From Maribacter luteus (GTDB lineage Bacteria; Bacteroidota; Bacteroidia; Flavobacteriales; Flavobacteriaceae), in contig NZ_WKJH01000024.1 in the NCBI RefSeq assembly GCF_009674825.1, forward strand, positions 186,001 through 250,000: DNA of 64,000 nucleotides, in the 5' to 3' direction. The notes under the pieces are model-generated. The model saw nothing but the letters and a program-made list of their open reading frames with translations, had not been told where the DNA came from and made no database searches. The translations under genes were made by a program, and so were the position numbers. Below are positions 1 through 64,000 of the stretch, piece after piece (within the stretch, counting starts at the first letter, position 1; each line of letters begins with the position of its first letter).

Positions 1-2793
1 CAAAACCCCATAGAACATGGCAACCGGCCCACCGATTTTGGCTATATAACTTGGATTACTGTTATAAACCGCACGTGTAGTAGAAGTCAATGAGGACTGA
101 TTATCGGTCAATGCCAATACTTTGCTACGATTAAATGAAATATTAAAATCTGACTTCCACGTAAAATTATCATTGTCTATGTTTACCGTGTTTAAGGCTA
201 ATTCAACTCCTTCGTTGGACACAGAACCTATGTTTTTATAGGCCGTTGAAAAACCTGTTGCATAAGGCAATTGGGCATTTAGTAATAGATCCTTTGTTTC
301 CTTATAGTAGTAATCACCTGTGAACGAAATCCTGTTCTCAAAAAAACCAAGATCAAGTCCAAAATTCAATTGAGAAGTGGATTCCCATTTAAGAGCGGCA
401 TTATCCAATCCGGACACATAGGTACCACGGCCTGGATTTTCATCCCCAAAAGAATACCCTGAATAGTTTGTTGTTCCTATTCCCGATAAATAGGCGAAAT
501 CGCTAACTCTATTATTACCAGTCACCCCATATCCAATTCTGACTTTAGCATTAGAAACAAATTCGATAGGTTTCATGAAACTCTCTTGACTCAGGCGATA
601 TGCCAATGCAGCCGAGGGAAAATACCCCCATCTGTTTTTTGGTGAAAATTTAGATGAGCCATCCGCCCGAATCGTAGCGGTAAAAATGTACTTGGATTTA
701 TAATCATAATTTAAGCGAGCAAAATAAGATTGTAATGCCCAATTGGAGGAAGAAGCCCATAAATAGGTAGGCGTACCTACATCCAGACCGCTCAAACCCA
801 ATTCTTCGTCGGTAATCTGAACCGATTCACCACCAAATAAAGAACTATTATTCTTTTGTTGTGAATACCCTGCCATAACAGTCAATGAATGAACCTTATT
901 AAAGGTATTCCTATAGGTTAGGAGATTTTCATTTGAAAAGGTCGTACTACGATAAAACCTTTGTGAACCGTTTGGTCCGCGAGATTGTGGATGATAGGGG
1001 CCACCGTATCGTGTCTTTGAATTATAAAATGAATTGATTTCACGTAAATTATCACTAGCTCCACCTGTAATCCGAAATTTCAATCCTTTTATAATAGCCC
1101 ATTCCAGTGAAGCATTACCCAATAAACTTCGAGAGATATTCTCACGTAATACATTTTCAGCTTCGATAACGGGGTTTACCCGGTAATCCGTTGCTGGATT
1201 AACTTCAGGATCCACCAATTCCTCTTCTAGATTCACATCAACCCCTGTGGTAACCGGACGATAACTCCAGATACTGTACATTAAACTGGCACTGGTTGAC
1301 CCCCCATTGTCAGTAGCAACGACTCCATAATTTTTGCTCTTACTATAGTTCACATTGACCTTTGCTTTCAATTTTCTAGTAAGTTCTTGATCAAGGGAAA
1401 TTCTACCCTGATATCGTTCAAACCCAGTGTTTATAAATATTCCCTCTTGTTCTAAATAAGAACCGGACATATAATACTTTGTTTTCTCGTTTCCTCCTGA
1501 AATTGACAAATTATTACTCTGCATAGTACCGGTTCGCAGCACCTTATCATACCAATCAATCTTTTCGTACGTTTTATAATCCTCCAATGTTCTACCTGGT
1601 TTTTCCAAGTAAACATAAGGTGAGTTCACTGGATCAATCTCCATCTGTAAAACAGCGAAGTCATAAGGATCCATTGTTTCTATCCTCTTCAAATCATTCT
1701 GCAATCCGAAATACCTGTCAAAGCTTATAGTCGGCATACCTTCTTTACCACTTTTAGTAGTAATCATTATTACACCATTAGCACCACGTGCCCCATAAAT
1801 TGCCGTTGCAGAAGCATCTTTTAATATGTCTATTGATTCTATGTCTGACGTATTGATAGAATTGTTGTCATTATCTTCAAGCGCAAAACCATCAACAACA
1901 TACAAAGGAGAATTGTTTTGTGTAAGAGAGTTTCCTCCTCTTATCACTATTTCAGGAAGACTTCCAGGCTGGCCATCTCCTGAAACGACAGAAACTCCAG
2001 ATATGCGACCCGCTAAGGCTTCGTCAAATGACGCAACCGGGGTTTTTTCCAATTCACCAATTTTCACACTTCCTACACTCCCAGTTAAATCACTCTTTTT
2101 TACTGTTCCATAACCAATAACCACCACCTCATCAAGGTCAGATACACTTTCCTTTAATTTAACTGTAATATTGGTCCGCCCGTTAACGGGTACCTCCCTT
2201 TTCGCAAAACCAACATAGGAAATCTCTAAAATGGCGTTCTCGTTAGCCGTGGAAATATAAAAATTGCCATCAAAATCGGCCGTAACCCCATTGGTTGTGC
2301 CCTTTTCTACAATACTGGCCCCAGGCAAAGGAACACCTCCCATATCCGTCACGGTACCACTTACCCGGTATTGCATATTTTGATCTACTACTATCGTCAA
2401 CTCACTAATAGTGGAATCTACCTGCTTTTTTTTAACGACTATGGTTCCTCCATCCGTAAAGTTATACGTAAAGCTTATGGGTGACAAGCATTTTTCCAAA
2501 AGCTCCCCAGCCTTAATGACCCCCTTTTTTAAATCGATATTTGGGGCCTTTTTTATAAGGTCATGCCTATAGATAAACTTGTAATCAGTTTGTTTATTGA
2601 TCAGCCGAAATGCTTGCCTTATTGTCAAGGACATATCCGTGTCAATAATGATCTCAGCATCTTGGGCCTTTCCATTTAGGGGACTTAGTGCAAATGAAAT
2701 CGAACAGAACATGAAAATAATGGATTTCATAAAAAGGTGTAAAAGAACTTTGCCCGATTGGCAAGGTGGTCGTTTGGTTAATTTTATTTTCAT
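1..2793 (-). CDS. SusC/RagA-family TonB-dependent outer-membrane receptor, 3' end outside window
   Basis: The frame is open from the ATG at 2793 to the window edge, giving 931 residues of a protein that normally exceeds 1000. In order I see a signal peptide ending near LSPLNGKAQ, an STN domain, a carboxypeptidase-regulatory-like domain (VSGTVTDMGGVPLPGASI), a TonB-linked motif (DEVVVIGYGTVKK), the plug (PLYVVDGFAL, DILKDASATAIYGARGANG) and the start of the barrel. The family imports oligosaccharides or peptides across the outer membrane with a SusD lipoprotein. The STN domain is what FecR proteins normally sense, and a fecR gene lies just upstream. A SusD partner is expected beyond the left edge. 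The start at 2793 is preferred over 2730 because it gives the long N-terminus common in this family; both are in frame. Confidence 0.95.
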   Translation of the reverse strand, partial: MKIKLTKRPPCQSGKVLLHLFMKSIIFMFCSISFALSPLNGKAQDAEIIIDTDMSLTIRQAFRLINKQTDYKFIYRHDLIKKAPNIDLKKGVIKAGELLEKCLSPISFTYNFTDGGTIVVKKKQVDSTISELTIVVDQNMQYRVSGTVTDMGGVPLPGASIVEKGTTNGVTADFDGNFYISTANENAILEISYVGFAKREVPVNGRTNITVKLKESVSDLDEVVVIGYGTVKKSDLTGSVGSVKIGELEKTPVASFDEALAGRISGVSVVSGDGQPGSLPEIVIRGGNSLTQNNSPLYVVDGFALEDNDNNSINTSDIESIDILKDASATAIYGARGANGVIMITTKSGKEGMPTISFDRYFGLQNDLKRIETMDPYDFAVLQMEIDPVNSPYVYLEKPGRTLEDYKTYEKIDWYDKVLRTGTMQSNNLSISGGNEKTKYYMSGSYLEQEGIFINTGFERYQGRISLDQELTRKLKAKVNVNYSKSKNYGVVATDNGGSTSASLMYSIWSYRPVTTGVDVNLEEELVDPEVNPATDYRVNPVIEAENVLRENISRSLLGNASLEWAIIKGLKFRITGGASDNLREINSFYNSKTRYGGPYHPQSRGPNGSQRFYRSTTFSNENLLTYRNTFNKVHSLTVMAGYSQQKNNSSLFGGESVQITDEELGLSGLDVGTPTYLWASSSNWALQSYFARLNYDYKSKYIFTATIRADGSSKFSPKNRWGYFPSAALAYRLSQESFMKPIEFVSNAKVRIGYGVTGNNRVSDFAYLSGIGTTNYSGYSFGDENPGRGTYVSGLDNAALKWESTSQLNFGLDLGFFENRISFTGDYYYKETKDLLLNAQLPYATGFSTAYKNIGSVSNEGVELALNTVNIDNDNFTWKSDFNISFNRSKVLALTDNQSSLTSTTRAVYNSNPSYIAKIGGPVAMFYGVL

Positions 2794-2882
2794 AAATTTG
2801 TACTGGTTTAGTTAAACATCGTTTTAATTGAATTACTTGGAGAAAGGCTATTGCTGTGGAAGGTGCTGGCCTTTTCCTTTTT

Positions 2883-4046
2883 TTATTTAATAATAATTGT
2901 ATTATCATTGATTTCAAATTGCAGTTGACCCTCGCTTGTGGCTTCTATAAGCTTAAGAATGTCATCTACCGCCTCTGTTCTTTCCAATATTCCCGTAAAA
3001 ACAAATTGCTTTTGTTTGGCATTGGCAAATATCACTTCGGTATCATACCATCTAGAGAGGACAGTCATTATTTCCTCCAAAGGTTTCTCATTGAACGAAA
3101 ACAAACCGTTTACCCATGAGATTTCCTGGGACACGTCTATTTCCTGTACAACTATTTTATCACTTTCATGAGTAATTTTCGCTTGTTGATTAGGCTTTAG
3201 GATTTCATTTACTTCTCCTTTTTTAATTCTAATTTTTCCTTCAACCAAGGTAGTGGCAATTATCTGGTCATCACTATAGGCCTTGATATTAAATTCAGTA
3301 CCCAACACATCTATTTCTTGAGATTTTGTAAGCACATGAAATGCTGCTCCCTTGTGAGCTGTACTTGGCGATACTTTAAAATAAGCCTCTCCGTAGAGTA
3401 GTTCCACATTGCGGGTAAGACCTTCTATGAAGGTCACTGGATATTTTAATTTGGTTTCAGAATTTAACCAAACTTCTGTACCATCAGATAGTTGAACATA
3501 AAACTGGCCTCCCCTTGGAATGGTCAAGTAATTATAAGACTGCTCCTTTTCAACCGCATCACTTTGCTCCTTATCGGCATATACCAATTCTTCGCCATTA
3601 CTTCTAACTTTTCCAGTTTCAAACTTTTTCCCTTTTTCCAAAGCCACCTCATCCCCGTTTTCCAGGGTAAGAATAGCCTTGTCGGTACCGGCCTCAATCA
3701 CAATGGGTTGTTTTTCAAATTCAGGTGTACCAACCTTATCAATATTGTAAAACTGGTAAAAGGTAGTACCGAGTATCAGCACTAGCGAAGCAGCAACGGC
3801 CATTCGCTTAAATAGATTCGTCTTATTTTTCCATCGAACAACCTTAAGCTTATTCCTTATTTCCTTTTTTGCTTTATCAACATCGTATTTTGTCATGGAA
3901 AGTGTGCTTAGATAATGTATTTTAACAAAATTATTGAAGATACGTGTCCCATTCTCATTTTTGATCCATTCTTCCAGCATTTCCAGCTCGGAACTATCTG
4001 CCTCTCGGTTCAAGTACTTAATGATTATTTTTTCTATTTCGGTCAT
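2883..4046 (-). CDS. FecR-family anti-sigma factor
   Basis: Protein of 387 residues. An N-terminal cytoplasmic anti-sigma segment (about 1-75) is followed by one transmembrane helix (about 77-97, AVAASLVLILGTTF), a periplasmic FecR domain (about 170-270, with TIPRGGQFYVQLSDGTEVWL) and a C-terminal DUF4974-type domain (FNEKPLEEIMTVLSRWYD). In this family the protein relays the state of an STN-containing receptor to an ECF sigma factor. It lies 90 bases upstream of the receptor gene in the same direction. Its likely sigma partner is encoded divergently at 6753-7382 beyond the fucosidase gene, which is an inferred pairing. Confidence in the family is high. Confidence 0.93.
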   Translation of the reverse strand: MTEIEKIIIKYLNREADSSELEMLEEWIKNENGTRIFNNFVKIHYLSTLSMTKYDVDKAKKEIRNKLKVVRWKNKTNLFKRMAVAASLVLILGTTFYQFYNIDKVGTPEFEKQPIVIEAGTDKAILTLENGDEVALEKGKKFETGKVRSNGEELVYADKEQSDAVEKEQSYNYLTIPRGGQFYVQLSDGTEVWLNSETKLKYPVTFIEGLTRNVELLYGEAYFKVSPSTAHKGAAFHVLTKSQEIDVLGTEFNIKAYSDDQIIATTLVEGKIRIKKGEVNEILKPNQQAKITHESDKIVVQEIDVSQEISWVNGLFSFNEKPLEEIMTVLSRWYDTEVIFANAKQKQFVFTGILERTEAVDDILKLIEATSEGQLQFEINDNTIIIK

Positions 4047-5069
4047 TCCTTGTTCAACATCTATATTACCAATACGTTTAATAATTACAAACCCCTTTAC
4101 TTTTTATGCTTTTTTTTAAAAAATTACGAATATAAGCCCTCCCCATTAAGAATAACCTATTTGTCACAGTGAATCAAAGAAAATATTTTGGGCATAGATA
4201 TTAATTTAAAATGATTTTAAGACCTATAACATTTTTCTGTCCCTACTATCAAAATTACGATAATGTCCAATCGTTAAGTTATGACAATAGGTTAATAGAA
4301 TTCGGATAAACAGTTTGTTTTAAACACTTAACTCTTTATACAAAACTAAACTCTATTACGTACCATCATTGGAGGGGTACCGATAAAGCATCAGTTATTA
4401 CCAATCTTGATAGGGTCGAAACTTCGAATGTAATTCCATTTTGGTATTTAAATCAAAGATCTAACTAGCCAAAAGGGTATAAATCTGAATCATGCTACAA
4501 CTAAATAGTAAAAAAAACCATAATCTTATTTATGCCAAATAAATTAGAGCTCCATTTTACATTCAGTGCCCATAATTTTCTATTGTTCAATAGTCACAAA
4601 AAGTCAGTCTCTTAACTCTAAGAATAATTAAAACATAGATGGTCGTGGTCTTGTAAGATGAATTTGAAAACTTAATTTAAAAGTAAAGCACGGTTTCCCA
4701 TGCTTTACCAAACTAAACTAAACTAACTCAAAACTATTACATTACTATTGAAATTACACTTATGGTTGTTGCTCTAAAATATTTTAAATAAAAAATCATA
4801 TTTTAAATTCATTAGGAACATTCAACAAATTTTTATTGTTCTAGGATTAATTTATATACCTTAAAATATTGTGTTTTCGGGTTTAAATGAACTTTTCAGA
4901 AAAGATAATTCCAAAAGCATGAAAATTAATGTTAAATAGAGAATATGCACGAAAATCCATCACAGCAATTAAGGGAGTACAGCATTAACAATCCGAATAC
5001 TCCCATTCCCTTTTTCACTCGTACCTATAGTATTATTTAGTAACACACTATTAGGAGTATCCTAAACTA
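4047..5069. other. Intergenic region without a supported gene
   Basis: AT-rich stretch of about 1 kb between fecR and the fucosidase gene, both on the minus strand. It holds the presumed fecR promoter and a terminator-like hairpin at 4683-4708. A short inverted repeat (TAGGA/TCCTA) lies near 5050. I see no convincing coding sequence; short frames here lack family motifs. Confidence 0.6.
4683..4708 (-). terminator. Hairpin terminator with an upstream TTAGTTTAGTTT tract
   Basis: Perfect 8-bp arms GTAAAGCA/TGCTTTAC enclose a 10-base loop. Read on the minus strand the stem is followed by TTTTAAATT and preceded by repeated GTTTAGTTTAG. A similar AGTTTGAGTTAGTTT tract precedes the hairpin below the metallophosphoesterase gene at 8575-8625. 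It probably ends the fucosidase transcript, although it lies about 360 bases past the stop codon. Confidence 0.6.
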
Positions 5070-6452
5070 TTAAGGTTGGAATTTTAATACCCATACATGT
5101 TCACTTTTAGGTCTTCTCTGCAATCCTGCAGGAATTTCAACTATAAAACCTGCTCCATTAAGCTCCCAATTTAAGGGTTTGTCATGTCCTAACAAAAACA
5201 CCTGACTTCCTTTTTCGGGTTGCATCGACGAAATAGATATCTTGGCTGGCATTTTAGTTTCATCTTCTTTAGGAAGATAAAAGGCATAAACAGCATCAGC
5301 TTTTTGAGTAAATACCAGTTTGGTTTCATGATAGGGTGATATTGGTTTTGTTCCATATATAGCTTCGCTATTTATTTGCATCCAGTCACCAATCCCCTTT
5401 AACCGTTCATATGCCGTTGAATCAAAATCACCATTGGGCCCAGGTCCAACATTCAACAAAAAGTTTCCCCCTCTCGAAACGATTTTAACCAATAATTGAA
5501 CCAATTCATAAACCGATTTGTATTCATCCCCTGGTTTATACGACCATGATTTACCCATAGTCATACAGGTTTCCCATGGATAGTCCAACGCTTGATCCGG
5601 CACCTGTTGTTCAGGAGTTCTATAGTTTTCGTATTTAGTATAGGTATGGCGAGCCACCATCAGTGCTTGGGGCTGATTCGTATGGATCACTTTTTCAAAA
5701 CGGGCCCAATCTACCTTTTTATCTTTTGATACATCGCACAGATCGAACCACAACATACCCAATTTTCCATAGTTACTAGTCAATTCATCCAGTTGATTGT
5801 AAATAAAGTCATTAAATCCCTGCCATTTTTCTGGGTATTTTTCTGGAGAATAGTTAATGTGGCGGTCAAATGGGGGAAAATAATCCCACCAAAAATCGTT
5901 ATGATGCCAATCAGAAATAGAATAATATGCACCGGCCATAAAATCCTTAGAACGAAAAGCATCAAATATTTCCTTTGTTACATCAGCTCTTGGGTTTGAA
6001 CTGAAAGGGGTCTTAGGACTAGTGATCTTATAGTCAGATTCTTGAGTGTCATACATATTGAAACCATCATGATGTTTGGTTGTGAATACCATATATTTCA
6101 TCCCCGCATATTTAGCTGCTTCCGCCCATTTTTCCGGATTAAAATTTACTGGGTTAAATGTGGTCTGAAGTTTTTCGTATTCCTTGACGTAGTCATAATA
6201 GCTTTTTCCTACTGGACGTACTGATGTAAAACTTCTATCTTCTGGGCATAGGGACCACGATTCAACAATACCCCACTGACTATAGGTCCCCCAATGCAGG
6301 AAAAGCCCAAATTTCAAGTCTTGCCATTCTCCAAGGGTTTCCATTTTCATTTGCTCCTTCGGATATTGATACGGAGTGCGTTTGTCCTGGGCGTATGCCA
6401 AAACCGTAAAAAGCAAAAAGGTCAAAAGCACATTTCTTAATTTAAGATTCAT
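5070..6452 (-). CDS. Secreted alpha-L-fucosidase, GH29
   Basis: Protein of 460 residues with a signal peptide (about 1-22, ending AYAQ). The GH29 TIM barrel shows FLHWGTYSQWG (51-61), the KHHDGF motif (126-131), the GAYYSISDWH segment near 174-183 and LGMLWFDLCD (231-240), where Asp237 is the expected nucleophile. A C-terminal beta domain follows from about 370. The family removes terminal alpha-L-fucose with retention of configuration, in the periplasm or at the cell surface. It sits between an ECF sigma gene and fecR/susC, so induction by a fucosylated algal or mucin-like glycan is a reasonable inference. Linkage specificity cannot be read from the sequence. Confidence 0.93.
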   Translation of the reverse strand: MNLKLRNVLLTFLLFTVLAYAQDKRTPYQYPKEQMKMETLGEWQDLKFGLFLHWGTYSQWGIVESWSLCPEDRSFTSVRPVGKSYYDYVKEYEKLQTTFNPVNFNPEKWAEAAKYAGMKYMVFTTKHHDGFNMYDTQESDYKITSPKTPFSSNPRADVTKEIFDAFRSKDFMAGAYYSISDWHHNDFWWDYFPPFDRHINYSPEKYPEKWQGFNDFIYNQLDELTSNYGKLGMLWFDLCDVSKDKKVDWARFEKVIHTNQPQALMVARHTYTKYENYRTPEQQVPDQALDYPWETCMTMGKSWSYKPGDEYKSVYELVQLLVKIVSRGGNFLLNVGPGPNGDFDSTAYERLKGIGDWMQINSEAIYGTKPISPYHETKLVFTQKADAVYAFYLPKEDETKMPAKISISSMQPEKGSQVFLLGHDKPLNWELNGAGFIVEIPAGLQRRPKSEHVWVLKFQP

Positions 6453-6752
6453 AATTGGTATTAAATAATTTATGTTTATTTCTTTGATTCCAAGATGGAT
6501 ATCACTTATAAAATAACTGATTTCCGGTAGTTTGTAATATTGCGTCTATTAATGGCTTTTCTGTTACTCTGTGAATCGTATATTTTCAAAAGGTTCCAAG
6601 TGATATGTTGAAAATCTTAATTATCATATTTTCTATTTTTAGTTATATATTTAAAACTAATACGTTTTAAATTTGAATACCCCTTTATTTCTGATACTTT
6701 TTTTTGATATTTGCAAATACTAACCCTCCATGTTAAGAATACCATATTATTT
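6453..6752. promoter_or_regulatory. Divergent promoter region between fucosidase and ECF sigma genes
   Basis: Roughly 300 AT-rich bases separate the divergent starts at 6452 and 6753. Both promoters must lie here, but I found no clear match to the Bacteroidetes promoter consensus with correct spacing, so no exact site is given. Confidence 0.4.
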
Positions 6753-7382
6753 ATGAAGAATAATAAAAATCAATTTTTGACCCAAAGATTAGTATCTGGG
6801 GATTCCAAAGCCTATGATATTTTAATGGATTCCTATTACCAAAGATTATGTTGTTATGCCCAATCATTATGCAACGACCCTAACCTTGCAGAGGATATAG
6901 TGCAAAATGTATTTGTCGCTATTTGGACAAATAGAAAAAATATAAAACCCAATTTCCCTATCAAGAGTTATTTATACAAATCAGTGTATAATGAATTCAT
7001 CAATCAATACAGAAAAAACAAGCCTGTAATACATTTGGAGAAAAAATATATCGAAGCCATTGATTTAGTTGCCGAAATAGAACAGGATGAAATTGACAGA
7101 CTCATAAAGTTAATGAACTCCGAAATCGAAAATTTGCCCTCAAAATGTAAAGAAATTTTCTTATTGAACAAAAAAGAAGGTCTTACCCATACAGAAATCT
7201 CCGAATATCTTAATATTTCCATAAAAACAGTGGAAGGCCATATTACTCGTGCATTTAAAATTCTGACCGAAAAACTTGGGGCTAAAGCCGAAGCTATATT
7301 CTTCTTACTATTTGGTATCAACAAACAAGTGATAAATGACCTTTCCCTTTTAACCAGGAGATTTGAAAATAGATTATATTAA
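6753..7382 (+). CDS. ECF RNA polymerase sigma-70 factor
   Basis: Protein of 209 residues. Region 2 includes AEDIVQNVFVAIW and the YLYKSVYNEFINQYR segment. Region 4 has the helix-turn-helix LNKKEGLTHTEISEYLNI followed by SIKTVEGHI. This is the Bacteroidetes type that works with FecR proteins to switch on SusC/SusD loci. The start at 6753 is preferred to an in-frame ATG at 6711, because the extra 14 residues do not belong to region 2. The likely regulator is the FecR at 2883-4046. Confidence 0.9.
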   Translation: MKNNKNQFLTQRLVSGDSKAYDILMDSYYQRLCCYAQSLCNDPNLAEDIVQNVFVAIWTNRKNIKPNFPIKSYLYKSVYNEFINQYRKNKPVIHLEKKYIEAIDLVAEIEQDEIDRLIKLMNSEIENLPSKCKEIFLLNKKEGLTHTEISEYLNISIKTVEGHITRAFKILTEKLGAKAEAIFFLLFGINKQVINDLSLLTRRFENRLY

Positions 7383-7486
7383 CTTTGTTTATGCTTTAGA
7401 TAGGAAGATATTTCGGTGGGGCAAAATTAATTAAATTTCAAAAAGTGGCTTTGTAAACAACACTTTATACTTTACTCATCGGATAA

Positions 7487-7958
7487 TTATTTCCTACCAA
7501 CTTCCTTGGCCCAATCCCCTCTGAAAATTATCTTTTGATCGTGGATCTTATAGATGAACTTGCCATATTGGACGGAAATTCCAGCAGAAGCATTTACTAC
7601 CCAAGAATTATCGGGGATGTTAAAGAAATTCTCAGCTGTATTTATCTTTTGATCCAATTGGTCGGTTATAGAAACCGTTGTTTGTGCCTAACATCCCATC
7701 CAAGGTGGGTATTGTTACTTTGTTTTATATCACCCACTAATTCAAAATTACCATTGGTTTCTATTTTTGTTTTAATTCGTCCTATACTTCCTCCATTTAA
7801 ATCTTTGTCAGGAGTTACCTCCATCGTACTGAAAGCTTAATTTTTCAAAAGGAAAATCCTCTTTTGATAAAATTTTGGTAGATACTTTCTGATAAACTAG
7901 CTTTTTAATTCGTTTGTCAAACAACTTAGATGTAATACCTTTGATTCTTCCAAGACTT
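7487..7958 (-). pseudogene. Frameshifted coding remnant, family not recognised
   Basis: Translating the minus strand gives three consecutive pieces in different frames. One contains KILSKEDFPFEKLSFQYDGG, the next PDKDLNGGSIGRIKTKIE and NTHLGWDVRHK, and the last ENFFNIPDNSWVVNASAG and ends at a TAA at 7487-7489. The composition and glycine turns look like decayed protein sequence rather than random frames. The pieces could come from a secreted or beta-rich protein, but I cannot name a family. Confidence 0.4.
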
Positions 7959-8023
7959 TAAGGAGAACTTATGGCGGGCAATTTTTAGTTATTGGTTAGT
8001 GTTTGAAATCCCCCATAGGTAAA

Positions 8024-8050
8024 GGGCTCCTTATTAGGGAGCCCTTTTTC
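8024..8050 (+). terminator. Rho-independent terminator
   Basis: GGGCTCC (8024-8030), a TTATTA loop and GGGAGCC (8037-8043) are followed by a run of five T. A related hairpin in the same sequence context occurs at 21519-21546, so this one also belongs to repeat A. Confidence 0.7.
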
Positions 8051-8077
8051 TTTAAAACATCCTTCCAAATTTATTGT

Positions 8078-8190
8078 TCAACATGTATCAATCCTAAGAC
8101 GATGGTTTCGCGGGTAAATCGCACCTGGATTAATAATGGTTTCAGCTCCTATTTTAAAACCATCCCCTATCAGAGATAGTCCCCTCTCTA
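8078..8190 (-). pseudogene. Remnant of a nucleotidyltransferase-like C-terminus (left-handed beta-helix)
   Basis: The minus strand reads LSLIGDGFKIGAETIINPGA followed by PRNHRLRIDT and a stop at 8078-8080. The IGDG...IG...I.PGA pattern is typical of the C-terminal hexapeptide helix of sugar-phosphate nucleotidyltransferases such as glucose-1-phosphate adenylyltransferase. There is no upstream catalytic domain. A second, more decayed copy is at 21553-21685. Confidence 0.45.
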
Positions 8191-8574
8191 AATGGATAGA
8201 TAAGAACTTTAGGGTTCAGGGCAAATATATGTTTGGTTTAAATAGGAAAAGGCAATTGTTTCATACTAAACGCCAAATTTTTGTTCAATTGGGGAATGAT
8301 TGAAAAAATGATTTGTTACGCGATTAAAACTCCCCTCCAAAATGGCCATTTAAATGAGTTACTATGCTATACCCAGCACTTACCTAACCGCCATTTACCC
8401 ATAAATCAAATTCTGCCAGCCTTGAACCAACCTAATGATTACCCAAGGAAATCACCTACCCCTGACAATCCCACTGACTACGCCACAATTACAAAAATAC
8501 TTACCCTTCATACCCTAAAACACCATGATATATATGAAAATAATATCTGTATCATAGACAAAAAAAGGAGAGAA

Positions 8575-8622
8575 AATTACTTCCCTCCCTTTTCTCAAAA
8601 CTAACTCAAACTAACAAAATCC
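8575..8622 (-). terminator. Terminator below the metallophosphoesterase gene
   Basis: On the minus strand an AGTTTGAGTTAGTTTTGAG tract leads into a hairpin with AAAAGGGAG paired imperfectly to CTCTCCTTTT, followed by a T run. It lies 24 bases past the stop at 8646 and shares its lead-in tract with the hairpin at 4683-4708. Confidence 0.55.
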
Positions 8623-8645
8623 TTAAAAAATGGATTTCTCAAATA

Positions 8646-9833
8646 TCATTTACTACCAAAGAATAAATCAGAAACCAATTTTGAATCCATATCAAATCTT
8701 TTTGCGCTAATACCGGACTTATCGATTAATAGGTCCACTCGTGATTCGTGGTCCACTACCATAATAGGAAAATTGTTGCGGCCCTGGCTCCGAGGAATCA
8801 CTGAATAGGAATGTTTATGTCCACATACCATCAAATCAATATCCACTTTATTTAAAATAGGCATGAATTTTTTCCTAACCTCCAAATCGCCATGCCACTC
8901 ATTTCCTTCTTTTTTACTAAAAGGAGGAATATGCATGAATACAATCTTTTGCTCCGCATTCTTGAATGCATCAGATGCCACCACCTCAGATAACCATTGA
9001 GCCTGATTACTACGGTATAAATCAAAATCTGCCATACCACTATACTCCATATCCGAATCGGGTTTATCCTCTCCAGAATCCAACACAATAAAGAAAGTCG
9101 TTCCTGATGAAAATGTATAATAATATTCCTTTTGTGGGAAATTAAAGTACGTACCCAATTCACGTGCTGCGGCTCCCCTTGTTTCATGATTTCCGCGTAC
9201 AATATAGAGCGGTTTTTCCTTTGCGAATATATCCACACAAGTATCCAACACACTGTATATCGCCTCTTCGCCCGTAGCATTGTTCACAAAATCACCATTC
9301 AGCAATACAAAATCCGTTTTGTTCCATTCCACATTATTCAAGAGTAGCCCCACTTTAGGTCCGTTTTCGTGCATATCGCTTAAAACAACACATGATGTTT
9401 GCTCCTTTTCCCGATCTAGTGTCGTAAAATAAAGGGGTTGTTTCTTATATACCCGTGTCGCCGCTATTTTACCTAAATCACCCTCTTCTGTCACTGCCTG
9501 CGAATAAATGCGATAGGCATATTTTGTTCGTGGTTTAAGGCCATTTATGGTAACCGAATGCCGTTTACCTATATTTTTTAATCCGCCGGTTGCACTAAAC
9601 ACTTTTAACCTTTCTTTTTGGTAAAAATTAGAGCCATCTTCCTCATAATATTCTACCCAGGAAACGCAATCAACGGAAGCGCTCCAATTGACCACCACAC
9701 TATTGTCCGTTAAATATTGAATAAACGGGCCGTGTGTAATGGCGATATCTTGACCATATGTGAATTTCACAGCGCATACCAATACAACTATTATGTGAAG
9801 AAGACTCGATTTCCTGTTTTGCTTTTTTATCAT
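8646..9833 (-). CDS. Secreted metallophosphoesterase with N-terminal fibronectin-like domain
   Basis: About 395 residues from the ATG at 9833. A signal peptide ends near KFTYGQ. A purple-acid-phosphatase-type fibronectin-like domain (GPFIQYLTDNSVVVNWSA, then GLKPRTKYAYRI) precedes the calcineurin-like core, with VVLSDMHENG, LLNGDFVNNA, IVRGNHET, IVFMHIPPFSKK and VCGHKHSYSV as the metal-ligand blocks. The family hydrolyses phosphomonoesters or diesters. A longer frame reaches 9911, but that start lies inside a strong terminator hairpin (9891-9925), so 9833 is preferred. It is the last gene of the SusC/SusD locus and may depend on readthrough or its own promoter. Confidence 0.88.
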   Translation of the reverse strand: MIKKQNRKSSLLHIIVVLVCAVKFTYGQDIAITHGPFIQYLTDNSVVVNWSASVDCVSWVEYYEEDGSNFYQKERLKVFSATGGLKNIGKRHSVTINGLKPRTKYAYRIYSQAVTEEGDLGKIAATRVYKKQPLYFTTLDREKEQTSCVVLSDMHENGPKVGLLLNNVEWNKTDFVLLNGDFVNNATGEEAIYSVLDTCVDIFAKEKPLYIVRGNHETRGAAARELGTYFNFPQKEYYYTFSSGTTFFIVLDSGEDKPDSDMEYSGMADFDLYRSNQAQWLSEVVASDAFKNAEQKIVFMHIPPFSKKEGNEWHGDLEVRKKFMPILNKVDIDLMVCGHKHSYSVIPRSQGRNNFPIMVVDHESRVDLLIDKSGISAKRFDMDSKLVSDLFFGSK

Positions 9834-9890
9834 TCTTTGTTTTTTAAGACATTTGTTTTTACTATTTATAACCAGACCTGACCATAAAAA

Positions 9891-9925
9891 AAGTGCCGCC
9901 CATCTCATCATTCAGGGCGGCACTT
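9891..9925 (-). terminator. Rho-independent terminator between EEP gene and metallophosphoesterase gene
   Basis: Perfect 11-bp arms AAGTGCCGCCC (9891-9901) and GGGCGGCACTT (9915-9925). On the minus strand a run of seven T follows. It lies directly after the EEP gene and would limit expression of the metallophosphoesterase gene. Confidence 0.85.
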
Positions 9926-9933
9926 AAAAAATA

Positions 9934-10803
9934 TTATTGGAAACGTACATCTACCAAAATGGGGAAATGGTCGGAGATATATTTATTTCCCCTTTGACCA
10001 TCAACGGTATGGTGTTTCAAAATAGTCACATCCCCACTACTGAAGATGTAATCTATTCGCTCCCTTTCCTCATCGGGTTCCAACGCAAACCCGTTAAAGG
10101 TGTACGAAGGACCATAAACCTTTTTTGCCCGTGCCTTGCTATCCAAGATCTTTACGTTGGCTTCTTTCTCATCAACAAGTTCGGAATAAGGTGCTGCCGA
10201 AGGCGGAAAGTTAAAATCCCCACTGATCAAGAACGGTTCCGCTTTAGCTATCTTTTGAACCATTTTCTTTAAAAGCTTTGCACTTTCCAAGCGAGCGGTC
10301 TCCCCTTTATGATCAAAATGGACATTAAAAAAGTAAAACTCCTTTCCTTTACCCAAATGTTTCAACTTTACCCATGTTACAATACGAGGCAAAGCGGCGT
10401 CCCAGCCTTTTGAATTCACCTTTGTTGGTGTTTCCGACAACCAAAACGTACCATTATCCAATAGGTCGAAGGTTGTTTTCTTATAAAAAACAGGGCAAAA
10501 TTCGCCTTCATCTCCCCCATTCCTGCCTATGCCCACATGATCATATTCAGGTAACCTTGTTACCATATCATCCAACTGACTTTTTATAACTTCCTGTGCA
10601 CCAAAAACATCCACATCAAAAAAACCGATGCTGCTGCAAAGCCAGTCGCGCCTATTCTCCCATATGTTGATACCGTCATTCGGACTGGCATATCGAATGT
10701 TAAAGGTCATTGCTTTTATGTCGGAAGAATCCTGTGCAAATGTGTTCTGAGAACCCACTATAAAAAACAAGATAAAAAGTCTATAAATCATCTTTTTTTC
10801 CAT
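9934..10803 (-). CDS. Secreted endonuclease/exonuclease/phosphatase-family enzyme
   Basis: Protein of 289 residues with a signal peptide (about 1-23, ending NTFAQ). The EEP fold shows MTFNIRYASPNDG, the metal-binding Glu in FGAQEV, FFNVHFDHKG, LISGDFNFPP, RIDYIFSS and the terminal SDHFPI. The family includes DNases, sphingomyelinases and inositol-polyphosphate phosphatases. A secreted version inside a SusC/SusD operon most likely cleaves a phosphate ester or diester in an imported substrate. The exact substrate is not readable. It is 13 bases downstream of susD. Confidence 0.9.
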   Translation of the reverse strand: MEKKMIYRLFILFFIVGSQNTFAQDSSDIKAMTFNIRYASPNDGINIWENRRDWLCSSIGFFDVDVFGAQEVIKSQLDDMVTRLPEYDHVGIGRNGGDEGEFCPVFYKKTTFDLLDNGTFWLSETPTKVNSKGWDAALPRIVTWVKLKHLGKGKEFYFFNVHFDHKGETARLESAKLLKKMVQKIAKAEPFLISGDFNFPPSAAPYSELVDEKEANVKILDSKARAKKVYGPSYTFNGFALEPDEERERIDYIFSSGDVTILKHHTVDGQRGNKYISDHFPILVDVRFQ

Positions 10804-10816
10804 TTTATTATTCGAA

Positions 10817-12550
10817 TTATTCCCAACCTGGGTTTTGGGTTAAATTTGGATTCAATTGTAATTCTACCCTAGGAATTGGATATAGATAATCCCTTTCTTC
10901 ATTAAAAGATCTGACATTGAAATCTGGTTGGGGATTGATCAGGTTTTTTTCGTCAAAATAGATATCAGAACCAATTTTGATATATTGAACACCTGTCATT
11001 TGTCCGGAAGGCTCATCCCCTTCAAATAAAACCACATCAACGTTTCCATCTGAATCCATATCATATTCACCAGTTCCCGGAAAATACAATCCTCTCAAAG
11101 GTTGGGTCAATGTTTGTCCGGATTTCCATCGAACAATATCATTCCACCTATGGTTTTCCATATAAAGTTCGATCCTACGCTCTCTTCTAATCTCAAGAAT
11201 TACACCTTTATTTGTGCCTTCGACCGTAGGATATTGATCTTCCAAAAATGGATCTGGATCACTATTGGCATCGTTTAGGCTCAAGGCAGGCATGCCTACC
11301 CTCTCACGTAACAATTGTATGGAGGCGTCCAAATCGGATTGATCCAATGTTCCCAATTCCGCCTTGGCTTCCGCATAGTTCAACAAAACTTCGCCGAACC
11401 TTAATAGAGGTAAATCACCTATAGACTCATCATAGGTATCATAAACCGGTTCGGTCACATATTTTGTTAATTGATAACCCGTCATTGTTGCACCTAGATT
11501 AGGAACCAACTCCATACTTTCTCCCTTTCTTGTGTAACCGGGAGTTCTTATGGTCTGTGCTAACCGGGGATCCCTCCCCTGAACCTCTTCAGTAAAAAAC
11601 AGCTCATCATATCCGGCATTATCGGTAAACCTCGACCCATCGTCCATCAAATAACTGTTCACCAAATCCTTGGGCATTCCCGGTCTCCCATAGGAAGACG
11701 TGGTGGTGTAGTAATTTACATTGTGGTCCACGGCCACTGTTTGTGTAAACTGCCTACTTAAAATAACCTCGGCGATCTGTGCATCGTGTGAATTGAACAG
11801 GTTCATGTAATCCGCTTCGATACTTCCCGTACTATAAACGGAATAAGGAGAGTCCTCCATCAAATCCAAGGAAGCCTCCATAGCGACATTGAGGTATACT
11901 TCATAACCCGTAATACCCCGATACTTCTCATAGGTTCCCTCATAAAGGCCCACCCTAGACTTTAGCGCAAGAGCACTGTACTTCGTAATGCGATACGCCT
12001 GAACCTCTTCGTTCAAATTACTTACCGCCTTGTCCAAATCTTCCAAGATCTTGTTTGCTATGAACTGCCTACTTTCTCTCGGAGCTTGAAGACTTTCTAA
12101 GTCATCTGCCTCAATAGTACCTTCATAGTAAGGAACTTCGCCAAACCTTTTCAGTTTTTCGAAATAAAAATAAGCCCTGAAAAAATAGGCTACCCCACTG
12201 TAGTGTAATTTAGCGGCTTCATCTTCACATTTCTCATAATTTTCAAGAAAGTAATTAATATCCCTAAGGTATTCCCAATCCCATCCACCTCCAGTGGTCG
12301 GTATGGTTCTGGCACCACGCATTTCTTCACTCAACGTAGTTGCAACTATATTATCAGCCGTTTCGTCACCGTCATATATAGAGGTACTGGGAAACATTCT
12401 ATAGAATCCGTTGGTATAGAGTAGTAAATCACTGGATTTTAAGAAGAAATTCTCAGGAGTCACATCTGAAAGTGGTTCCTTGTCTAAAAACTCATCACTA
12501 CATCCCGACAATAATAGGATACAGATCAATAATAAATAATTAAATTTCAT
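10817..12550 (-). CDS. SusD/RagB-family outer-membrane lipoprotein
   Basis: Protein of 577 residues starting with a lipoprotein signal (LLLICILLLSGC, lipobox Cys near residue 17). SusD features include FLDKEPLSDVTPENFF, the TPR-like helices around YFFRAYFYFEKLKRFGEVPY, PLLRFGEVLLNYAEAKAELG and the C-terminal RRERRIELYMENHRWNDIVR and PIPRVELQLNPN. It caps the SusC channel and binds substrate at the cell surface. It starts 11 bases after the susC stop, as in a translationally linked pair. Confidence 0.96.
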   Translation of the reverse strand: MKFNYLLLICILLLSGCSDEFLDKEPLSDVTPENFFLKSSDLLLYTNGFYRMFPSTSIYDGDETADNIVATTLSEEMRGARTIPTTGGGWDWEYLRDINYFLENYEKCEDEAAKLHYSGVAYFFRAYFYFEKLKRFGEVPYYEGTIEADDLESLQAPRESRQFIANKILEDLDKAVSNLNEEVQAYRITKYSALALKSRVGLYEGTYEKYRGITGYEVYLNVAMEASLDLMEDSPYSVYSTGSIEADYMNLFNSHDAQIAEVILSRQFTQTVAVDHNVNYYTTTSSYGRPGMPKDLVNSYLMDDGSRFTDNAGYDELFFTEEVQGRDPRLAQTIRTPGYTRKGESMELVPNLGATMTGYQLTKYVTEPVYDTYDESIGDLPLLRFGEVLLNYAEAKAELGTLDQSDLDASIQLLRERVGMPALSLNDANSDPDPFLEDQYPTVEGTNKGVILEIRRERRIELYMENHRWNDIVRWKSGQTLTQPLRGLYFPGTGEYDMDSDGNVDVVLFEGDEPSGQMTGVQYIKIGSDIYFDEKNLINPQPDFNVRSFNEERDYLYPIPRVELQLNPNLTQNPGWE

Positions 12551-12561
12551 AATGCGTGTTT

Positions 12562-15500
12562 TTAAAATTGTATTGAAATACCCATTGAATAAATCTTTGA
12601 AAAAGGCACTGTTTGTGCCGTACTCCTATTTGCGGAAGTAGAAGGTGAATTAAGGTTCACTGAGTTACCAGCGGCTTCCGGATCAATATAATCAGTCAGC
12701 TTGGTAAATGTCAACAGATTCTCACCACTGAAATAAACCCTCAGCTTGTTGAAAGGTAAGCGGTCTATTATCTTGGAAGGAAGTGTATACCCCAAGGTTA
12801 TGTTCTTCATTCTGAGGTAAGATATATCCTGTAAATATCTATTGTTAACGGCACCAAGGGCATCACTTTCGGAAAGAGCTATATACCCGAACATCCTAGG
12901 GAAGTATGCATCCGTGTTTTCAGGAGTCCAAATATCATTGGCCAAATCTTTTCGTATGAACGAATCATAAGGTCGGTTGTACATGGCCCAAAACAATCTT
13001 GAGTCACGATCTGGATACCAATCCTGTTTTCCAACCCCTTGAAAAAAGGCGGATATATCAAAACCTTTATAATCCGCATTTATCTTAAAGCTATACAGGT
13101 ATTGTGGTGCTGTATTCCCTATAATCCTGCGGTCACCCGAATTATCCAATGTATTTTCCCCTTCATCGATTACCCCGTCATTATTCAAGTCCATATACTT
13201 GACATCCCCAGGTTGGAGTCCTCCTGCAGCAACAATTCTATTGGAGACCCTTGTCTGGTCCGCATGTGCCGCAACTTCGTCCGCTGTTTGAAAAAGGCCA
13301 TCAATGTGATATCCCCATAACTCACCAATGGTCATACCTTCATAATAATCCAATAAACTATTGGTAGGGTTATCAAACTTCGTAATCTTGGTTTTTGAGT
13401 TGGATAAGGAACCAACAATTGAAAAATTGAACGTATCGTTACCCAATTCAAAAGAATCATTATACCCTAAAGACCATTCGAAACCTCTAGTCTGTAGATC
13501 TGCTGCGTTTTCCTGGGGAGAAGCTGCCCCCAATACACTTGGCAAAGTGGCTCCTTGAGTAAGCATGCCTTCCGTATCCCTTTGAAACCAATCAAAATTA
13601 GTCGTCAACCTATTTTGAAAAAAAGAAAGGTCAATTCCTAGGTTTAAGGTTTTTACCTCTTCCCAAGTAATTTCATTTGGATTCAAGCTTGGTGACTCAA
13701 TATAATCCAAGGTGCCCCCGTCGATAGCGTAACCGGTATCAATATCCTTGTTCAAGGTAGGTATATAGGCATAATCATCAATGTTCTGATTTCCTAAAGA
13801 CCCGTAAGAAGCCCTCAATTTAAATTGATTTATTGTATTGCTTTCTTTTAGGAATTCTTCGTTGGAAACAATCCATCCTGCAGAAACAGATGGGAAAAAG
13901 CCCCATCGATAATCAGATGGAAACCTTGAAGAACCATCGTATCGCCCATTAAGCTCCAATAGATATTTCTTTTTGTAATCATAAGAAAGTCTATAGAAAA
14001 GACCTTGTAATCCCCAAGCTGAAGCACTACCATTGGCTTCTGCATTGGAAGTAGCCAAGCCTAATGAATTTAGGTCGTCCGATATACTGTTCAGTTTACT
14101 CGCCTCAATATTCTTAACATCATAAGACTCCTGATTGAAACCTACCATAGCACTTATAAAATGATCTGATAGCTGTTTTCGATACTCCCCATACACGTTA
14201 AAAGCATTGTAACTTGATTGGCTGTTGTATTCGGTCAACCTATCGCTTCCCATAATACCGACTTCATCAGTAAATATCGAATACGGTATTCTCGTAGATC
14301 TTTGATATCTATTGTACGTCATTTTTCGCAGGGCATAACTTGTTGTTATTTCCATACCCTCAAAAGGCGTAATGATGGCTGTTGCGATATTCGAAAACTC
14401 TTGATTATCAGTTTCCTGTTTTGATTTACCATGCAGAAGTGCGGCATAAATCCCATCCCCTACCGTATAGTTATTCAATTCGGTCCTCCAAAGGGCATTA
14501 CCATCCGGATTGACCGGTACATAAGCCGGTAAGGCATGTACCCATATCAAGCTGCTCCAAGGATTCGAATAATTACCGTATTGACTACCCCCATGTTGTA
14601 TATCATTAGAGCGATTGTACTGCATATTATTACTAAAGGTCAACCAATCTTTTGCATCAACCTCCAATTTCCCCCTAAGGTTATATTGCTTGAAAATATC
14701 ATCCTGTACTTTTAGTATTCCAGTAGATTGATAGTTTCTGTATGAGAAAAAGGTCCTCACTTTTTCCGATCCTCCAGAGAGTGAAACATTCGTAATATTG
14801 GATGGTGAATTTTTCCTGAAGAACGTATTCCACCAATCGGTTGCCCCATAATGTACGTATTGCTCCCTACCGTTGCGTATATCGGTTATAACCCTTGCCT
14901 TTGATGGATCTTGGGAAACCTCAAGAAGTGCAGCGTAATCTTGTTCGGTATACCCCGTATACGATCTTCCTACGGCCGTCCTAAAGGCTTCGTCGACCAA
15001 CATTGTGGACTTATAGGGGTCCGTTAAGAAATCCGTATTCATCGTGGGCGAACTAAAGGCCGTCGTATGATTCACATTAATCGTAAAGTCTCCTTTCTTG
15101 GCTTTTTTAGTAGTTACCAATACCACCCCAAACGCTCCTCTGGCTCCATAAACCGCAGATGCCCCAGCATCCTTTAAAACACTTATGGCCTCAATATCAT
15201 CTGGATTCAAGTTGTTGATATCCCCTTCAACCCCATCTACCATGACCAATGGCGAACCACCGTTTATTGTGGTAAATCCACGAATGTTAATCCTTGGTGC
15301 GTCTCCTGGTTTTCCACTGGTCTGAACAATATTAAGCCCAGGACTCGCTCCTTGCAACGCATTTGCGGCATTGGATAATGGTCGATTTTCAATAGTTGCG
15401 ATATCTACCTTGTTGACGGCGTCGATTAGTTTCTCCTTACTTTTCTTTCCATAACCAACTACAACAACCTCATCCAAAGTATTGGAACCCGATTTTAATT

Positions 15501-16059
15501 CAATGACGATATTTGAACCTACTGTTTCCGTAATCTCCTGCATTTCAAAACCTATGTAGGTTATCTGGATTGTTGCCGAAGCACCAGAGATTTTAAGGGA
15601 AAAATTGCCGTCAAAATCAGTAGTGGTACCATTATTGGTTCCTTTTTCCATAATAGTGGCTCCTGGCAATGGATTCCCATCACTATCAACTACCAACCCT
15701 TCAATAGTGCCTTGCTGTTCTGCACTTCCTGTTTTAGGGCTTTCTGCAACCAATACATGGTTTTTATCGATTCTATAAATGAAATTGGCCTTTTTTGATA
15801 AACTTTCCAGTACTTTTTCCAATGTACTATTTTCTTGGACAACTGAATATTTTATTTCATTCTTCAGTACAAATTGACCATAACTAAATTCATAATCGGT
15901 TTTTTGTTCCAACTCGGAAAAAATCTGAACAAGCCTAGCATCTTTAAGTTTAATACTTATATTTGGCTCATTTGAACTGCCGGAAGCATAGACCCCTATA
16001 AAGCATAGGAATGCCAATATTGACAGTTTAGGTTTAAAATAATTAAAATCTATTTTCAT
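12562..16059 (-). CDS. SusC/RagA-family TonB-dependent receptor with STN domain
   Basis: Protein of 1165 residues. After a signal peptide there is an STN domain (about 30-105, SIKLKDARLVQIFSELEQKT), a carboxypeptidase-like beta-sandwich (GLVVDSDGNPLPGATIMEKG), the TonB-linked segment LDEVVVVGYGKKSKEKLIDA, a plug (PLVMVDGVEGDINNLNPDDI, VLKDAGASAVYGARGAFG) and a 22-strand-type barrel ending KIYSMGISIQF. The STN domain makes it the input for the FecR encoded upstream. The partner SusD follows. Together they import a ligand that the two phosphoesterases downstream probably modify. Confidence 0.97.
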   Translation of the reverse strand: MKIDFNYFKPKLSILAFLCFIGVYASGSSNEPNISIKLKDARLVQIFSELEQKTDYEFSYGQFVLKNEIKYSVVQENSTLEKVLESLSKKANFIYRIDKNHVLVAESPKTGSAEQQGTIEGLVVDSDGNPLPGATIMEKGTNNGTTTDFDGNFSLKISGASATIQITYIGFEMQEITETVGSNIVIELKSGSNTLDEVVVVGYGKKSKEKLIDAVNKVDIATIENRPLSNAANALQGASPGLNIVQTSGKPGDAPRINIRGFTTINGGSPLVMVDGVEGDINNLNPDDIEAISVLKDAGASAVYGARGAFGVVLVTTKKAKKGDFTINVNHTTAFSSPTMNTDFLTDPYKSTMLVDEAFRTAVGRSYTGYTEQDYAALLEVSQDPSKARVITDIRNGREQYVHYGATDWWNTFFRKNSPSNITNVSLSGGSEKVRTFFSYRNYQSTGILKVQDDIFKQYNLRGKLEVDAKDWLTFSNNMQYNRSNDIQHGGSQYGNYSNPWSSLIWVHALPAYVPVNPDGNALWRTELNNYTVGDGIYAALLHGKSKQETDNQEFSNIATAIITPFEGMEITTSYALRKMTYNRYQRSTRIPYSIFTDEVGIMGSDRLTEYNSQSSYNAFNVYGEYRKQLSDHFISAMVGFNQESYDVKNIEASKLNSISDDLNSLGLATSNAEANGSASAWGLQGLFYRLSYDYKKKYLLELNGRYDGSSRFPSDYRWGFFPSVSAGWIVSNEEFLKESNTINQFKLRASYGSLGNQNIDDYAYIPTLNKDIDTGYAIDGGTLDYIESPSLNPNEITWEEVKTLNLGIDLSFFQNRLTTNFDWFQRDTEGMLTQGATLPSVLGAASPQENAADLQTRGFEWSLGYNDSFELGNDTFNFSIVGSLSNSKTKITKFDNPTNSLLDYYEGMTIGELWGYHIDGLFQTADEVAAHADQTRVSNRIVAAGGLQPGDVKYMDLNNDGVIDEGENTLDNSGDRRIIGNTAPQYLYSFKINADYKGFDISAFFQGVGKQDWYPDRDSRLFWAMYNRPYDSFIRKDLANDIWTPENTDAYFPRMFGYIALSESDALGAVNNRYLQDISYLRMKNITLGYTLPSKIIDRLPFNKLRVYFSGENLLTFTKLTDYIDPEAAGNSVNLNSPSTSANRSTAQTVPFSKIYSMGISIQF

Positions 16060-16103
16060 ATTAAGTGTTGTTTATATTTTGACATTCGACGCTTATAATT
16101 GAG

Positions 16104-16123
16104 GGGTCTGTAGCAGCAGACCC
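16104..16123 (-). promoter_or_regulatory. Leader hairpin between fecR and susC
   Basis: GGGTCTG (16104-16110) and CAGACCC (16117-16123) form a perfect 7-bp stem with a 6-base loop in the 74-base gap between fecR and susC. On the minus strand it is not followed by a T run. It is better read as an mRNA processing or stability element that could raise SusC expression relative to FecR. Confidence 0.5.
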
Positions 16124-16133
16124 TTCTCCGTTT

Positions 16134-17060
16134 CTATTGGTTTTTAAAATTGGCTTCTATTTCATTGGTTTGGATTTTGGTTAGTTTTAATTCACTGATA
16201 TAATTGATCGTATTCAATATGTCCTCCAAAGATTCTTCTTGGGCAATGGTCAAGGTCATTTGAACATTTTTTGTCCTTTCCTTTATAAACGTGATATTCA
16301 CACCAAATCTAGATTCTAAATATTTGGCTAAATCAACCATTCTAACTTCATTAAACTCAGCCTTATTCTTATACCAGGATGTGTACAGATTGTGATCTAT
16401 TTCGGTAGTTTTAAAAGATTTTGACATTGAGCTGTATTCAACCCTCTGGTTAGGTTTTAATTTTACGGCATTGACACCATTGGAAACTTGAACGAGACCT
16501 GTAGCTACCGTAACATCAATAACAGAATCGGTTTCCTTTATATTAAAACTAGTTCCCAAAACCTTTGTACTTATTGATCCTGTCGTAATGATGAAAGGCT
16601 TTTGTTCATCCCTTGCTATTTCAAAAAAGGCTTCACCATCCAACTCTGCAAGTCGTACTCCCTTATGATTATTGTCAAAACGTAATGAACTGTTTGCGTT
16701 GAGCGTAATTAGGCTTCCGTCTTCAAGTTTGGTGGTTTTAAAGGTTTCGGAATTGTTCGTAATCACTATGGCATTCGAAATATCCATATTGTAAAAAAAT
16801 GTTCCTATACCTATTAGGATTACTATCGAGGCCGCTATCCTCATCCATGTTCCTGTAGAAACTTTTTTGTTTATATGACCTTCAATGTTACCAAAGACTT
16901 CTTCTTCGATCCTTTTCTTATTGTCATCGTTTTTAAAAACACTTGCTGTTGAATGTGAAATTGCGAAGTCTTGGAAATCATTTAGTATTTTTTCCTCTTT
17001 CGGCGAAGTTTTTCCTTGCAGATATTTATCTAGAAGCTCTTTGAATTGTTTTTCGGTCAT
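16134..17060 (-). CDS. FecR-family anti-sigma factor
   Basis: Protein of 308 residues. The N-terminal anti-sigma segment (LDKYLQGKTSPKEEKILNDF) is followed by a transmembrane helix near 88-108 (WMRIAASIVILIGIGTFFY), the FecR domain (FKTTKLEDGSLITLNANSSL, AFFEIARDEQKPFII) and a C-terminal DUF4974-like region (LAKYLESRFGVNITFI). It lies between the sigma gene and the STN receptor gene, the standard three-part surface-signalling order. Shorter than the first FecR (387 residues). Confidence 0.94.
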   Translation of the reverse strand: MTEKQFKELLDKYLQGKTSPKEEKILNDFQDFAISHSTASVFKNDDNKKRIEEEVFGNIEGHINKKVSTGTWMRIAASIVILIGIGTFFYNMDISNAIVITNNSETFKTTKLEDGSLITLNANSSLRFDNNHKGVRLAELDGEAFFEIARDEQKPFIITTGSISTKVLGTSFNIKETDSVIDVTVATGLVQVSNGVNAVKLKPNQRVEYSSMSKSFKTTEIDHNLYTSWYKNKAEFNEVRMVDLAKYLESRFGVNITFIKERTKNVQMTLTIAQEESLEDILNTINYISELKLTKIQTNEIEANFKNQ

Positions 17061-17152
17061 GTCTAATGTTCTAATACTATATACCAGAACATCACCGTCA
17101 CACGTAAAAAAAATTGATTATTTTAAAAAAAGGGAAACATAGGGTTTGGCAC

Positions 17153-17710
17153 CTATATGGTAAGTTCCCGCTTTATACGGACTATAGCATTGGAAATATG
17201 GGTTTCCACGGTCCTTTGGGAGATATTCAACATCTTCGAAATTTCAGCGTTTGCCAAACCTTCTTTTCTACTTAGGAGAAATACCTGATTGCATTTTTTC
17301 GGAAGCTTTTCCACGGCTTTATGGATCTTGGACTCTGTTTCCTTAACATATATTTTTTCCAAAGTCCCATCAGCATCAGAAGTACTCAATCCTTCCAAAA
17401 ATTCCTCTGGAACGATATTCATCTTTGTATCCCTCAAAACTTTGAAAACCTTAAATCTTGTTGCCTTAATGATGTAAGCTTCTATGTTCTGATTAAGAAT
17501 CTTATTTCTTCTTTCCCAGAGATCTATCCAAATCTCTTGGACAATATCCTTAGAAACAGCTTCGTCATGTAGCATACTAAAAGCCAACACATACATACAT
17601 TCCCAAAGCCTACCATATAGGATTCGGAGAGCCAATTGATCGGAATTCTTAATTCTCTCCATCAAATCGAAGGAAGAAATACGGTTAATCTTATGTTCCT
17701 GCATGGACAC
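17153..17710 (-). CDS. ECF RNA polymerase sigma-70 factor
   Basis: Protein of 185 residues. Region 2 contains SKDIVQEIWIDLWERR and KATRFKVFKVLRD, and region 4 has LPKKCNQVFLLSRKEGLANA, EISKMLNISQRTVETHIS. First gene of the locus that continues with fecR, susC and susD. It is expected to drive this operon when FecR relays ligand binding. The 92-base gap to fecR may hold a processing site but shows no terminator. Confidence 0.93.
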   Translation of the reverse strand: MSMQEHKINRISSFDLMERIKNSDQLALRILYGRLWECMYVLAFSMLHDEAVSKDIVQEIWIDLWERRNKILNQNIEAYIIKATRFKVFKVLRDTKMNIVPEEFLEGLSTSDADGTLEKIYVKETESKIHKAVEKLPKKCNQVFLLSRKEGLANAEISKMLNISQRTVETHISNAIVRIKRELTI

Positions 17711-19311
17711 AAATAAATCAAATATTTAAGTCAGGAACATTAACTAAAAGTAAAGCTTAGATTAAAGAACTGTCTCATGATGAAGGGGTATTATAATGAA
17801 AAATCCTTTTATCATAATGAATGCCCGACACCATAAATAAGGTCTTACATAAACAGTTCCAAATAAAAAATGGGTAACCGAAATTGGCTCAAAACAAGGT
17901 TTGTTTTTTTATGTTGGCTGTGTGAAATTTTGAACTATTCTAAGATGGAATCCTAAGATTCGGATTCCAGATAAAGTCCTAAAAAACATTAATCCTTTAA
18001 ATAATTCTGTTAGTTATACAAAACATATAAATTTGAAAATGTTCTAATAATCAGCGTATACGCTACCGAATACGATTTTATGTAAAAAAGTTTGAAAAGG
18101 ACCTGAAATAAGAGTTTGACTTATCAATAATCATGCGGTCTTTCCAAGAACCTCCCATTCTTGTTCTCCTTTTGTAGTTTGGTTGATTGACGTTTTATGG
18201 AATCGAAAAAAAAGAGTCTCCTTAAATCCAAACCTACATTATAATAGTTTAGTTCGCTTTAAAACCCGTCAGAAAGAATATTCAGTTTTTATGATCCGTT
18301 CAGCACGTTGCCTTTCATCATATTCCAGGCAAAGAGCTTCACTAAATAAGTCTTGGACCTAATCCCCTTTTTGGCTTTCCACTTCACTACCCCTCCCCCC
18401 TTTGCCGGGAAGTAATACTTCGCCCCCTAGCCAAAACGTGGAATCAAGTCCATTTGTAATCGGGAAGTCTAAGGAAGTTTTAATGGAGAAAGCAAACACC
18501 CATTAAAATTCATTTGTGTTTAAATAAAAATGATGATCATTACGTAGCTAATACCATATTTACCATATAACAATAATTCCTTAAGCCCTTTCATTACCGA
18601 AAAGACATTTGATAACCATTACGAAAAACACCATGAAGCCGATGTAAACAATCTGACAGGTTCAGTAAAGTGTACGCCAATAGAATAGAGCCGTATCGAA
18701 ATCATTATTTAGAAAGGGCTTATTGACAATAATTATGCGTTATACAACAATACTGCCCAAAATTCCAATCACAGTTTCTTCTTGCATTGTCTTTCGCCTG
18801 AGGTAGAAAGAAATTGGAGAATTGACAACACGTGATTTTGGCTGATATCATCAATTCAAAGAACAGTTTCCATTTCAGTCGTTAAGTTGTTCGGCTATGG
18901 ATGGGCTTGATTGCCCCTGGATGAATACAAAAATCTTGAAATTATTCCAATCGAAGATTCCCATACCCCACTTACGGAAATCAAAAAACCAATTCTCACT
19001 CCTGATTTGAGGGAACACTACTATATTATTGACTATCGAAAAGCCCGACCAAAAATCGAAGAAGGTTTCTGCGAAATTATACTGTGAATTTGCAAACAAA
19101 AATATGAAATAAAAATAAGTGATATCTGTATAAACCCCATCGTAAGATATTGGCCAAGGATAACCGTCCCCATATAATAATCTTAGCCAAATATTAAAAC
19201 CTTTATTATTTCCATCTACACAACATTTAATCCCCTATTCACATCTTTTATTGCGGTGAAAAATGATGTTCATATACCTTGCTGATGATTTAACCCCAAA
19301 GATTACCACGA
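17711..19311. other. 1.6-kb gene-poor region with repeat B and decayed coding pieces
   Basis: No intact gene is supported. It contains repeat B copy 1 (18240-18475). On the plus strand around 18930-19087 a frame reads IPIEDSHTPLTEIKKPIL and DLREHYYIIDYRKARPKIEE before a TGA, which looks like a gene remnant I cannot name. The rest is AT-rich and shows nothing further. Confidence 0.5.
18240..18475. repeat. Dispersed repeat B, copy 1
   Basis: Aligns with 21688-21915. The best-conserved block contains CATCATATTCCAGGCAAAG followed by AGCTTCACTAAA and AGTCTTGGAC. On the minus strand both copies encode KLFAWNMMKGNVLNGS with a stop at the same place, so this is probably the 3' end of a decayed gene of unknown family. 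Confidence 0.6.
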
Positions 19312-20004
19312 ATGAAATTGAGAAGTATAATTGTAGACGATTCATACATACAGCGGATGGCCGTGGCCAAATTAGTTGACAACCACCCAAACCTGGAAAT
19401 GGTAGCGGAGTACAGCAATGCTATTGAGGCAAAGAACGGGATAAACAACAATGATATCGACCTTATTTTCTTGGATGTGGAAATGCCGATCATCAATGGT
19501 TTTGATCTTTTAGAATCCTTGGTGAACCCGCCACAGGTAATCTTGATTACCGGCAAACCGGATTATGCACTTCGGGCCTTTGATTATGACGTAACGGATT
19601 ACCTGCACAAACCGATTACCCTCACCCGTTTCAATAATGCCGTAAAAAGGGCAATGGCCAATTATGGGAAGATGCACAAGGTTGACGGGGATGCTGAATA
19701 TATCTTCGTGAAAAGTAATTTGAAAAAGCGTAAGGTTGTCCTGAACAATATAAAATGGGTCGAGGCGCTAGGGGATTATGTCAAACTGGTAACGGATGAG
19801 GCCAATATCGTAATACTCTCTACCATGAAATCCTTTGAACAACAGTTGCCAGAGGATAAATTCCTGAGAATCCACAAATCCTATATTGTAAATCTGGAAA
19901 AGGTCGAAAAGTTCAATAGTAAAAAAGTTGAAGTTGCTGGAAGACTGATACCATTGAGCCGAAACAAAAAAACGGAATTGATGGAGGCACTTAATGGCGT
20001 TTAG
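19312..20004 (+). CDS. LytTR-family response regulator
   Basis: Protein of 230 residues. The receiver domain (1-115) has the acidic pair VDD at 8-10, phospho-acceptor Asp55 in FLDVEMP, Thr80 in LITG and Lys100 in LHKPI. The C-terminal LytTR DNA-binding domain (about 125-228) includes KWVEALGDYVKLVT and FLRIHKSYIVNLEKVEKF. No histidine kinase is adjacent, so it is an orphan here; 7TM or LytS-like kinases elsewhere usually pair with this type. It stands alone in decayed DNA but its frame is intact. Confidence 0.93.
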   Translation: MKLRSIIVDDSYIQRMAVAKLVDNHPNLEMVAEYSNAIEAKNGINNNDIDLIFLDVEMPIINGFDLLESLVNPPQVILITGKPDYALRAFDYDVTDYLHKPITLTRFNNAVKRAMANYGKMHKVDGDAEYIFVKSNLKKRKVVLNNIKWVEALGDYVKLVTDEANIVILSTMKSFEQQLPEDKFLRIHKSYIVNLEKVEKFNSKKVEVAGRLIPLSRNKKTELMEALNGV

Positions 20005-20874
20005 GTATTTCTCGAGTGTTTACAATGAAGTGACCATGCCAATACAATTTGTCGTTTTAGCCATGGCATGATTTGATGGGGTCTTCTGTAGGATATTCTA
20101 TAAGTGCTGATTTATGGAATAAAAACAGACGGGAATCCATCCAATAAAAACGTTGGCTTTATCCCAAAAATAGGATGGAGTTTCCGGATGGGCATGAAAA
20201 GAAATGATAAGCAAAGGTTTAATCAACATTGCAGCCTTACCCTTTTGGGAAAACCCAATTTCAACGATTTTTTGTTACTATTGTTCGTTTTAGGGAAGAA
20301 TACTTCCCCGAAAAGGTTTCTGTATTCCCTAGGAAGTATTCGCTTGGTGCTTCCCATCGGAAGGTTCTTGAACTTTTTTGACATTTCGTTATCTAACATA
20401 GGTTCATCCAGACTTAAATCGGCATTCATCCGATCATGCTTGCTGTTTTCCTCCTCGAATTCCTTCTACCGTTTCATGTAGGCCACTATACCACCTTATT
20501 TCTTGTGCCATTGGTAAATAGAACCCTCGTCGATTCCCAGTTCACATGCAATTTCGGACACTCCATGTCCCTATTCAATTTCTTTGAGGATATTAATGCT
20601 CTGGCACTCGCTAAACGTACTTTTATTTGGGAGTTAAAATCTAAAATAAATTCGAATTCCATACTGTCCGATGTATCGGAAGAGGGACAGGATATCCTAG
20701 AAAATTACTTTTGGACCTATAAGATCAAATTACATCTCCCTGATTATTGTAGGGCTTCACGTACTTTCCTTAACCCAAATGTTGTTCGGTCCCAATTCCC
20801 CCCCCTTTTGACGAAAAAATCATTCGCTATTTCAATAACCACACAACCTTTGTAACAAAACAAACCCCTGTTAT
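20005..20874. other. Region with IS3 remnant, otherwise no gene
   Basis: Between the response regulator and two small genes. Minus-strand coding similarity is limited to the IS3 orfA remnant described separately. The two plus-strand frames here (20104-20481 and 20436-20855) are shadows of that remnant. Confidence 0.6.
20223..20629 (-). pseudogene. Degraded IS3-family transposase orfA
   Basis: The minus strand reads TFSECQSINILKEIE, stop, GHGVSEIACELGIDEGSIYQ then WHKK, stop, GGIVAYMKR, stop, KEFEEENSKHDRMNADLSLD and EPMLDNEM. This matches the usual IS3 orfA order: helix-turn-helix, YxW-KKYGG, leucine-zipper-like KELEEEN and ADLSL-N-ML. Three in-frame stops make it non-functional. No orfB or terminal inverted repeats are visible. 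After EPMLDNEM the frame continues to 20223 without recognisable similarity. Confidence 0.75.
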
Positions 20875-21051
20875 ATGAAAACAATTTTACTTTTTAAAGT
20901 TATCTATTTAGAGACATTCAAGAACATTCAAAATTACGTCGTAAGGCACTATCTCAAAGCTTTTACCTGGTTTACCTTGGCCATGTTCGCCATGGTGCTC
21001 TATGTCTTTTTATACAGACTATTTACAGACTTCCAATTCTCTAACCTTTAA
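20875..21051 (+). CDS. Small membrane protein, DUF6747-like
   Basis: A 58-residue frame (MKTILLFKVIYLETFKN...) with one hydrophobic helix around 31-48 (TWFTLAMFAMVLYVFLYR). Length and pattern, a basic aromatic N-terminal half (YVVRHYLKAF) then a single helix, fit a small Flavobacteriaceae-specific family that I recall as DUF6747. Function unknown. Its stop is 2 bases before the start of the next small gene. Confidence 0.6.
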   Translation: MKTILLFKVIYLETFKNIQNYVVRHYLKAFTWFTLAMFAMVLYVFLYRLFTDFQFSNL

Positions 21052-21053
21052 AC

Positions 21054-21155
21054 ATGTATAGAGAAGGACGGGATGGGAAAGTGTTGATTATTTCCGGCGC
21101 CTTATTTCTTGGCGCTATACTCCTATTGGTCATTATCATGACCTTTGGAATATAA
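21054..21155 (+). CDS. Very small predicted membrane protein
   Basis: A 33-residue frame starting at the ATG at 21054: MYREGRDGKVLIISGALF continuing into a single hydrophobic helix (LGAILLLVIIMTFGI). It starts 2 bases after the preceding small gene, so the two are probably co-translated. Charged N-terminus followed by a helix is typical of small membrane regulators, but no function can be assigned. Confidence 0.5.
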   Translation: MYREGRDGKVLIISGALFLGAILLLVIIMTFGI

Positions 21156-21518
21156 AGGAATTCCTTTATTAATCAGTCAGTGCTACACTTAAATGCAAAA
21201 ACACCATAATTGTACATATAGTCGTCGATGGTTACCCATTACCCCTTTAAAAATGATAGGATCTTATTAAAGGATTTAATTGGTCACCCCAGTAATATGT
21301 GATAAATTTGACGAGATATCAAGCATCAATATTACTACAGAAATATTTCCCATAAAGAATTTTAATAATTTGATTTTAATACCTGATTATATTTTACAAG
21401 TATCAACTAAAGGTATGACCTGATTCACTTAATGGAGTAGTAATTCCTTTATTATAACAATAAATTTATGGTAGCTTTTTTTTAGTTAATGGTTAGTGTT
21501 TAAATGCTCCATAATTTA

Positions 21519-21546
21519 AGGGCTCCATTTTATGGAGCCCTTTTTT
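21519..21546 (+). terminator. Rho-independent terminator in repeat A
   Basis: GGGCTCCA, loop TTTTA, TGGAGCCC, then TTTTTT. Lies about 365 bases downstream of the two small membrane-protein genes and could end their transcript. Confidence 0.7.
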
Positions 21547-21552
21547 CAATAA

Positions 21553-21685
21553 TTACAATTCAACTTGTTCCATATGTGTCAATCTAGGGACAATGGTTAT
21601 CCTTGGTAAAATCGAATCTGGATTAAAATTGTATTCAACTCCTATTTTAGGACCATCCCCAATCAGGGATGGTCTCCTCCTAGAT
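21553..21685 (-). pseudogene. Decayed nucleotidyltransferase-like C-terminus, copy 2
   Basis: Minus-strand translation contains SLIGDGPKIG and NPDSILPR, ending at a TAA at 21553-21555. It is related to the fragment at 8078-8190. No catalytic domain precedes it; repeat B lies there instead. Confidence 0.4.
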
Positions 21686-21687
21686 TA

Positions 21688-21915
21688 TAATAATTTGGTT
21701 TGCTTTAAAAGCCGCCAGGAAGAACAATCCGTTTTCATGATCCGTTAAGCACGTTCCCTTTCATCATATTCCAGGCAAAGAGCTTCACTAAAAAAGTCTT
21801 GGACACAATCCCCAATTTCAGCTGTCCATTTCGTTGACCCTTCCCGATACTCTGGGAAGGAACACTTCATTACCGAGACAAAATTGTGAATTAAGTCCGC
21901 TTTTCATCGGAATGT
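21688..21915. repeat. Dispersed repeat B, copy 2
   Basis: Counterpart of 18240-18475, with the same CATCATATTCCAGGCAAAG core and the same minus-strand C-terminal reading (KLFAWNMMKGNVLNGS, stop). A second minus-strand frame reads VQDFFSEALCLEYDERERA. Confidence 0.6.
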
Positions 21916-22388
21916 CATCACTTCGATTTTCCTAACCGAATTTTCGGCGAAGTCTTCTTGAGCCATCACTCGAAAATTCTTAAAAACCGAACCGCTGCCT
22001 TACACATTTTAAGGGGTTTATAATGGATAAAGCCACTATTGTTTTTCGGGGCGTCGAAAAACAGGCACGACATAACCGATTCTAATTTAATCACAGCTGC
22101 TTATTTCGCTTAACTGTCGGTACGCTCAAACGCAACTGCGTTTAAAAGAATTGCTAATGCCCTTATGGAACTTGTCAAGACTGTACAAGTTTTAGTGAAA
22201 AATAAGGTATCTACTTCCTTGAAAATGCGAGCATTTTACTACGTCGCAAACACACCTGATTTATTCCATAAAAGTCTTGACAAAACCCACTCTATCCATT
22301 GTGCGATGCACAAAAGAAAAGAACAAACACCCCTTAAAATTCAATCTGGATTGAAAAGGGAATTATTAATCTTTTAAATTTTTTAGTT

Positions 22389-22724
22389 ATGAGTACTATT
22401 AGAAACCACGTACAGTTAATTGGAAATGTTGGACAAGAGCCAACCATTACGAACCTTGAAAGCGGTAAGAAAGTAGCCCGATTGTCATTGGCTACCAATG
22501 AAAACTACAAAGACAATAAAGGCGAAAAGCAAACGGACACCAATTGGCACACCGTTGTCGCTTGGGGTAAGAATGCCGAAATTATCGAAAAGTATGCCGA
22601 TAAAGGCAAGGAAATCGGTGTGGTGGGAAAATTAAAGACACGCACCTTCACCGCAAATGACGGCAACCAACGCTATGTTACCGAAGTGGTAGCCCATGAA
22701 ATCCTGTTGATGGGCAGTAAGTAA
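22389..22724 (+). CDS. ssb: Single-stranded DNA-binding protein of the conjugative element
   Basis: Protein of 111 residues covering only the OB fold: NHVQLIGNVGQEPTITNLES, KVARLSLATNENYKD, TNWHTVVAWGKNAEIIEKYA, DKGKEIGVVGKLKTRTF. The acidic C-terminal tail of chromosomal SSB is absent, as is usual for short element-borne copies. It should coat transferred single strands in the recipient. It begins the block that continues with mobilisation genes and is followed by a terminator (22731-22765). Confidence 0.95.
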   Translation: MSTIRNHVQLIGNVGQEPTITNLESGKKVARLSLATNENYKDNKGEKQTDTNWHTVVAWGKNAEIIEKYADKGKEIGVVGKLKTRTFTANDGNQRYVTEVVAHEILLMGSK

Positions 22725-22730
22725 AAAGAT

Positions 22731-22765
22731 AAAGAGGGTGTGCCTTGGACAGGAACGCCCTCTTT
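22731..22765 (+). terminator. Terminator after ssb
   Basis: AAAGAGGG (22731-22738) pairs with CCCTCTTT (22758-22765) across a partly paired loop, 7 bases after the ssb stop. Confidence 0.7.
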
Positions 22766-22796
22766 CATCATTAATTAATCCTAAAAAGACGTAATA

Positions 22797-23177
22797 ATGA
22801 AAGCACAAGTTAACGAAATACTAGAGGGATTGCAACATTTTCACGGTTCTGAAATGTTCTATCAAATCCCATTGATACAAACCCGGTTTACAAACGGATT
22901 GAATTATTTGGCCCAGGTGGCGGAATGCTTTTGGTTGATTACGGATACTTCCGTAATCGCCAAAAGTTTAATGAACAAAAGCCATTTCATCACGATAGAT
23001 TTTAAAAGGCTATCGAAAGAAAAACAGGATTCAACAGGTTATGAAGCCGAAATGATTTACAGCGATGGAAACGGTAATATATTGGAAACGCATCGATACC
23101 ACCTTACCGATTTCCCTTTGGATGAACTGCGTTTATTTTTTGTAAATGATACGCTCATGCTACCGAGTGAATATTAA
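22797..23177 (+). CDS. Conserved mobile-element protein, DUF6876-like
   Basis: Protein of 126 residues without signal peptide or membrane segment. It shows FHGSEMFYQIPLIQTRFTNG, LAQVAECFWLITDTSVIAKS and a C-terminal YHLTDFPLDELRLFFVNDTL. This layout resembles a small family common in Bacteroidetes mobile elements that I recall as DUF6876; function unknown. It lies between ssb and the mobilisation genes and is followed by its own terminator at 23251-23276. Confidence 0.7.
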   Translation: MKAQVNEILEGLQHFHGSEMFYQIPLIQTRFTNGLNYLAQVAECFWLITDTSVIAKSLMNKSHFITIDFKRLSKEKQDSTGYEAEMIYSDGNGNILETHRYHLTDFPLDELRLFFVNDTLMLPSEY

Positions 23178-23250
23178 AGTGGAAGACTTATGAAATCCAT
23201 ACAATTATAACTATGTTTTCCTTATCCAAATAACAAAACACACCAAACGG

Positions 23251-23276
23251 GCCCTTTTATTATGAAGGGCTTTTTT
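23251..23276 (+). terminator. Rho-independent terminator
   Basis: GCCCTT, 8-base loop, AAGGGC, then TTTTTT, downstream of the DUF6876-like gene. Confidence 0.75.
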
Positions 23277-23427
23277 GATGCCCAATCCCCTAATTTCCAT
23301 ATCTTTATAGCCTTAGAAAAGCATTGATTTTCTAGTGGCCATCACCTTGATTTTAATTTGACTTTCCTTGATGGCCAAATTCGAGAAATATGATATGGGC
23401 AACCCACGATAGTGAGGTTGTTCGGAA

Positions 23428-23490
23428 ATTTTTGGTCCCCTTGGGACGAAAAATGGAGAAGCAAGAGGGTAACACGCTGCGCGCTGTTAC
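23428..23490. other. Candidate origin of transfer: two inverted repeats
   Basis: Repeat 1 (23428-23454) pairs ATTTTTxGTCCC with GGGACxAAAAAT around a CTT centre, with one mismatch. Repeat 2 (23469-23490) pairs GTAACA with TGTTAC around a GC-rich loop. Both are upstream of the BfmA-like and relaxase genes. The call rests on structure and position only; no nick site is known. Confidence 0.4.
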
Positions 23491-23617
23491 ATGGGTTTAT
23501 ACATGCATAATATTCTGATATACAGCACTTTAAATTTATTTACAAAAGCGATGGCCTGGGGCTTTTACAGCAAATGATGCCAGAACGCCCGTAAACAGTT
23601 GAAATTTTACAGTAAAA

Positions 23618-24157
23618 ATGAAGGATCCGTATCAAAAATATCGTTTTTCGGCCATTAATATCAAAAAGGATGTTGCCATGCGCTTTCGGAACTTTTCCCG
23701 ATTGGTATCGGATTCGCATACCCATACCTTGGAGAGGGTCATGGATTTTTTTGAATGGAATGACCTCTCTCCAAACGATGACCTGGGCATCAACAACAAC
23801 AGGACCAACAAGCGGATCAATGCCGTTATCGCCATCCTTAAAAATATTGAAAAGCACCAGACCCTACCGACAAAGGCGATGTTGGATACCCTCTTCCAAG
23901 TAATTTCCAACATGGAAAATACGGAGGAAAAGGAGGAAGATTTTGATTTTGGATCGCCCGAACCGCTTTCCCGGGACAACGAACTGGACCACTACCGAAA
24001 CCGCTATGAAGAAATGCAACAACAACTTGGCAATTATAAAAAACGGATGCTGCATCTCCTAGAGCAAATGACCTTCGTGAAGGGAACCTTTGGCAAAGGG
24101 CATTATAAACTGGATATGGACAAAAACGAATTTGAAGAATTAAAAAAAGGACTTTAA
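23618..24157 (+). CDS. BfmA/BtgA-like mobilisation accessory protein
   Basis: Protein of 179 residues: FSAINIKKDVAMRFRNFSRL, SHTHTLERVMDFFEWNDLSP and a C-terminal coiled-coil-like region (about 125-165, YRNRYEEMQQQLGNYKKRML). This matches the small BfmA/BtgA proteins that accompany relaxases in Bacteroidetes mobilisable and conjugative elements, where they help relaxosome assembly at oriT. Its stop is one base before the relaxase start, indicating coupled translation. Confidence 0.85.
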   Translation: MKDPYQKYRFSAINIKKDVAMRFRNFSRLVSDSHTHTLERVMDFFEWNDLSPNDDLGINNNRTNKRINAVIAILKNIEKHQTLPTKAMLDTLFQVISNMENTEEKEEDFDFGSPEPLSRDNELDHYRNRYEEMQQQLGNYKKRMLHLLEQMTFVKGTFGKGHYKLDMDKNEFEELKKGL

Positions 24158-24158
24158 C

Positions 24159-25193
24159 ATGTACATCACCATTACCGCACAAAAGGTCAAAGGTAATTAT
24201 GCCCAAAGCGCCAGTGCCTTTGTGGACTATCTCGAAAAGGAAAACGAGGGGAAACCCATAAACGAACTGGAGCATTTCTTTGACCAAGACAGGGAAGAAA
24301 TATCAGCGATGGAGGTCATCAATAAAATAGATGGGAACACGGCCAAACTCAAAAAGGTGGAGCCCAAGTTCTATTCCATCACCCTGAACCCAAGTAGGCG
24401 CGAACTTCAGGCCATAGGGAATTCCCCTAAAACCCTTAAATGCTATACCCGCGAAGTAATGAAAGCGTATGCGAAGGCATTTAACAGGGAAATCAATGGT
24501 AGACCCGTGACCGTAGACGATATTCAATACTATGCCAAAGTGGAACACCAACGCACTTATAAAGGAAACGATGCACAAATTATCGAAAACCAACCCTATG
24601 CCACAAAAATCCTAATCCTGAAACAAGAAATCCGTCGTATCGAAAATGGGGAACTTATAGGGAATATCAAAAAACTGCAAAGGGATATGGTGCGCCTGGA
24701 AAGGGAAGCCCCCCACCAACTGAACGGCAAGCGCATCGTCAGGGGAATACCCAAGCCGGGTCCACAGAGCCATATCCATATCATTGTCAGCCGCAAGGAT
24801 GTCTCTACCCGGTACAGCCTCTCTCCCGGAAGCAAGTACAAGGCCTCCGATGTTGAGATGAACGGTAAGACCGTGAAACGGGGCTTTGACAGGGACACCT
24901 TTTATAAAAATGCGGAGAAGACCTTTGATGGGCTATTCGGTTATAACCGAAACTACGTAGAGACCTATACGGCAAGGAAGACCTTTCTAAAGAATCCGAA
25001 GCTTTATTTTTCCATAATCACGAAACTGCCGACCAATGAAAAGGCCTTGGCGTTTAAACTCCTGGAAAAAGCTGGGGTCAGTACCGCCTTGTTGCACATT
25101 CCGACCAGTAAACTCCAGTTGACCCTCAAAGCGATCAATCTATTGAAAAAAGGGATTGGCAAGGCCATCGAATCAGGCTCCATTGGTATATGA
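24159..25193 (+). CDS. MobB-like relaxase (DUF5712-type)
   Basis: Protein of 344 residues. The N-terminus has YITITAQKVKGNYAQSASAF and VDYLEKENEGK; the middle has a long charged helix (ILKQEIRRIENGELIGNIKK), and GIPKPGPQSHIHIIVSRKDV supplies the His-rich H-x-H motif expected of a relaxase metal site. Family members nick oriT and lead the strand into the recipient. It overlaps the coupling-protein gene by 4 bases (ATGA). The catalytic Tyr is not pinpointed. Confidence 0.85.
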   Translation: MYITITAQKVKGNYAQSASAFVDYLEKENEGKPINELEHFFDQDREEISAMEVINKIDGNTAKLKKVEPKFYSITLNPSRRELQAIGNSPKTLKCYTREVMKAYAKAFNREINGRPVTVDDIQYYAKVEHQRTYKGNDAQIIENQPYATKILILKQEIRRIENGELIGNIKKLQRDMVRLEREAPHQLNGKRIVRGIPKPGPQSHIHIIVSRKDVSTRYSLSPGSKYKASDVEMNGKTVKRGFDRDTFYKNAEKTFDGLFGYNRNYVETYTARKTFLKNPKLYFSIITKLPTNEKALAFKLLEKAGVSTALLHIPTSKLQLTLKAINLLKKGIGKAIESGSIGI

Positions 25194-26623
25194 GCTGGCA
25201 GGCCGAACATATCATCTTTTATATCGTTCTACCACTGTTATTCGTGGGTACGGTACTCTATGCCCTTCTGTTCGGGGAAGTGCATGAACGGACGGATAAA
25301 AAATATAAGGTACGATTCAAGTTAAGGTTCGGCAGCTTCACCACGGATAATATCCGCAGGGGAACTTCGGTCATCGGTTCAGCGGGAAGTGGCAAGACGG
25401 AAAGCGTCGTCTATAATTTTTTGCAACATTTCAGTGCAAACGGCTTCTGTGGGGTAATCCATGATTATAAGGACTTTGATCTGACCGAGATCGCCTATCC
25501 CTTGTTCAGGGACAACAACATACCTTTTTATACCGTTGCCTTTGACGATATCCATTACCGGGTCAATCCCATCGCCCCTAAATATCTGCCCAATGAGGAA
25601 AGTATCAATGAGCTCTCCAGGGTACTGATGGAAAACTTGTTGGAACAGGACCTTACCCAGAACCAAGGGAGCAATAAATTTTTCTCCGATGCCGTAGAGG
25701 GACTTTTAAGCGGGATGGTATGGAAAATGAAAACCGCCTATCCGGAGTATTGCACCCTCCCCCATATCATCGCCCTCTTCCATTCGGCAAGTACCAAAAA
25801 ACTGGTGGCCTTACTTAAATCGGACCTGACCTCCCGAAGTATGGCCAGTGCCTTTATCCATGGTATCGAATCCGAAAAGCAGACCGCAGGAATTAAAAGT
25901 ACCCTCTCCAACGCCTTTAAAAAAATAAGTTCCAAAAAAGTGTTCTACGTGCTTTCCAGGGATGAGTTATCCTTGGACATCAACAACCCGGACCATCCGG
26001 CCGTGGTATCGCTGGTCAACAATCCTAAATACGATGCGGCCTACTCCCCTATCATTGCCATGGTCATGCATACCCTAGTCAAACAGATGAGTGTCCGTGG
26101 TATGAAACCTTCCTTTCTCTTGATGGAAGAGGCACCGACCATCAAACTACCCAATATGCACCGGATTCCCGCTACCTTGAGGAGTTTCGATATTTGTACC
26201 GTCTATGTCATGCAGGATAAGGTGCAGAACGATCTGCTATATGGGGACATGGCAAGCAAGGCCATTTTAAGCAACCTGTCCTATCAGTTCTTTGGTAAGG
26301 TCAATGACCCCGATACCGCCAAATATTACGAACGTTTTTTTGAAATCATTAAAAAGCCCACACGTAGTATCAGTAAGAACAGTGGACTTAGCTTTGAAAG
26401 CCGTATTACCAAAGGGGAAAAGGAGGTTTCCAAACGTAGGGCGGATATTTTTTTTCGATTGAAACAGGGTGAGTTCATCGCCTTTGCAGATGGTAAGGAT
26501 AAAAAAGTACAATTCAAATTACAACCTATTCGAAGAGAAATGCCTGATAAAAGAAAGCAGTGCTCCAACATGGATATCCAATTGAACTTTGAACGGATTC
26601 ACAGGGAGGCCAAAACCATTTAA
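25190..26623 (+). CDS. Type IV coupling protein (VirD4/TraG-like, mobilisation module)
   Basis: Protein of 477 residues. One N-terminal transmembrane segment (about 7-27, IIFYIVLPLLFVGTVLYALL) is followed by the ATPase with Walker A GSAGSGKTES and Walker B SFLLMEEAPTIKL, then NMHRIPATLRSFDI and VYVMQDKVQND. It links the relaxosome to the conjugation channel. It is shorter than many coupling proteins, with a single N-terminal membrane segment. The channel genes are about 22 kb away on the same element. Confidence 0.9.
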   Translation: MSWQAEHIIFYIVLPLLFVGTVLYALLFGEVHERTDKKYKVRFKLRFGSFTTDNIRRGTSVIGSAGSGKTESVVYNFLQHFSANGFCGVIHDYKDFDLTEIAYPLFRDNNIPFYTVAFDDIHYRVNPIAPKYLPNEESINELSRVLMENLLEQDLTQNQGSNKFFSDAVEGLLSGMVWKMKTAYPEYCTLPHIIALFHSASTKKLVALLKSDLTSRSMASAFIHGIESEKQTAGIKSTLSNAFKKISSKKVFYVLSRDELSLDINNPDHPAVVSLVNNPKYDAAYSPIIAMVMHTLVKQMSVRGMKPSFLLMEEAPTIKLPNMHRIPATLRSFDICTVYVMQDKVQNDLLYGDMASKAILSNLSYQFFGKVNDPDTAKYYERFFEIIKKPTRSISKNSGLSFESRITKGEKEVSKRRADIFFRLKQGEFIAFADGKDKKVQFKLQPIRREMPDKRKQCSNMDIQLNFERIHREAKTI

Positions 26624-26658
26624 AAGGAGAAGTATAGCACGTATGTGCCTAATTTTAT

Positions 26659-26979
26659 TTACTCAAAATCCCCAGGCTTCCATTCAAACTCAAAATCGAA
26701 CAGTTCTTTTGGGTGGACCCCGAGACCTTTCGAAAGTTCCAATACTGTAGACATTTGAATATTTCTATTACCTTTCTCGATTTTACCAATATCACTGTAA
26801 TCAATATTACAACGTGTAGCCATTTGTCGTAAACTTAGATTTTGAGAATTTCTTAACCTTTTCATGTTGCGACCAAAAAGTAATAAAAACTTTGTACCAT
26901 CCATATCAATCTCCATATAATCACTTGGATGTACAATGTCTTCAGTTTTCAATAAAAAAACGTGGGTATTATTACCCAC
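26659..26979 (-). CDS. XRE-family transcriptional regulator
   Basis: Up to 106 residues, or 85 from an alternative ATG at 26916 (MEIDMDGTK). The helix-turn-helix is LRQMATRCNIDYSDIGKIEK, followed by GNRNIQMSTVLELSKGLGVH, a standard XRE/Cro fold. It lies at the boundary of mobilisation module and cargo, opposite in direction to both, and a large palindrome begins 88 bases upstream of its start. A repressor of the element's genes is plausible. Confidence 0.88.
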   Translation of the reverse strand: MGNNTHVFLLKTEDIVHPSDYMEIDMDGTKFLLLFGRNMKRLRNSQNLSLRQMATRCNIDYSDIGKIEKGNRNIQMSTVLELSKGLGVHPKELFDFEFEWKPGDFE

Positions 26980-27066
26980 TATTGATTTTTTTATTATATT
27001 TACTTATAGTTACATAAATTTGCGATTCTTCGTATAGAACATATTTGAAGCTTTCGCTTAGAGTCT

Positions 27067-27172
27067 CTGTTAGAAAACTGGTAATTTTTGCACCTGAGAT
27101 GATAAGTAGATAGGCTCACGACCCGGGCGTGGGCTCTCTTATCGGTGCAAGGTATACCAGTACCACTAACAG
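27067..27172. repeat. Five-stem nested palindrome (structured DNA or RNA)
   Basis: Nested pairs in order: CTGTTAG/CTAACAG (27067-27073 with 27166-27172), CTGGTA/TACCAG (27078-27083 with 27155-27160), TTGCACC/GGTGCAA (27088-27094 with 27144-27150), GATAAG/CTTATC (27101-27106 with 27138-27143) and GCTCACG/CGTGGGC (27114-27120 with 27128-27134, one wobble), closing on a 7-base loop. Internal bulges differ on the two sides. No known RNA family is assigned. Confidence 0.75.
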
Positions 27173-27255
27173 ATAAGTTGAGTTTCACGCCCAACTATTC
27201 TTAGCGCTTTTTGAAGATTTGTTTTTATTGGTTTCGCTAAACCATCAAGGTTGAA

Positions 27256-27381
27256 ATGGAAAATAAATTGATTGTGCTGTTTTTTAGATTAGGGGCTATA
27301 CTACTGTTCCCGTCCAGATATGGGAATGAAGAAACCGTATTTGATCTCCTCTTCAAGAAAAAGCCCAAAAATCCAATTTAA
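27256..27381 (+). CDS. Possible small hydrophobic protein
   Basis: A 41-residue frame from the ATG at 27256 with a hydrophobic N-terminal half (LIVLFFRLGAILLF) and a basic tail (LLFKKKPKNPI). It lies between the palindrome and susC. Amino-acid use looks plausible for a small membrane peptide but there is no family support. Confidence 0.3.
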   Translation: MENKLIVLFFRLGAILLFPSRYGNEETVFDLLFKKKPKNPI

Positions 27382-27685
27382 TCCTTGCTAATAGTTATGG
27401 GTTTTCTACCACACTGAATTCCGGTTGACGACATTACTTTTGCCCATAGCTGACGATAACGAATACTTCATGGTAGCCGGCCATAAAACGCATTAAAATT
27501 CATTTTAACATGTTCCCTTTCCAAGTCTTAACAATACTTGGACCGGACAACCTGTGCTTGTTATCAAAAGGAAATGCCTTGTCATGACCTTAAGCCCAGG
27601 GTTCCGAAAGGGAAATCAGTTCCGTCAATTCCCTTTTACGGGACATTGCTGGACTCCAATACCAATGTCTAACGAAACAACTTGA

Positions 27686-30600
27686 ATGATGAATAAAAAA
27701 AAACGATTAACGAACGGCCTGAGTTTACTTCTTACCGTGTATGCTTTGCTCTCCCCCCTATTTAGCCTTAAACTCGAGGCCAAGTATACCACCTCCATAA
27801 AAAGTATTACGAATCAAAACCACCTACAGACCACTATTACGGGATTAATTACCGATACCCATGGACAACCCATCGGGGGGGTGACCATACTCGTGGAACA
27901 ATCGGACAAAGGGACCATATCAAAAATGGACGGTACATACAACATTCGTGCAGCAGGCAATGGCCAACTTATCTTTTCCGCAATAGGTTTTAAGACCCTA
28001 ACGATTCCAATCAATGGTAGAAAAAAAATCGACGTAACCCTTCAGGAGGACATCACCCAGTTGGACGAGGTTGTCCTTAATGCGGGGTATTACACCGTCA
28101 CAGAGAAAGAACGCACTGGTAGTATCTCTACGATCAAGGCGATAACCATGGAACAACAGCCAGTGGGCAATCCTCTGGCCGCCATGCAAGGGCATTTGTC
28201 GGGTGTGAACATCATCCAATCGTCAGGGGTACCAGGGGGTGGTTTTAATGTAGAAATACGCGGTCGGAATTTTATCGATGGAGCTTCCGACCCCTTTTAC
28301 CTTGTTGATGGTGTACCGTACAACGCCCAGTCCCTCGGTTCATCGAATGTTTCCGGTCAAATCCTTGGGGGAAACATCAGTCCCTTAAATGCCCTCAACC
28401 TAAATGATATTGAAAGCATCGAGGTATTAAAGGATGCCGATGCCACCGCAATTTACGGTTCCAGGGCGGCCAATGGTGTGGTGCTCATTACCACTAAAAA
28501 GGGAAAAACGGGAAAAACACGGTTCAATGCCCATTTAAGTACTTCCCTGGGGAGGGTATCCAATTTCTTGGAGCTTATGAACACGGAACAGTATCTGGAA
28601 GTACGAAGGGAAGGAATTACGAACGATGGTTTTGGTCCGTTTTTGGAAGATCCAGCATTCGATTTTATTTGGCCGGATATTAAATCTTGGGACAACGACC
28701 GTTATACGGATTGGCAAAAAAAGCTTATCGGAGGCACCGCCTATAGAAACAGTGCCCAACTCTCCGTCTCCGGAGGGTCGTCGGATACGCAGTTTCTGGT
28801 CAGTGGGGCCTACAACAAGGAGACCACCGTATTCCTTGGGGATGCCAATTATAAAAAAGCGACCCTTCACAGCAACCTGAACCACAAATCCAGTAATCAT
28901 CGGTTCAAGTTCAATCTTTCTACCAGCTACACCAATGAGAAAAATAGGATGCCTAGGACCGACTTTACCAGTAAGGCCTACACATTGGAGCCCAATGGCC
29001 CTGAACTTTATGATGCTGAAGGTAATATCAATTGGGAAAACAATACCTGGGACAATCCTTTGGCCTCCTTAGAAGAAACATTCGAGGTGACCACAAATAC
29101 CCTCATCGCCAATGCATTGGTGTCTTATGAAATCATACCCAACTTAGAGTTCAAATCCAGTCTGGGTTTTAACAGCTATCGACTGGATTCCTATAGGACC
29201 TTACCAAGTTCGGCAAGAAATCCCAATCTGGGTTTAACACCCCAAAATTATGCCTCGTTGACCACCAATGGTTCCAAAAGGAACTCATGGATCGTGGAAC
29301 CACAGTTGCATTGGAGGAAACAATGGCAAGAGCTCAAGTTGGATTTCCTGGTCGGAACGACGTTCCAAGAGGAAAACACCGAACAGTTCATTCAAAAGGG
29401 AACAGGTTTTCCCAATGACGAACTCCTGCGGAACCTGACGGCCGCCAACACCTTGGAAGTGCTTCAGTATGCTGATAGCGAATACAAGTACAATGCCTTA
29501 TTCGGTCGCTTGAACCTGAAATTTCGGGATAGATATATCGTGAATTTCACAGGCCGCAGGGACGGGTCCTCCCGATTCGGACCCGGAAAACAGTTCGGGA
29601 ATTTTGGTGCGGTAGGCATGGCATGGCTGTTTTCGGAAGAAAATAGCCTTCAAGGAAACCCCCTATTAAGCTATGGAAAGCTACGGGGTAGTTTTGGTAC
29701 CACCGGTAGTGATAACATTGGGGACTATAAGTTTCTGGACACCTATAACGTCAGTGGATTCGACTATAATGGGATCGTCCTTTTGGAGCCAACGGGCATA
29801 TTCAATCCCCTATTTGGCTGGGAGGCGAACAAAAAACTGGAGGCGGCCCTGGAACTCGGTTTTTTTAAAGACCGGATCTTGATCAACAGCTCCTGGTACC
29901 GAAACCGTTCATCGAACCAACTTATCGGAATTCCATTGGCCGCAACGACCGGCTTTTCCGAACTGACTGGAAATTTTGATGCCACCGTGGAAAACTCAGG
30001 ATTCGAGGTGGATATCCGAACTGTAAATTTTAAAAAAAAGAATTTTACTTGGTCGACCACATTCAATTTGACGATACCCAAAAATAAACTGGTGGCCTTT
30101 GAAGGCTTGGAAACGTCCACGTTCGCCAACCACCTGATCATAGGGGAACCCTTGACCATCGTAAAATTGTACAATGCCTTGGGCGTGAATCCGGAAACAG
30201 GTAGCTATCAATTCGAGGATTATAACGGGGATGGGACTATCGGCAGTTTGGAGGACAAGCAATGGGTGGAAGACTTCGGGCCCAAGTTTTATGGGGGTCT
30301 GGGTAATACCATCACCTTTAACCATGTGACCTTAGACTTTTTCCTTCAGTTTAAAAATCAAAAGGCATTCAATGAAATTGCTTTTGGAGCCACCCCGGGA
30401 TATAGGGGTAATTCAAGCACGGCCCTTTTGGATAGATGGCAACAGCCCGGGGACATGAATCCCATCCAAAGGGCTTCCGGTGGTCTGGCATTCGGAGAGG
30501 ATACCGGTGCCCTTCAGAAAAGCAGCAATGCGGCCGTCTCCGATGCCTCCTTTATTCGATTGCGGAATATTTCGATCAATTATAAAGTACCCGATTTAGG

Positions 30601-30745
30601 GAATGGGCTGGACCTGAACGTATATGTGCAAGGGCAAAACCTCTTGACCCTAACCAACTACAAGGGGCCAGATCCCGAACAACCTTCCAATACCCGATTA
30701 CCACAGTTGAGACAGATTACCCTCGGACTTCAATTAGGCTTTTAA
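27686..30745 (+). CDS. SusC/RagA-family TonB-dependent receptor (element cargo)
   Basis: Protein of 1019 residues with a signal sequence, a carboxypeptidase-like domain (GLITDTHGQPIGGVTILVEQ), LDEVVLNAGYYTVTEKERTG, plug motifs (PFYLVDGVPYNAQS, IEVLKDADATAIYGSRAANG) and a barrel ending QITLGLQLGF. There is no STN domain, so it is not a FecR-type signalling receptor, unlike the two others here. It is followed at 16 bases by susD and then a metalloprotease gene, which points to peptide rather than glycan uptake. That substrate is inferred from neighbours. Confidence 0.95.
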   Translation: MMNKKKRLTNGLSLLLTVYALLSPLFSLKLEAKYTTSIKSITNQNHLQTTITGLITDTHGQPIGGVTILVEQSDKGTISKMDGTYNIRAAGNGQLIFSAIGFKTLTIPINGRKKIDVTLQEDITQLDEVVLNAGYYTVTEKERTGSISTIKAITMEQQPVGNPLAAMQGHLSGVNIIQSSGVPGGGFNVEIRGRNFIDGASDPFYLVDGVPYNAQSLGSSNVSGQILGGNISPLNALNLNDIESIEVLKDADATAIYGSRAANGVVLITTKKGKTGKTRFNAHLSTSLGRVSNFLELMNTEQYLEVRREGITNDGFGPFLEDPAFDFIWPDIKSWDNDRYTDWQKKLIGGTAYRNSAQLSVSGGSSDTQFLVSGAYNKETTVFLGDANYKKATLHSNLNHKSSNHRFKFNLSTSYTNEKNRMPRTDFTSKAYTLEPNGPELYDAEGNINWENNTWDNPLASLEETFEVTTNTLIANALVSYEIIPNLEFKSSLGFNSYRLDSYRTLPSSARNPNLGLTPQNYASLTTNGSKRNSWIVEPQLHWRKQWQELKLDFLVGTTFQEENTEQFIQKGTGFPNDELLRNLTAANTLEVLQYADSEYKYNALFGRLNLKFRDRYIVNFTGRRDGSSRFGPGKQFGNFGAVGMAWLFSEENSLQGNPLLSYGKLRGSFGTTGSDNIGDYKFLDTYNVSGFDYNGIVLLEPTGIFNPLFGWEANKKLEAALELGFFKDRILINSSWYRNRSSNQLIGIPLAATTGFSELTGNFDATVENSGFEVDIRTVNFKKKNFTWSTTFNLTIPKNKLVAFEGLETSTFANHLIIGEPLTIVKLYNALGVNPETGSYQFEDYNGDGTIGSLEDKQWVEDFGPKFYGGLGNTITFNHVTLDFFLQFKNQKAFNEIAFGATPGYRGNSSTALLDRWQQPGDMNPIQRASGGLAFGEDTGALQKSSNAAVSDASFIRLRNISINYKVPDLGNGLDLNVYVQGQNLLTLTNYKGPDPEQPSNTRLPQLRQITLGLQLGF

Positions 30746-30761
30746 CCATAATCATGATACT

Positions 30762-32195
30762 ATGCAATACAGAAAAAAAATAACAATCAGTAGAAACCTC
30801 GATACGAAACACTTATTCAAGCAGACAGTTAGGATGCCTCGAATTACCCTGCTCCTACTAGCACTGGGACTTTTCAGTTGCTCGGACTTTGTCGAAGTGG
30901 GACCCCCAGAAAATATTTTGGTTTCCGAAACGGTCTTCAATGATGCGGCGACAGTGGAGTCCGCCTTGGCTAATATCTATTATAAGATGCGGGAACAGGG
31001 CATGGTTTCCGGTAATTTCGGTCTGACCACGGGGTTGGGCATCTACAGCGACGAATTGGATTATTATGGGTTCGATACCGGATATTCACAATTGAACCTT
31101 CATAACGTTTTGCCTGGCAATGACGTTATCACGGGTTGGTGGAGCCAAGGCTATTACCTCATATACAGCGCCAATGATGTAATCAAGGGTGTCGAGAATT
31201 CAAATAAGCTGACCGCAATGGAACAAGATCAATTCAAGGGACAGGCGTTATTTGTTAGATGTTATATGCACAGCCTCCTGGTGGCCCTATACGGAGATAT
31301 CCCTTACATCACCACTACGGACTATTTGGACAACAACATTGTGGTCCGCAACACCGAGACAACGGTAATGGATAACATCCTATCCGACCTCACTTTGGCC
31401 GTGGACCTCTTGGAGGGTGTCGATGTTTCTTCGAATGAACGGGCGCTACCGGATCAATGGGCCGCCAAGGCCTTGTTGGCGCGGATGAACCTATATGCAG
31501 AAAACTGGGAACGGGCAGCATCGATCGCAACGGAACTCATCGACAATTTTATGTTGGAAACGGACCTGGAGAATGTTTTCCTAAAGGAATCCCCCGAAAC
31601 GATATGGCAGCTCAAAGACGGCGAGAACCCAAAGAATACGCAAGTGGCCAACCAACTGGTCATCCGATTCATTCCCGGTCAGACCTACAGTTTGACCGAT
31701 GACTTATTTTCGGCCTTTGAAACAGGTGATCTGCGAAAGACGCATTGGACCGATAGCCTATCCGATACAGACAACACCATTACCCTACGGTTTGCCCATA
31801 AATACAAGGCCACCTTGATCGAAACGGAATCCTTGGAATATTCCATTGTGTTTCGATTGGCGGAACAACACCTGATCCGCGCGGAAGCAAGGGCACGATC
31901 GGGGGATAATCCGGGAGCACTAGAGGACCTCAATTCCATCAGAAATAGGGCGGGGTTACCCGATACCATTGTAGGTACGACAGGTGACCTGTTGGACGCC
32001 ATTTTACAAGAACGGCGTGTCGAACTTTTTACCGAGCAAGGATTACGTTGGTTCGACCTTAAAAGGACGGGGACGGCTGAAGAAGCCCTAGGGGACTTGA
32101 AGACGAACTGGAAACCGACCGATATACTGCTTCCCATTCCTGAAACGGAACTGGAAATCAATCCGAATCTTTTACCACAAAACCCCGGGTATTAA
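30762..32195 (+). CDS. SusD/RagB-family lipoprotein (element cargo)
   Basis: 477 residues from the first ATG; an internal ATG at 30834 gives MPRITLLLLALGLFSC, a cleaner lipoprotein signal with the lipobox Cys, and may be the true start. SusD features: VSETVFNDAATVESALANIY, LVALYGDIPYITTTDYL, RLAEQHLIRAEARARSGDNP and the C-terminal LLPIPETELEINPNLLPQNP. It is shorter than the glycan SusD at 10817-12550 and resembles RagB-type partners of peptide-importing RagA. Confidence 0.94.
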   Translation: MQYRKKITISRNLDTKHLFKQTVRMPRITLLLLALGLFSCSDFVEVGPPENILVSETVFNDAATVESALANIYYKMREQGMVSGNFGLTTGLGIYSDELDYYGFDTGYSQLNLHNVLPGNDVITGWWSQGYYLIYSANDVIKGVENSNKLTAMEQDQFKGQALFVRCYMHSLLVALYGDIPYITTTDYLDNNIVVRNTETTVMDNILSDLTLAVDLLEGVDVSSNERALPDQWAAKALLARMNLYAENWERAASIATELIDNFMLETDLENVFLKESPETIWQLKDGENPKNTQVANQLVIRFIPGQTYSLTDDLFSAFETGDLRKTHWTDSLSDTDNTITLRFAHKYKATLIETESLEYSIVFRLAEQHLIRAEARARSGDNPGALEDLNSIRNRAGLPDTIVGTTGDLLDAILQERRVELFTEQGLRWFDLKRTGTAEEALGDLKTNWKPTDILLPIPETELEINPNLLPQNPGY

Positions 32196-32271
32196 AAATA
32201 CCCGATATCATGCATCATATACTTTACGCTATGGCCTAAAAAAGGTCAACACCCTTTAAATATGCAACACC

Positions 32272-34587
32272 ATGAAAAAAAATATAATCATTCAATTTTT
32301 GTTCCTATTGATCTTTTGGTATCCATCCCATTCCAGAACAAGGACTATAGACAACTTAGCCGATGCAAAGCCCATTAAAAGCATTTTTTTAAGCTCTTTT
32401 ATAGAGGGAGACCAACTCTATTTGAATATTCCTGAACCTATATTGGACAAGCCAATGCTGTTCGTTCGATACGAAGAAAATTACAGACGCAAATACATGC
32501 AGGTGGTCTGGTCAAGGCATCAGGATAAAATAGTACTCAAGCCCCAAAGCATAAAATCCACGGCAGGAATCATCATTCCCTTTAAACGAAAAGTTCCTCT
32601 AATGGAAAATATCCTCGCCATATTCCCAGTAGTAAACAAAAAAGGTGACCCGGATAGCTATTGTATCAACATCACTGATCTTGTATTGCATCTTGATATA
32701 GAATGGCCTCAATTCCCTGGAGGATTTTCTGGAAATACGATTCCCCAGATTTCCATGCTACTTGGAGCCAAGGATCTTGACGATCAGGTATTGATCAAAA
32801 CCAGTCATGGTATCCTAAAAGATGGATCAAAGGTCTCCTTCCCTATTTTCTTAAGTTTCTGCGCATTGGGGGAACCGATGAAAGCCAGACGCCATGATTA
32901 CCGAATGGGGTATTATAACGAGGAAGTTTTCGGTATTGGTTACGGAATCGATACCGAAGGTACCCAAAACGATATTGCCAATATTAGTCGATGGCGCCTT
33001 GAAAAGAAATATAAGAACCAAAAAATAAGTGTCCCGGTCAAACCCATCACTTTTTTGTTAGCTCCCGAAATTCCAAAAGTATGGAGACCTTATATCATAG
33101 CAGGAATCAGGGAGTGGCTCCCGGCTTTCGAGGCCGCAGGATTTAAAGATGCCATTGTGGTCAAGGAAACCGATCGTTTAAGTGAATGGGACAGGCATAA
33201 CATCCATAACAACATTGTATACTGGTCACCCAAAAAATATTTTAGGGGTAACGAAAAAGAGGATGATGCAGGTAAGGCTTCCTTTATCAAGGATTACAGA
33301 ACCGGGGAAATCCTGAGGAGCGATATTATCTTAGGTGCCGCCCGTCATACTTTCGAGAACTTCTACTTTACCAGAGCCGCACCATTGGATAAAAGAGCAC
33401 AAAAACTGCCGTTTCCCGACAGCCTATTAGGAGAGCTGTTCCAACAACTGACCGCACACGAAACGGGACATGCCCTAGGGATAATGGACAATAACTATGG
33501 GGAGGCCCAGTATCCCGTAAAGAAGATGAACGATATCGACTGGCTGAAAACTATGGGATTTACCCCAAGTGTCATGAACTCTACCAGGGCCAACAACATT
33601 CCCCAACCCGAGGATAGTATACCTCCTGACTTCCTAATATCAAAAGTGGGACCAACGGATGTTTACACGATTCAATGGGGCTACTCGGAATTTGCCGAAG
33701 GAATGGACGAGAAAGCCGCTTTGGAGCGCATCGTCAGACTTCAGGATTCCATTCCATGGTATCGCTACAATACCAGTCCTCTCGAAGTGGTCGGTCCTGC
33801 TAACACCAATGAAGTTGTGGAAACCAATGACCCGGTTAGAAGTACCCAATTGGCAATGAAAAATTTAAAAAGGACCATTGCACTATTACCCCAAGCATGC
33901 TCCAACACAAAGGACAATGTGAGACTGGAAGTCCTCTACAAAAAATGTATGGAATTATGGTATTTACAGATGCGCCAAGTAGTTTCCTTGATTGGTGGTT
34001 ATGACATCCAGTACAAATCCTTGGATCAACCTGGAAAAATATACACCCCATTGGCTCTAAAATCTCAGGAAGAGGCCCTTGCCTATATCCTGACCAATGC
34101 TTTCGACCCCCCAGAATGGTTAACGAATCCCGCTTTCAGCACCAGAATCAACTATAGTAGCCATCCAGATTATATAGTATCGTACCAGCAAAAATTACTG
34201 TACGAACTCTTAAGGCCCCAAAGGCTGAAGCGTTTCGAATATTTAGAAACCATAGTTGGTTATCAGAAAACCCTGAGCAACTATCTGACAGCATTGCAAT
34301 CAGGGATATTTATTGAAATACAGAAAGATCTGGTGCCTATTGGACGCAGAAAGCAGGAAATTCAAATGACCTATTTGGATAAGATGAAGGCTATACTGGA
34401 ACAAGAACGAATAAACGTTGATCCTGACAGGAAAGCCATGGACTATACCGATTATTCCAAGGGACTACTGCTACAACAATTGGTTTCCTTAAGGAAGGAT
34501 ATCGAAAATCACATAAAAAAAAGTGATAATGCCCTTTCCTCCGGTCATTGGAAATTAAGCTTGAAAAAAATAAAGGACATGTTGTAA
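32272..34587 (+). CDS. Secreted zinc-dependent metalloprotease (DUF5117/DUF4953-type)
   Basis: Protein of 771 residues with a signal peptide (about 1-21). The zinc site is AHETGHALGIMDN, with His396, Glu397 and His400 of HExxH. Upstream are LLAPEIPKVWRPYIIAGIRE and WLPAFEAAGF, downstream VMNSTRANNIPQPED and VGPTDVYTIQWGYSEFAEG, all typical of the large Bacteroidetes zinc-protease family annotated DUF5117/DUF4953. It would act in the periplasm or at the surface. It lies 76 bases downstream of susD in the same direction and probably generates or degrades peptides that the SusC/SusD pair handles. Confidence 0.9.
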   Translation: MKKNIIIQFLFLLIFWYPSHSRTRTIDNLADAKPIKSIFLSSFIEGDQLYLNIPEPILDKPMLFVRYEENYRRKYMQVVWSRHQDKIVLKPQSIKSTAGIIIPFKRKVPLMENILAIFPVVNKKGDPDSYCINITDLVLHLDIEWPQFPGGFSGNTIPQISMLLGAKDLDDQVLIKTSHGILKDGSKVSFPIFLSFCALGEPMKARRHDYRMGYYNEEVFGIGYGIDTEGTQNDIANISRWRLEKKYKNQKISVPVKPITFLLAPEIPKVWRPYIIAGIREWLPAFEAAGFKDAIVVKETDRLSEWDRHNIHNNIVYWSPKKYFRGNEKEDDAGKASFIKDYRTGEILRSDIILGAARHTFENFYFTRAAPLDKRAQKLPFPDSLLGELFQQLTAHETGHALGIMDNNYGEAQYPVKKMNDIDWLKTMGFTPSVMNSTRANNIPQPEDSIPPDFLISKVGPTDVYTIQWGYSEFAEGMDEKAALERIVRLQDSIPWYRYNTSPLEVVGPANTNEVVETNDPVRSTQLAMKNLKRTIALLPQACSNTKDNVRLEVLYKKCMELWYLQMRQVVSLIGGYDIQYKSLDQPGKIYTPLALKSQEEALAYILTNAFDPPEWLTNPAFSTRINYSSHPDYIVSYQQKLLYELLRPQRLKRFEYLETIVGYQKTLSNYLTALQSGIFIEIQKDLVPIGRRKQEIQMTYLDKMKAILEQERINVDPDRKAMDYTDYSKGLLLQQLVSLRKDIENHIKKSDNALSSGHWKLSLKKIKDML

Positions 34588-34686
34588 CTAAAATGCCAGG
34601 TCTTCCCCTGGACTATGAAAAGTATCCATGGATTCAGAAACAAAATATTTTCTGACATGGTAGTTTGTTATTTTGAATTAGTTAAA

Positions 34687-34712
34687 AAAGGTGCCTTATA
34701 CAAGGCACCTTT
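34687..34712. terminator. Bidirectional terminator
   Basis: Perfect 11-bp arms AAAGGTGCCTT/AAGGCACCTTT around a 4-base loop, followed on the plus strand by a T-rich tract. It separates the convergent metalloprotease and DUF6520 genes. Confidence 0.85.
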
Positions 34713-34739
34713 CTTTTGACATCTGTGTCAAACCAAGGC

Positions 34740-34982
34740 TCAGTCTTTACGTAATTCATTGTTCAACGCGGGTTCCGCATACAATTGATGACCGTTGAAC
34801 TTACAGGCAATTGCATTACCTGTTCCACATTCATTCTCAACCATAGTGGACTGCACCCCAAGGATGGGATGGTCGTAATAGGCAATTCGACTTTCTGTTT
34901 CGGCTTCCGATGCAAAGGCAAAGCCAAGGGCCATAACGATGGCCAATGCAGGTAATACGAACTTAAAAAATTTAGTTTTCAT
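34740..34982 (-). CDS. Small secreted protein, DUF6520 family
   Basis: Protein of 80 residues. MKTKFFKFVLPALAIVMALG with FAFASEAE is a Sec signal peptide (cleavage near residue 25). The mature part of about 55 residues has just two cysteines, Cys52 and Cys60 (ECGTGNAIAC), able to form one small disulfide loop. DUF6520 is a Flavobacteriaceae family of unknown function. The gene lies 78 bases upstream of the element's terminator and directly downstream of a MauE-like gene with its own CxC. A peptide precursor is my inference. Confidence 0.85.
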   Translation of the reverse strand: MKTKFFKFVLPALAIVMALGFAFASEAETESRIAYYDHPILGVQSTMVENECGTGNAIACKFNGHQLYAEPALNNELRKD

Positions 34983-35060
34983 ACGATTATATTTAAAAAT
35001 TAATGCCTACTCTTTTTTACAGGTTTTCGGCTTATCCTGTCCCTACGTAGTATTTTTTTT

Positions 35061-35492
35061 TTATTCTGATGCCATGTTTTTGGAATAAAAGATTCCAAGT
35101 GCTGCAAGTGCCAGTAAGGCAATATTGAATAGGATGTGATCCGTCCATCCCAAAGCGGGAATGACTCCGACACAGGAACAGGGTACAACATCGCTAAAAT
35201 TCAAGATCAATAGGATATAGGTGGTAAAGAGGACTATCAAACCGAAACTGGCAAAAAGGGCCTGAAGCCTGAATGATTTAAAAAAAAGTAAGACCGAGAC
35301 CACAAGTTCGGCTACCGGAACCATCCAGGCCACGATATCCGTGTAACCCCTTAATATAGAAGCTTGGGCCAATTGTAAACTGAATTCCCGATAATTCAAA
35401 AGCTTGGTCGTAGCTGCAAATAAAAACAGGGTAGCCAATACCATGCTGATACTATAAGCAATGGTTTGCTTGATCTTCTCTATGTGAATCAT
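35061..35492 (-). CDS. MauE/DoxX-like integral membrane protein
   Basis: Protein of 143 residues with four predicted helices (about 12-30, 52-72, 77-98, 115-135). After helix 3 there is VPCSCVGVIPALGW, with Cys105 and Cys107 spaced like a redox pair. MauE-type proteins help disulfide formation in periplasmic partners, and DoxX-type relatives are quinone linked. Its neighbour on the same strand is the two-cysteine DUF6520 protein, a plausible substrate. Function here is inferred. Confidence 0.85.
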   Translation of the reverse strand: MIHIEKIKQTIAYSISMVLATLFLFAATTKLLNYREFSLQLAQASILRGYTDIVAWMVPVAELVVSVLLFFKSFRLQALFASFGLIVLFTTYILLILNFSDVVPCSCVGVIPALGWTDHILFNIALLALAALGIFYSKNMASE

Positions 35493-35586
35493 ATCGTTTA
35501 TATTGATATGATAAAAATAGCGGGTCCTATTTACTCGTAAGGGAGCGTTTAATATCCGTTGGGTAGTAATTGGAATATTTTACAGA

Positions 35587-36564
35587 TCAAGGATCTTTTC
35601 TTGATATTTTCCGCAATTCACTTGGGGCATAACCATACGTTTTCTTGTAGACCCTTGAAAAATGGGGAATGCTCTTGAACCCCGTTTTATAGGCAATCGT
35701 CTTTATGGTGAAGTCAGTATACTGAATCAACATTTTGGCTTTTCGCAGTCGCTCCTGTAACAAAAACCGATAGACACTGGTTCCAAAAAGCTCCTTAAAA
35801 CCATACTTGAGCTTGAATTCATTGGTCCCTAATTGAAGTGCAAAATCGCGTAGCGAGGGCAGATCTTTCTCTAGATTGTTGAGGATAAGATTTCTTCCCT
35901 CCCTGATTTTTCGAATATCCTCAAAACTCAATTTGGGACGGTTCTTTGTGGTCTTCAGATCATTGCCTGAACCTGTGGTCTTCTTCTCTTTGTAGGATAT
36001 GATATCTTGCCTTTGAAGCTCGTCCCTTTCTTTCCGGTCCTTGGAAAAAAGTACGACAGTGACCCAAATCCCATTGTCCTGGGTGTGCTGGCCTTCACAG
36101 GAACCAATGTGACAGGTATGCGGCAGCAATAGGCCTTCCTTCGAAACAAACGTAAGTTCCATTGAAGTTTCATAAAAACCTTTCTTACCTATTTTTTTGA
36201 GATATTTGGTCCATCTTTTTTTGGACTTTGTATTGAGCAATGCATCAAAACGTTTCTTGAGCAAATCTTCATGCAGGTAGGACAAGGTCAAACACGTGCT
36301 TTTATTCACCCCTTTAATGATGCCTTGCATATCCAACAGAAAATTCAATTGAATCAAATGCTTAACGATACCATTCAAATTTGCATATCCTTGGTGTATC
36401 AGGATTTCTTGGATTTCTTCGGCCAACATATTCAAAACAAGGATAATGGACTCCAAGTTGTCATGGTTGCCAGTACGCTCCAATCTATAGAAAAAATTGC
36501 CGCTGGCCATTTCCATCAACATCTTGTTGATCTTGTTCAGGTCCATTTTTCGCAATTTATCCAT
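35587..36564 (-). CDS. PAS-domain AraC-family transcriptional regulator
   Basis: Protein of 325 residues. The middle (about 75-185) looks like a PAS sensor (NFLLDMQGIIKGVNKSTCLT, LNTKSKKRWTKYLKKIGKKG). The C-terminal AraC domain (about 225-320) has both helix-turn-helices: SLRDFALQLGTNEFKLKYGF and TIKTIAYKTGFKSIPHFSRV with YKKTYGYAPSELR. Likely the local activator of the DUF6520/MauE genes or the susC block. A PAS domain suggests a small ligand or redox cue, unproven. Confidence 0.9.
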   Translation of the reverse strand: MDKLRKMDLNKINKMLMEMASGNFFYRLERTGNHDNLESIILVLNMLAEEIQEILIHQGYANLNGIVKHLIQLNFLLDMQGIIKGVNKSTCLTLSYLHEDLLKKRFDALLNTKSKKRWTKYLKKIGKKGFYETSMELTFVSKEGLLLPHTCHIGSCEGQHTQDNGIWVTVVLFSKDRKERDELQRQDIISYKEKKTTGSGNDLKTTKNRPKLSFEDIRKIREGRNLILNNLEKDLPSLRDFALQLGTNEFKLKYGFKELFGTSVYRFLLQERLRKAKMLIQYTDFTIKTIAYKTGFKSIPHFSRVYKKTYGYAPSELRKISRKDP

Positions 36565-36622
36565 GATCGGTTTTCTGTTTTCAATGAAATGTTCACCTTC
36601 CTAAACCCCTTAGTTTACCTTG

Positions 36623-36994
36623 TCATTTTGTAAGAAGAAATAGCTTGGCAGCTTCAATATCAGAAAAGACCCTTGAAGGTATGGGTGGATTACTGATTCG
36701 TAAATAAAACGCTGATAGCGCTTTTGAAATCGTAGGTTCAATAACATACGCTACAACGGTTACCAGGATAGACCCTTCAATGGCCAAATAGTCCCTAGCT
36801 GGTTTATCCATTTCATAGATACCCCTTACATCACATAGGACTTTATAGGCCAAGCCTTCCTGTAACCTAAGGCGATCTTCAACAATACGAATTGCGGCTT
36901 GTAAATCGATAGAAACCTCCGACTTATATACGATATACAAGATACTATCTTGAATATGGTATGTTGCATATTCATTTTCTTTAAAAAAAGACAT
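36623..36994 (-). CDS. STAS-like small protein (DUF7793-type)
   Basis: Protein of 123 residues, no signal peptide. YHIQDSILYIVYKSEVSIDL, VLCDVRGIYEMDKPARDYLA and IEGSILVTVVAYVIEPTISK form an alternating beta/alpha pattern typical of STAS/SpoIIAA-like folds; similar small proteins in Flavobacteriaceae are, as I recall, DUF7793. It lies 58 bases upstream of the AraC gene in the same direction, so it may feed the regulator. Partner-switching function is speculative. Confidence 0.7.
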   Translation of the reverse strand: MSFFKENEYATYHIQDSILYIVYKSEVSIDLQAAIRIVEDRLRLQEGLAYKVLCDVRGIYEMDKPARDYLAIEGSILVTVVAYVIEPTISKALSAFYLRISNPPIPSRVFSDIEAAKLFLLTK

Positions 36995-37198
36995 TGTAAT
37001 AGAAAACTGGTTAATACCATAAAGTTAGTAAATCGACAACTCTTAAATTGACCATAGTTTTAATATTCATTGACTAATAAAGAAAGAAATCTTATTTGTC
37101 AAGGATAAACACTTATCCATAAAGGATTTTAAAATATCAAAAAAGGATATTTTCCTACAAATACTATTACATTTTACTCCACTTTAAAACGCAACAGT

Positions 37199-39601
37199 AT
37201 GGCAAAGATCAAACATCATAATTTCTTGAATACGGTTCACGAGGTATTTACGGATGCCAAACAAGAAGGCGTCCTGCATTTGTATGCGGAAGGCAATTCC
37301 TTTTCCGGAAGGAAGATAAAGGTCAAGAATCGAAATCTATTCCATTTTGGGACTACGGGATATCTAGGTCTTGAACAGGATCAACGGCTCAAAAAAGCCG
37401 CTATTCGGGCCATCGAAAATTATGGCACACAGTTTCCGTTATCAAAATCCTACATCTCAAATCCCTTATATAAAGAACTTGAAGAGCTTATAACGCAAAT
37501 GTATCAAGCACCGATCATCATCACCAAAAACAGCACCCTTGGTCACATCGGGGTAATACCAAGTGCCGTCGATGATGATGATGTCATCATTTTGGACCAT
37601 CAAGTACATTGGAGCGTACAGAATGCTGCCAAGATGTTAAAGACACGTAGTGTTCCTATCGAAATGATTCGGCATAACAACCTGGAAATGCTTGAGGATA
37701 AACTGAAAAAATACACCCACTCCAAAAAGCACATATGGTACATGGCCGATGGGATTTATTCCATGTACGGGGACTTCGCCCCGGTAAACAATTTAATGGA
37801 ACTGGGCAAACAATATCCACAATTACGATTCTACTTCGATGATGTCCATGGCATGAGTTGGGTCGGAAAAAATGGAACGGGCTATGTGTTGAGCCAACTA
37901 GGCGAGTTGCCGTCCAATGTACTTCTTTTTGGAACCTTGAGCAAAACGTTTGGGGCTAGCGGTGCCCTATTGGCATGTTCCGATATAGAACTATACAAAA
38001 AGATCAAGACCTTTGGTGGGCCCTTGACGTTTTCGGCCCAATTGGAACCGGCATCTGTAGCTGCTGCAATCGCATCGGCCAAAATCCATTTGTCCAAGGA
38101 TATATACGGCCTGCAAGATGAGCTGAAGGAGCGAATCGATTGTTTCAACGAATTTCTGGCAAAGACCGATCTACCACTGATAGACCATAATGAATCCCCT
38201 GTATTCTACATTGGAACAGGAATGCCAAAAACGGGATACAATTTTGTCAACCGTTTGATGAAGGAAGGATTCTATGTGAACCTAGGGATTTTCCCAGCTG
38301 TGCCTGTAAAGAATACGGGTGTCCGAATAACCATATCCAGACATAATCAAAAGGAAGAAATCAAAGCATTGGTAGCTGCAATGGAGTATCATTATCCTAA
38401 AGCACTAGCTGAAACCAGAACGACTCCGGAACGTGTTTTCCACGCTTTTAATCTTCAACCAAAAGTCCTAAGTGAAAAGGTTTTGAACGTTGACCTTCAA
38501 ATTGAAATAAAGGAAACTATTGGGGCAGTCGATAAAAAGCTATGGAATAACCTAATGAAGGGTCAAGGGGTCTACGACTGGGATGGATTAAATTTTCTAG
38601 AAAATGTATTCCAAGATAATAATAGAAAGGAATACAATTGGGCCTTTCGCTATGTGTTCATCAAAGATGAAAATGAAAAAATCATCTTGGCAACCTTCTT
38701 GACCCATGCCCTGTGGAAAGATGATATGTTGGCCAAAGAAAAGGTTTCACTGGCAATAGAAGTGGAACGGAATGAAGACCCGTATCATTTGACTTCCATG
38801 GTAGTCTCGATGGGTTCCTTATTTACAGAAGGAGACCACCTTTATTGGGATGGGAAACATCCCAAGGCCAAAGGCGCTATGAATACATTGATCCGCCTAC
38901 TGGAAGACCTACAGCTAGATCTTGACGCAAAGATGATAGTGCTCCGTGATTTTGAAAGGGAAACTCCCTGGCATCGAAATCTTCAGGGGAATGGCTTTAT
39001 ACGGGTTCAAATGCCCGATACCTGTATGGTGGACTTGAAGGGTGTCGTAAATCTCCAAGACTTCCTTTCCAAATTATCCAGTCGAAACCGAAAGCATTAT
39101 CGCAAGGACATTAGACCCTATCTGGAAAAGGTTAATGTAAAGTTAGTAAAGAAGGCTACATCCTCAGAAATAGTACAAATCAAAAAATTATACGGCAACG
39201 TGCACGATAATAACCAAGGACTAAATACATTTTCTTTTCCTGAAAAACTCTTTGATCATATGAACCAACATTCTCTTTGGGAGTTCATTATGGTACGTCC
39301 TTCTGAACAACTTGAAACCTTAATTGGAGTAATGCTTTGTTATAAGAATTCAGGACAAGTCTACGTCCCTGCATTTATTGGAATGGACTACGCCTATCGA
39401 AATGATTTCAGTACCTACAGACTATTGTTATTAATGACCATTGAACGGGCCATTGCGTTAGGGTTCTCAAAAATAGACATGGGGATGACCGCATCTTTCG
39501 AGAAAAAGAAATTGGGGGCCCAGGTAATCAAAAAATATGCTTACCTGCAGACCGCTGACAATTATACCCTGGAACTACTTGGAATAATGGAAGGTCAGTG
39601 A
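37199..39601 (+). CDS. Alpha-oxoamine synthase fused to a GNAT-type acyltransferase
   Basis: Protein of 800 residues. Residues about 40-400 are a fold-type-I PLP enzyme of the alpha-oxoamine synthase group: FGTTGYLGLEQD, SYISNPLYKELEELI, DGIYSMYGDFAPV, FYFDDVHGMSW (Asp214, His217) and LFGTLSKTFGASGAL with the PLP Lys249. The C-terminal half (about 430-800) resembles a GNAT/FemAB-like acyltransferase (SKLSSRNRKHYRKDIRPYLE, FIGMDYAYRNDFSTYRLLLL). Oxoamine synthases condense an amino acid with an acyl-CoA, as in sphingoid bases and CAI-1. The product here is unknown. RteC follows at 15 bases. Confidence 0.85.
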   Translation: MAKIKHHNFLNTVHEVFTDAKQEGVLHLYAEGNSFSGRKIKVKNRNLFHFGTTGYLGLEQDQRLKKAAIRAIENYGTQFPLSKSYISNPLYKELEELITQMYQAPIIITKNSTLGHIGVIPSAVDDDDVIILDHQVHWSVQNAAKMLKTRSVPIEMIRHNNLEMLEDKLKKYTHSKKHIWYMADGIYSMYGDFAPVNNLMELGKQYPQLRFYFDDVHGMSWVGKNGTGYVLSQLGELPSNVLLFGTLSKTFGASGALLACSDIELYKKIKTFGGPLTFSAQLEPASVAAAIASAKIHLSKDIYGLQDELKERIDCFNEFLAKTDLPLIDHNESPVFYIGTGMPKTGYNFVNRLMKEGFYVNLGIFPAVPVKNTGVRITISRHNQKEEIKALVAAMEYHYPKALAETRTTPERVFHAFNLQPKVLSEKVLNVDLQIEIKETIGAVDKKLWNNLMKGQGVYDWDGLNFLENVFQDNNRKEYNWAFRYVFIKDENEKIILATFLTHALWKDDMLAKEKVSLAIEVERNEDPYHLTSMVVSMGSLFTEGDHLYWDGKHPKAKGAMNTLIRLLEDLQLDLDAKMIVLRDFERETPWHRNLQGNGFIRVQMPDTCMVDLKGVVNLQDFLSKLSSRNRKHYRKDIRPYLEKVNVKLVKKATSSEIVQIKKLYGNVHDNNQGLNTFSFPEKLFDHMNQHSLWEFIMVRPSEQLETLIGVMLCYKNSGQVYVPAFIGMDYAYRNDFSTYRLLLLMTIERAIALGFSKIDMGMTASFEKKKLGAQVIKKYAYLQTADNYTLELLGIMEGQ

Positions 39602-39616
39602 GAAATCCAACATCAC

Positions 39617-40456
39617 ATGAAATACCAAAAATTGCTAACCGAATTCGAGGCCCAACTGGATAAGTTGGAAAATGGCCAAGGGGATATTCTATTTAAGGCT
39701 GAAAAAGGCATTGTATTGGTAGAAAAATACATTAGGAAACTACATATTGAGTTTGAGAAAAAATCCTTCACCACACAAGGGGATGAGATCCATTTCTTCA
39801 AACATGTAAAGCCCCAAATTTTTAGCAAACTTATTTATTACGGAAAGCTTTTTACCATTGAAAGCAAAAGACCAAGAGGCAATAACACCTCCCAAATCAA
39901 GTATTTGAGGTATCAAATAGATAAGCTACAGACATTTTTTAATGATAACCTGGAATTCTATAATTACTATAGACGCGGTGCCATGTCAATGGACGAGCAT
40001 TATTTTGTTCGAGGCAACCGCGACCTAAGACTTCCTTCGGATTCCTTTCATTTTTTTATCGATGACCATTTCTCAACATGTCAAGATGGTACGGTCGCGA
40101 CCATTATGGCTTACGATATGCTTATCGTATACCTACAGCGGGAAGTGGATCATTTGGACAAAATCATTGAAATACCTGTAAATACGCCGATGCAAAAACC
40201 TTCAAAACTTTTTTGGACCGGGAGCAAGACCGATTTAATTGAATTGCTTTATGCGCTCCATGCCAGTAATTCCATCAATAGTGGAACTGCGGACATCAAG
40301 GAACTGGCCTCCCATTTCGAACATTTCTACAATGTTGATCTGGGAAATTATTACCACACCTTTATTGAAATAAGGTCAAGAAAAATGAGTAGGACAAAGT
40401 TCATGGACAAACTAACTGAAATGTTGAACCAACGCATGGAATCTTTGGATGAATAA
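39617..40456 (+). CDS. rteC: RteC-family regulator of element excision
   Basis: Protein of 279 residues. ISKPRG-like region IESKRPRGNNTSQIKYLRYQ, IDKLQTFFNDNLEFYNYYRR, DEHYFVRGNRDLRL and the C-terminal winged-helix-like TDLIELLYALHASNSINSGT, FYNVDLGNYYHTFIEIRSRK match RteC. In CTnDOT, RteC activates the excision operon. RteA/RteB are not present in the window, so control must differ. It is probably co-transcribed with the oxoamine synthase-acyltransferase gene (15-base gap). The next gene downstream is excisionase-like, which fits. Confidence 0.9.
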   Translation: MKYQKLLTEFEAQLDKLENGQGDILFKAEKGIVLVEKYIRKLHIEFEKKSFTTQGDEIHFFKHVKPQIFSKLIYYGKLFTIESKRPRGNNTSQIKYLRYQIDKLQTFFNDNLEFYNYYRRGAMSMDEHYFVRGNRDLRLPSDSFHFFIDDHFSTCQDGTVATIMAYDMLIVYLQREVDHLDKIIEIPVNTPMQKPSKLFWTGSKTDLIELLYALHASNSINSGTADIKELASHFEHFYNVDLGNYYHTFIEIRSRKMSRTKFMDKLTEMLNQRMESLDE

Positions 40457-40727
40457 GCATACTATCCATACCCAACTATGACCCAAGATGGGATATTCTG
40501 AATTGGCCCCTACCCGATCAGAAAATAATGGAATGGTCAAAACTGACCATATGAATTACGGGCAAACATCCTTAAATTAAATGACGAAAAAAACTACCCA
40601 CCTCTGTCATAGCTTTGGAAGAAGTTCTTAAAAACCGAAGCAGTTTTGTAGAACGAAAGTCAAATCATTGCAAAGCCGTCATCTAAAAGCGATAACCCTG
40701 ACGGCTTTGTTTTTAAACTTATTTCAT
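40457..40727. promoter_or_regulatory. Leader region of the excisionase-like gene
   Basis: 271 bases between rteC and the HTH gene. It contains the strong hairpin at 40671-40714 and a 15-base sequence (TTCTTAAAAACCGAA, 40625-40639) that also occurs at 21977-21991. Confidence 0.5.
40671..40714 (+). terminator. Terminator-like hairpin just upstream of the HTH gene (candidate attenuator)
   Basis: Perfect 11-bp arms CAAAGCCGTCA (40671-40681) and TGACGGCTTTG (40699-40709), then five T. It ends only 13 bases before the ATG at 40728. It could simply terminate the rteC transcript or act as a regulated attenuator. It also rules out the earlier in-frame start at 40668, which would sit beside the stem. 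Confidence 0.75.
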
Positions 40728-41012
40728 ATGGCAACAAATATTATCACTACAGACGATCTACGCAATTTTAAAATGGAATTGCTCGACGACATTAAAAACC
40801 TTCTTGCCACACAGGCTTCGGGAAGAATTAAAAAATACATGAAATCATCAGAGGTCATGGATTTGCTCCAAGTAAGCCCAGGCACCCTTCAAAACCTCCG
40901 TATCAATGGAACACTACCTTATACTAAAGTGGGCGGTATCATCTATTACGATACCGATGAAATCCAAAAAGTGATGGATGCCAACCACGTACACCATGGC
41001 TTAAATTCCTAA
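40728..41012 (+). CDS. Helix-turn-helix (excisionase/MerR-like) protein
   Basis: Protein of 94 residues: a short N-terminal helix region (TTDDLRNFKMELLDDIKNLL) then a HTH_17-type domain, YMKSSEVMDLLQVSPGTLQN, LRINGTLPYTKVGGIIYYDT and DEIQKVM. Such proteins act as excisionases or recombination directionality factors in Bacteroidetes elements. The start at 40728 is chosen because the preceding hairpin occupies the 5' part of the longer frame. It is 3 bases upstream of the next gene. Confidence 0.85.
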   Translation: MATNIITTDDLRNFKMELLDDIKNLLATQASGRIKKYMKSSEVMDLLQVSPGTLQNLRINGTLPYTKVGGIIYYDTDEIQKVMDANHVHHGLNS

Positions 41013-41015
41013 GCT

Positions 41016-41735
41016 ATGAACTATATAAAGCTACTGAATACAGCTTTTGAAAAATTTTATTTTGATGATCGTTTAAACCCTACCCACATCAGCTTGTATA
41101 TGGCACTGTTCCAAGAATGGAACAGCTGCCGTTTTCTAGATGAATTCTACGTAAACCGTAGGGAACTGATGCGTGTGGCCAAAATTGGTTCAAAATCTAC
41201 CTACCATAGATGTATTGTCGAATTGGATAATTGGCAATACTTATCTTATTTTCCCTCCAATAATCCCTATAAAGGCAGTAAGATTAAGATGTCCATTATC
41301 GGGACAAGTGATGAACTGGTTACGGGACAGTACAGTCCCATATTGGAACAACTTGCGGAACAGTACCATCCCATTCGTGAACCAGTAGTCTACCAACACC
41401 GTCCCACTAATGGACAAGCATTGGTATCTACTATAAACAATACCAAACAAGTAAACAATACTAAACAGCCAAAGGGCAGGCAGGCTGTTATTATTTTTTT
41501 CAATAAAAAAGGATTTGATGCTGATGAAGCAAAAAAATTCTTCGACCATTACGAAGCTAGCAATTGGAAAACGAGTGACGGAAAAGCAATCCGTGATTGG
41601 CAGGCATTGGCCATCAACTGGATGGATAGAACCGAGTCGTTTGACCAAGAAAACAAACCAGATAAAAAACAAGCATCCCAAATGAAGGACAACTTGCGAA
41701 CCGCTAAAAACAAGGATTATGGACAACCCCTCTAA
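41016..41735 (+). CDS. Element-encoded replication/HTH protein
   Basis: Protein of 239 residues. The N-terminal part looks like a winged helix of replication initiators (NPTHISLYMALFQEWNSCRF, FYVNRRELMRVAKIGSKSTY, HRCIVELDNWQYLSYFPSNN). The middle is low complexity (NNTKQVNNTKQ), and the C-terminal helical part (FNKKGFDADEAKKFFDHYEA, KAIRDWQALAINWMDR) resembles DnaD-type or primosomal C-terminal regions. It overlaps the downstream ATPase gene by 17 bases. Together they could load a helicase for element replication. Confidence 0.7.
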   Translation: MNYIKLLNTAFEKFYFDDRLNPTHISLYMALFQEWNSCRFLDEFYVNRRELMRVAKIGSKSTYHRCIVELDNWQYLSYFPSNNPYKGSKIKMSIIGTSDELVTGQYSPILEQLAEQYHPIREPVVYQHRPTNGQALVSTINNTKQVNNTKQPKGRQAVIIFFNKKGFDADEAKKFFDHYEASNWKTSDGKAIRDWQALAINWMDRTESFDQENKPDKKQASQMKDNLRTAKNKDYGQPL

Positions 41736-42381
41736 AATAACCGAAGGTGGCGTGGAATATTCGCTTGGGGAGTTTGATGGTAAAAGTGTGCTATACGATT
41801 TCCCGAAAATCTTGATTTATTTGAATGCCAAGGGAAAACTACTTTTTGGGGAAAAATTCAGGATTTATGACGAGGATAAGGATATTCTGCTCAAGCTCTG
41901 CTCATATTTCATCAAGGATGAGGAGAATTGCAAGACTTATGGCATTGATATCGATAAGGGGATTCTGCTATCCGGTCCCGTAGGCTGCGGCAAGACCAGT
42001 TTGATGAAACTATTGCGACACATAGTGCCGCTACAACGCCCATATGAGGTAATACCTTGCAGAAACGTGACCTTCAGTTTTAACCATCTTGGTTTTAAAA
42101 CCATTGAAGAATATGGCAACACCAAATTTCTCTGTTTTGATGATTTAGGCATTGAACCCCCTGGACGGTTTTATGGGAAGGATTTGAACGTAATGGGTGA
42201 AGTGCTGTTATCCCGCTATGAACTTTACCAGCAGACCAAACATAAAATTAAAACCCACGCCACCACCAACCTTAATGCCGAAGAATTGGAAGAACGTTAT
42301 GGAAACCGTGTCCGTAGCCGGATGCGGGAACTCTTTAATTTGGTTGCTTTTGATAAAAGGGCTGGGGAGAAAAGAAAGTAA
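41719..42381 (+). CDS. DnaC-like AAA+ ATPase
   Basis: Protein of 220 residues with Walker A LLSGPVGCGKTSLMKLL, Walker B TKFLCFDDLGIEPP and the sensor/arginine region THATTNLNAEELEERYGNRV, RSRMRELFNLVAF. This is the DnaC/IstB-type helicase loader fold. Its 17-base overlap with the upstream winged-helix gene suggests a joint role in replication of the excised circle. Confidence 0.85.
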   Translation: MDNPSKITEGGVEYSLGEFDGKSVLYDFPKILIYLNAKGKLLFGEKFRIYDEDKDILLKLCSYFIKDEENCKTYGIDIDKGILLSGPVGCGKTSLMKLLRHIVPLQRPYEVIPCRNVTFSFNHLGFKTIEEYGNTKFLCFDDLGIEPPGRFYGKDLNVMGEVLLSRYELYQQTKHKIKTHATTNLNAEELEERYGNRVRSRMRELFNLVAFDKRAGEKRK

Positions 42382-42477
42382 TGGAATTGATTGATAATTA
42401 ACGAGATTTATTTAGTCGAATTCAACTTAAATATCTAAATTGAATGCCAAATTAACATTTTAAATTACTTTCGATTA

Positions 42478-45400
42478 TTGAATTTTACTTCTTCCAACAT
42501 AGGCCCAAGAGACTATAAAGTATCTGATATTAAACGGTTATTCGCTTTATCTAAAAATCAATGTTCTAAACCGGGATGTAACGGTCACTTAATTGCCGAA
42601 GACGGCATTACGGTTATTGGGAAGATTTGTCATATTGAAGCTGCTAATAAAAAAGGACCAAGATTTAATGACGATATGACTAATGACGAGAGGAGATCAT
42701 TTAATAATTTGATATTACTATGTGATGAGCATCATCAGATTATTGATAATAAAATAAATGAATCGAAATATCAAAAGGAAATTCTTCAAGATTGGAAAAA
42801 GAATCATACTTCAGGCAAAATAGAAAGTGATTTTATTTTTGACGAAGAATTTATAACTAGGTTTATTGTTGAAACAAAAAAGTATTATCATAAAATTGAT
42901 AGTCTAGATGGCCCCTACAAGCCACAAGGATCTGAACGTTATATAGAAAGAGGCATTGAATCTGAATTAATAAAAATTTTATACGAAAAAAAAGTTCTCT
43001 TGTTAACTGGGGTTTCGTTTTGTGGTAAGTCTGAAATTGCAAAACAAATTGCGGATTATTTCTTTACCAAGGATTATTTGTACAAAAGAGTATTGAACAC
43101 TAGGGAAGCTTCTACTTTTTTAGAATCGATTGGCACCAATAGAGTTTGCATTTTAGAGGACCCTTTCGGACATACAATTGAAAATGAAAACCGTTCAGAG
43201 CTTAGACTTATTAGGGATTTATTTAACAATATTCCTAAAAACAATTTGCTTATAATTACTTCTAGAAAGGAAATTATCCATTCTATTTTCAATGAACCCA
43301 ATTTGGATGACTGCAAAATTAACAATAATAAATGGCATGATTTAACTACGAACGAGGTAGTATTCCTTAAAACACTTTGGAAAAAGCAAACAAAGGACTT
43401 ATCGATTCGTAAGGAAAATATTGACAAAGTACTACGCATCATAGAAAGTGGAAAAACAATTCAGGCAGGCCAACTATGCCATATTGCCAAACTTGAAAAA
43501 CTGACTTCTAAGATATTAACAGATGAAGAACTCTACCAATTAGCTCAGGTTGATATTGACGATATATGCAATGACATCATTCAAAAAGGAGGCTCTCTTT
43601 GGAAGACACTCGCAATACTTGGATTCGGTTCAAATACAAAAGATGGACTCAGCTATGAGGACCTTGATTACATATCACAAGATTCTTTAGAGTATTTATC
43701 ATTAGAAATTCAATCCTCCAGGTTTACGTCCAAGAGCTTTGGAGGTCAAGACCGGAAAGAGTTCAAACTTCCAACATATGAAGAAAATTACAACAACATC
43801 TCTGAAATTCAAGATGACCTAGACTTTCTTGAACAGCGGGGATACATTAAATTCACTAATGATATATTTACTTATTCGCATCCGCACTACCTAGAAATAA
43901 GTAAAACTCTATTAAGAAAAATCACTGTAGCAAAAAAGCAAAAGTTAATACCTCAGATATGTAATACCTTATCTTGTACAAATTCAGATATTGCATTTAA
44001 CTGTTCTAAGAATTTAGAATATCTACTTAACACCTTTGAGGAAAAAATACAGAAAGACCTTGTCACTATTGCATACAACGTAAGTGACCGAAGTTTTTAT
44101 CCAAAAGTGGCAGACCAGTGCGCACTCTTTCTGACCAAAATTTATAAAAGTCATCTAGTAAATGATTATAAATCAGATATCATTTTTAAACTACAATCTA
44201 AATCCGAGGAATATGGTATAATGTTTCTTGAAGAAGAACCAGTGAGATGGAATCAAGCGGATTTCTTGGATAGATTGTTTGGTTTGAATAAACAAGAATT
44301 TTTAAAACTAACGACGAACTTGTCTAATGATAAGTTTTTAACAACCGAGGCCGTTTGGAAAGGGTTATTAGCCATTAAGAATGCCACAGCTGATGTTGAT
44401 ATAAATCTATTGGAATATGCCTCGAAAAGCAATGAGGTTTTTGTGAGAAATTTGTGTTCCTATTTGTACTTTTTAAATGTACAAAAACTCAATGATTCAT
44501 TTCTAAAAGATAAACTCTTAACAGACGAACATCCAAGTGTACTTTTTCACGGTCTTCAAGGTTTTTTTCAAGGCATTCCAAATAACAGTAAATATTTGAA
44601 TAAGGAATTAACAGAAAGGTTTTATTACTTTTTCAAGAACGATGAAATTTTTTGTATCCGAGCAAGTATTTTAATGTCAAATTTTGCTACCGACTACGCC
44701 ACTGATAGTATAAAATGGAAGAAAATAACTGATAATAAAAGGAAATGGCTATGGAAAGTTTGGGCAAAATTCTTCATTCAGTTTTTAAAGGTCTTCCCCC
44801 CTGATGTTAGGTTTGCTCATACTCCTCGTTTTTCTGGAATGATGCAGGAAGCAAAAAATATAATCTACCCTTATCAAGGAGTTGGCATAGCCAAAGAGAT
44901 GTTAAAAAGGCTGAAGGAGATTGCAAAATCAAGGCTTATAGACAACTTTGAGATGCACTTGATTGATTTTTTGATAGAATCGACCTCGGACGAACGTGAT
45001 TTACGAAAAAGTTTGATTAAAAATTTCTTTGACGCTAAGCTGCCAACTTATTTTGTTGGGCATAACATTGTTTGGACGTTTGGTCAATGGAACAACCTAT
45101 TAGATTATGAAAAACAGATTGTTTATAATGTCTTAAAAAGTGATAGAGAGGATTCAAGATGGTTAAAAGCGATAGTTTTAAATAACCGGTTTTTGCCACC
45201 AGAATTGATTCAGGAAGCAATTTTTGACAATAGTAAGTTTATGCAAAACAACCTAGAATGGTTGATTAAAAATATTGACGAGTCACTTTTGATAGATACT
45301 ATAACAGTTCATATAGGCAACGATAGCGCATTACAGGAAAGTGGTTTACCAGGCTCAAGTAAATGGGTAAGAGATTTAATTTACTATATCGCCAGAAACA

Positions 45401-46059
45401 ATTTGCCCATAACATATGAGAGATGTATAAGTTTATTTATAGTTCATTTTATCAATAGTGTACCTAAAGATGAACTAAATTTTTATAAAAAAGCATGGAA
45501 AGAGATATATACCAATTCCAATGATAAAAATTCTATTTTGAATATTGTATTAAAGAAGGTTGGCTCATCTTCATTTTGTATTTATGAAACTTCCTTTTTG
45601 TTTGAAATAATTATAAAGTACCATATGGAAAATAATAATATAAAATTACTATCATCCAAGTTAGCGGAAAATTTTGAAGCACTTTCTTATTTTACGAGTG
45701 AAAGGGACGTATTTAGAGTTCTTAATTCAGAGAGATTTATTGAAGAACATCTTTTTCCTGAAATGCCTATTCAATGGCAAATTCTCAATCTTTTGCTTAG
45801 CTTAGAAAAGGAAAATCTTACGAAAGAGGAAAATGAAATATATGTTGGCGAAATTATTAGGCTTAGTAATCTAGAAGATATAAAACTACAAAGGGCATTC
45901 AACATAATTACGAGTTTAAAAGTTGCCAAGTCCATTGATGAAGTACAAATAAAGAAGCTTCAAAAAATACCAAATAAAATAAAAGGAAAACAGGAGAAAT
46001 TTCATAAATCAACTAAAAGAGATAGGCTTAATAATTTTAAATACTTCGTTCAGGAATGA
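42478..46059 (+). CDS. HNH nuclease-STAND NTPase fusion, candidate defence effector
   Basis: Protein of 1193 residues with a TTG start; the next in-frame ATG would remove the HNH domain. Residues 15-95 form a zinc-type HNH: CSKPGC (Cys29, Cys34), CHIEAANKKGP (His52), FNNLILLCDEHHQII (Asn77, His85). A P-loop GVSFCGKSE (178-186) begins a STAND NTPase of the nSTAND3 type, with CILEDPFGH and LLIITSRKEII as Walker B and sensor-like segments. The rest, about 800 residues, is helical and repeat-like, as in STAND sensor domains. The architecture resembles anti-phage STAND systems such as Avs. Strongly AT-rich compared with flanking genes. Confidence 0.85.
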   Translation: MNFTSSNIGPRDYKVSDIKRLFALSKNQCSKPGCNGHLIAEDGITVIGKICHIEAANKKGPRFNDDMTNDERRSFNNLILLCDEHHQIIDNKINESKYQKEILQDWKKNHTSGKIESDFIFDEEFITRFIVETKKYYHKIDSLDGPYKPQGSERYIERGIESELIKILYEKKVLLLTGVSFCGKSEIAKQIADYFFTKDYLYKRVLNTREASTFLESIGTNRVCILEDPFGHTIENENRSELRLIRDLFNNIPKNNLLIITSRKEIIHSIFNEPNLDDCKINNNKWHDLTTNEVVFLKTLWKKQTKDLSIRKENIDKVLRIIESGKTIQAGQLCHIAKLEKLTSKILTDEELYQLAQVDIDDICNDIIQKGGSLWKTLAILGFGSNTKDGLSYEDLDYISQDSLEYLSLEIQSSRFTSKSFGGQDRKEFKLPTYEENYNNISEIQDDLDFLEQRGYIKFTNDIFTYSHPHYLEISKTLLRKITVAKKQKLIPQICNTLSCTNSDIAFNCSKNLEYLLNTFEEKIQKDLVTIAYNVSDRSFYPKVADQCALFLTKIYKSHLVNDYKSDIIFKLQSKSEEYGIMFLEEEPVRWNQADFLDRLFGLNKQEFLKLTTNLSNDKFLTTEAVWKGLLAIKNATADVDINLLEYASKSNEVFVRNLCSYLYFLNVQKLNDSFLKDKLLTDEHPSVLFHGLQGFFQGIPNNSKYLNKELTERFYYFFKNDEIFCIRASILMSNFATDYATDSIKWKKITDNKRKWLWKVWAKFFIQFLKVFPPDVRFAHTPRFSGMMQEAKNIIYPYQGVGIAKEMLKRLKEIAKSRLIDNFEMHLIDFLIESTSDERDLRKSLIKNFFDAKLPTYFVGHNIVWTFGQWNNLLDYEKQIVYNVLKSDREDSRWLKAIVLNNRFLPPELIQEAIFDNSKFMQNNLEWLIKNIDESLLIDTITVHIGNDSALQESGLPGSSKWVRDLIYYIARNNLPITYERCISLFIVHFINSVPKDELNFYKKAWKEIYTNSNDKNSILNIVLKKVGSSSFCIYETSFLFEIIIKYHMENNNIKLLSSKLAENFEALSYFTSERDVFRVLNSERFIEEHLFPEMPIQWQILNLLLSLEKENLTKEENEIYVGEIIRLSNLEDIKLQRAFNIITSLKVAKSIDEVQIKKLQKIPNKIKGKQEKFHKSTKRDRLNNFKYFVQE

Positions 46060-46097
46060 TTCACAATCAATTTTGAAAATACATCTACCAGAGTAAT

Positions 46098-47321
46098 TTG
46101 AAGAAAGACCTAAAATATTACGGTGAAGTATGGCTCGCGGATAATCCTGAGCAAAAGCAGTTTTGCATAATGTCATTTATAGACGATGACCTTATTCTAG
46201 AAACTAATCTTCACTCTCTTGAAAAAGTTTATAAAGAGCCTCAAATTCTAGGTACTTTTACAGGTTTGGGTTATTTAACCTTTATCGATTGTAGAATAAA
46301 GCATTGGGGCTTTGGTATTACAGAGTCTAGAATTTATAGCCCGAAATATACTTTCACAAGTGGTTCTCATGTAATTGATGCTGTTAATCTGAAATTCAAG
46401 GAGTTTTTTGTTGTTAATGAAGCAATAGTTCAATGGGTGAATTATATGACTTGGTATGATAACTTGAATAATAAACTGATTAAAAAAGAGTTTAGCGATT
46501 CTTATGACATAAGCGCTGTACGCCTTAAAATTAGTATTGAGCATTACCTTCAGTATCACTCATCAGAACGAACTAAATTAATAATATCTAACCGTGGTTT
46601 AATAAAATTTGAACTTGAAGAACCCGTATCGGTTTTATATGCAATAGAGCTGTACGATCAATTCCAAAAAACACTTCAATTGGTTTTTGGTCGTTCTTCA
46701 AAATTCAGCAAGTTTAGTTTTAAATGTATGGGATGTGGTGAATGGAAAGAGCTATACTATAATGATAAGAAACTGTCGAAATCGAAAAGTGTTTTTGTCC
46801 ATACCGAATATGAAAAAACAAGAACGAGTTTACCTAAAATATTGAATGCAGTCTATTCAAATAAAGACTTTCGCTTTTGTCTTGATAAGTTGATGGAAAA
46901 CTTTATAGGTAATCAACCAAGTCATAACAAAAGGTTTACAAATAGTATTGCAACTTATGAGGCGTTCTGTAAATTATTTTCAGAAGATTCTAAGAGAAAT
47001 TTGAACAAACAAATTCTTAGATATAAGGATGTTTTTAAACTAATTGGTAAAATTAGTGAAGAAGAATGGAAAAAGTTTCCAAGTAAAGTTGTTCGTTCAC
47101 GCGACTATCATGTTCATAGTAATACAGGTAATAGAGATGTTTTTTCAGAATTCGATTTACTTTATGTCAGTTTTCTATTTGATTTTGTTATTGCCTACTT
47201 AATGCTATCCGAATTGAAAGTCGAACAAGAATTATTAGATAAGTATATCCAGCATGGCAATAGTGTTTTTGTTGATTTGAAAAGAACTAATACAATATTA
47301 GGGACAAATCCACTTAGCTAA
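46098..47321 (+). CDS. ApeA-like HEPN protein, candidate partner in defence
   Basis: Protein of 407 residues, TTG start, 38 bases after the STAND gene. The N-terminal part (GEVWLADNPEQKQFCIMSFI, GLGYLTFIDCRI) matches the beta-rich ApeA N-terminal domain. The C-terminal part is helical with FPSKVVRSRDYHVHSNTGNR, containing RX4H twice (Arg333-His338 and Arg335-His340), the signature of HEPN RNases. ApeA proteins stop phage growth by cleaving RNA in infected cells. The same AT-rich composition and spacing as the gene before it suggest one unit. Confidence 0.8.
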   Translation: MKKDLKYYGEVWLADNPEQKQFCIMSFIDDDLILETNLHSLEKVYKEPQILGTFTGLGYLTFIDCRIKHWGFGITESRIYSPKYTFTSGSHVIDAVNLKFKEFFVVNEAIVQWVNYMTWYDNLNNKLIKKEFSDSYDISAVRLKISIEHYLQYHSSERTKLIISNRGLIKFELEEPVSVLYAIELYDQFQKTLQLVFGRSSKFSKFSFKCMGCGEWKELYYNDKKLSKSKSVFVHTEYEKTRTSLPKILNAVYSNKDFRFCLDKLMENFIGNQPSHNKRFTNSIATYEAFCKLFSEDSKRNLNKQILRYKDVFKLIGKISEEEWKKFPSKVVRSRDYHVHSNTGNRDVFSEFDLLYVSFLFDFVIAYLMLSELKVEQELLDKYIQHGNSVFVDLKRTNTILGTNPLS

Positions 47322-47437
47322 AACCACCAATAACTTAGGAGCGCAATTATATTAAAAACATCACCTATTTAAACAAGCTAATGTCAAAATAATCTCCCTT
47401 ATGTTTTTCACTACCACAATAAATAATTCTCTCATAA

Positions 47438-48080
47438 TTAAATGGATAAACAGTTATACAATCCCTTTAAATTGGCCAAGGCCATTACTCTGATATTTTT
47501 AGATTTTAAAAAATAATTAGCCTCATCATTATTACTCAAAAACCCCAATTCCAACAGTACCGAAGGCATATCATTGATTGTTTCCCGAAGCACCTGAAAA
47601 TCAGCAAACTTCACACCCCTACTTTCAAAACCTAATTGCTTTTTAAACTGGTTCTGCAATTGATAGGCAAACCAAACAGACTCCTTTGAATTTTCAGATT
47701 CGTTTTTGCCAACATATACCTCAATCCCTCTGGCCTTTGGATTATCCGAATGGTTACAATGTAATGAGATAAACAAATCAACATTCAGTGCCTTGGACAG
47801 TTTAGTCCTATCCGATAATGAAATAAGCGTGTCGCTATAACGGGTCAAGTAAATATCCATTGGTGTATTTGACTTTTCGTTAAGCCTTAAAATTTCCAAA
47901 GCAATATCCAATACCACTTCCTTTTCTTGAACGCCATTTATGCCGATGGCACCGGAATCTTTTCCACCGTGTCCCACATCGATCAAGATTTTTTTTTTGA
48001 GCTGCTGTTTCGTGTCCAAAAATGATGCACATTTTCAGAAGCAAAATCACAAAACTGACGTTTTTGAGCACTTTTTTCAT
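47438..48080 (-). pseudogene. N-acetylmuramoyl-L-alanine amidase with a frameshift at an A10 tract
   Basis: The catalytic Amidase_3 domain is intact: KILIDVGHGGKDSGAIG, the Glu in VQEKEVVL, LFISLHCNHSD and SVLLELGFLSNN. The signal peptide (MKKVLKNVSFVILLLK, then MCIIFGHETAAQ) is encoded from the ATG at 48080 but lies one frame off. A run of ten A (T on the plus strand, 47989-47998) joins them; nine A would give a continuous AAQKKILIDVGHGG. In the present sequence the catalytic frame opens only at a TTG at 48019, with no signal. The enzyme would locally open the wall for the conjugation channel. It is divergent from the tra operon. Confidence 0.8.
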
Positions 48081-48184
48081 TCTCAATTTTTGGGTTATCA
48101 ACAACTTCGTTGCAAAATTCCATAGCATTTGACATCAAATAATAGCAACGGAATTCAAACAGAATCAAATAATATTTTATTCAC

Positions 48185-48207
48185 AAATAATTGATTATCA
48201 ATTATTT
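48185..48207. promoter_or_regulatory. Palindromic operator candidate upstream of the tra operon
   Basis: Perfect 10-bp arms AAATAATTGA/TCAATTATTT around TTA, in the gap between the divergent amidase and traE genes. Perfect symmetry and position fit a dimeric repressor site controlling transfer genes. Confidence 0.5.
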
Positions 48208-48269
48208 ATAAGCAAATATATGTAAATTTCGAATAACGAAAATGAATCAAAATTTTAAACTTTTCCGTT

Positions 48270-48557
48270 ATGAAAAAATCAATCTATTTAGCCACTTTTC
48301 TTTTACTGGTTTCATCTCCGTTATTTGCTCAAATTGGAGGTATTGAAGATTCCGTTAACGATGTTTCTGACACCATAAGAACCATTTTCCCGATCATACT
48401 CGGGGTTATCTTCCTGATCGGTTTCCTCTTTAACGCAGGACATTTCTTTGGCGAAAATGCAGACCTTAAAAAAGGAATAACCCGTGTATTGGTCTTTGTA
48501 CTTATTGCCGGAGCGGTCGTTGGCATCTTTACCTATCTCATAGGCATTGTAGTATAA
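48270..48557 (+). CDS. traE: Conjugative transfer protein TraE (DUF4134)
   Basis: Protein of 95 residues with a signal sequence (LATFLLLVSSPLFAQ) and two membrane helices (TIFPIILGVIFLIGFLF, VLVFVLIAGAVVGIFTYLIG). Matches DUF4134, a VirB2/TrbC-like pilin-type component of Bacteroidetes type IV secretion. First gene of the tra operon; 5 bases to the next gene. Confidence 0.92.
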   Translation: MKKSIYLATFLLLVSSPLFAQIGGIEDSVNDVSDTIRTIFPIILGVIFLIGFLFNAGHFFGENADLKKGITRVLVFVLIAGAVVGIFTYLIGIVV

Positions 48558-48562
48558 TCATT

Positions 48563-48847
48563 ATGAAAAAATTCGAAGTTTATAAGAACATTAGAAAGCG
48601 GGCAATGATTTTTGGGTTACCGATATCATTGTTCGCCCTCATGATGGTATCCATAGTAGCCTCTCTGCTGGTCATTATCTTTTCATTTGGCCTGGGCATC
48701 ATACTAGGTGCCTTTATATTGAACTGCTGTCTGTATATCGTACTTATCCGATTGGCCAAAAATCCACAACCGATCCAGCTTACACATCCCTTTCCCAAAA
48801 TTATCACCAACAAAAAAGCAACGCTATTCGACTATGAGGAAGATTAA
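48563..48847 (+). CDS. traF: Conjugative transfer protein TraF (DUF4133)
   Basis: Protein of 94 residues. Two adjacent membrane helices (FGLPISLFALMMVSIVASLL, FGLGIILGAFILNCCLYIVL) follow a basic N-terminus, as in VirB3-like DUF4133 proteins. It overlaps traG by 14 bases, matching the usual VirB3-VirB4 gene coupling. Confidence 0.9.
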   Translation: MKKFEVYKNIRKRAMIFGLPISLFALMMVSIVASLLVIIFSFGLGIILGAFILNCCLYIVLIRLAKNPQPIQLTHPFPKIITNKKATLFDYEED

Positions 48848-51230
48848 TCTAGCATCGAACCATCCTATTGCAGACATTCGAAAAAACATATTCTTTGCCA
48901 ACAATGGCAATGTGGTGCTTTGCTACAAAGTGAACTTGCCCGAAATCTATTCCCTTTCAGAAAAGGATTTTGAGGATCTTCATGGTATCTGGTTTCAGGC
49001 CATTAAATCACTACCTGTCGGTACCGTCATTCACAAACAGGATATCTATCTAAAAAAATCATATACCTCTAAACAACTTCCCTCCTGTACTTTCTTGGCA
49101 AAAGCAACCTCCGAATATTTCAAAGGGAGGGCATATGTAGAACATCAATGTCACCTGTTCTTTATCCTGACCAAGAATAAAGCACTAAACAATCCTAAAT
49201 ATGTCAATCCGTTTAAGAAAGTTCCTAATTCCTTCCCGAAGGGACTGGATGATAACCTAAACCGATTCCTTGGCGCTATAAACGATTCTGTTTCTTTTAT
49301 AAACAATAGCCGAAAAATTCAACTTACCCCTCTCCTATCCAATGAAATACTTAGGCTTACGCATGTATATTTCAATGGTTTCAATGATGGTTTTGATACC
49401 GACATTCTGCTAGATAAAGGTCAAATCAATATCGGTGAAAACCATTTTGATATTCTGGCCGTCAATAGTGAATCATGTTTTGGCAAAAATGTACTCAGCA
49501 GTAAAACGAATGAAAGTTTTACTTCCGACGATTTTGTTTTCCATCAGGGATTTATCGACGGACTCGGTCTGAGCTTGAACGAAAACCATATCGTCAACCA
49601 AATTCTATATCTGGATGACAAACAGAAATGGCGTAAACTGCTAGACAATAAAATTGAGGAACTTAAAAAGAGCTCCAACTTCGGTTCCCAAAACAAAGTA
49701 ATACTAGGGAAAATCCAGCACATTCTTGATAATATCAATGCTGATGATAACTCGCGGGTCATACGCGGTCAGCTCAATATCATCTATTGGCATAAAGAAC
49801 CTAAAAAATTAGAGGGCATTACTTCCCAAATCAAGGCGGAGTTCAAAGATCTGGATATCATTCCTTACTACCCTAGGGGGCAAGAACGGTTAAATTATTT
49901 TTTAAACAGCTTTTGTGCCTTCTCCTCTCATTTTTCCAACGAGGATTTATATGTCACAGACTTGAAACATGCCCTATGCCTGCTTATCAATAATACCAAC
50001 TATAAATCAGACGAAACAGGCATTATCTTTAACGATAGGCTATACAATATACCGGTTTTAAAAGATGTTTGGGATGAGCAAAAGAAACGTATCAAGGCTA
50101 GGAACTTTGCTATTTTTGCACCTACGGGCGAAGGAAAGTCCTTTTTGGCCAACAACGTCCTACGTCAATATTTCGAGAGTGGTGTACGTCTGGTCATTAT
50201 CGACCTTGGGGGATCCTACACCAAGTTCGCCAAACTTTATCCTGAAAAATACACCGTACTCCGATATGAAAGCGGCCAGAATTTAGGTATCAATCCGTTC
50301 TTTATCAGTGATAAAAATGACCTAACGCCAGAACGGTTCGAAGACTTATCGGTTTTCCTTTTAGAGCTCTTCGGTTCGGACCTGGACGTAACCAAGGCAC
50401 AATCGGTTTCCATCAAAAAAATCCTACGCTACTATTACAAACAATCCGCAATTGGTCATTCGCTCAGTAGTTTTTACTATTTCATAGAAGAACATAAGGA
50501 AATACTTCTCAAAACCCTTAAAATCCATCCCGATTACTTCAACATCACCAACTTCCTGCACATCATGTCCGAGTATGTTGGCGATGGTCTATATAGCTTT
50601 CTTTTTGACGTTAGCGAAGACCAGACCTATAAAATCGAGGACAAGCGACTTATCATCTTTGAACTCGATGAAGTAAAGGATAACAAGGAAATCCTTTCCG
50701 TGATGTTGAAGCTTATAAAAACGGCCATTCAACGGACTATTTGGAAGAATAGGGCCGAGAAGGGCATTATCCTCTTCGACGAGTTTGCCAAGCAACTGAA
50801 GTTCGACAATGTACTGGAGAGTGTGGAATTTTATTATCAGGCCATCCGGAAACAAAACGGTACCATCGGCATCATTCTGCAATCCATCAATCAGTTACCA
50901 AACAATTCGACTTCGGCAAGCATTCTTGAAAACACACAGGTCATATACAGCCTAAACAACGAAAAAGGATATGACGAAATCGTGAAACGCTTGAATCTTT
51001 CCAGCCACGATCTGAATCAATTAAAATCCATTAAGAACAATCTGACCGGAACACGGAAATACACCGAAATGTTCATTAAGATAGGTAAAGAAAGTAACAT
51101 TTTTAGATTGGAGGTACCGCCCGAAGTATATGCGGCCTACCTAACGGACGGAAAAGAAAACGACGCCATAATGACGCTTTATAAAAAGACGGGCTCCATG
51201 GAAGAGGCCATCAAGGAATTTATCAAGTAG
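48834..51230 (+). CDS. traG: TraG-type conjugation ATPase (VirB4-like)
   Basis: Protein of 798 residues. The N-terminal half is the VirB4 membrane-associated domain. The C-terminal ATPase has Walker A FAPTGEGKSFLANN, RLVIIDLGGSYTKFAKLYPE, Walker B KGIILFDEFAKQLKF and IGIILQSINQLPNNS. It powers channel assembly and DNA or protein export. Length is typical. Starts inside the end of traF. Confidence 0.95.
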   Translation: MRKINLASNHPIADIRKNIFFANNGNVVLCYKVNLPEIYSLSEKDFEDLHGIWFQAIKSLPVGTVIHKQDIYLKKSYTSKQLPSCTFLAKATSEYFKGRAYVEHQCHLFFILTKNKALNNPKYVNPFKKVPNSFPKGLDDNLNRFLGAINDSVSFINNSRKIQLTPLLSNEILRLTHVYFNGFNDGFDTDILLDKGQINIGENHFDILAVNSESCFGKNVLSSKTNESFTSDDFVFHQGFIDGLGLSLNENHIVNQILYLDDKQKWRKLLDNKIEELKKSSNFGSQNKVILGKIQHILDNINADDNSRVIRGQLNIIYWHKEPKKLEGITSQIKAEFKDLDIIPYYPRGQERLNYFLNSFCAFSSHFSNEDLYVTDLKHALCLLINNTNYKSDETGIIFNDRLYNIPVLKDVWDEQKKRIKARNFAIFAPTGEGKSFLANNVLRQYFESGVRLVIIDLGGSYTKFAKLYPEKYTVLRYESGQNLGINPFFISDKNDLTPERFEDLSVFLLELFGSDLDVTKAQSVSIKKILRYYYKQSAIGHSLSSFYYFIEEHKEILLKTLKIHPDYFNITNFLHIMSEYVGDGLYSFLFDVSEDQTYKIEDKRLIIFELDEVKDNKEILSVMLKLIKTAIQRTIWKNRAEKGIILFDEFAKQLKFDNVLESVEFYYQAIRKQNGTIGIILQSINQLPNNSTSASILENTQVIYSLNNEKGYDEIVKRLNLSSHDLNQLKSIKNNLTGTRKYTEMFIKIGKESNIFRLEVPPEVYAAYLTDGKENDAIMTLYKKTGSMEEAIKEFIK

Positions 51231-51271
51231 TTCTAGACGGCATTTAATATTAACAACCAAACATCAAAAAA

Positions 51272-51853
51272 ATGAAACACATCATTAAAAAAACAATGTT
51301 ATCCGTATTATTTGCCATGGTAATGAATGGCCACGCTATGGCCCAAGGGATGCCTGTATATGATAATACCAATTTTATCAGTATGACCAAATCCCTTATT
51401 GAAACTGCAAAACAGACCTCGCAACTTTTAAAGACTGTAGATTTTCTAAAACAACAAAAAGAGAACATTGACAAGGTAAACAATGTCATCAAACAATTGA
51501 AAGCGATAAGGGAACTCACCAAGAACAACCAACGGCTATACGAAGTTGTTCAAAATGATTTAAGGCAAATCTTGAATTCCCCTTTTATAAAACCTGATGA
51601 AGTTACCCGTATATCGGATTCTTTCGATGCCATCCTTCAAAACTCTATAGAGGGTATGGAATATATCGACCAAATATTGTCCAGTGATAATTTGAAGATG
51701 ACCGATGCGGAGCGTGCCGAAGTCCTTAAAAAAAAGGAATTGCAATCCAAGGAAATGGTAGCGGAAATCGAGGCAAAGACCAGACGCTATCGAGAGATAA
51801 TTGCATTTCGAGAGATGCAGCACACAATCAATAATAGAGAAACCAATTACTAA
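51272..51853 (+). CDS. traI: Conjugative transfer protein TraI (DUF4141)
   Basis: Protein of 193 residues with a signal peptide (SVLFAMVMNGHAMAQ) and long charged helices (TAKQTSQLLKTVDFLKQQKE, VAEIEAKTRRYREIIAFREM). This is the VirB5-like DUF4141 family located between TraG and TraJ in Bacteroidetes elements. Periplasmic or pilus-tip role expected from the family. Confidence 0.85.
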   Translation: MKHIIKKTMLSVLFAMVMNGHAMAQGMPVYDNTNFISMTKSLIETAKQTSQLLKTVDFLKQQKENIDKVNNVIKQLKAIRELTKNNQRLYEVVQNDLRQILNSPFIKPDEVTRISDSFDAILQNSIEGMEYIDQILSSDNLKMTDAERAEVLKKKELQSKEMVAEIEAKTRRYREIIAFREMQHTINNRETNY

Positions 51854-51858
51854 TAGAC

Positions 51859-52692
51859 ATGATTCTTTTGGGTATAGGACTGGAATATGTGGACACCGTT
51901 TTTCAAACGATAAAAAACAGTGATTTCTCGCAGTACACCATTGCCGGCATGAAAACGCTGGCAGTATTGTTCTTTTTGATCAATATCCTAAAAAAATATA
52001 ATGAGGGTGTTGCCAATAACGAGGGCTATACTTGGGGGCTTACACCATCGGAGCTTGCCAAGAACTTTGCAATCGTACTATTGGTTATTTTCTCCACACA
52101 GGTTTTGGGTGTTTTCGATGCCTTGCTCGTGGCCATCGAGGGTCAATACCGAGACACGGCACCCGCACTCCTCCCCTTGCAGATGATGGATATCGACATC
52201 GAACAGGATGTAGGTGCTCTAGAAGCAACAAAAAAAGCGATAGCGATGCTCTATGAGGCCCTCGTTACCCCTTTGTATGGCCTGAAGATACTCTCCTTTA
52301 TCATTGGGGTCATCCTGTGGTTATTGGATTTGTTTATCTACCCCTTGTTTCTAGCGGAACGCTTTTTCCTTTTGGGCGTTATGCAGGCCTTTTTTCCGTT
52401 GGTCATCAGCTTGGCCGTCTTTGAAAAATTCAGATCATTGGCCTATACATTTTTCAAACTCTATGCAGGGGTCTATATGTTGGTACCTGCTTTTTTTCTG
52501 GTCAATGTATTCGTGAACAATCTCTATACCGAAATCAACACCAATTTTTGGAGCGACCTTTTTGGTACGGATTGGGGGGGCGGTTTATTCGCTCCACTTT
52601 TACAATTGGGATCCATCGGATTTATCGTGCTGTTGAAATTCAAACTGTACAAACGGGCAATTTCATTCACTTTTAAACTCTTTACAGGCTGA
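51859..52692 (+). CDS. traJ: Conjugative transfer protein TraJ (VirB6/TrbL-like)
   Basis: Protein of 277 residues with several transmembrane helices, for example LAVLFFLINILKKYNEG (near 35), FAIVLLVIFSTQVLGVFDAL (near 70), IIGVILWLLDLFIYPLFLAE (near 150) and GVYMLVPAFFLVNVFVNNLY (near 210). Fits the inner-membrane polytopic channel protein of the family. It is 5 bases downstream of traI. Confidence 0.88.
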   Translation: MILLGIGLEYVDTVFQTIKNSDFSQYTIAGMKTLAVLFFLINILKKYNEGVANNEGYTWGLTPSELAKNFAIVLLVIFSTQVLGVFDALLVAIEGQYRDTAPALLPLQMMDIDIEQDVGALEATKKAIAMLYEALVTPLYGLKILSFIIGVILWLLDLFIYPLFLAERFFLLGVMQAFFPLVISLAVFEKFRSLAYTFFKLYAGVYMLVPAFFLVNVFVNNLYTEINTNFWSDLFGTDWGGGLFAPLLQLGSIGFIVLLKFKLYKRAISFTFKLFTG

Positions 52693-52726
52693 ATGCCCAA
52701 GGCTCATTAAGTAACAATATCGCTAC

Positions 52727-53350
52727 ATGAATATGAAAACACCCTATAAAAATATTTACATCATCTTAAAACAAAATCGCTTTATCGTATTGACGGTCGT
52801 TATCGGAGCTGTCCTTACATGTATCGTTTCCGTACTAATGGTCATAATACTATATAAAGAAACAGCCAACAATGCCTTTGTAGTCAATTCAGACGGTAGT
52901 GTAATTCCCTTGAAATTAGTGTCCCAACAAGAAAATTTAAAAGTTGAGGCATTAGCCAATCTAGAACTTTTCCACACGTATTTCTATAACATTGATGCCA
53001 GCAATTATGAAAAGAATTTGGAAAAGGCCCTATGGTTGGGTAATAGTTCCGTAGATGCTTTGTACCGACAGAAAAAAGCTGATGGAGTTTATAACCGCTT
53101 ACTGCAATATTCCCTGGTCCAGAAAGTACTGCTTATAGAATCAAAAGTAGATATACAAAATGAACCCTACGGATTTGAAACGAAAACCATTTTTGAAATC
53201 AATCGGGGTACAGTTACCGACACTTATGAATTAACTACTACGGGAAAGTTGATTCACGTCGATAGAAACTTTCCAAAGAATACCCATGGATTGTTGATTA
53301 CCGATTTTTTTGAAAACACCTTAAAGAAATTAAATGATGAAAGCCCATAA
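52727..53350 (+). CDS. traK: Conjugative transfer protein TraK (VirB8-like)
   Basis: Protein of 207 residues with one N-terminal membrane helix (FIVLTVVIGAVLTCIVSVLM) and a periplasmic domain (ANLELFHTYFYNIDASNYEK, LEKALWLGNSSVDALYRQKK). This is the TraK pattern in CTnDOT-type systems. Its stop overlaps the traM start. Confidence 0.9.
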   Translation: MNMKTPYKNIYIILKQNRFIVLTVVIGAVLTCIVSVLMVIILYKETANNAFVVNSDGSVIPLKLVSQQENLKVEALANLELFHTYFYNIDASNYEKNLEKALWLGNSSVDALYRQKKADGVYNRLLQYSLVQKVLLIESKVDIQNEPYGFETKTIFEINRGTVTDTYELTTTGKLIHVDRNFPKNTHGLLITDFFENTLKKLNDESP

Positions 53351-54312
53351 TGGGCAACAAAAAAAACAACAGTATGAAAATAGAAAAGAACAAATTAGTT
53401 TTTTCCATGGTACTGGCCTGTATTCTACTTTTTCTAGTAGGCTATGCAATGCTGGTATGGGGAGAGGATAAGGAACCTACTACAGACAATAACCAGATTC
53501 CCGTACCGGAACTGGAGGATAACCTAAAGGAATACGACTCTAAATTAGATGCCCTTAATGACCTTAAAGAGGTTAAGCATACCAATGCCCCAAGTATCTA
53601 TGATGAACGACTGTTGGACTCCACAGGGGTTTATGATGCCCAATTATTGGACAAGGAAAAGATGAGGGTGGTCGACAGCATCTACCAGCATGGTCAAATT
53701 CGATATTCAAGTAAATCGTATGAAAATATCAACCCAAAAGACAATACTACCCAATCCATAAAGGGAATGGCAAAAGACACCGTAAAAATTGATGATAAGG
53801 AATCGGGAATCACTTCCAAGGAACTGTCCTTGGAGCATCAACTCTTTTTTGCTTCCCATCCCATAGCAAATGAAGCTTTGAATGCAAAAAACACTGATGA
53901 ATCCATCTATGTGCGCGTAGATGGAACGCAGACCGTGAAAGCTAATTATCGCTTACAGATGCGATTAACAAACGATGCTACCATATATGGAAAACGAATA
54001 CCCAAAAACACACTTATCTATGGCTTTATCAGCTTTAAGCCCAATCGCACAATCATAGACATTGAGCATATAAATCATCAAGCAGTAAAACTGAAGGCTT
54101 ACGATTACCAAGACGGTAAGGAAGGATTTTATGTCGAGAATAGTTTCCAGGCAGAAGCCACGAGAGAAGTGCTGGATGATGTCATCAGCGATTTCAATAT
54201 TCCTAGTGTCCCACAAGTGGGTGGACTTACACAAGTACTTCGGCGTTCTAACCGAAGAGTAAAAGTAACCGTACTGAACAATTATGAACTTATTCTAAAA
54301 CCAAAATTATGA
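53350..54312 (+). CDS. traM: Conjugative transfer protein TraM (VirB10-like)
   Basis: Protein of 320 residues; an internal start about 8 codons in (MKIEKNKLVF) is also possible. Single membrane helix (VFSMVLACILLFLVGYAMLV), a polar linker with coiled-coil tendency, and a C-terminal beta domain (VRVDGTQTVKANYRLQMRLT, RIPKNTLIYGFISFKPNRT, VPQVGGLTQVLRRSNRRVKV) typical of TraM. Overlaps traN by 4 bases. Confidence 0.9.
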   Translation: MGNKKNNSMKIEKNKLVFSMVLACILLFLVGYAMLVWGEDKEPTTDNNQIPVPELEDNLKEYDSKLDALNDLKEVKHTNAPSIYDERLLDSTGVYDAQLLDKEKMRVVDSIYQHGQIRYSSKSYENINPKDNTTQSIKGMAKDTVKIDDKESGITSKELSLEHQLFFASHPIANEALNAKNTDESIYVRVDGTQTVKANYRLQMRLTNDATIYGKRIPKNTLIYGFISFKPNRTIIDIEHINHQAVKLKAYDYQDGKEGFYVENSFQAEATREVLDDVISDFNIPSVPQVGGLTQVLRRSNRRVKVTVLNNYELILKPKL

Positions 54313-55139
54313 GAACAATAATCCTAATATTGATTGTGTCTATTTCTACTTTTACTAAAGCGCAAACAAACATAGTCCTTGATACCATTTATGCCAACGA
54401 CACCAAGAACGTAGCGCTATTTTTTCCAGAACCTATTCGACAGGGCATCACAGGAGCCTCTAATTTTGTATTCACATACAACCGTGAAAAAGAACAATAT
54501 TTTGGGTTATTACAGGCAAAGCCAGGAAAGGAAAGTAATTTACTGGTCATCAATAAAGATGGTTCGGTTTTCTCCTATATTTTAAAATATAAGGAGCGGA
54601 TATCAAAACTGAATTATTTTATCCCGATTTATAGTAATATTGGGAATGAAAAACCAATTGAAACTGATTCGGTTCTGGTTAAAACTTCTGAAAAGGATAT
54701 TGGTATCAGCACCTATTACTATCAAAAATACTGCGCATATCTTCTTGACGGAAAGCAACGTATTGGTAGAATTATGAAGCAAAACGAAGACATTGTTCTG
54801 AGTGTGGAGAATATTGTTTTTGATAGAGAAGAACTCTACTTCGTTATCCAGCTTGAGAATAATTCTACGTTGGATTATGATTTGAGTTTCTTGAATCTTT
54901 CAATCGAGACTCGACAAAAAGGAAAAAAGAAGTCTTTACAAACTTTGTATCAAAAACCCATATACATACACAAGCTACCGTCCAAAATCGCAAAGGGAAA
55001 GATGATGCGATTCGTTTATGTGATGCCCAAATTTTCATTGTCTAAGGACCATAGGGTAATTTTGGAATTAAACGAGAAGGATGGCGAACGAAATTTAAAA
55101 CTAAATATATCACGTAGGTATATCAATAACCCAAATTAA
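54309..55139 (+). CDS. traN: Conjugative transfer protein TraN (DUF4138, VirB9-like)
   Basis: Protein of 276 residues, signal peptide ending TFTKA. KNVALFFPEPIRQGITGASN, FVFTYNREKEQYFGLLQAKP and EDIVLSVENIVFDREELYFV match DUF4138/TraN, which with TraK and TraM forms the channel core. It is the last tra gene in this operon; TraO, TraP and TraQ are not found downstream. Confidence 0.9.
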   Translation: MRTIILILIVSISTFTKAQTNIVLDTIYANDTKNVALFFPEPIRQGITGASNFVFTYNREKEQYFGLLQAKPGKESNLLVINKDGSVFSYILKYKERISKLNYFIPIYSNIGNEKPIETDSVLVKTSEKDIGISTYYYQKYCAYLLDGKQRIGRIMKQNEDIVLSVENIVFDREELYFVIQLENNSTLDYDLSFLNLSIETRQKGKKKSLQTLYQKPIYIHKLPSKIAKGKMMRFVYVMPKFSLSKDHRVILELNEKDGERNLKLNISRRYINNPN

Positions 55140-55593
55140 TAATATTATGAAAAAAATCACTTCTTATTTCCATTGTTTTTTCACCTGAACGGAACCGAAA
55201 GAACCTTCCTTTATTGAAACTGCATAAATAGTTGCCAAAACTTGTTGTACAAAAAATTACAACATCTTAAAAATACCATAAAACACCCCAAGGTTTTGAC
55301 AGAATGATGAACACACAGAATTTTGTGTCGGATGGAAATTCAAAGGAATCCGATTTCAAGGTTTTAAATAAAAAACCGGATAGCGAGATTGCCTAGGTAA
55401 AATTCATTGCTTCTTATGACACCAAACCCGTAACGCTTAAGATTAACCTCTTCTTTTATAAAATTGCTGAATACCCCTCCAAAATGGAAACATTTCAATA
55501 CTACCAGATTTAACTTTTTTTTAAATCCTTTAGAGGAAAAATCACTTTTAGGATTCAAGGCGTCATTTTTCGAAAATTCATCAAATTACCTTA
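55140..55593. other. Intergenic region after traN, possible gene remnant
   Basis: No intact gene. A plus-strand piece at 55304-55396 encodes about 30 residues (MMNTQNFVSDGNSKESDF...) to a TAG, and the next codons read VKFIASYDTKPVTLKINLFF. This could be a decayed gene, but I cannot name it. TraO would be expected at this position. Confidence 0.4.
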
Positions 55594-56850
55594 TTATATT
55601 ACTCTAAAGGCCCCAGCCATCAATTCTATTTCCGTATTTTTTATTCCTATTTCCTTGGCTATGGTTTTCCAGTCCTGAACTGCGAAAAGAACTTCATCCA
55701 GAATAGCCTGCATTTCATCTTCGCTCAATCGAAAGTATTCGCCCACGCTTTTTGCCAGATCATAGTCCAGGGAATTATCATCCATATCGATATTCAGGGA
55801 AAGTCCATCCTTTTCGATGGATGGGTTTAAATCATAGGCAGGCGATAAAATCCATCCTTTTTCAGTTAATATAAATCCGTGGTTTCGTAAGTGGTCATCT
55901 GTATTGGAAATTGCTATATTAAATACGATACGCCGCCAAAGTTGATGCAAATTAGCTTCAACCTCCGCACCATAATTTTCTATGAATTCGACAATTTCAA
56001 GGTAGCTTGGCGAGATATCTCTAATTGAATCTTCAGTATTACCGGTCATTGTCATTGCCGAGGCAAAGTGTATCCGTTTATTATTTTCCCTATCGAATCG
56101 CTTGGTAAGAAAGGTATGGTATTGCCCACTAATTTTTTTAACCTCGGATTCTGCCATTTCTATTCCTGAAGCTATAGCCAATCGATAAGCCAAAAACTCC
56201 CAGAGGGCTTTGTCAATGGTATCGGTTTTCGATGGAAACTTGGCAATCCACAAATTCTTTTGTGTGTCGAAAACATTGGCTTTGGGCCTGGCACCACCCA
56301 AAGATGAACCAGGTGCAATTAAAACGGCGATCCATTTCCTGATAGTTTCACTTTGGTCATCACTTTCCAGTTGTTCAGCTGCTTCCTGCAAATCCCCTAA
56401 CGATGACCAAGGTGGTGTAGGGGTTTGGGCATCGTTGTCTAAAAAAGGCCCATCCAAATCCGTTTTAAAACGCAAGGCTCCCATACGGCTCTCGTCGAAC
56501 ACGCCTAGTAGATAATCAATCTCATAAAGGATCTTCGGTTTTTCTTTATTTGCCCTTGCATCTTGTACTGCCCTACGCTTCATCAAGGTTTTGCCCCAAG
56601 TGTCCGGCATACTGTCAAGGAAAATTCCGAAATTCTCTTTGTTGGCAGGATATTGTGGACCAGAATAAAAATCGATATCTGGGTCTAACAATCGTTGCGC
56701 ATCGGTTTTTAACCAATTTTTGTCATATTCAAAACTGAAGGCCTTCTTACCCTTGGCAAAATGAGCGGATAGCGTACCTATGAGGGTCGGATTTTCCAAG
56801 CCTGCCCAGTCTGCGAAAACATATATGTCAAATTTCCCCTCTGCCATCAT
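55594..56850 (-). CDS. hipA: HipA-like serine/threonine kinase toxin
   Basis: Protein of 418 residues. N-terminal subdomain YVFADWAGLENPTLIGTLSA, the Gly-rich loop APGSSLGGARPKANV, and the catalytic segment NIAISNTDDHLRNHGFILTE with the DFG-like SPAYDLNPSIE. HipA toxins phosphorylate glutamyl-tRNA synthetase and arrest growth unless bound by HipB. The start is directly after the hipB stop. On a conjugative element this acts as an addiction module. Confidence 0.92.
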   Translation of the reverse strand: MMAEGKFDIYVFADWAGLENPTLIGTLSAHFAKGKKAFSFEYDKNWLKTDAQRLLDPDIDFYSGPQYPANKENFGIFLDSMPDTWGKTLMKRRAVQDARANKEKPKILYEIDYLLGVFDESRMGALRFKTDLDGPFLDNDAQTPTPPWSSLGDLQEAAEQLESDDQSETIRKWIAVLIAPGSSLGGARPKANVFDTQKNLWIAKFPSKTDTIDKALWEFLAYRLAIASGIEMAESEVKKISGQYHTFLTKRFDRENNKRIHFASAMTMTGNTEDSIRDISPSYLEIVEFIENYGAEVEANLHQLWRRIVFNIAISNTDDHLRNHGFILTEKGWILSPAYDLNPSIEKDGLSLNIDMDDNSLDYDLAKSVGEYFRLSEDEMQAILDEVLFAVQDWKTIAKEIGIKNTEIELMAGAFRVI

Positions 56851-57138
56851 TTACAATAAATCTAAGTCTTGTAATTTTCTTCCGAATGCATCGTCATTGG
56901 CCAACTTCAAAAAATCATCCTGAAGATTCATTACCCTGAGCACATTAAAATATAGCCCAATGGCCACCCCCGGGTCGCCTTTTTCTATACGGTAAAGGGT
57001 AGCTCTGTGAATGCCCGCACGTTCTGATACCTGCTCAGTCGTTAGCTTTCTTCTCTTTCGTGCCAGTTTGATATTTTCACCTATTTGATCAAAAAACTTT
57101 TGATATTTCGGAAGTAGTATAGCTTTCTTAGAGTTCAT
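56851..57138 (-). CDS. hipB: HipB-like XRE antitoxin
   Basis: Protein of 95 residues with the helix-turn-helix NIKLARKRRKLTTEQVSERA, GIHRATLYRIEKGDPGVAIG. It directly precedes hipA with no gap, which is the standard antitoxin-first order. It should bind HipA and repress its own promoter in the region 57139-57200. Confidence 0.9.
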   Translation of the reverse strand: MNSKKAILLPKYQKFFDQIGENIKLARKRRKLTTEQVSERAGIHRATLYRIEKGDPGVAIGLYFNVLRVMNLQDDFLKLANDDAFGRKLQDLDLL

Positions 57139-57611
57139 AATGTTGCTCTTTTACGACAAATATACAATTTTTGTTGCAAATTAGCGACATTGTGGTTTTT
57201 GCAGTTAGGTATAACATACTTAATCAGGACCATGAATCGACCATAAAAATGGGAATTCCCAATAAGAATACCTTGAGTGGGCTCAAAAAAAATATATTTG
57301 GTTTTCACATAGGGATTCCCTGATTGATAAATTGGATTCTTATCCAGAATTTGTAAAACTTACAGACAATCCCACCGGGCTGAAATTACTTTATGACACC
57401 ATATTGAAAAGCCTCCTAGACCCAAAGGTGAAAAACTATTCCGATGGGATTATTACCCTAGAAGGCCTCTCCAAAATTGTCCCTACTAAAGTAAGACCTT
57501 TCATTTCAAGCTTTGGTATTGCTTGCTTAACTCCGACATCATTTTTCCCCCTGAAAATTATGGTTTTGGCTTTTATTATAGATAGTTCCATTGTTTGCCC
57601 TTTAAAATAGG
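57139..57611. other. Intergenic region with a probable gene fragment
   Basis: Between hipB and the integrase gene. A plus-strand frame open from a stop near 57264 to 57610 contains WFSHRDSLIDKLDSYPEFVK and LTDNPTGLKLLYDTILKSLL. It has no ATG (first start candidate is TTG at 57332) and from about 57490 it reads as the antisense of nothing recognisable. It looks like a gene fragment of unknown family. Confidence 0.4.
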
Positions 57612-58874
57612 TTATACATTGTGATGGGTTTTGGAGGTTGGCTCACTTTCCAATTGATTGAAGTGGGTTCTCAACCTTTGCATATCGTCACTTACCTTTC
57701 GTTCAATGACCTTGGCATAAATCTGGGTGGTCGATATTTTAGAATGGCCCAACAATTTTGAAACCGTTTCAATTGGCATTCCATTGCTCAAAGTAACGGT
57801 AGTAGCAAATGTGTGCCTAGCTATATGGAACGTTAAGTTCTTTTTAATGCCGCAGACATCGGCAATTTCCTTCAAATAGGAATTGAGCTTTTGGTTGGAT
57901 ATTTTAGGGAACAACCTACCCTGGGAAACGGCTTTCTGATTACCCTTGTAACTTTCGATAATAGCCAAAGCCTTTGGCAATAACGGTATGCGTATGGGTT
58001 TGGTCGTTTTTTCACGTCTGTAATAAATCCATAGTTCACCATCAATACCGGTACGGATATTATCCTCGCTCAAATGGATAACATCGATATAACTTAAACT
58101 TGTATAACAACTAAAAACGAACAAATCCCTTACCTGTCGTAGTCTCGCAATGTTCAGTTGCTTGTTTTCGATTTCCAGAAGTTCATCCAAACTTAAAAAG
58201 CCACGTTCCTTTTTTATGAGTTTTGATCTGAAATTGATAAATGGGTCACGCTCTATCCACCCCAACTTATGTGATAAGTTAATCAGTTTCCTAAATCGTT
58301 CAATGTGCTTCATCACGGTATTGTTGCCCATCGGTTTTTGATGGTCCTCCGGAATATAGTTCCGTAAATACTTCTCGAACTTTATAATGAAGTCATAATC
58401 GAGTTCCTGTAAATACTTATCGCTAGTCCTATATGTTTTTTGAAGAAATTTGGAAATATAACGTTGTGTGGTAAAGTAGTTCTTCTGGGTACCCCATTTC
58501 AGCTTGCCTTCCATATCCTCATTGTGGTAGTTGACAATATCCATAATGGAACGGTTATCATCATCTTCACCAAAGTACCTCGCTTTGACAGCTTGTGCCG
58601 TAATCAATTTTCGTTCTGCTTTTAATTCCCGATAGCACTCGAATAGAAAAGTATAGGATTCATCCAAATAGCTGTTGAGTACCCGGGATTTTTGACTGTT
58701 CCCACGAGCTCTATTTCGATGGGCATCCCAATCAGAGATTAAAACCTTTCGTTTTAGACTGATGGTAGATCGTTTTCCGTTTACGGTTATTCTAGCATAG
58801 AGTGATGCTTGATTGTCATTTGCCCTAGCGAAGTCCGCCCAGAACAAAATACTGAAGGTTGAGGATGTTTTCAT
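57612..58874 (-). CDS. int: Tyrosine recombinase (integrase) of the conjugative element
   Basis: Protein of 420 residues. Arm-binding N-terminus (FSILFWADFARANDNQASLY), a SAM-like core-binding domain (about 110-215) and a catalytic domain. Box II is HIARHTFATT with His and Arg, followed by LLGHSKISTTQIYAKV with the nucleophile Tyr. In box I, FSCYTSLSYIDVIHL has Ser where most tyrosine recombinases have Arg, the same substitution known from IntDOT. It integrates and excises the element, with the HTH protein at 40728 a possible directionality factor. Divergent from nothing; next to the tRNA genes. Confidence 0.95.
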   Translation of the reverse strand: MKTSSTFSILFWADFARANDNQASLYARITVNGKRSTISLKRKVLISDWDAHRNRARGNSQKSRVLNSYLDESYTFLFECYRELKAERKLITAQAVKARYFGEDDDNRSIMDIVNYHNEDMEGKLKWGTQKNYFTTQRYISKFLQKTYRTSDKYLQELDYDFIIKFEKYLRNYIPEDHQKPMGNNTVMKHIERFRKLINLSHKLGWIERDPFINFRSKLIKKERGFLSLDELLEIENKQLNIARLRQVRDLFVFSCYTSLSYIDVIHLSEDNIRTGIDGELWIYYRREKTTKPIRIPLLPKALAIIESYKGNQKAVSQGRLFPKISNQKLNSYLKEIADVCGIKKNLTFHIARHTFATTVTLSNGMPIETVSKLLGHSKISTTQIYAKVIERKVSDDMQRLRTHFNQLESEPTSKTHHNV

Positions 58875-58899
58875 TTGTTTCGTCTTTTAGTTAACAACT

Positions 58900-59011
58900 G
58901 TTTTGTTATCAGACGAAAGCCAAATCACTTATAAAGATACATTTTATTACCGAACCGAAAAGGCGATTTTAACAATTAGGTCAACACAAATGTTAAATCC
59001 GTTTTGTTATC
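58900..59011. repeat. Direct repeats upstream of the integrase, candidate arm or operator sites
   Basis: GTTTTGTTATC occurs at 58900-58910 and again at 59001-59011. TTGTTGAC is repeated near 59017 and 59026. Such short direct repeats near an integrase start are typical of arm-type binding sites. No second attachment half was found. Confidence 0.4.
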
Positions 59012-59069
59012 CGATTTGTTGACTTTTGTTGACGGATTAAATCATTTCATTTGATTCCTTAAAAAACGA

Positions 59070-59103
59070 AAAAACCTGATAATCATACGATTAACAGGTT
59101 TTT
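59070..59103 (-). terminator. Terminator after the tRNA genes
   Basis: AAAAACCTG (59070-59078) pairs with CAGGTTTTT (59095-59103). On the minus strand it follows tRNA-Pro by 24 bases and is followed by a T-rich run. Confidence 0.8.
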
Positions 59104-59127
59104 AGTAACAATTGATATGTTAAATTG

Positions 59128-59202
59128 TCGGGGTGGCAGGATTCGAACCTGCGACCTCCGCGTCCCAAACGCGGCGCGATAACCGGGCTACGCTACACCC
59201 CG
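59128..59202 (-). tRNA. tRNA-Pro (anticodon TGG)
   Basis: 75 bases on the minus strand. Acceptor arms CGGGGTG/CACCCCG, T-arm with GGTTCGAATCC and anticodon loop TTTGGGA between GCG-rich stems, giving TGG. CCA is not encoded. It lies 252 bases from the integrase start. Confidence 0.95.
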
Positions 59203-59228
59203 ATATGGTTATCTTTTCAAAAAAATTG

Positions 59229-59312
59229 CGGAGAGAATGGGACTCGAACCCATGCGACACTTGCGCGTCGACAGATTAGCAATCTGCTCCGTTACCACTC
59301 CGGCACCTCTCC
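59229..59312 (-). tRNA. tRNA-Ser (anticodon GCT)
   Basis: 84 bases with a long variable arm, acceptor arm starting GGAGAGG, T-loop GGTTCGAGTCC and anticodon loop TTGCTAA, giving GCT. Transcribed toward tRNA-Pro, 26 bases away, probably as one transcript. Confidence 0.95.
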
Positions 59313-59420
59313 TGAATATTTTTTAATGAACTTTGCTTTAAAGCGGTTGCAAATGTACATTTTTCCAATACTAAAAAGCAACTATTTTACTACTTTTTTT
59401 CAATCAATTTTATAATTGCC

Positions 59421-61460
59421 TTATTCTGGGTATTCTACCCTCAAATGATAGATGTTGGTCAACCTATGTTTAAAGATTTTCTTTATGGTCTCTATCTCCC
59501 TAAAGGTAATGTTCGCATTCAAAAACTGATTGGCCGCCATTTGCCCACCGATAATTTTATCAACAAACTCATCCAATACCATAAATGTCGGGTTCTTTAA
59601 GCTTTTAGAGGCCGCCTCTACTGAATCTGCCATCATTAGTATGGCCGTTTCCCTTGAAAAAGGTGTAGGACCGGGATATTTAAAGTCTTCTTGCTTTACC
59701 TCACCTCCCAATTCCTTTTGTTTTTTATAAAAATAATAGACTAAGGTCGTACCATGGTGCGAACGTATAAAATCTATGACCCGATCGGGTAAATTGTTTT
59801 TTCTTGCGATTTCAATTCCTTCGATCACATGATTGATAATAATACGGGCACTATCGCGCGGTTCCAAATCATCATGAGGATTCGCATTCGTAATTTGATT
59901 CTCCGTAAAATATGTGGGGTTGCTTAATTTACCTATATCATGATAAAGGGCCCCAACACGCACCAACATCGCATTTGCCCCTATCTCATTGGCAGCCGCT
60001 TCCGCAAGATTTGCGACTTGTAGCGAATGATTGAACGTACCTGGCGCCCTGTTCGATAGTTCTTTCAATAATTTTGAATTGGTATCTGACAATTCCAACA
60101 GGGATACATCGGAAACCAACCCGAAAATCTTTTCATAAATATATATCAAGGGCTGCACAAAAAGTGTAATCATTCCATTCAATAAAAACAGACCCAATGT
60201 CAACCAAATGATATTATCCAAATTTCCTTCGTGAATTATATGGAATGCCAAATAACCGACGATATAAATTAAGGTGATCTGCCCTACGGAAATAAAAAGA
60301 TTGGCCCTTTTGTACAACTCGGACACCGTAAGTATGGTTACAATACCGGCTATGATCTGAATAAAGATATATTCAAAACTATTCGGCACCACAAAACCTA
60401 AGATCAATACGGTAAGAACATGAACGAACAAGCCCAACCTGGCATCAAAAAAAGTTTTTAAGATAAGAGGCAGAATACATAAGGGAACAACAAACACAAA
60501 GGCTTCATTGTATTTGACCACTAAGGTGGTCACGAACACCATAATAAGTATGTTTATAAAAATAAACGTGACCTTAGTCCCGTTTTCAAAGATTTCGTTC
60601 CTGTACTTTTTCAAGAACAGAAAAAGCATCATCAATACCAATGCAACAAGCACTGTATAACCCGCAAGAATGTAATAGTAGTTGTTAGAGGCCCAGAGTT
60701 CCGATTCAAATTCACCTTTTAAGGACTCCAATATCATATAATTATCAGACTCTACCACTTCGCCTTTTGCGATGATCAATTTACCTTCATCAATGGTACC
60801 CCTGGTTAAGGACAACTTGGAAAGCTCTTCTTCCAAGGCCATTTTCGAAAGATTTTCATCATACTCGACATTTGGCTTAATTAAATTGAAAAAGACCGAT
60901 TGAAATGCATTGGTATAGGACCCAAGCCGTTTCTTTTCCAATATTCTTTGCATAAGTCCTTCAACATCACGAACCCTATAAAGATCGTCATAGTTGATTT
61001 GGTATGCTTCATTCTGTTTTATAAGATAAACCTGTTTACCTATTTCGTTAGAATTTGATTTTTGCAAGATTCCATTTTCATATATCCTATCTAGAATATC
61101 TTGGCCGGTTTTCTTCAACATGGCCAATTCTGCAGTACTATGTTCTTCGGGTTTGAATGTTTTTACAAATTCGGTATCATATTCATCGAATACTTCTTTT
61201 GCCGTTGCCTCATTAAATCTATAATAGTTCAACTGCCCATCTATGACCTTTTGTTTTTCAGCCGATATCTCCTCTTGGGTCTTCTTTACTGAAAAATCAA
61301 ACGGGGCATAAAGATTCTCATATTGCCATGGTTTTCCTTTTTGGAATTCATATTTGAACTTACCCCCTTTCGGGAAAAAGAACACAATACAAAAGATGGA
61401 TACTACGTAAAGGAAGTATTTATATAGAAGGGATTGGTTTTTGTAAAGTCTGTCCAACAA
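59421..61460 (-). CDS. HD-family 7TM phosphohydrolase (PgpH-like)
   Basis: Protein of 679 residues. One N-terminal helix, a periplasmic 7TMR-HDED domain (to about 260), seven membrane helices (about 265-450) and a C-terminal HD domain with VGALYHDIGKLSNPTYF, His-Asp pair, HVIEGIEIARKNNLPDRVID and FIRSHHGTTLVYYFY. This layout is that of PgpH, which degrades cyclic di-AMP. Function in this organism is inferred from architecture. Chromosomal, outside the element. Confidence 0.92.
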   Translation of the reverse strand: MLDRLYKNQSLLYKYFLYVVSIFCIVFFFPKGGKFKYEFQKGKPWQYENLYAPFDFSVKKTQEEISAEKQKVIDGQLNYYRFNEATAKEVFDEYDTEFVKTFKPEEHSTAELAMLKKTGQDILDRIYENGILQKSNSNEIGKQVYLIKQNEAYQINYDDLYRVRDVEGLMQRILEKKRLGSYTNAFQSVFFNLIKPNVEYDENLSKMALEEELSKLSLTRGTIDEGKLIIAKGEVVESDNYMILESLKGEFESELWASNNYYYILAGYTVLVALVLMMLFLFLKKYRNEIFENGTKVTFIFINILIMVFVTTLVVKYNEAFVFVVPLCILPLILKTFFDARLGLFVHVLTVLILGFVVPNSFEYIFIQIIAGIVTILTVSELYKRANLFISVGQITLIYIVGYLAFHIIHEGNLDNIIWLTLGLFLLNGMITLFVQPLIYIYEKIFGLVSDVSLLELSDTNSKLLKELSNRAPGTFNHSLQVANLAEAAANEIGANAMLVRVGALYHDIGKLSNPTYFTENQITNANPHDDLEPRDSARIIINHVIEGIEIARKNNLPDRVIDFIRSHHGTTLVYYFYKKQKELGGEVKQEDFKYPGPTPFSRETAILMMADSVEAASKSLKNPTFMVLDEFVDKIIGGQMAANQFLNANITFREIETIKKIFKHRLTNIYHLRVEYPE

Positions 61461-61578
61461 TAGTGTTTCAAATTCTTAACTACCATCAAAAATAGAAAAT
61501 ATAATAGACCTTTTGTTACATCACCCCTATTGATTGCACTTTAATTTATTAATTTCGCAAGAATAAAAACATTTAAAT

Positions 61579-62754
61579 ATGCATGATGTTGTCATCGTTT
61601 CCGCTGTTAGAACGCCAATAGGAAGTTTTATGGGTGGCTTATCCACAATTCCTGCACCCAAATTGGGAGCCATAGCCATTAAAGGGGCTTTGGAGAAAAT
61701 CAACCTGAACCCCAACTTGGTTGATGAAGTTTTAATGGGCAATGTAGTACAAGCAGGTACCGGTCAGGCACCGGCAAGGCAAGCTGCCATTTATGCGGGT
61801 ATCCCCAACACTGTACCATGTACCACGGTGAACAAAGTCTGTGCATCCGGAATGAAGTCCGTAATGCAGGCTGCGCAAGCTATTGCTTTGGGTGACATAT
61901 CAATTGCAGTTGCAGGTGGTATGGAAAACATGAGCCTTATACCACACTATGCAAATCTTAGAACCGGGGTAAAATTCGGACCAACTACTTTTGTAGATGG
62001 CATGCAAAAAGACGGTCTGGTAGATGCTTATGACCAAAATGCCATGGGCGTTAGTGCAGATGCCTGTGCAACTGAATATGGGTTCTCCCGTGAAGATCAG
62101 GACAACTTTGCATTAAAGTCTTACCAAAGATCGGCAGAAGCTTGGAAAGCCGGTAAATTCTCAAAAGAGGTTATCCCTGTAGAAGTTCCCCAAAGAAGAG
62201 GCGAGCCCGTTATAGTTTCCGAAGATGAGGAATTCAAGAATGTGAAAATAGAAAAAATACCCAGTCTACGTCCTGCTTTCACCAAGGACGGAACGGTTAC
62301 CGCTGCCAATGCCTCTACCATAAACGATGGAGCTGCTGCCTTGGTTCTTATGAGTCTGGAAAAAGCCAATGAATTGAATATTACCCCATTGGCAACTATA
62401 AAAAGTTATGCCGATGCCGCACAAGCACCGGAATGGTTCACCACAGCCCCAGCTAAGGCTTTACCTAAAGCTCTGGATAAAGCAAGTATAAGTCTGGATG
62501 ATGTCGATTTTTTTGAATTCAACGAAGCTTTTTCCGTCGTAGGGTTGGCTAATATGAAATTACTGGGATTAAGTGATTCTAAAGTAAACATTAATGGCGG
62601 TGCGGTATCTTTGGGACATCCACTTGGGTGTTCGGGAGCCCGAATACTAATAACCCTTTTAAATATATTGGAACAGAATAATGCTAAAATCGGTGCTGCC
62701 GCCATTTGCAATGGAGGTGGTGGAGCTTCGGCCATGATTTTAGAGCGAATTTAA
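61579..62754 (+). CDS. Acetyl-CoA C-acetyltransferase (thiolase)
   Basis: Protein of 391 residues, the normal thiolase length. Cys88 in NKVCASGMKS is the acyl-forming residue. The His in SLGHPLGCSGAR and Cys377 in ICNGGGGASAM complete the active site. Catalyses condensation of two acetyl-CoA or thiolysis of acetoacetyl-CoA. Intact, ordinary chromosomal gene. Confidence 0.95.
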   Translation: MHDVVIVSAVRTPIGSFMGGLSTIPAPKLGAIAIKGALEKINLNPNLVDEVLMGNVVQAGTGQAPARQAAIYAGIPNTVPCTTVNKVCASGMKSVMQAAQAIALGDISIAVAGGMENMSLIPHYANLRTGVKFGPTTFVDGMQKDGLVDAYDQNAMGVSADACATEYGFSREDQDNFALKSYQRSAEAWKAGKFSKEVIPVEVPQRRGEPVIVSEDEEFKNVKIEKIPSLRPAFTKDGTVTAANASTINDGAAALVLMSLEKANELNITPLATIKSYADAAQAPEWFTTAPAKALPKALDKASISLDDVDFFEFNEAFSVVGLANMKLLGLSDSKVNINGGAVSLGHPLGCSGARILITLLNILEQNNAKIGAAAICNGGGGASAMILERI

Positions 62755-62774
62755 ATTATCACTGCTATAATACT

Positions 62775-63521
62775 ATGCAATACGGTATTTGTCATTTAAG
62801 CATCGTTCCTATTCGATCCAGTGCAGAAGAATCAGCGGAGATGGTTTCCCAATTATTATATGGTGAACATTATAAGGTTCTTGAACAGCGCAAACATTGG
62901 AGTAAAATTCGTGCGGCTTTTGACAAATGTGAAGGTTGGATTCAAAATTTACAACTTACCTTGATCGATGAACCCCTATATAATGAATTGGATTGCGATC
63001 AACATCCAAAGTACACCACGGATTTGGTTTCTTATATAGAGATGGACAAAAACAATCTTTTACCCGTTGTACTTGGTTCTGTCTTCAACGATAGCTCTAA
63101 CCATGTTCATGAAGGTGGACTAACCAGCCTGATGCAAGAAAAACCAAACTTGGTAAATAGTGCCCTCCAATATTTGAACACTCCATATTTATGGGGTGGT
63201 AAAACCCCCTTTGGAATAGATGCTTCCGGTTTTACACAAATGGTGTACAAAATAAACGGTCACAAACTACTCAGAAGTGCAACCCAACAGGCCACCCAAG
63301 GCAATGCTTTAAGCTTTATTGAGGAAAGTGAAGCTGGGGACCTAGCTTTTTTTGACAATAATGAAGGGATTATCGATCATGTAGGCATAATCATGGACAA
63401 CAACTATATTATCCATGTTCACGGGAAGGTACGAATAGACCGTTTGGACCATACTGGAATTTTCAATAACGATTCCAAAACCTATACCCACAAGCTCAGG
63501 GTAATAAAACAGATCGTATAA
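62775..63521 (+). CDS. SH3b-NlpC/P60-domain protein lacking the catalytic cysteine
   Basis: 248 residues from the ATG at 62775, chosen because a longer in-frame start at 62706 lies inside the thiolase coding end. N-terminal SH3-like region (VPIRSSAEESAEMVSQLLYG) then the NlpC/P60 domain: YLWGGKTPFGIDASGFTQMV, GDLAFFDNNEG and DHVGIIMDNNYIIHVHGKV. The usual DCSGF motif reads DASGF: Ala150 (codon GCT at 63222-63224) replaces the nucleophile. The His is present. As written it should be inactive as a peptidase, perhaps a binding protein. Confidence 0.88.
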   Translation: MQYGICHLSIVPIRSSAEESAEMVSQLLYGEHYKVLEQRKHWSKIRAAFDKCEGWIQNLQLTLIDEPLYNELDCDQHPKYTTDLVSYIEMDKNNLLPVVLGSVFNDSSNHVHEGGLTSLMQEKPNLVNSALQYLNTPYLWGGKTPFGIDASGFTQMVYKINGHKLLRSATQQATQGNALSFIEESEAGDLAFFDNNEGIIDHVGIIMDNNYIIHVHGKVRIDRLDHTGIFNNDSKTYTHKLRVIKQIV

Positions 63522-63553
63522 AAAAAGTCCTGATTATCAAATCAGGACTTTTT
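63522..63553. terminator. Bidirectional terminator
   Basis: Perfect 13-bp arms AAAAAGTCCTGAT/ATCAGGACTTTTT around a 6-base loop, between convergent genes. Confidence 0.9.
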
Positions 63554-63575
63554 CATATAATCTGCGGATAAATTA

Positions 63576-64000
63576 CTACTCACCCAAAAGTTTTTTCAAT
63601 CTCATGAAATTTTCATTGTCTCCCATTGCACCATAGATATTCTTCAATTGTGTTAAGATACCTTGGTTGTCAGGATTTGTTTTTAGAGCTTCTTCCAAAA
63701 CGTCTGCACCTTCTTGGAACAAATCGTCTTTTTTCTTCTTCAACTCATCATACCTTGCAATATCAGCCCTAGAATTACCCAAACTATTCATTTCATCGAT
63801 CAAACCATTACCTTCATTTACATAAGTTGTGGAAAGGTTCAATTGAGCGTTGGTGTATCCTGGGTTAATCTCAAGTGCTTTTCTATATGATTCCCTAGCT
63901 TCTTCCAAATTACCTTGCTCCATATTGATCACACCGATATTGTAGTGCAAATCTGGATTGTCAGGAGCCACACTTGCAGCTTCAGCCATTAATTCTTTGA
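63576..64000 (-). CDS. TPR-repeat protein, 5' end outside window
   Basis: The frame is open to the right edge. At least two TPR units are visible: ASVAPDNPDLHYNIGVINME and GNLEEARESYRKALEINPGY, then a charged helical linker and a last TPR (EEALKTNPDNQGILTQLKNI, YGAMGDNENFMRLKKLLGE). A repeat-scaffold protein; partner unknown. Confidence 0.85.
   Translation of the reverse strand, partial: KELMAEAASVAPDNPDLHYNIGVINMEQGNLEEARESYRKALEINPGYTNAQLNLSTTYVNEGNGLIDEMNSLGNSRADIARYDELKKKKDDLFQEGADVLEEALKTNPDNQGILTQLKNIYGAMGDNENFMRLKKLLGE

Follow-up and report, generated by a model that had tools for sequence, protein, structure and literature searches.

What does a SusC/SusD pair do on a mobile element in the company of a small secreted cysteine protein and a MauE-type redox protein? 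The question is raised by a 64,000-nucleotide stretch of Maribacter luteus DNA (here called the window), for which an initial annotation proposed a peptide system: DUF6520 would be the precursor of a small disulfide peptide (bacteriocin, signal or cofactor carrier), oxidised with the help of MauE, cut by the neighbouring metalloprotease and taken up or sensed through SusCD. Of that interpretation a conserved, element-borne unit with paired cysteines survives, but not cutting by the protease as a general step; the short peptide and the bacteriocin are disfavoured. The reading preferred here, to which about even weight is given, takes the block for a single representative of a module that is common among CTnDOT-like integrative conjugative elements (ICEs) and in which oxidised DUF6520 acts with its own SusCD.

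The gene block and the element around it

The genes for SusC, SusD, Met-zincin, DUF6520, MauE, AraC and DUF7793 are all open frames where they had been placed and match the expected families (Table 1); the protein previously called STAS-like is DUF7793. The unit does not stop at 36994 and reaches the BioF-FemAB fusion and RteC. The barrel and lid genes of SusC and SusD stand in tandem, their open frames 16 bp apart, and no STN domain was reported among the profile matches of the window SusC. The SusD start is likely an internal methionine preceding ...LALGLFSC, a putative lipobox read from the translation, and the N-terminus of the Met-zincin suggests an exported protein. Of the two halves of the description of the regulator as PAS-AraC, HTH_18 matches above its cut-off and the PAS match is weak, reaching 19.8 bits under a cut-off of 27.

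Table 1. Genes and gene groups of the block and of the surrounding element, in window coordinates
Feature	Position	Strand	Basis
ICE mobilisation segment: ssb, BfmA, MobB relaxase, coupling protein	22389..26623	+	profile matches
SusC/RagA TonB-dependent outer-membrane transporter	27686..30745	+	TIGR04056 678 bits; Plug; CarbopepD_reg_2
SusD/RagB-like surface lipoprotein	30762..32195	+	SusD_RagB 93.6 bits; SusD-like_3
Met-zincin metalloprotease (DUF4953/DUF5117), HETGH in translation	32272..34587	+	PF16313 238 bits
DUF6520, small secreted protein, 80 aa, signal-peptide-like start	34740..34982	-	PF20130 53.3 bits, cut-off 25.4
MauE, redox membrane protein, C105-S-C107, stand-alone (without beta-propeller)	35061..35492	-	PF07291 100 bits
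AraC-family regulator, weak PAS-like N-terminus	35587..36564	-	HTH_18 72 bits
DUF7793, strand shared with AraC-MauE-DUF6520	36623..36994	-	PF25056 133 bits
BioF-like PLP enzyme fused to FemAB/GNAT-like domain, divergent from DUF7793 gene	37199..39601	+	Aminotran_1_2; Acetyltransf_6
RteC, ICE excision/transfer regulator, 15 bp downstream of BioF	39617..40456	+	PF09357 279 bits
ICE transfer genes: TraG/VirB4 ATPase, TraK-like, TraM and neighbours	48834..54312	+	TraK 75 bits, under cut-off of 152
Tyrosine integrase, probably the element's	57612..58874	-	XerC/XerD-type recombinase matches under NCBIfam cut-offs

Judged by gene content, the block sits in a CTnDOT-like ICE, between the coupling protein and RteC, and the expected set of RteC, MobB, coupling protein, TraG/VirB4, TraM and integrase is present (TraK and the integrase with matches below cut-off). 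That the block is element-borne, as first proposed, is borne out in other genomes: the module lies within 6 kb of 52 of 123 RteC genes and within 100 kb of 58 of 108 TraM genes, the latter count putting it in roughly half of the elements of this type that were sampled from the order.

A constant core and an exchangeable enzyme

Rare co-occurrence of these genes is what the initial annotation had named as counting against it, and the comparison showed the opposite. A MauE-seeded scan of genome contigs, from which the best 79 of 588 relatives were kept, found DUF6520 adjoining MauE in 77 of these 79 and SusC and SusD nearby in 73 each, and DUF6520, MauE and SusCD are thus a real and conserved unit. 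One of the two loci lacking DUF6520 is cut off by the contig end directly after MauE; the other lies on a contig of 7.4 kb, of which 3.5 kb follow MauE, and no DUF6520 was found there. Among other MauE loci, 19 of the 20 fetched were without DUF6520, SusC and SusD by the same searches, the twentieth being a relative of the module, and a small secreted-looking cysteine protein adjoins MauE in every one of the 20 loci fetched from 21 strong MauE matches without a listed Pfam DUF6520 match. The arrangement recurs across the Flavobacteriales, at two Pedobacter loci (one genome) and at one Dyadobacter locus, and because of this recurrence it is far beyond chance; the contig-scan set overlaps the phylum genome set, at least four of its contigs being equal in length to one in the latter, and the two are not fully independent. 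Viral contigs scanned with MauE held no relatives, and a protein search of a plasmid collection with MauE gave no match. By this comparison of gene neighbourhoods, SusC, SusD, DUF6520 and MauE are the constant core of the module.

The third gene is of a different character. A survey of this slot and of cysteine content took in 147 loci and retained 129 nonredundant ones, leaving out 4 as duplicates and 14 as being without DUF6520 by the survey rule (5 have the second small-protein family, in 6 DUF6520 precedes MauE, in 1 the frames overlap and in 2 DUF6520 is missing). In the 129 the slot holds an S9 peptidase (89), a Met-zincin (21), a thioredoxin-like protein (12), an M16 peptidase (4) or nothing recognised (3), and five further loci, four from Flavivirga and one from an uncultured Flavobacteriaceae, have an empty slot. 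One position thus hosts peptidases from three families unrelated to one another or else a thioredoxin-like protein, and on the SusD tree (124 loci) its occupant has switched at least nine times. Because the slot is swappable, cutting by this protease, of a kind found in 21 of 129 loci, is not a general step. In the preferred reading the slot enzyme, exported and either peptidase or thioredoxin-like, would degrade or reduce incoming material.

The same facts bear on a simpler explanation, that the block is nutrient cargo in which, in the manner of RagAB, SusCD would bring in peptides from the environment and an exported peptidase would break them down, DUF6520 and MauE being accessories of the transporter or envelope and not a ligand. 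Loci for peptide uptake are built in this way, with SusCD next to a peptidase that is exported, and both the filling of the slot by three peptidase families and the purifying selection on DUF6520 described below are in keeping with such a role. It would, however, leave unexplained the near-universal small disulfide protein with its MauE, the loci without a peptidase, and the tie to RteC and TraM, and we regard it as doubtful, though the strongest of the competing accounts.

DUF6520 and its proposed partners

The window DUF6520 has two cysteines, Cys52 and Cys60, from which one disulfide is expected. Both are invariant in 54 aligned rows (numbered 51 and 59 there, in a row without the start Met), and no other residue of DUF6520 is. 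The alignment comprises 54 of the 68 rows then at hand, the 14 omitted being near-copies, sequences with long N-terminal extensions, and two (L054 and L138) whose two cysteines are differently spaced. Conservation of the cysteines, on which the initial annotation depended, is accompanied by pair-wise inheritance: an outer pair is wholly present in 42 of the 54 rows, wholly absent in 12 and discordant in none, and the number of cysteines per DUF6520 is even (2, 4 or 6) at all 129 nonredundant loci by a plain count of one DUF6520 per locus, a column-window count instead labelling 8 of the 129 rows irregular. A second DUF6520 copy outside the 129, at 12997-13290 of locus L018, has five cysteines.

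Conserved cysteines inherited in pairs fit a disulfide protein aided by MauE. The prediction is of a small folded beta domain and not of a short peptide; Foldseek gave no match to DUF6520 in the PDB below E 3, and a profile run against PDB sequences yielded a single hit, at E 0.7. MauE helps a small multi-disulfide subunit, that of methylamine dehydrogenase, to mature, and acts there with MauD; no methylamine dehydrogenase (mau structural) gene is among the ten window genes scanned. In module MauE proteins C105 and C107 are invariant in 35 rows, and hydropathy suggests that the CxC faces the periplasm. In the preferred sequence of events a signal peptide would export DUF6520, which would fold to a beta domain of about 50-55 residues; its one or two disulfides would form with the aid of the CSC dithiol that MauE, in many loci tethered to a propeller, presents to the periplasm. 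The oxidation step is proposed because of the gene pairing, the cysteine covariation and the membrane topology.

The propeller invites another interpretation. In relatives MauE is often fused to a beta-propeller that follows the fifth transmembrane segment, and the predicted model of such a fusion matches the DUF4221 structure 3s9j. By analogy, DUF6520 and the propeller might form a MauE-matured, periplasmic, enzyme-like redox or cofactor pair for which SusCD supplies the substrate, as the MauE family, the small disulfide partner, the fused propeller and the thioredoxin-like protein of some loci could suggest. The window block contains no propeller gene, however, and with only the two cysteines invariant DUF6520 lacks a conserved pair of Trp residues or any other site for a cofactor; such a complex seems very improbable.

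Mature DUF6520 would, in the preferred reading, work with its cognate SusCD, most likely as their ligand, caught by SusD and carried by SusC. Across 61 loci the partial correlation of mature DUF6520 divergence is 0.20 with SusD and 0.18 with MauE (0 of 500 permutations each), and 0.02 with SusC and 0.08 with RteC. The co-divergence with SusD, small and equal in weight to that with MauE, is a weak hint that SusCD may take up or sense the protein. Where MauE is similar and SusD different (104 pairs), mature DUF6520 stands at 0.28, slightly above a background of 0.21; the converse class holds 1 pair, which makes the comparison of MauE with SusD lopsided.

Summed pN/pS is 0.31 for mature DUF6520 and for its signal, 0.28 for MauE, 0.23 for SusD and RteC and 0.19 for SusC, from 22 pairs, in several of which synonymous sites are saturated and some of which lack one gene or another. 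Diversifying selection on DUF6520 was sought in the codon changes of these pairs and not found; the changes show purifying selection and so make an arms race of the bacteriocin kind less likely. In favour of DUF6520 being an antibacterial peptide that the element encodes for secretion are its small size, secreted look, paired cysteines and mobility, but the ten genes scanned, among which an immunity gene would escape recognition, include no C39/ABC-type exporter or modification enzyme, and the protein begins like a signal peptide and not with a double-glycine leader. With purifying selection in addition, the bacteriocin of the initial annotation becomes barely conceivable.

Regulation, transfer and known systems

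The module would be wired to its element by way of a gene lying directly before RteC. Three regulator sets were defined: AraC together with DUF7793 and BioF, TPR-AraC, and a TPR-kinase pair. On the SusD tree (124 loci) the regulator has switched 30 times or more. This turnover counts against the preferred reading, as do the 43 of these loci that have none of the sets within 9 kb, the five loci with an empty enzyme slot, the want of a PDB fold match for DUF6520 and the small partial correlations; so do 20 of 98 strong MauE genes, some close to contig ends, for which there is no TraM within 100 kb and no RteC within 30 kb. BioF or TPR-AraC immediately precedes RteC in 28 of 69 loci (about 40 percent), that is in 28 of the 35 that bear RteC, with a gap of at most 121 bp in 27; in 20 fetched RteC loci without the module neither does so. 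RteC lies within 6 kb of 52 of 98 strong MauE genes, where about 0.8 would be expected within 12 kb, and in 51 of the 52 it is on the opposite strand. In all 15 TPR-AraC and TPR-kinase proteins checked a transmembrane segment separates the TPR and output parts, and in 7 of the 15 an N-terminal hydrophobic segment exceeds the chosen threshold; the TPR part, assigned by Pfam for one TPR-AraC and one TPR-kinase, is likely periplasmic on this pattern.

These observations could point to self-recognition among ICEs, in which DUF6520 from carriers would enter neighbours through the cognate SusCD, be trimmed, and be sensed by a TPR or other regulator that acts through RteC on excision and transfer. 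The placement and orientation of RteC, the genes upstream of it and the build of the TPR regulators all argue for such a circuit. Set against it are the 46 of 98 strong MauE genes with no RteC inside 12 kb, the 43 of 124 loci with none of the three defined regulator sets within 9 kb, the failure to see diversifying selection in DUF6520, and the window AraC regulator, in which hydropathy finds no transmembrane segment. This circuit is judged unlikely. The broader proposition, that ICEs of the Flavobacteriales have their own DUF6520, folded by MauE, read by SusCD and linked to RteC, and set excision and transfer by whether neighbours carry the element, is held only tentatively, as slightly less improbable than the circuit just described. 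If it is true that the module governs transfer, it would be a new mode of mutual sensing among Gram-negative elements. DUF6520, a domain of unknown function, meanwhile gains a definite partner set, and the role of SusCD pairs on mobile elements becomes a question for simple gene-removal tests.

Full-text searches of the literature brought up no paper on DUF6520 and no account of the module; passages of PMC5458099 and PMC6491836 mention RteC and not the SusCD-DUF6520-MauE module, and those of PMC6491836 mention a TonB-dependent receptor as ICE cargo. A likeness to DUF6520 is seen in NVEALA, a small secreted-looking cysteine protein beside a six-bladed propeller, whose genes in genome G637 adjoin TolB_like, DUF5128 and DUF4221 proteins. 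NVEALA is a different Pfam family (PF14055, to which DUF6520 has no match at E 0.001), the analogy extends to propeller pairing only, and none of ten proteins scanned around NVEALA genes matches MauE or SusCD; 3 of 296 phylum genomes match NVEALA at E 0.001, one above the family cut-off, with none in G000. MauE of methylamine utilisation clusters belongs to the same Pfam family as that of the module, which, unlike it, adjoins DUF6520 and is often fused to a propeller.

RagAB takes up peptides (PMC11817032). RagAB/SusCD importers resemble the block in having a SusC barrel without STN, a SusD lid and an adjoining peptidase; in contrast to RagAB, the most constant partners in the module are DUF6520 and MauE. 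RagAB is not known to have a small disulfide protein or a MauE of its own, and we know of no SusCD-DUF6520-MauE unit in CTnDOT. The regulatory region of CTnDOT, as set out in PMC1976400, consists of tetQ-rteA-rteB and rteC, with RteC controlling excision and transfer. As in the window, other genes stand there beside RteC in an ICE of the TraM/TraG type, but where CTnDOT has RteA and RteB the module has AraC-DUF7793-BioF, TPR-AraC or a TPR-kinase pair instead.

The block and the element that carries it

The open frames of the block all lie where the initial annotation had placed them, and Pfam and NCBIfam assign them to SusC (TIGR04056), SusD_RagB and a DUF4953 Met-zincin on the plus strand and to DUF6520, MauE, an AraC regulator (its PAS match sub-threshold) and DUF7793 on the minus strand. 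Beyond DUF7793, on the opposite strand, a BioF-FemAB fusion gene is followed after 15 bp by RteC. Since ssb, BfmA, a MobB relaxase and a coupling protein are encoded to the left of SusC, and TraG/VirB4, TraM, a tyrosine recombinase and a TraK match (under its cut-off) farther to the right, the carrier is, judged by gene content, a CTnDOT-like ICE. The nearest MauE to that of the window, among the matches listed, is from Maribacter polysiphoniae (98 percent), and DUF6520 is present in 3 of 12 genomes of a genus sample, the window's own genome counted, a pattern that fits a mobile unit. The nSTAND3-ApeA pair within the ICE is likely phage-defence cargo, and the FecR-adjoining stretch outside the block looks like a second transporter locus of the sigma/anti-sigma type.

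Features of the window and of fetched loci (L numbers)
Stretch	Position	Feature
Window	12562-17710	1165-aa open frame (minus strand) adjoining a FecR-like gene
Window	16134-17060	FecR-like gene (under cut-off)
Window	27686-36994	SusC, SusD, Met-zincin (+); DUF6520, MauE, AraC, DUF7793 (-)
Window	37199-39601	BioF-like enzyme fused to FemAB/GNAT-like domain
Window	42478-47321	1193-aa nSTAND3 protein adjoining ApeA (HEPN) protein
Window	55594-56850	HipA-like kinase gene between transfer genes and integrase
L068	9459-9746	Second DUF6520-like gene adjoining the first
L071	9308-9583	Second DUF6520-like gene adjoining the first
L130	9496-9828	GC...RPC protein in place of DUF6520 beside MauE
L137, L142, L144, L148		GC...RPC protein in place of DUF6520 beside MauE

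DUF6520, MauE and SusCD form a gene unit

Searches for DUF6520 gave matches in 9 of 60 relatives and, across the order, in 63 of 395 genomes. Stretches were fetched around 50 of the genes, chosen from 89 listed positions for the order (40 used) and 12 for the relatives (10 used). DUF6520-centred stretches and 20 further ones chosen from MauE make up a set of 69 loci, in which MauE is found in 68, SusD in 66, and SusC and DUF6520 in 64 each. Of the 73 DUF6520 matches above cut-off, 68 have a listed MauE gene no more than 2.5 kb away and in the same orientation; among the five without one, two match only in part and belong to open frames of about 700 aa. Approached from MauE, a listed DUF6520 match adjoins 77 of the 98 strongest MauE genes (at least 93 bits; "strong" below); 20 of the remaining 21 were fetched, and a custom profile recovered DUF6520 in 15, while five carry a different small, secreted-looking protein with two cysteines. 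Scanning genome_contigs with the MauE alignment confirmed at least 588 relatives, in a set that overlaps the genomes sampled above; among the best 79 loci, those nearest the window MauE, DUF6520 adjoins MauE in 77, and SusC and SusD are present in 73 each. The two exceptions lie on contigs that end just past MauE or, at 7.4 kb in length, 3.5 kb after it. From 50 listed lower-scoring MauE genes without a DUF6520 match, 20 were fetched as a control, and the same searches found no DUF6520, SusC or SusD at 19, the twentieth being a module relative with a second small-protein family. The counts from both sides and the control therefore dispose of the possibility, weighed in the initial annotation, that DUF6520 and MauE only rarely accompany SusCD.

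A second family of secreted-looking two-cysteine proteins (GC...RPC) stands beside MauE at five loci, with SusC or SusD in all five and a thioredoxin-like protein in four. At four Flavivirga loci and one from an uncultured Flavobacteriaceae (L185, L195, L204, L216, L234), DUF6520 precedes MauE, which it usually follows, and there is no enzyme between the SusD and MauE-propeller genes.

The small protein and its partners

Among 54 aligned DUF6520 proteins, no residue is invariant apart from two inner cysteines; the outer two occur together in 42, are both absent from 12 and never occur singly, so that the cysteine conservation on which the proposed disulfide peptide depended is upheld. The last 65 residues hold two cysteines in 20, four in 108 and six in one of 129 nonredundant loci, the number changing at least seven times on the SusD tree. 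This pattern is as would be expected for two disulfides, C1-C4 and C2-C3. Pairwise conservation is higher in the signal part (38 percent) than in the mature part (22 percent), and codon analysis indicates purifying selection on both. AlphaFold predicts a small beta domain (pTM 0.55; mean confidence 78, with block values of 81-92 from residue 31 onward), for which structure and sequence-profile searches of the PDB found no relative.

Neither cysteine of the PC(S/T)C motif of MauE varies among 35 proteins, and hydropathy together with family knowledge suggests a periplasmic orientation for this motif. The window protein is the stand-alone form; a long form of about 500 aa occurs in 85 of 124 loci, and the model of one such protein (mean pLDDT 87.5) comprises the MauE helices, an extra long helix and an all-beta part, the PDB matches of the model being propellers, a DUF4221 protein among them. 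The third-gene slot after SusC and SusD holds, by Pfam on representatives, an S9 peptidase in 89 of 129 loci, a Met-zincin, as in the window, in 21, a thioredoxin-like protein in 12, an M16 peptidase in four and nothing recognised in three, with at least nine changes on the SusD tree (124 loci). Because unrelated peptidases fill one slot, handling of peptides or proteins is suggested.

DUF6520 would be exported, oxidised with the help of MauE and act together with its own SusCD. Across 61 loci, with other genes allowed for, divergence of mature DUF6520 shows partial correlations with SusD (0.20) and MauE (0.18), reached in 0 of 500 permutations each, none with SusC (0.02) and no clear one with RteC (0.08; 35 of 500); the apparent co-divergence is a small effect, and in discordant locus pairs neither SusD nor MauE is singled out as the partner that mature DUF6520 follows. 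A bolder reading of the module would be ICE self-recognition.

A possible tie to transfer control, and known systems

The module is linked to ICEs. Of the 98 strong MauE genes, 58 have a TraM gene up to 100 kb away, against 6.7 expected; the module is present within 100 kb of 58 of 108 TraM genes, and it is carried by 52 of 78 genomes with TraM against 14 of 317 without. For 52 of the 98, an RteC gene is found no more than 6 kb away (about 0.8 expected even within 12 kb), on the strand opposite MauE in 51; counted from RteC, 52 of 123 have a strong MauE at this distance. Twenty of the 98 lack both TraM (up to 100 kb away) and RteC (up to 30 kb away). RteC is held by 35 of the 69 loci, and the gene directly upstream on its strand is BioF or TPR-AraC in 28 of the 69, with a gap of at most 121 bp in 27 of these; neither stands there in 20 control loci, fetched out of 71 that have RteC but no module. 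The BioF-FemAB/GNAT fusion precedes RteC not only in the window but also in 11 of 69 related loci, and its product may be a small acylated molecule. Across the SusD tree, at least 21 changes in RteC presence and at least 30 in the regulator set (AraC with DUF7793, TPR-AraC or TPR-kinase) are counted, and no such set lies within 9 kb in 43 of 124 loci, in some of them because the fetched stretch ends; this turnover and these loci speak against a fixed regulatory role.

In CTnDOT, rteC is activated by RteB, and excision and transfer genes are under RteC control (PMC1976400). The full-text literature passages retrieved held no description of a SusCD-DUF6520-MauE module, and those from one ICE study report a TonB-dependent receptor as ICE cargo (PMC6491836). 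Small NVEALA cysteine proteins adjoin six-bladed propellers (TolB_like, DUF5128, DUF4221) at two loci of one genome (L149 and L150, G637), a look-alike of the DUF6520-propeller pairing. The module is rated a variant of SusCD-type systems, new as far as that full-text search extends.
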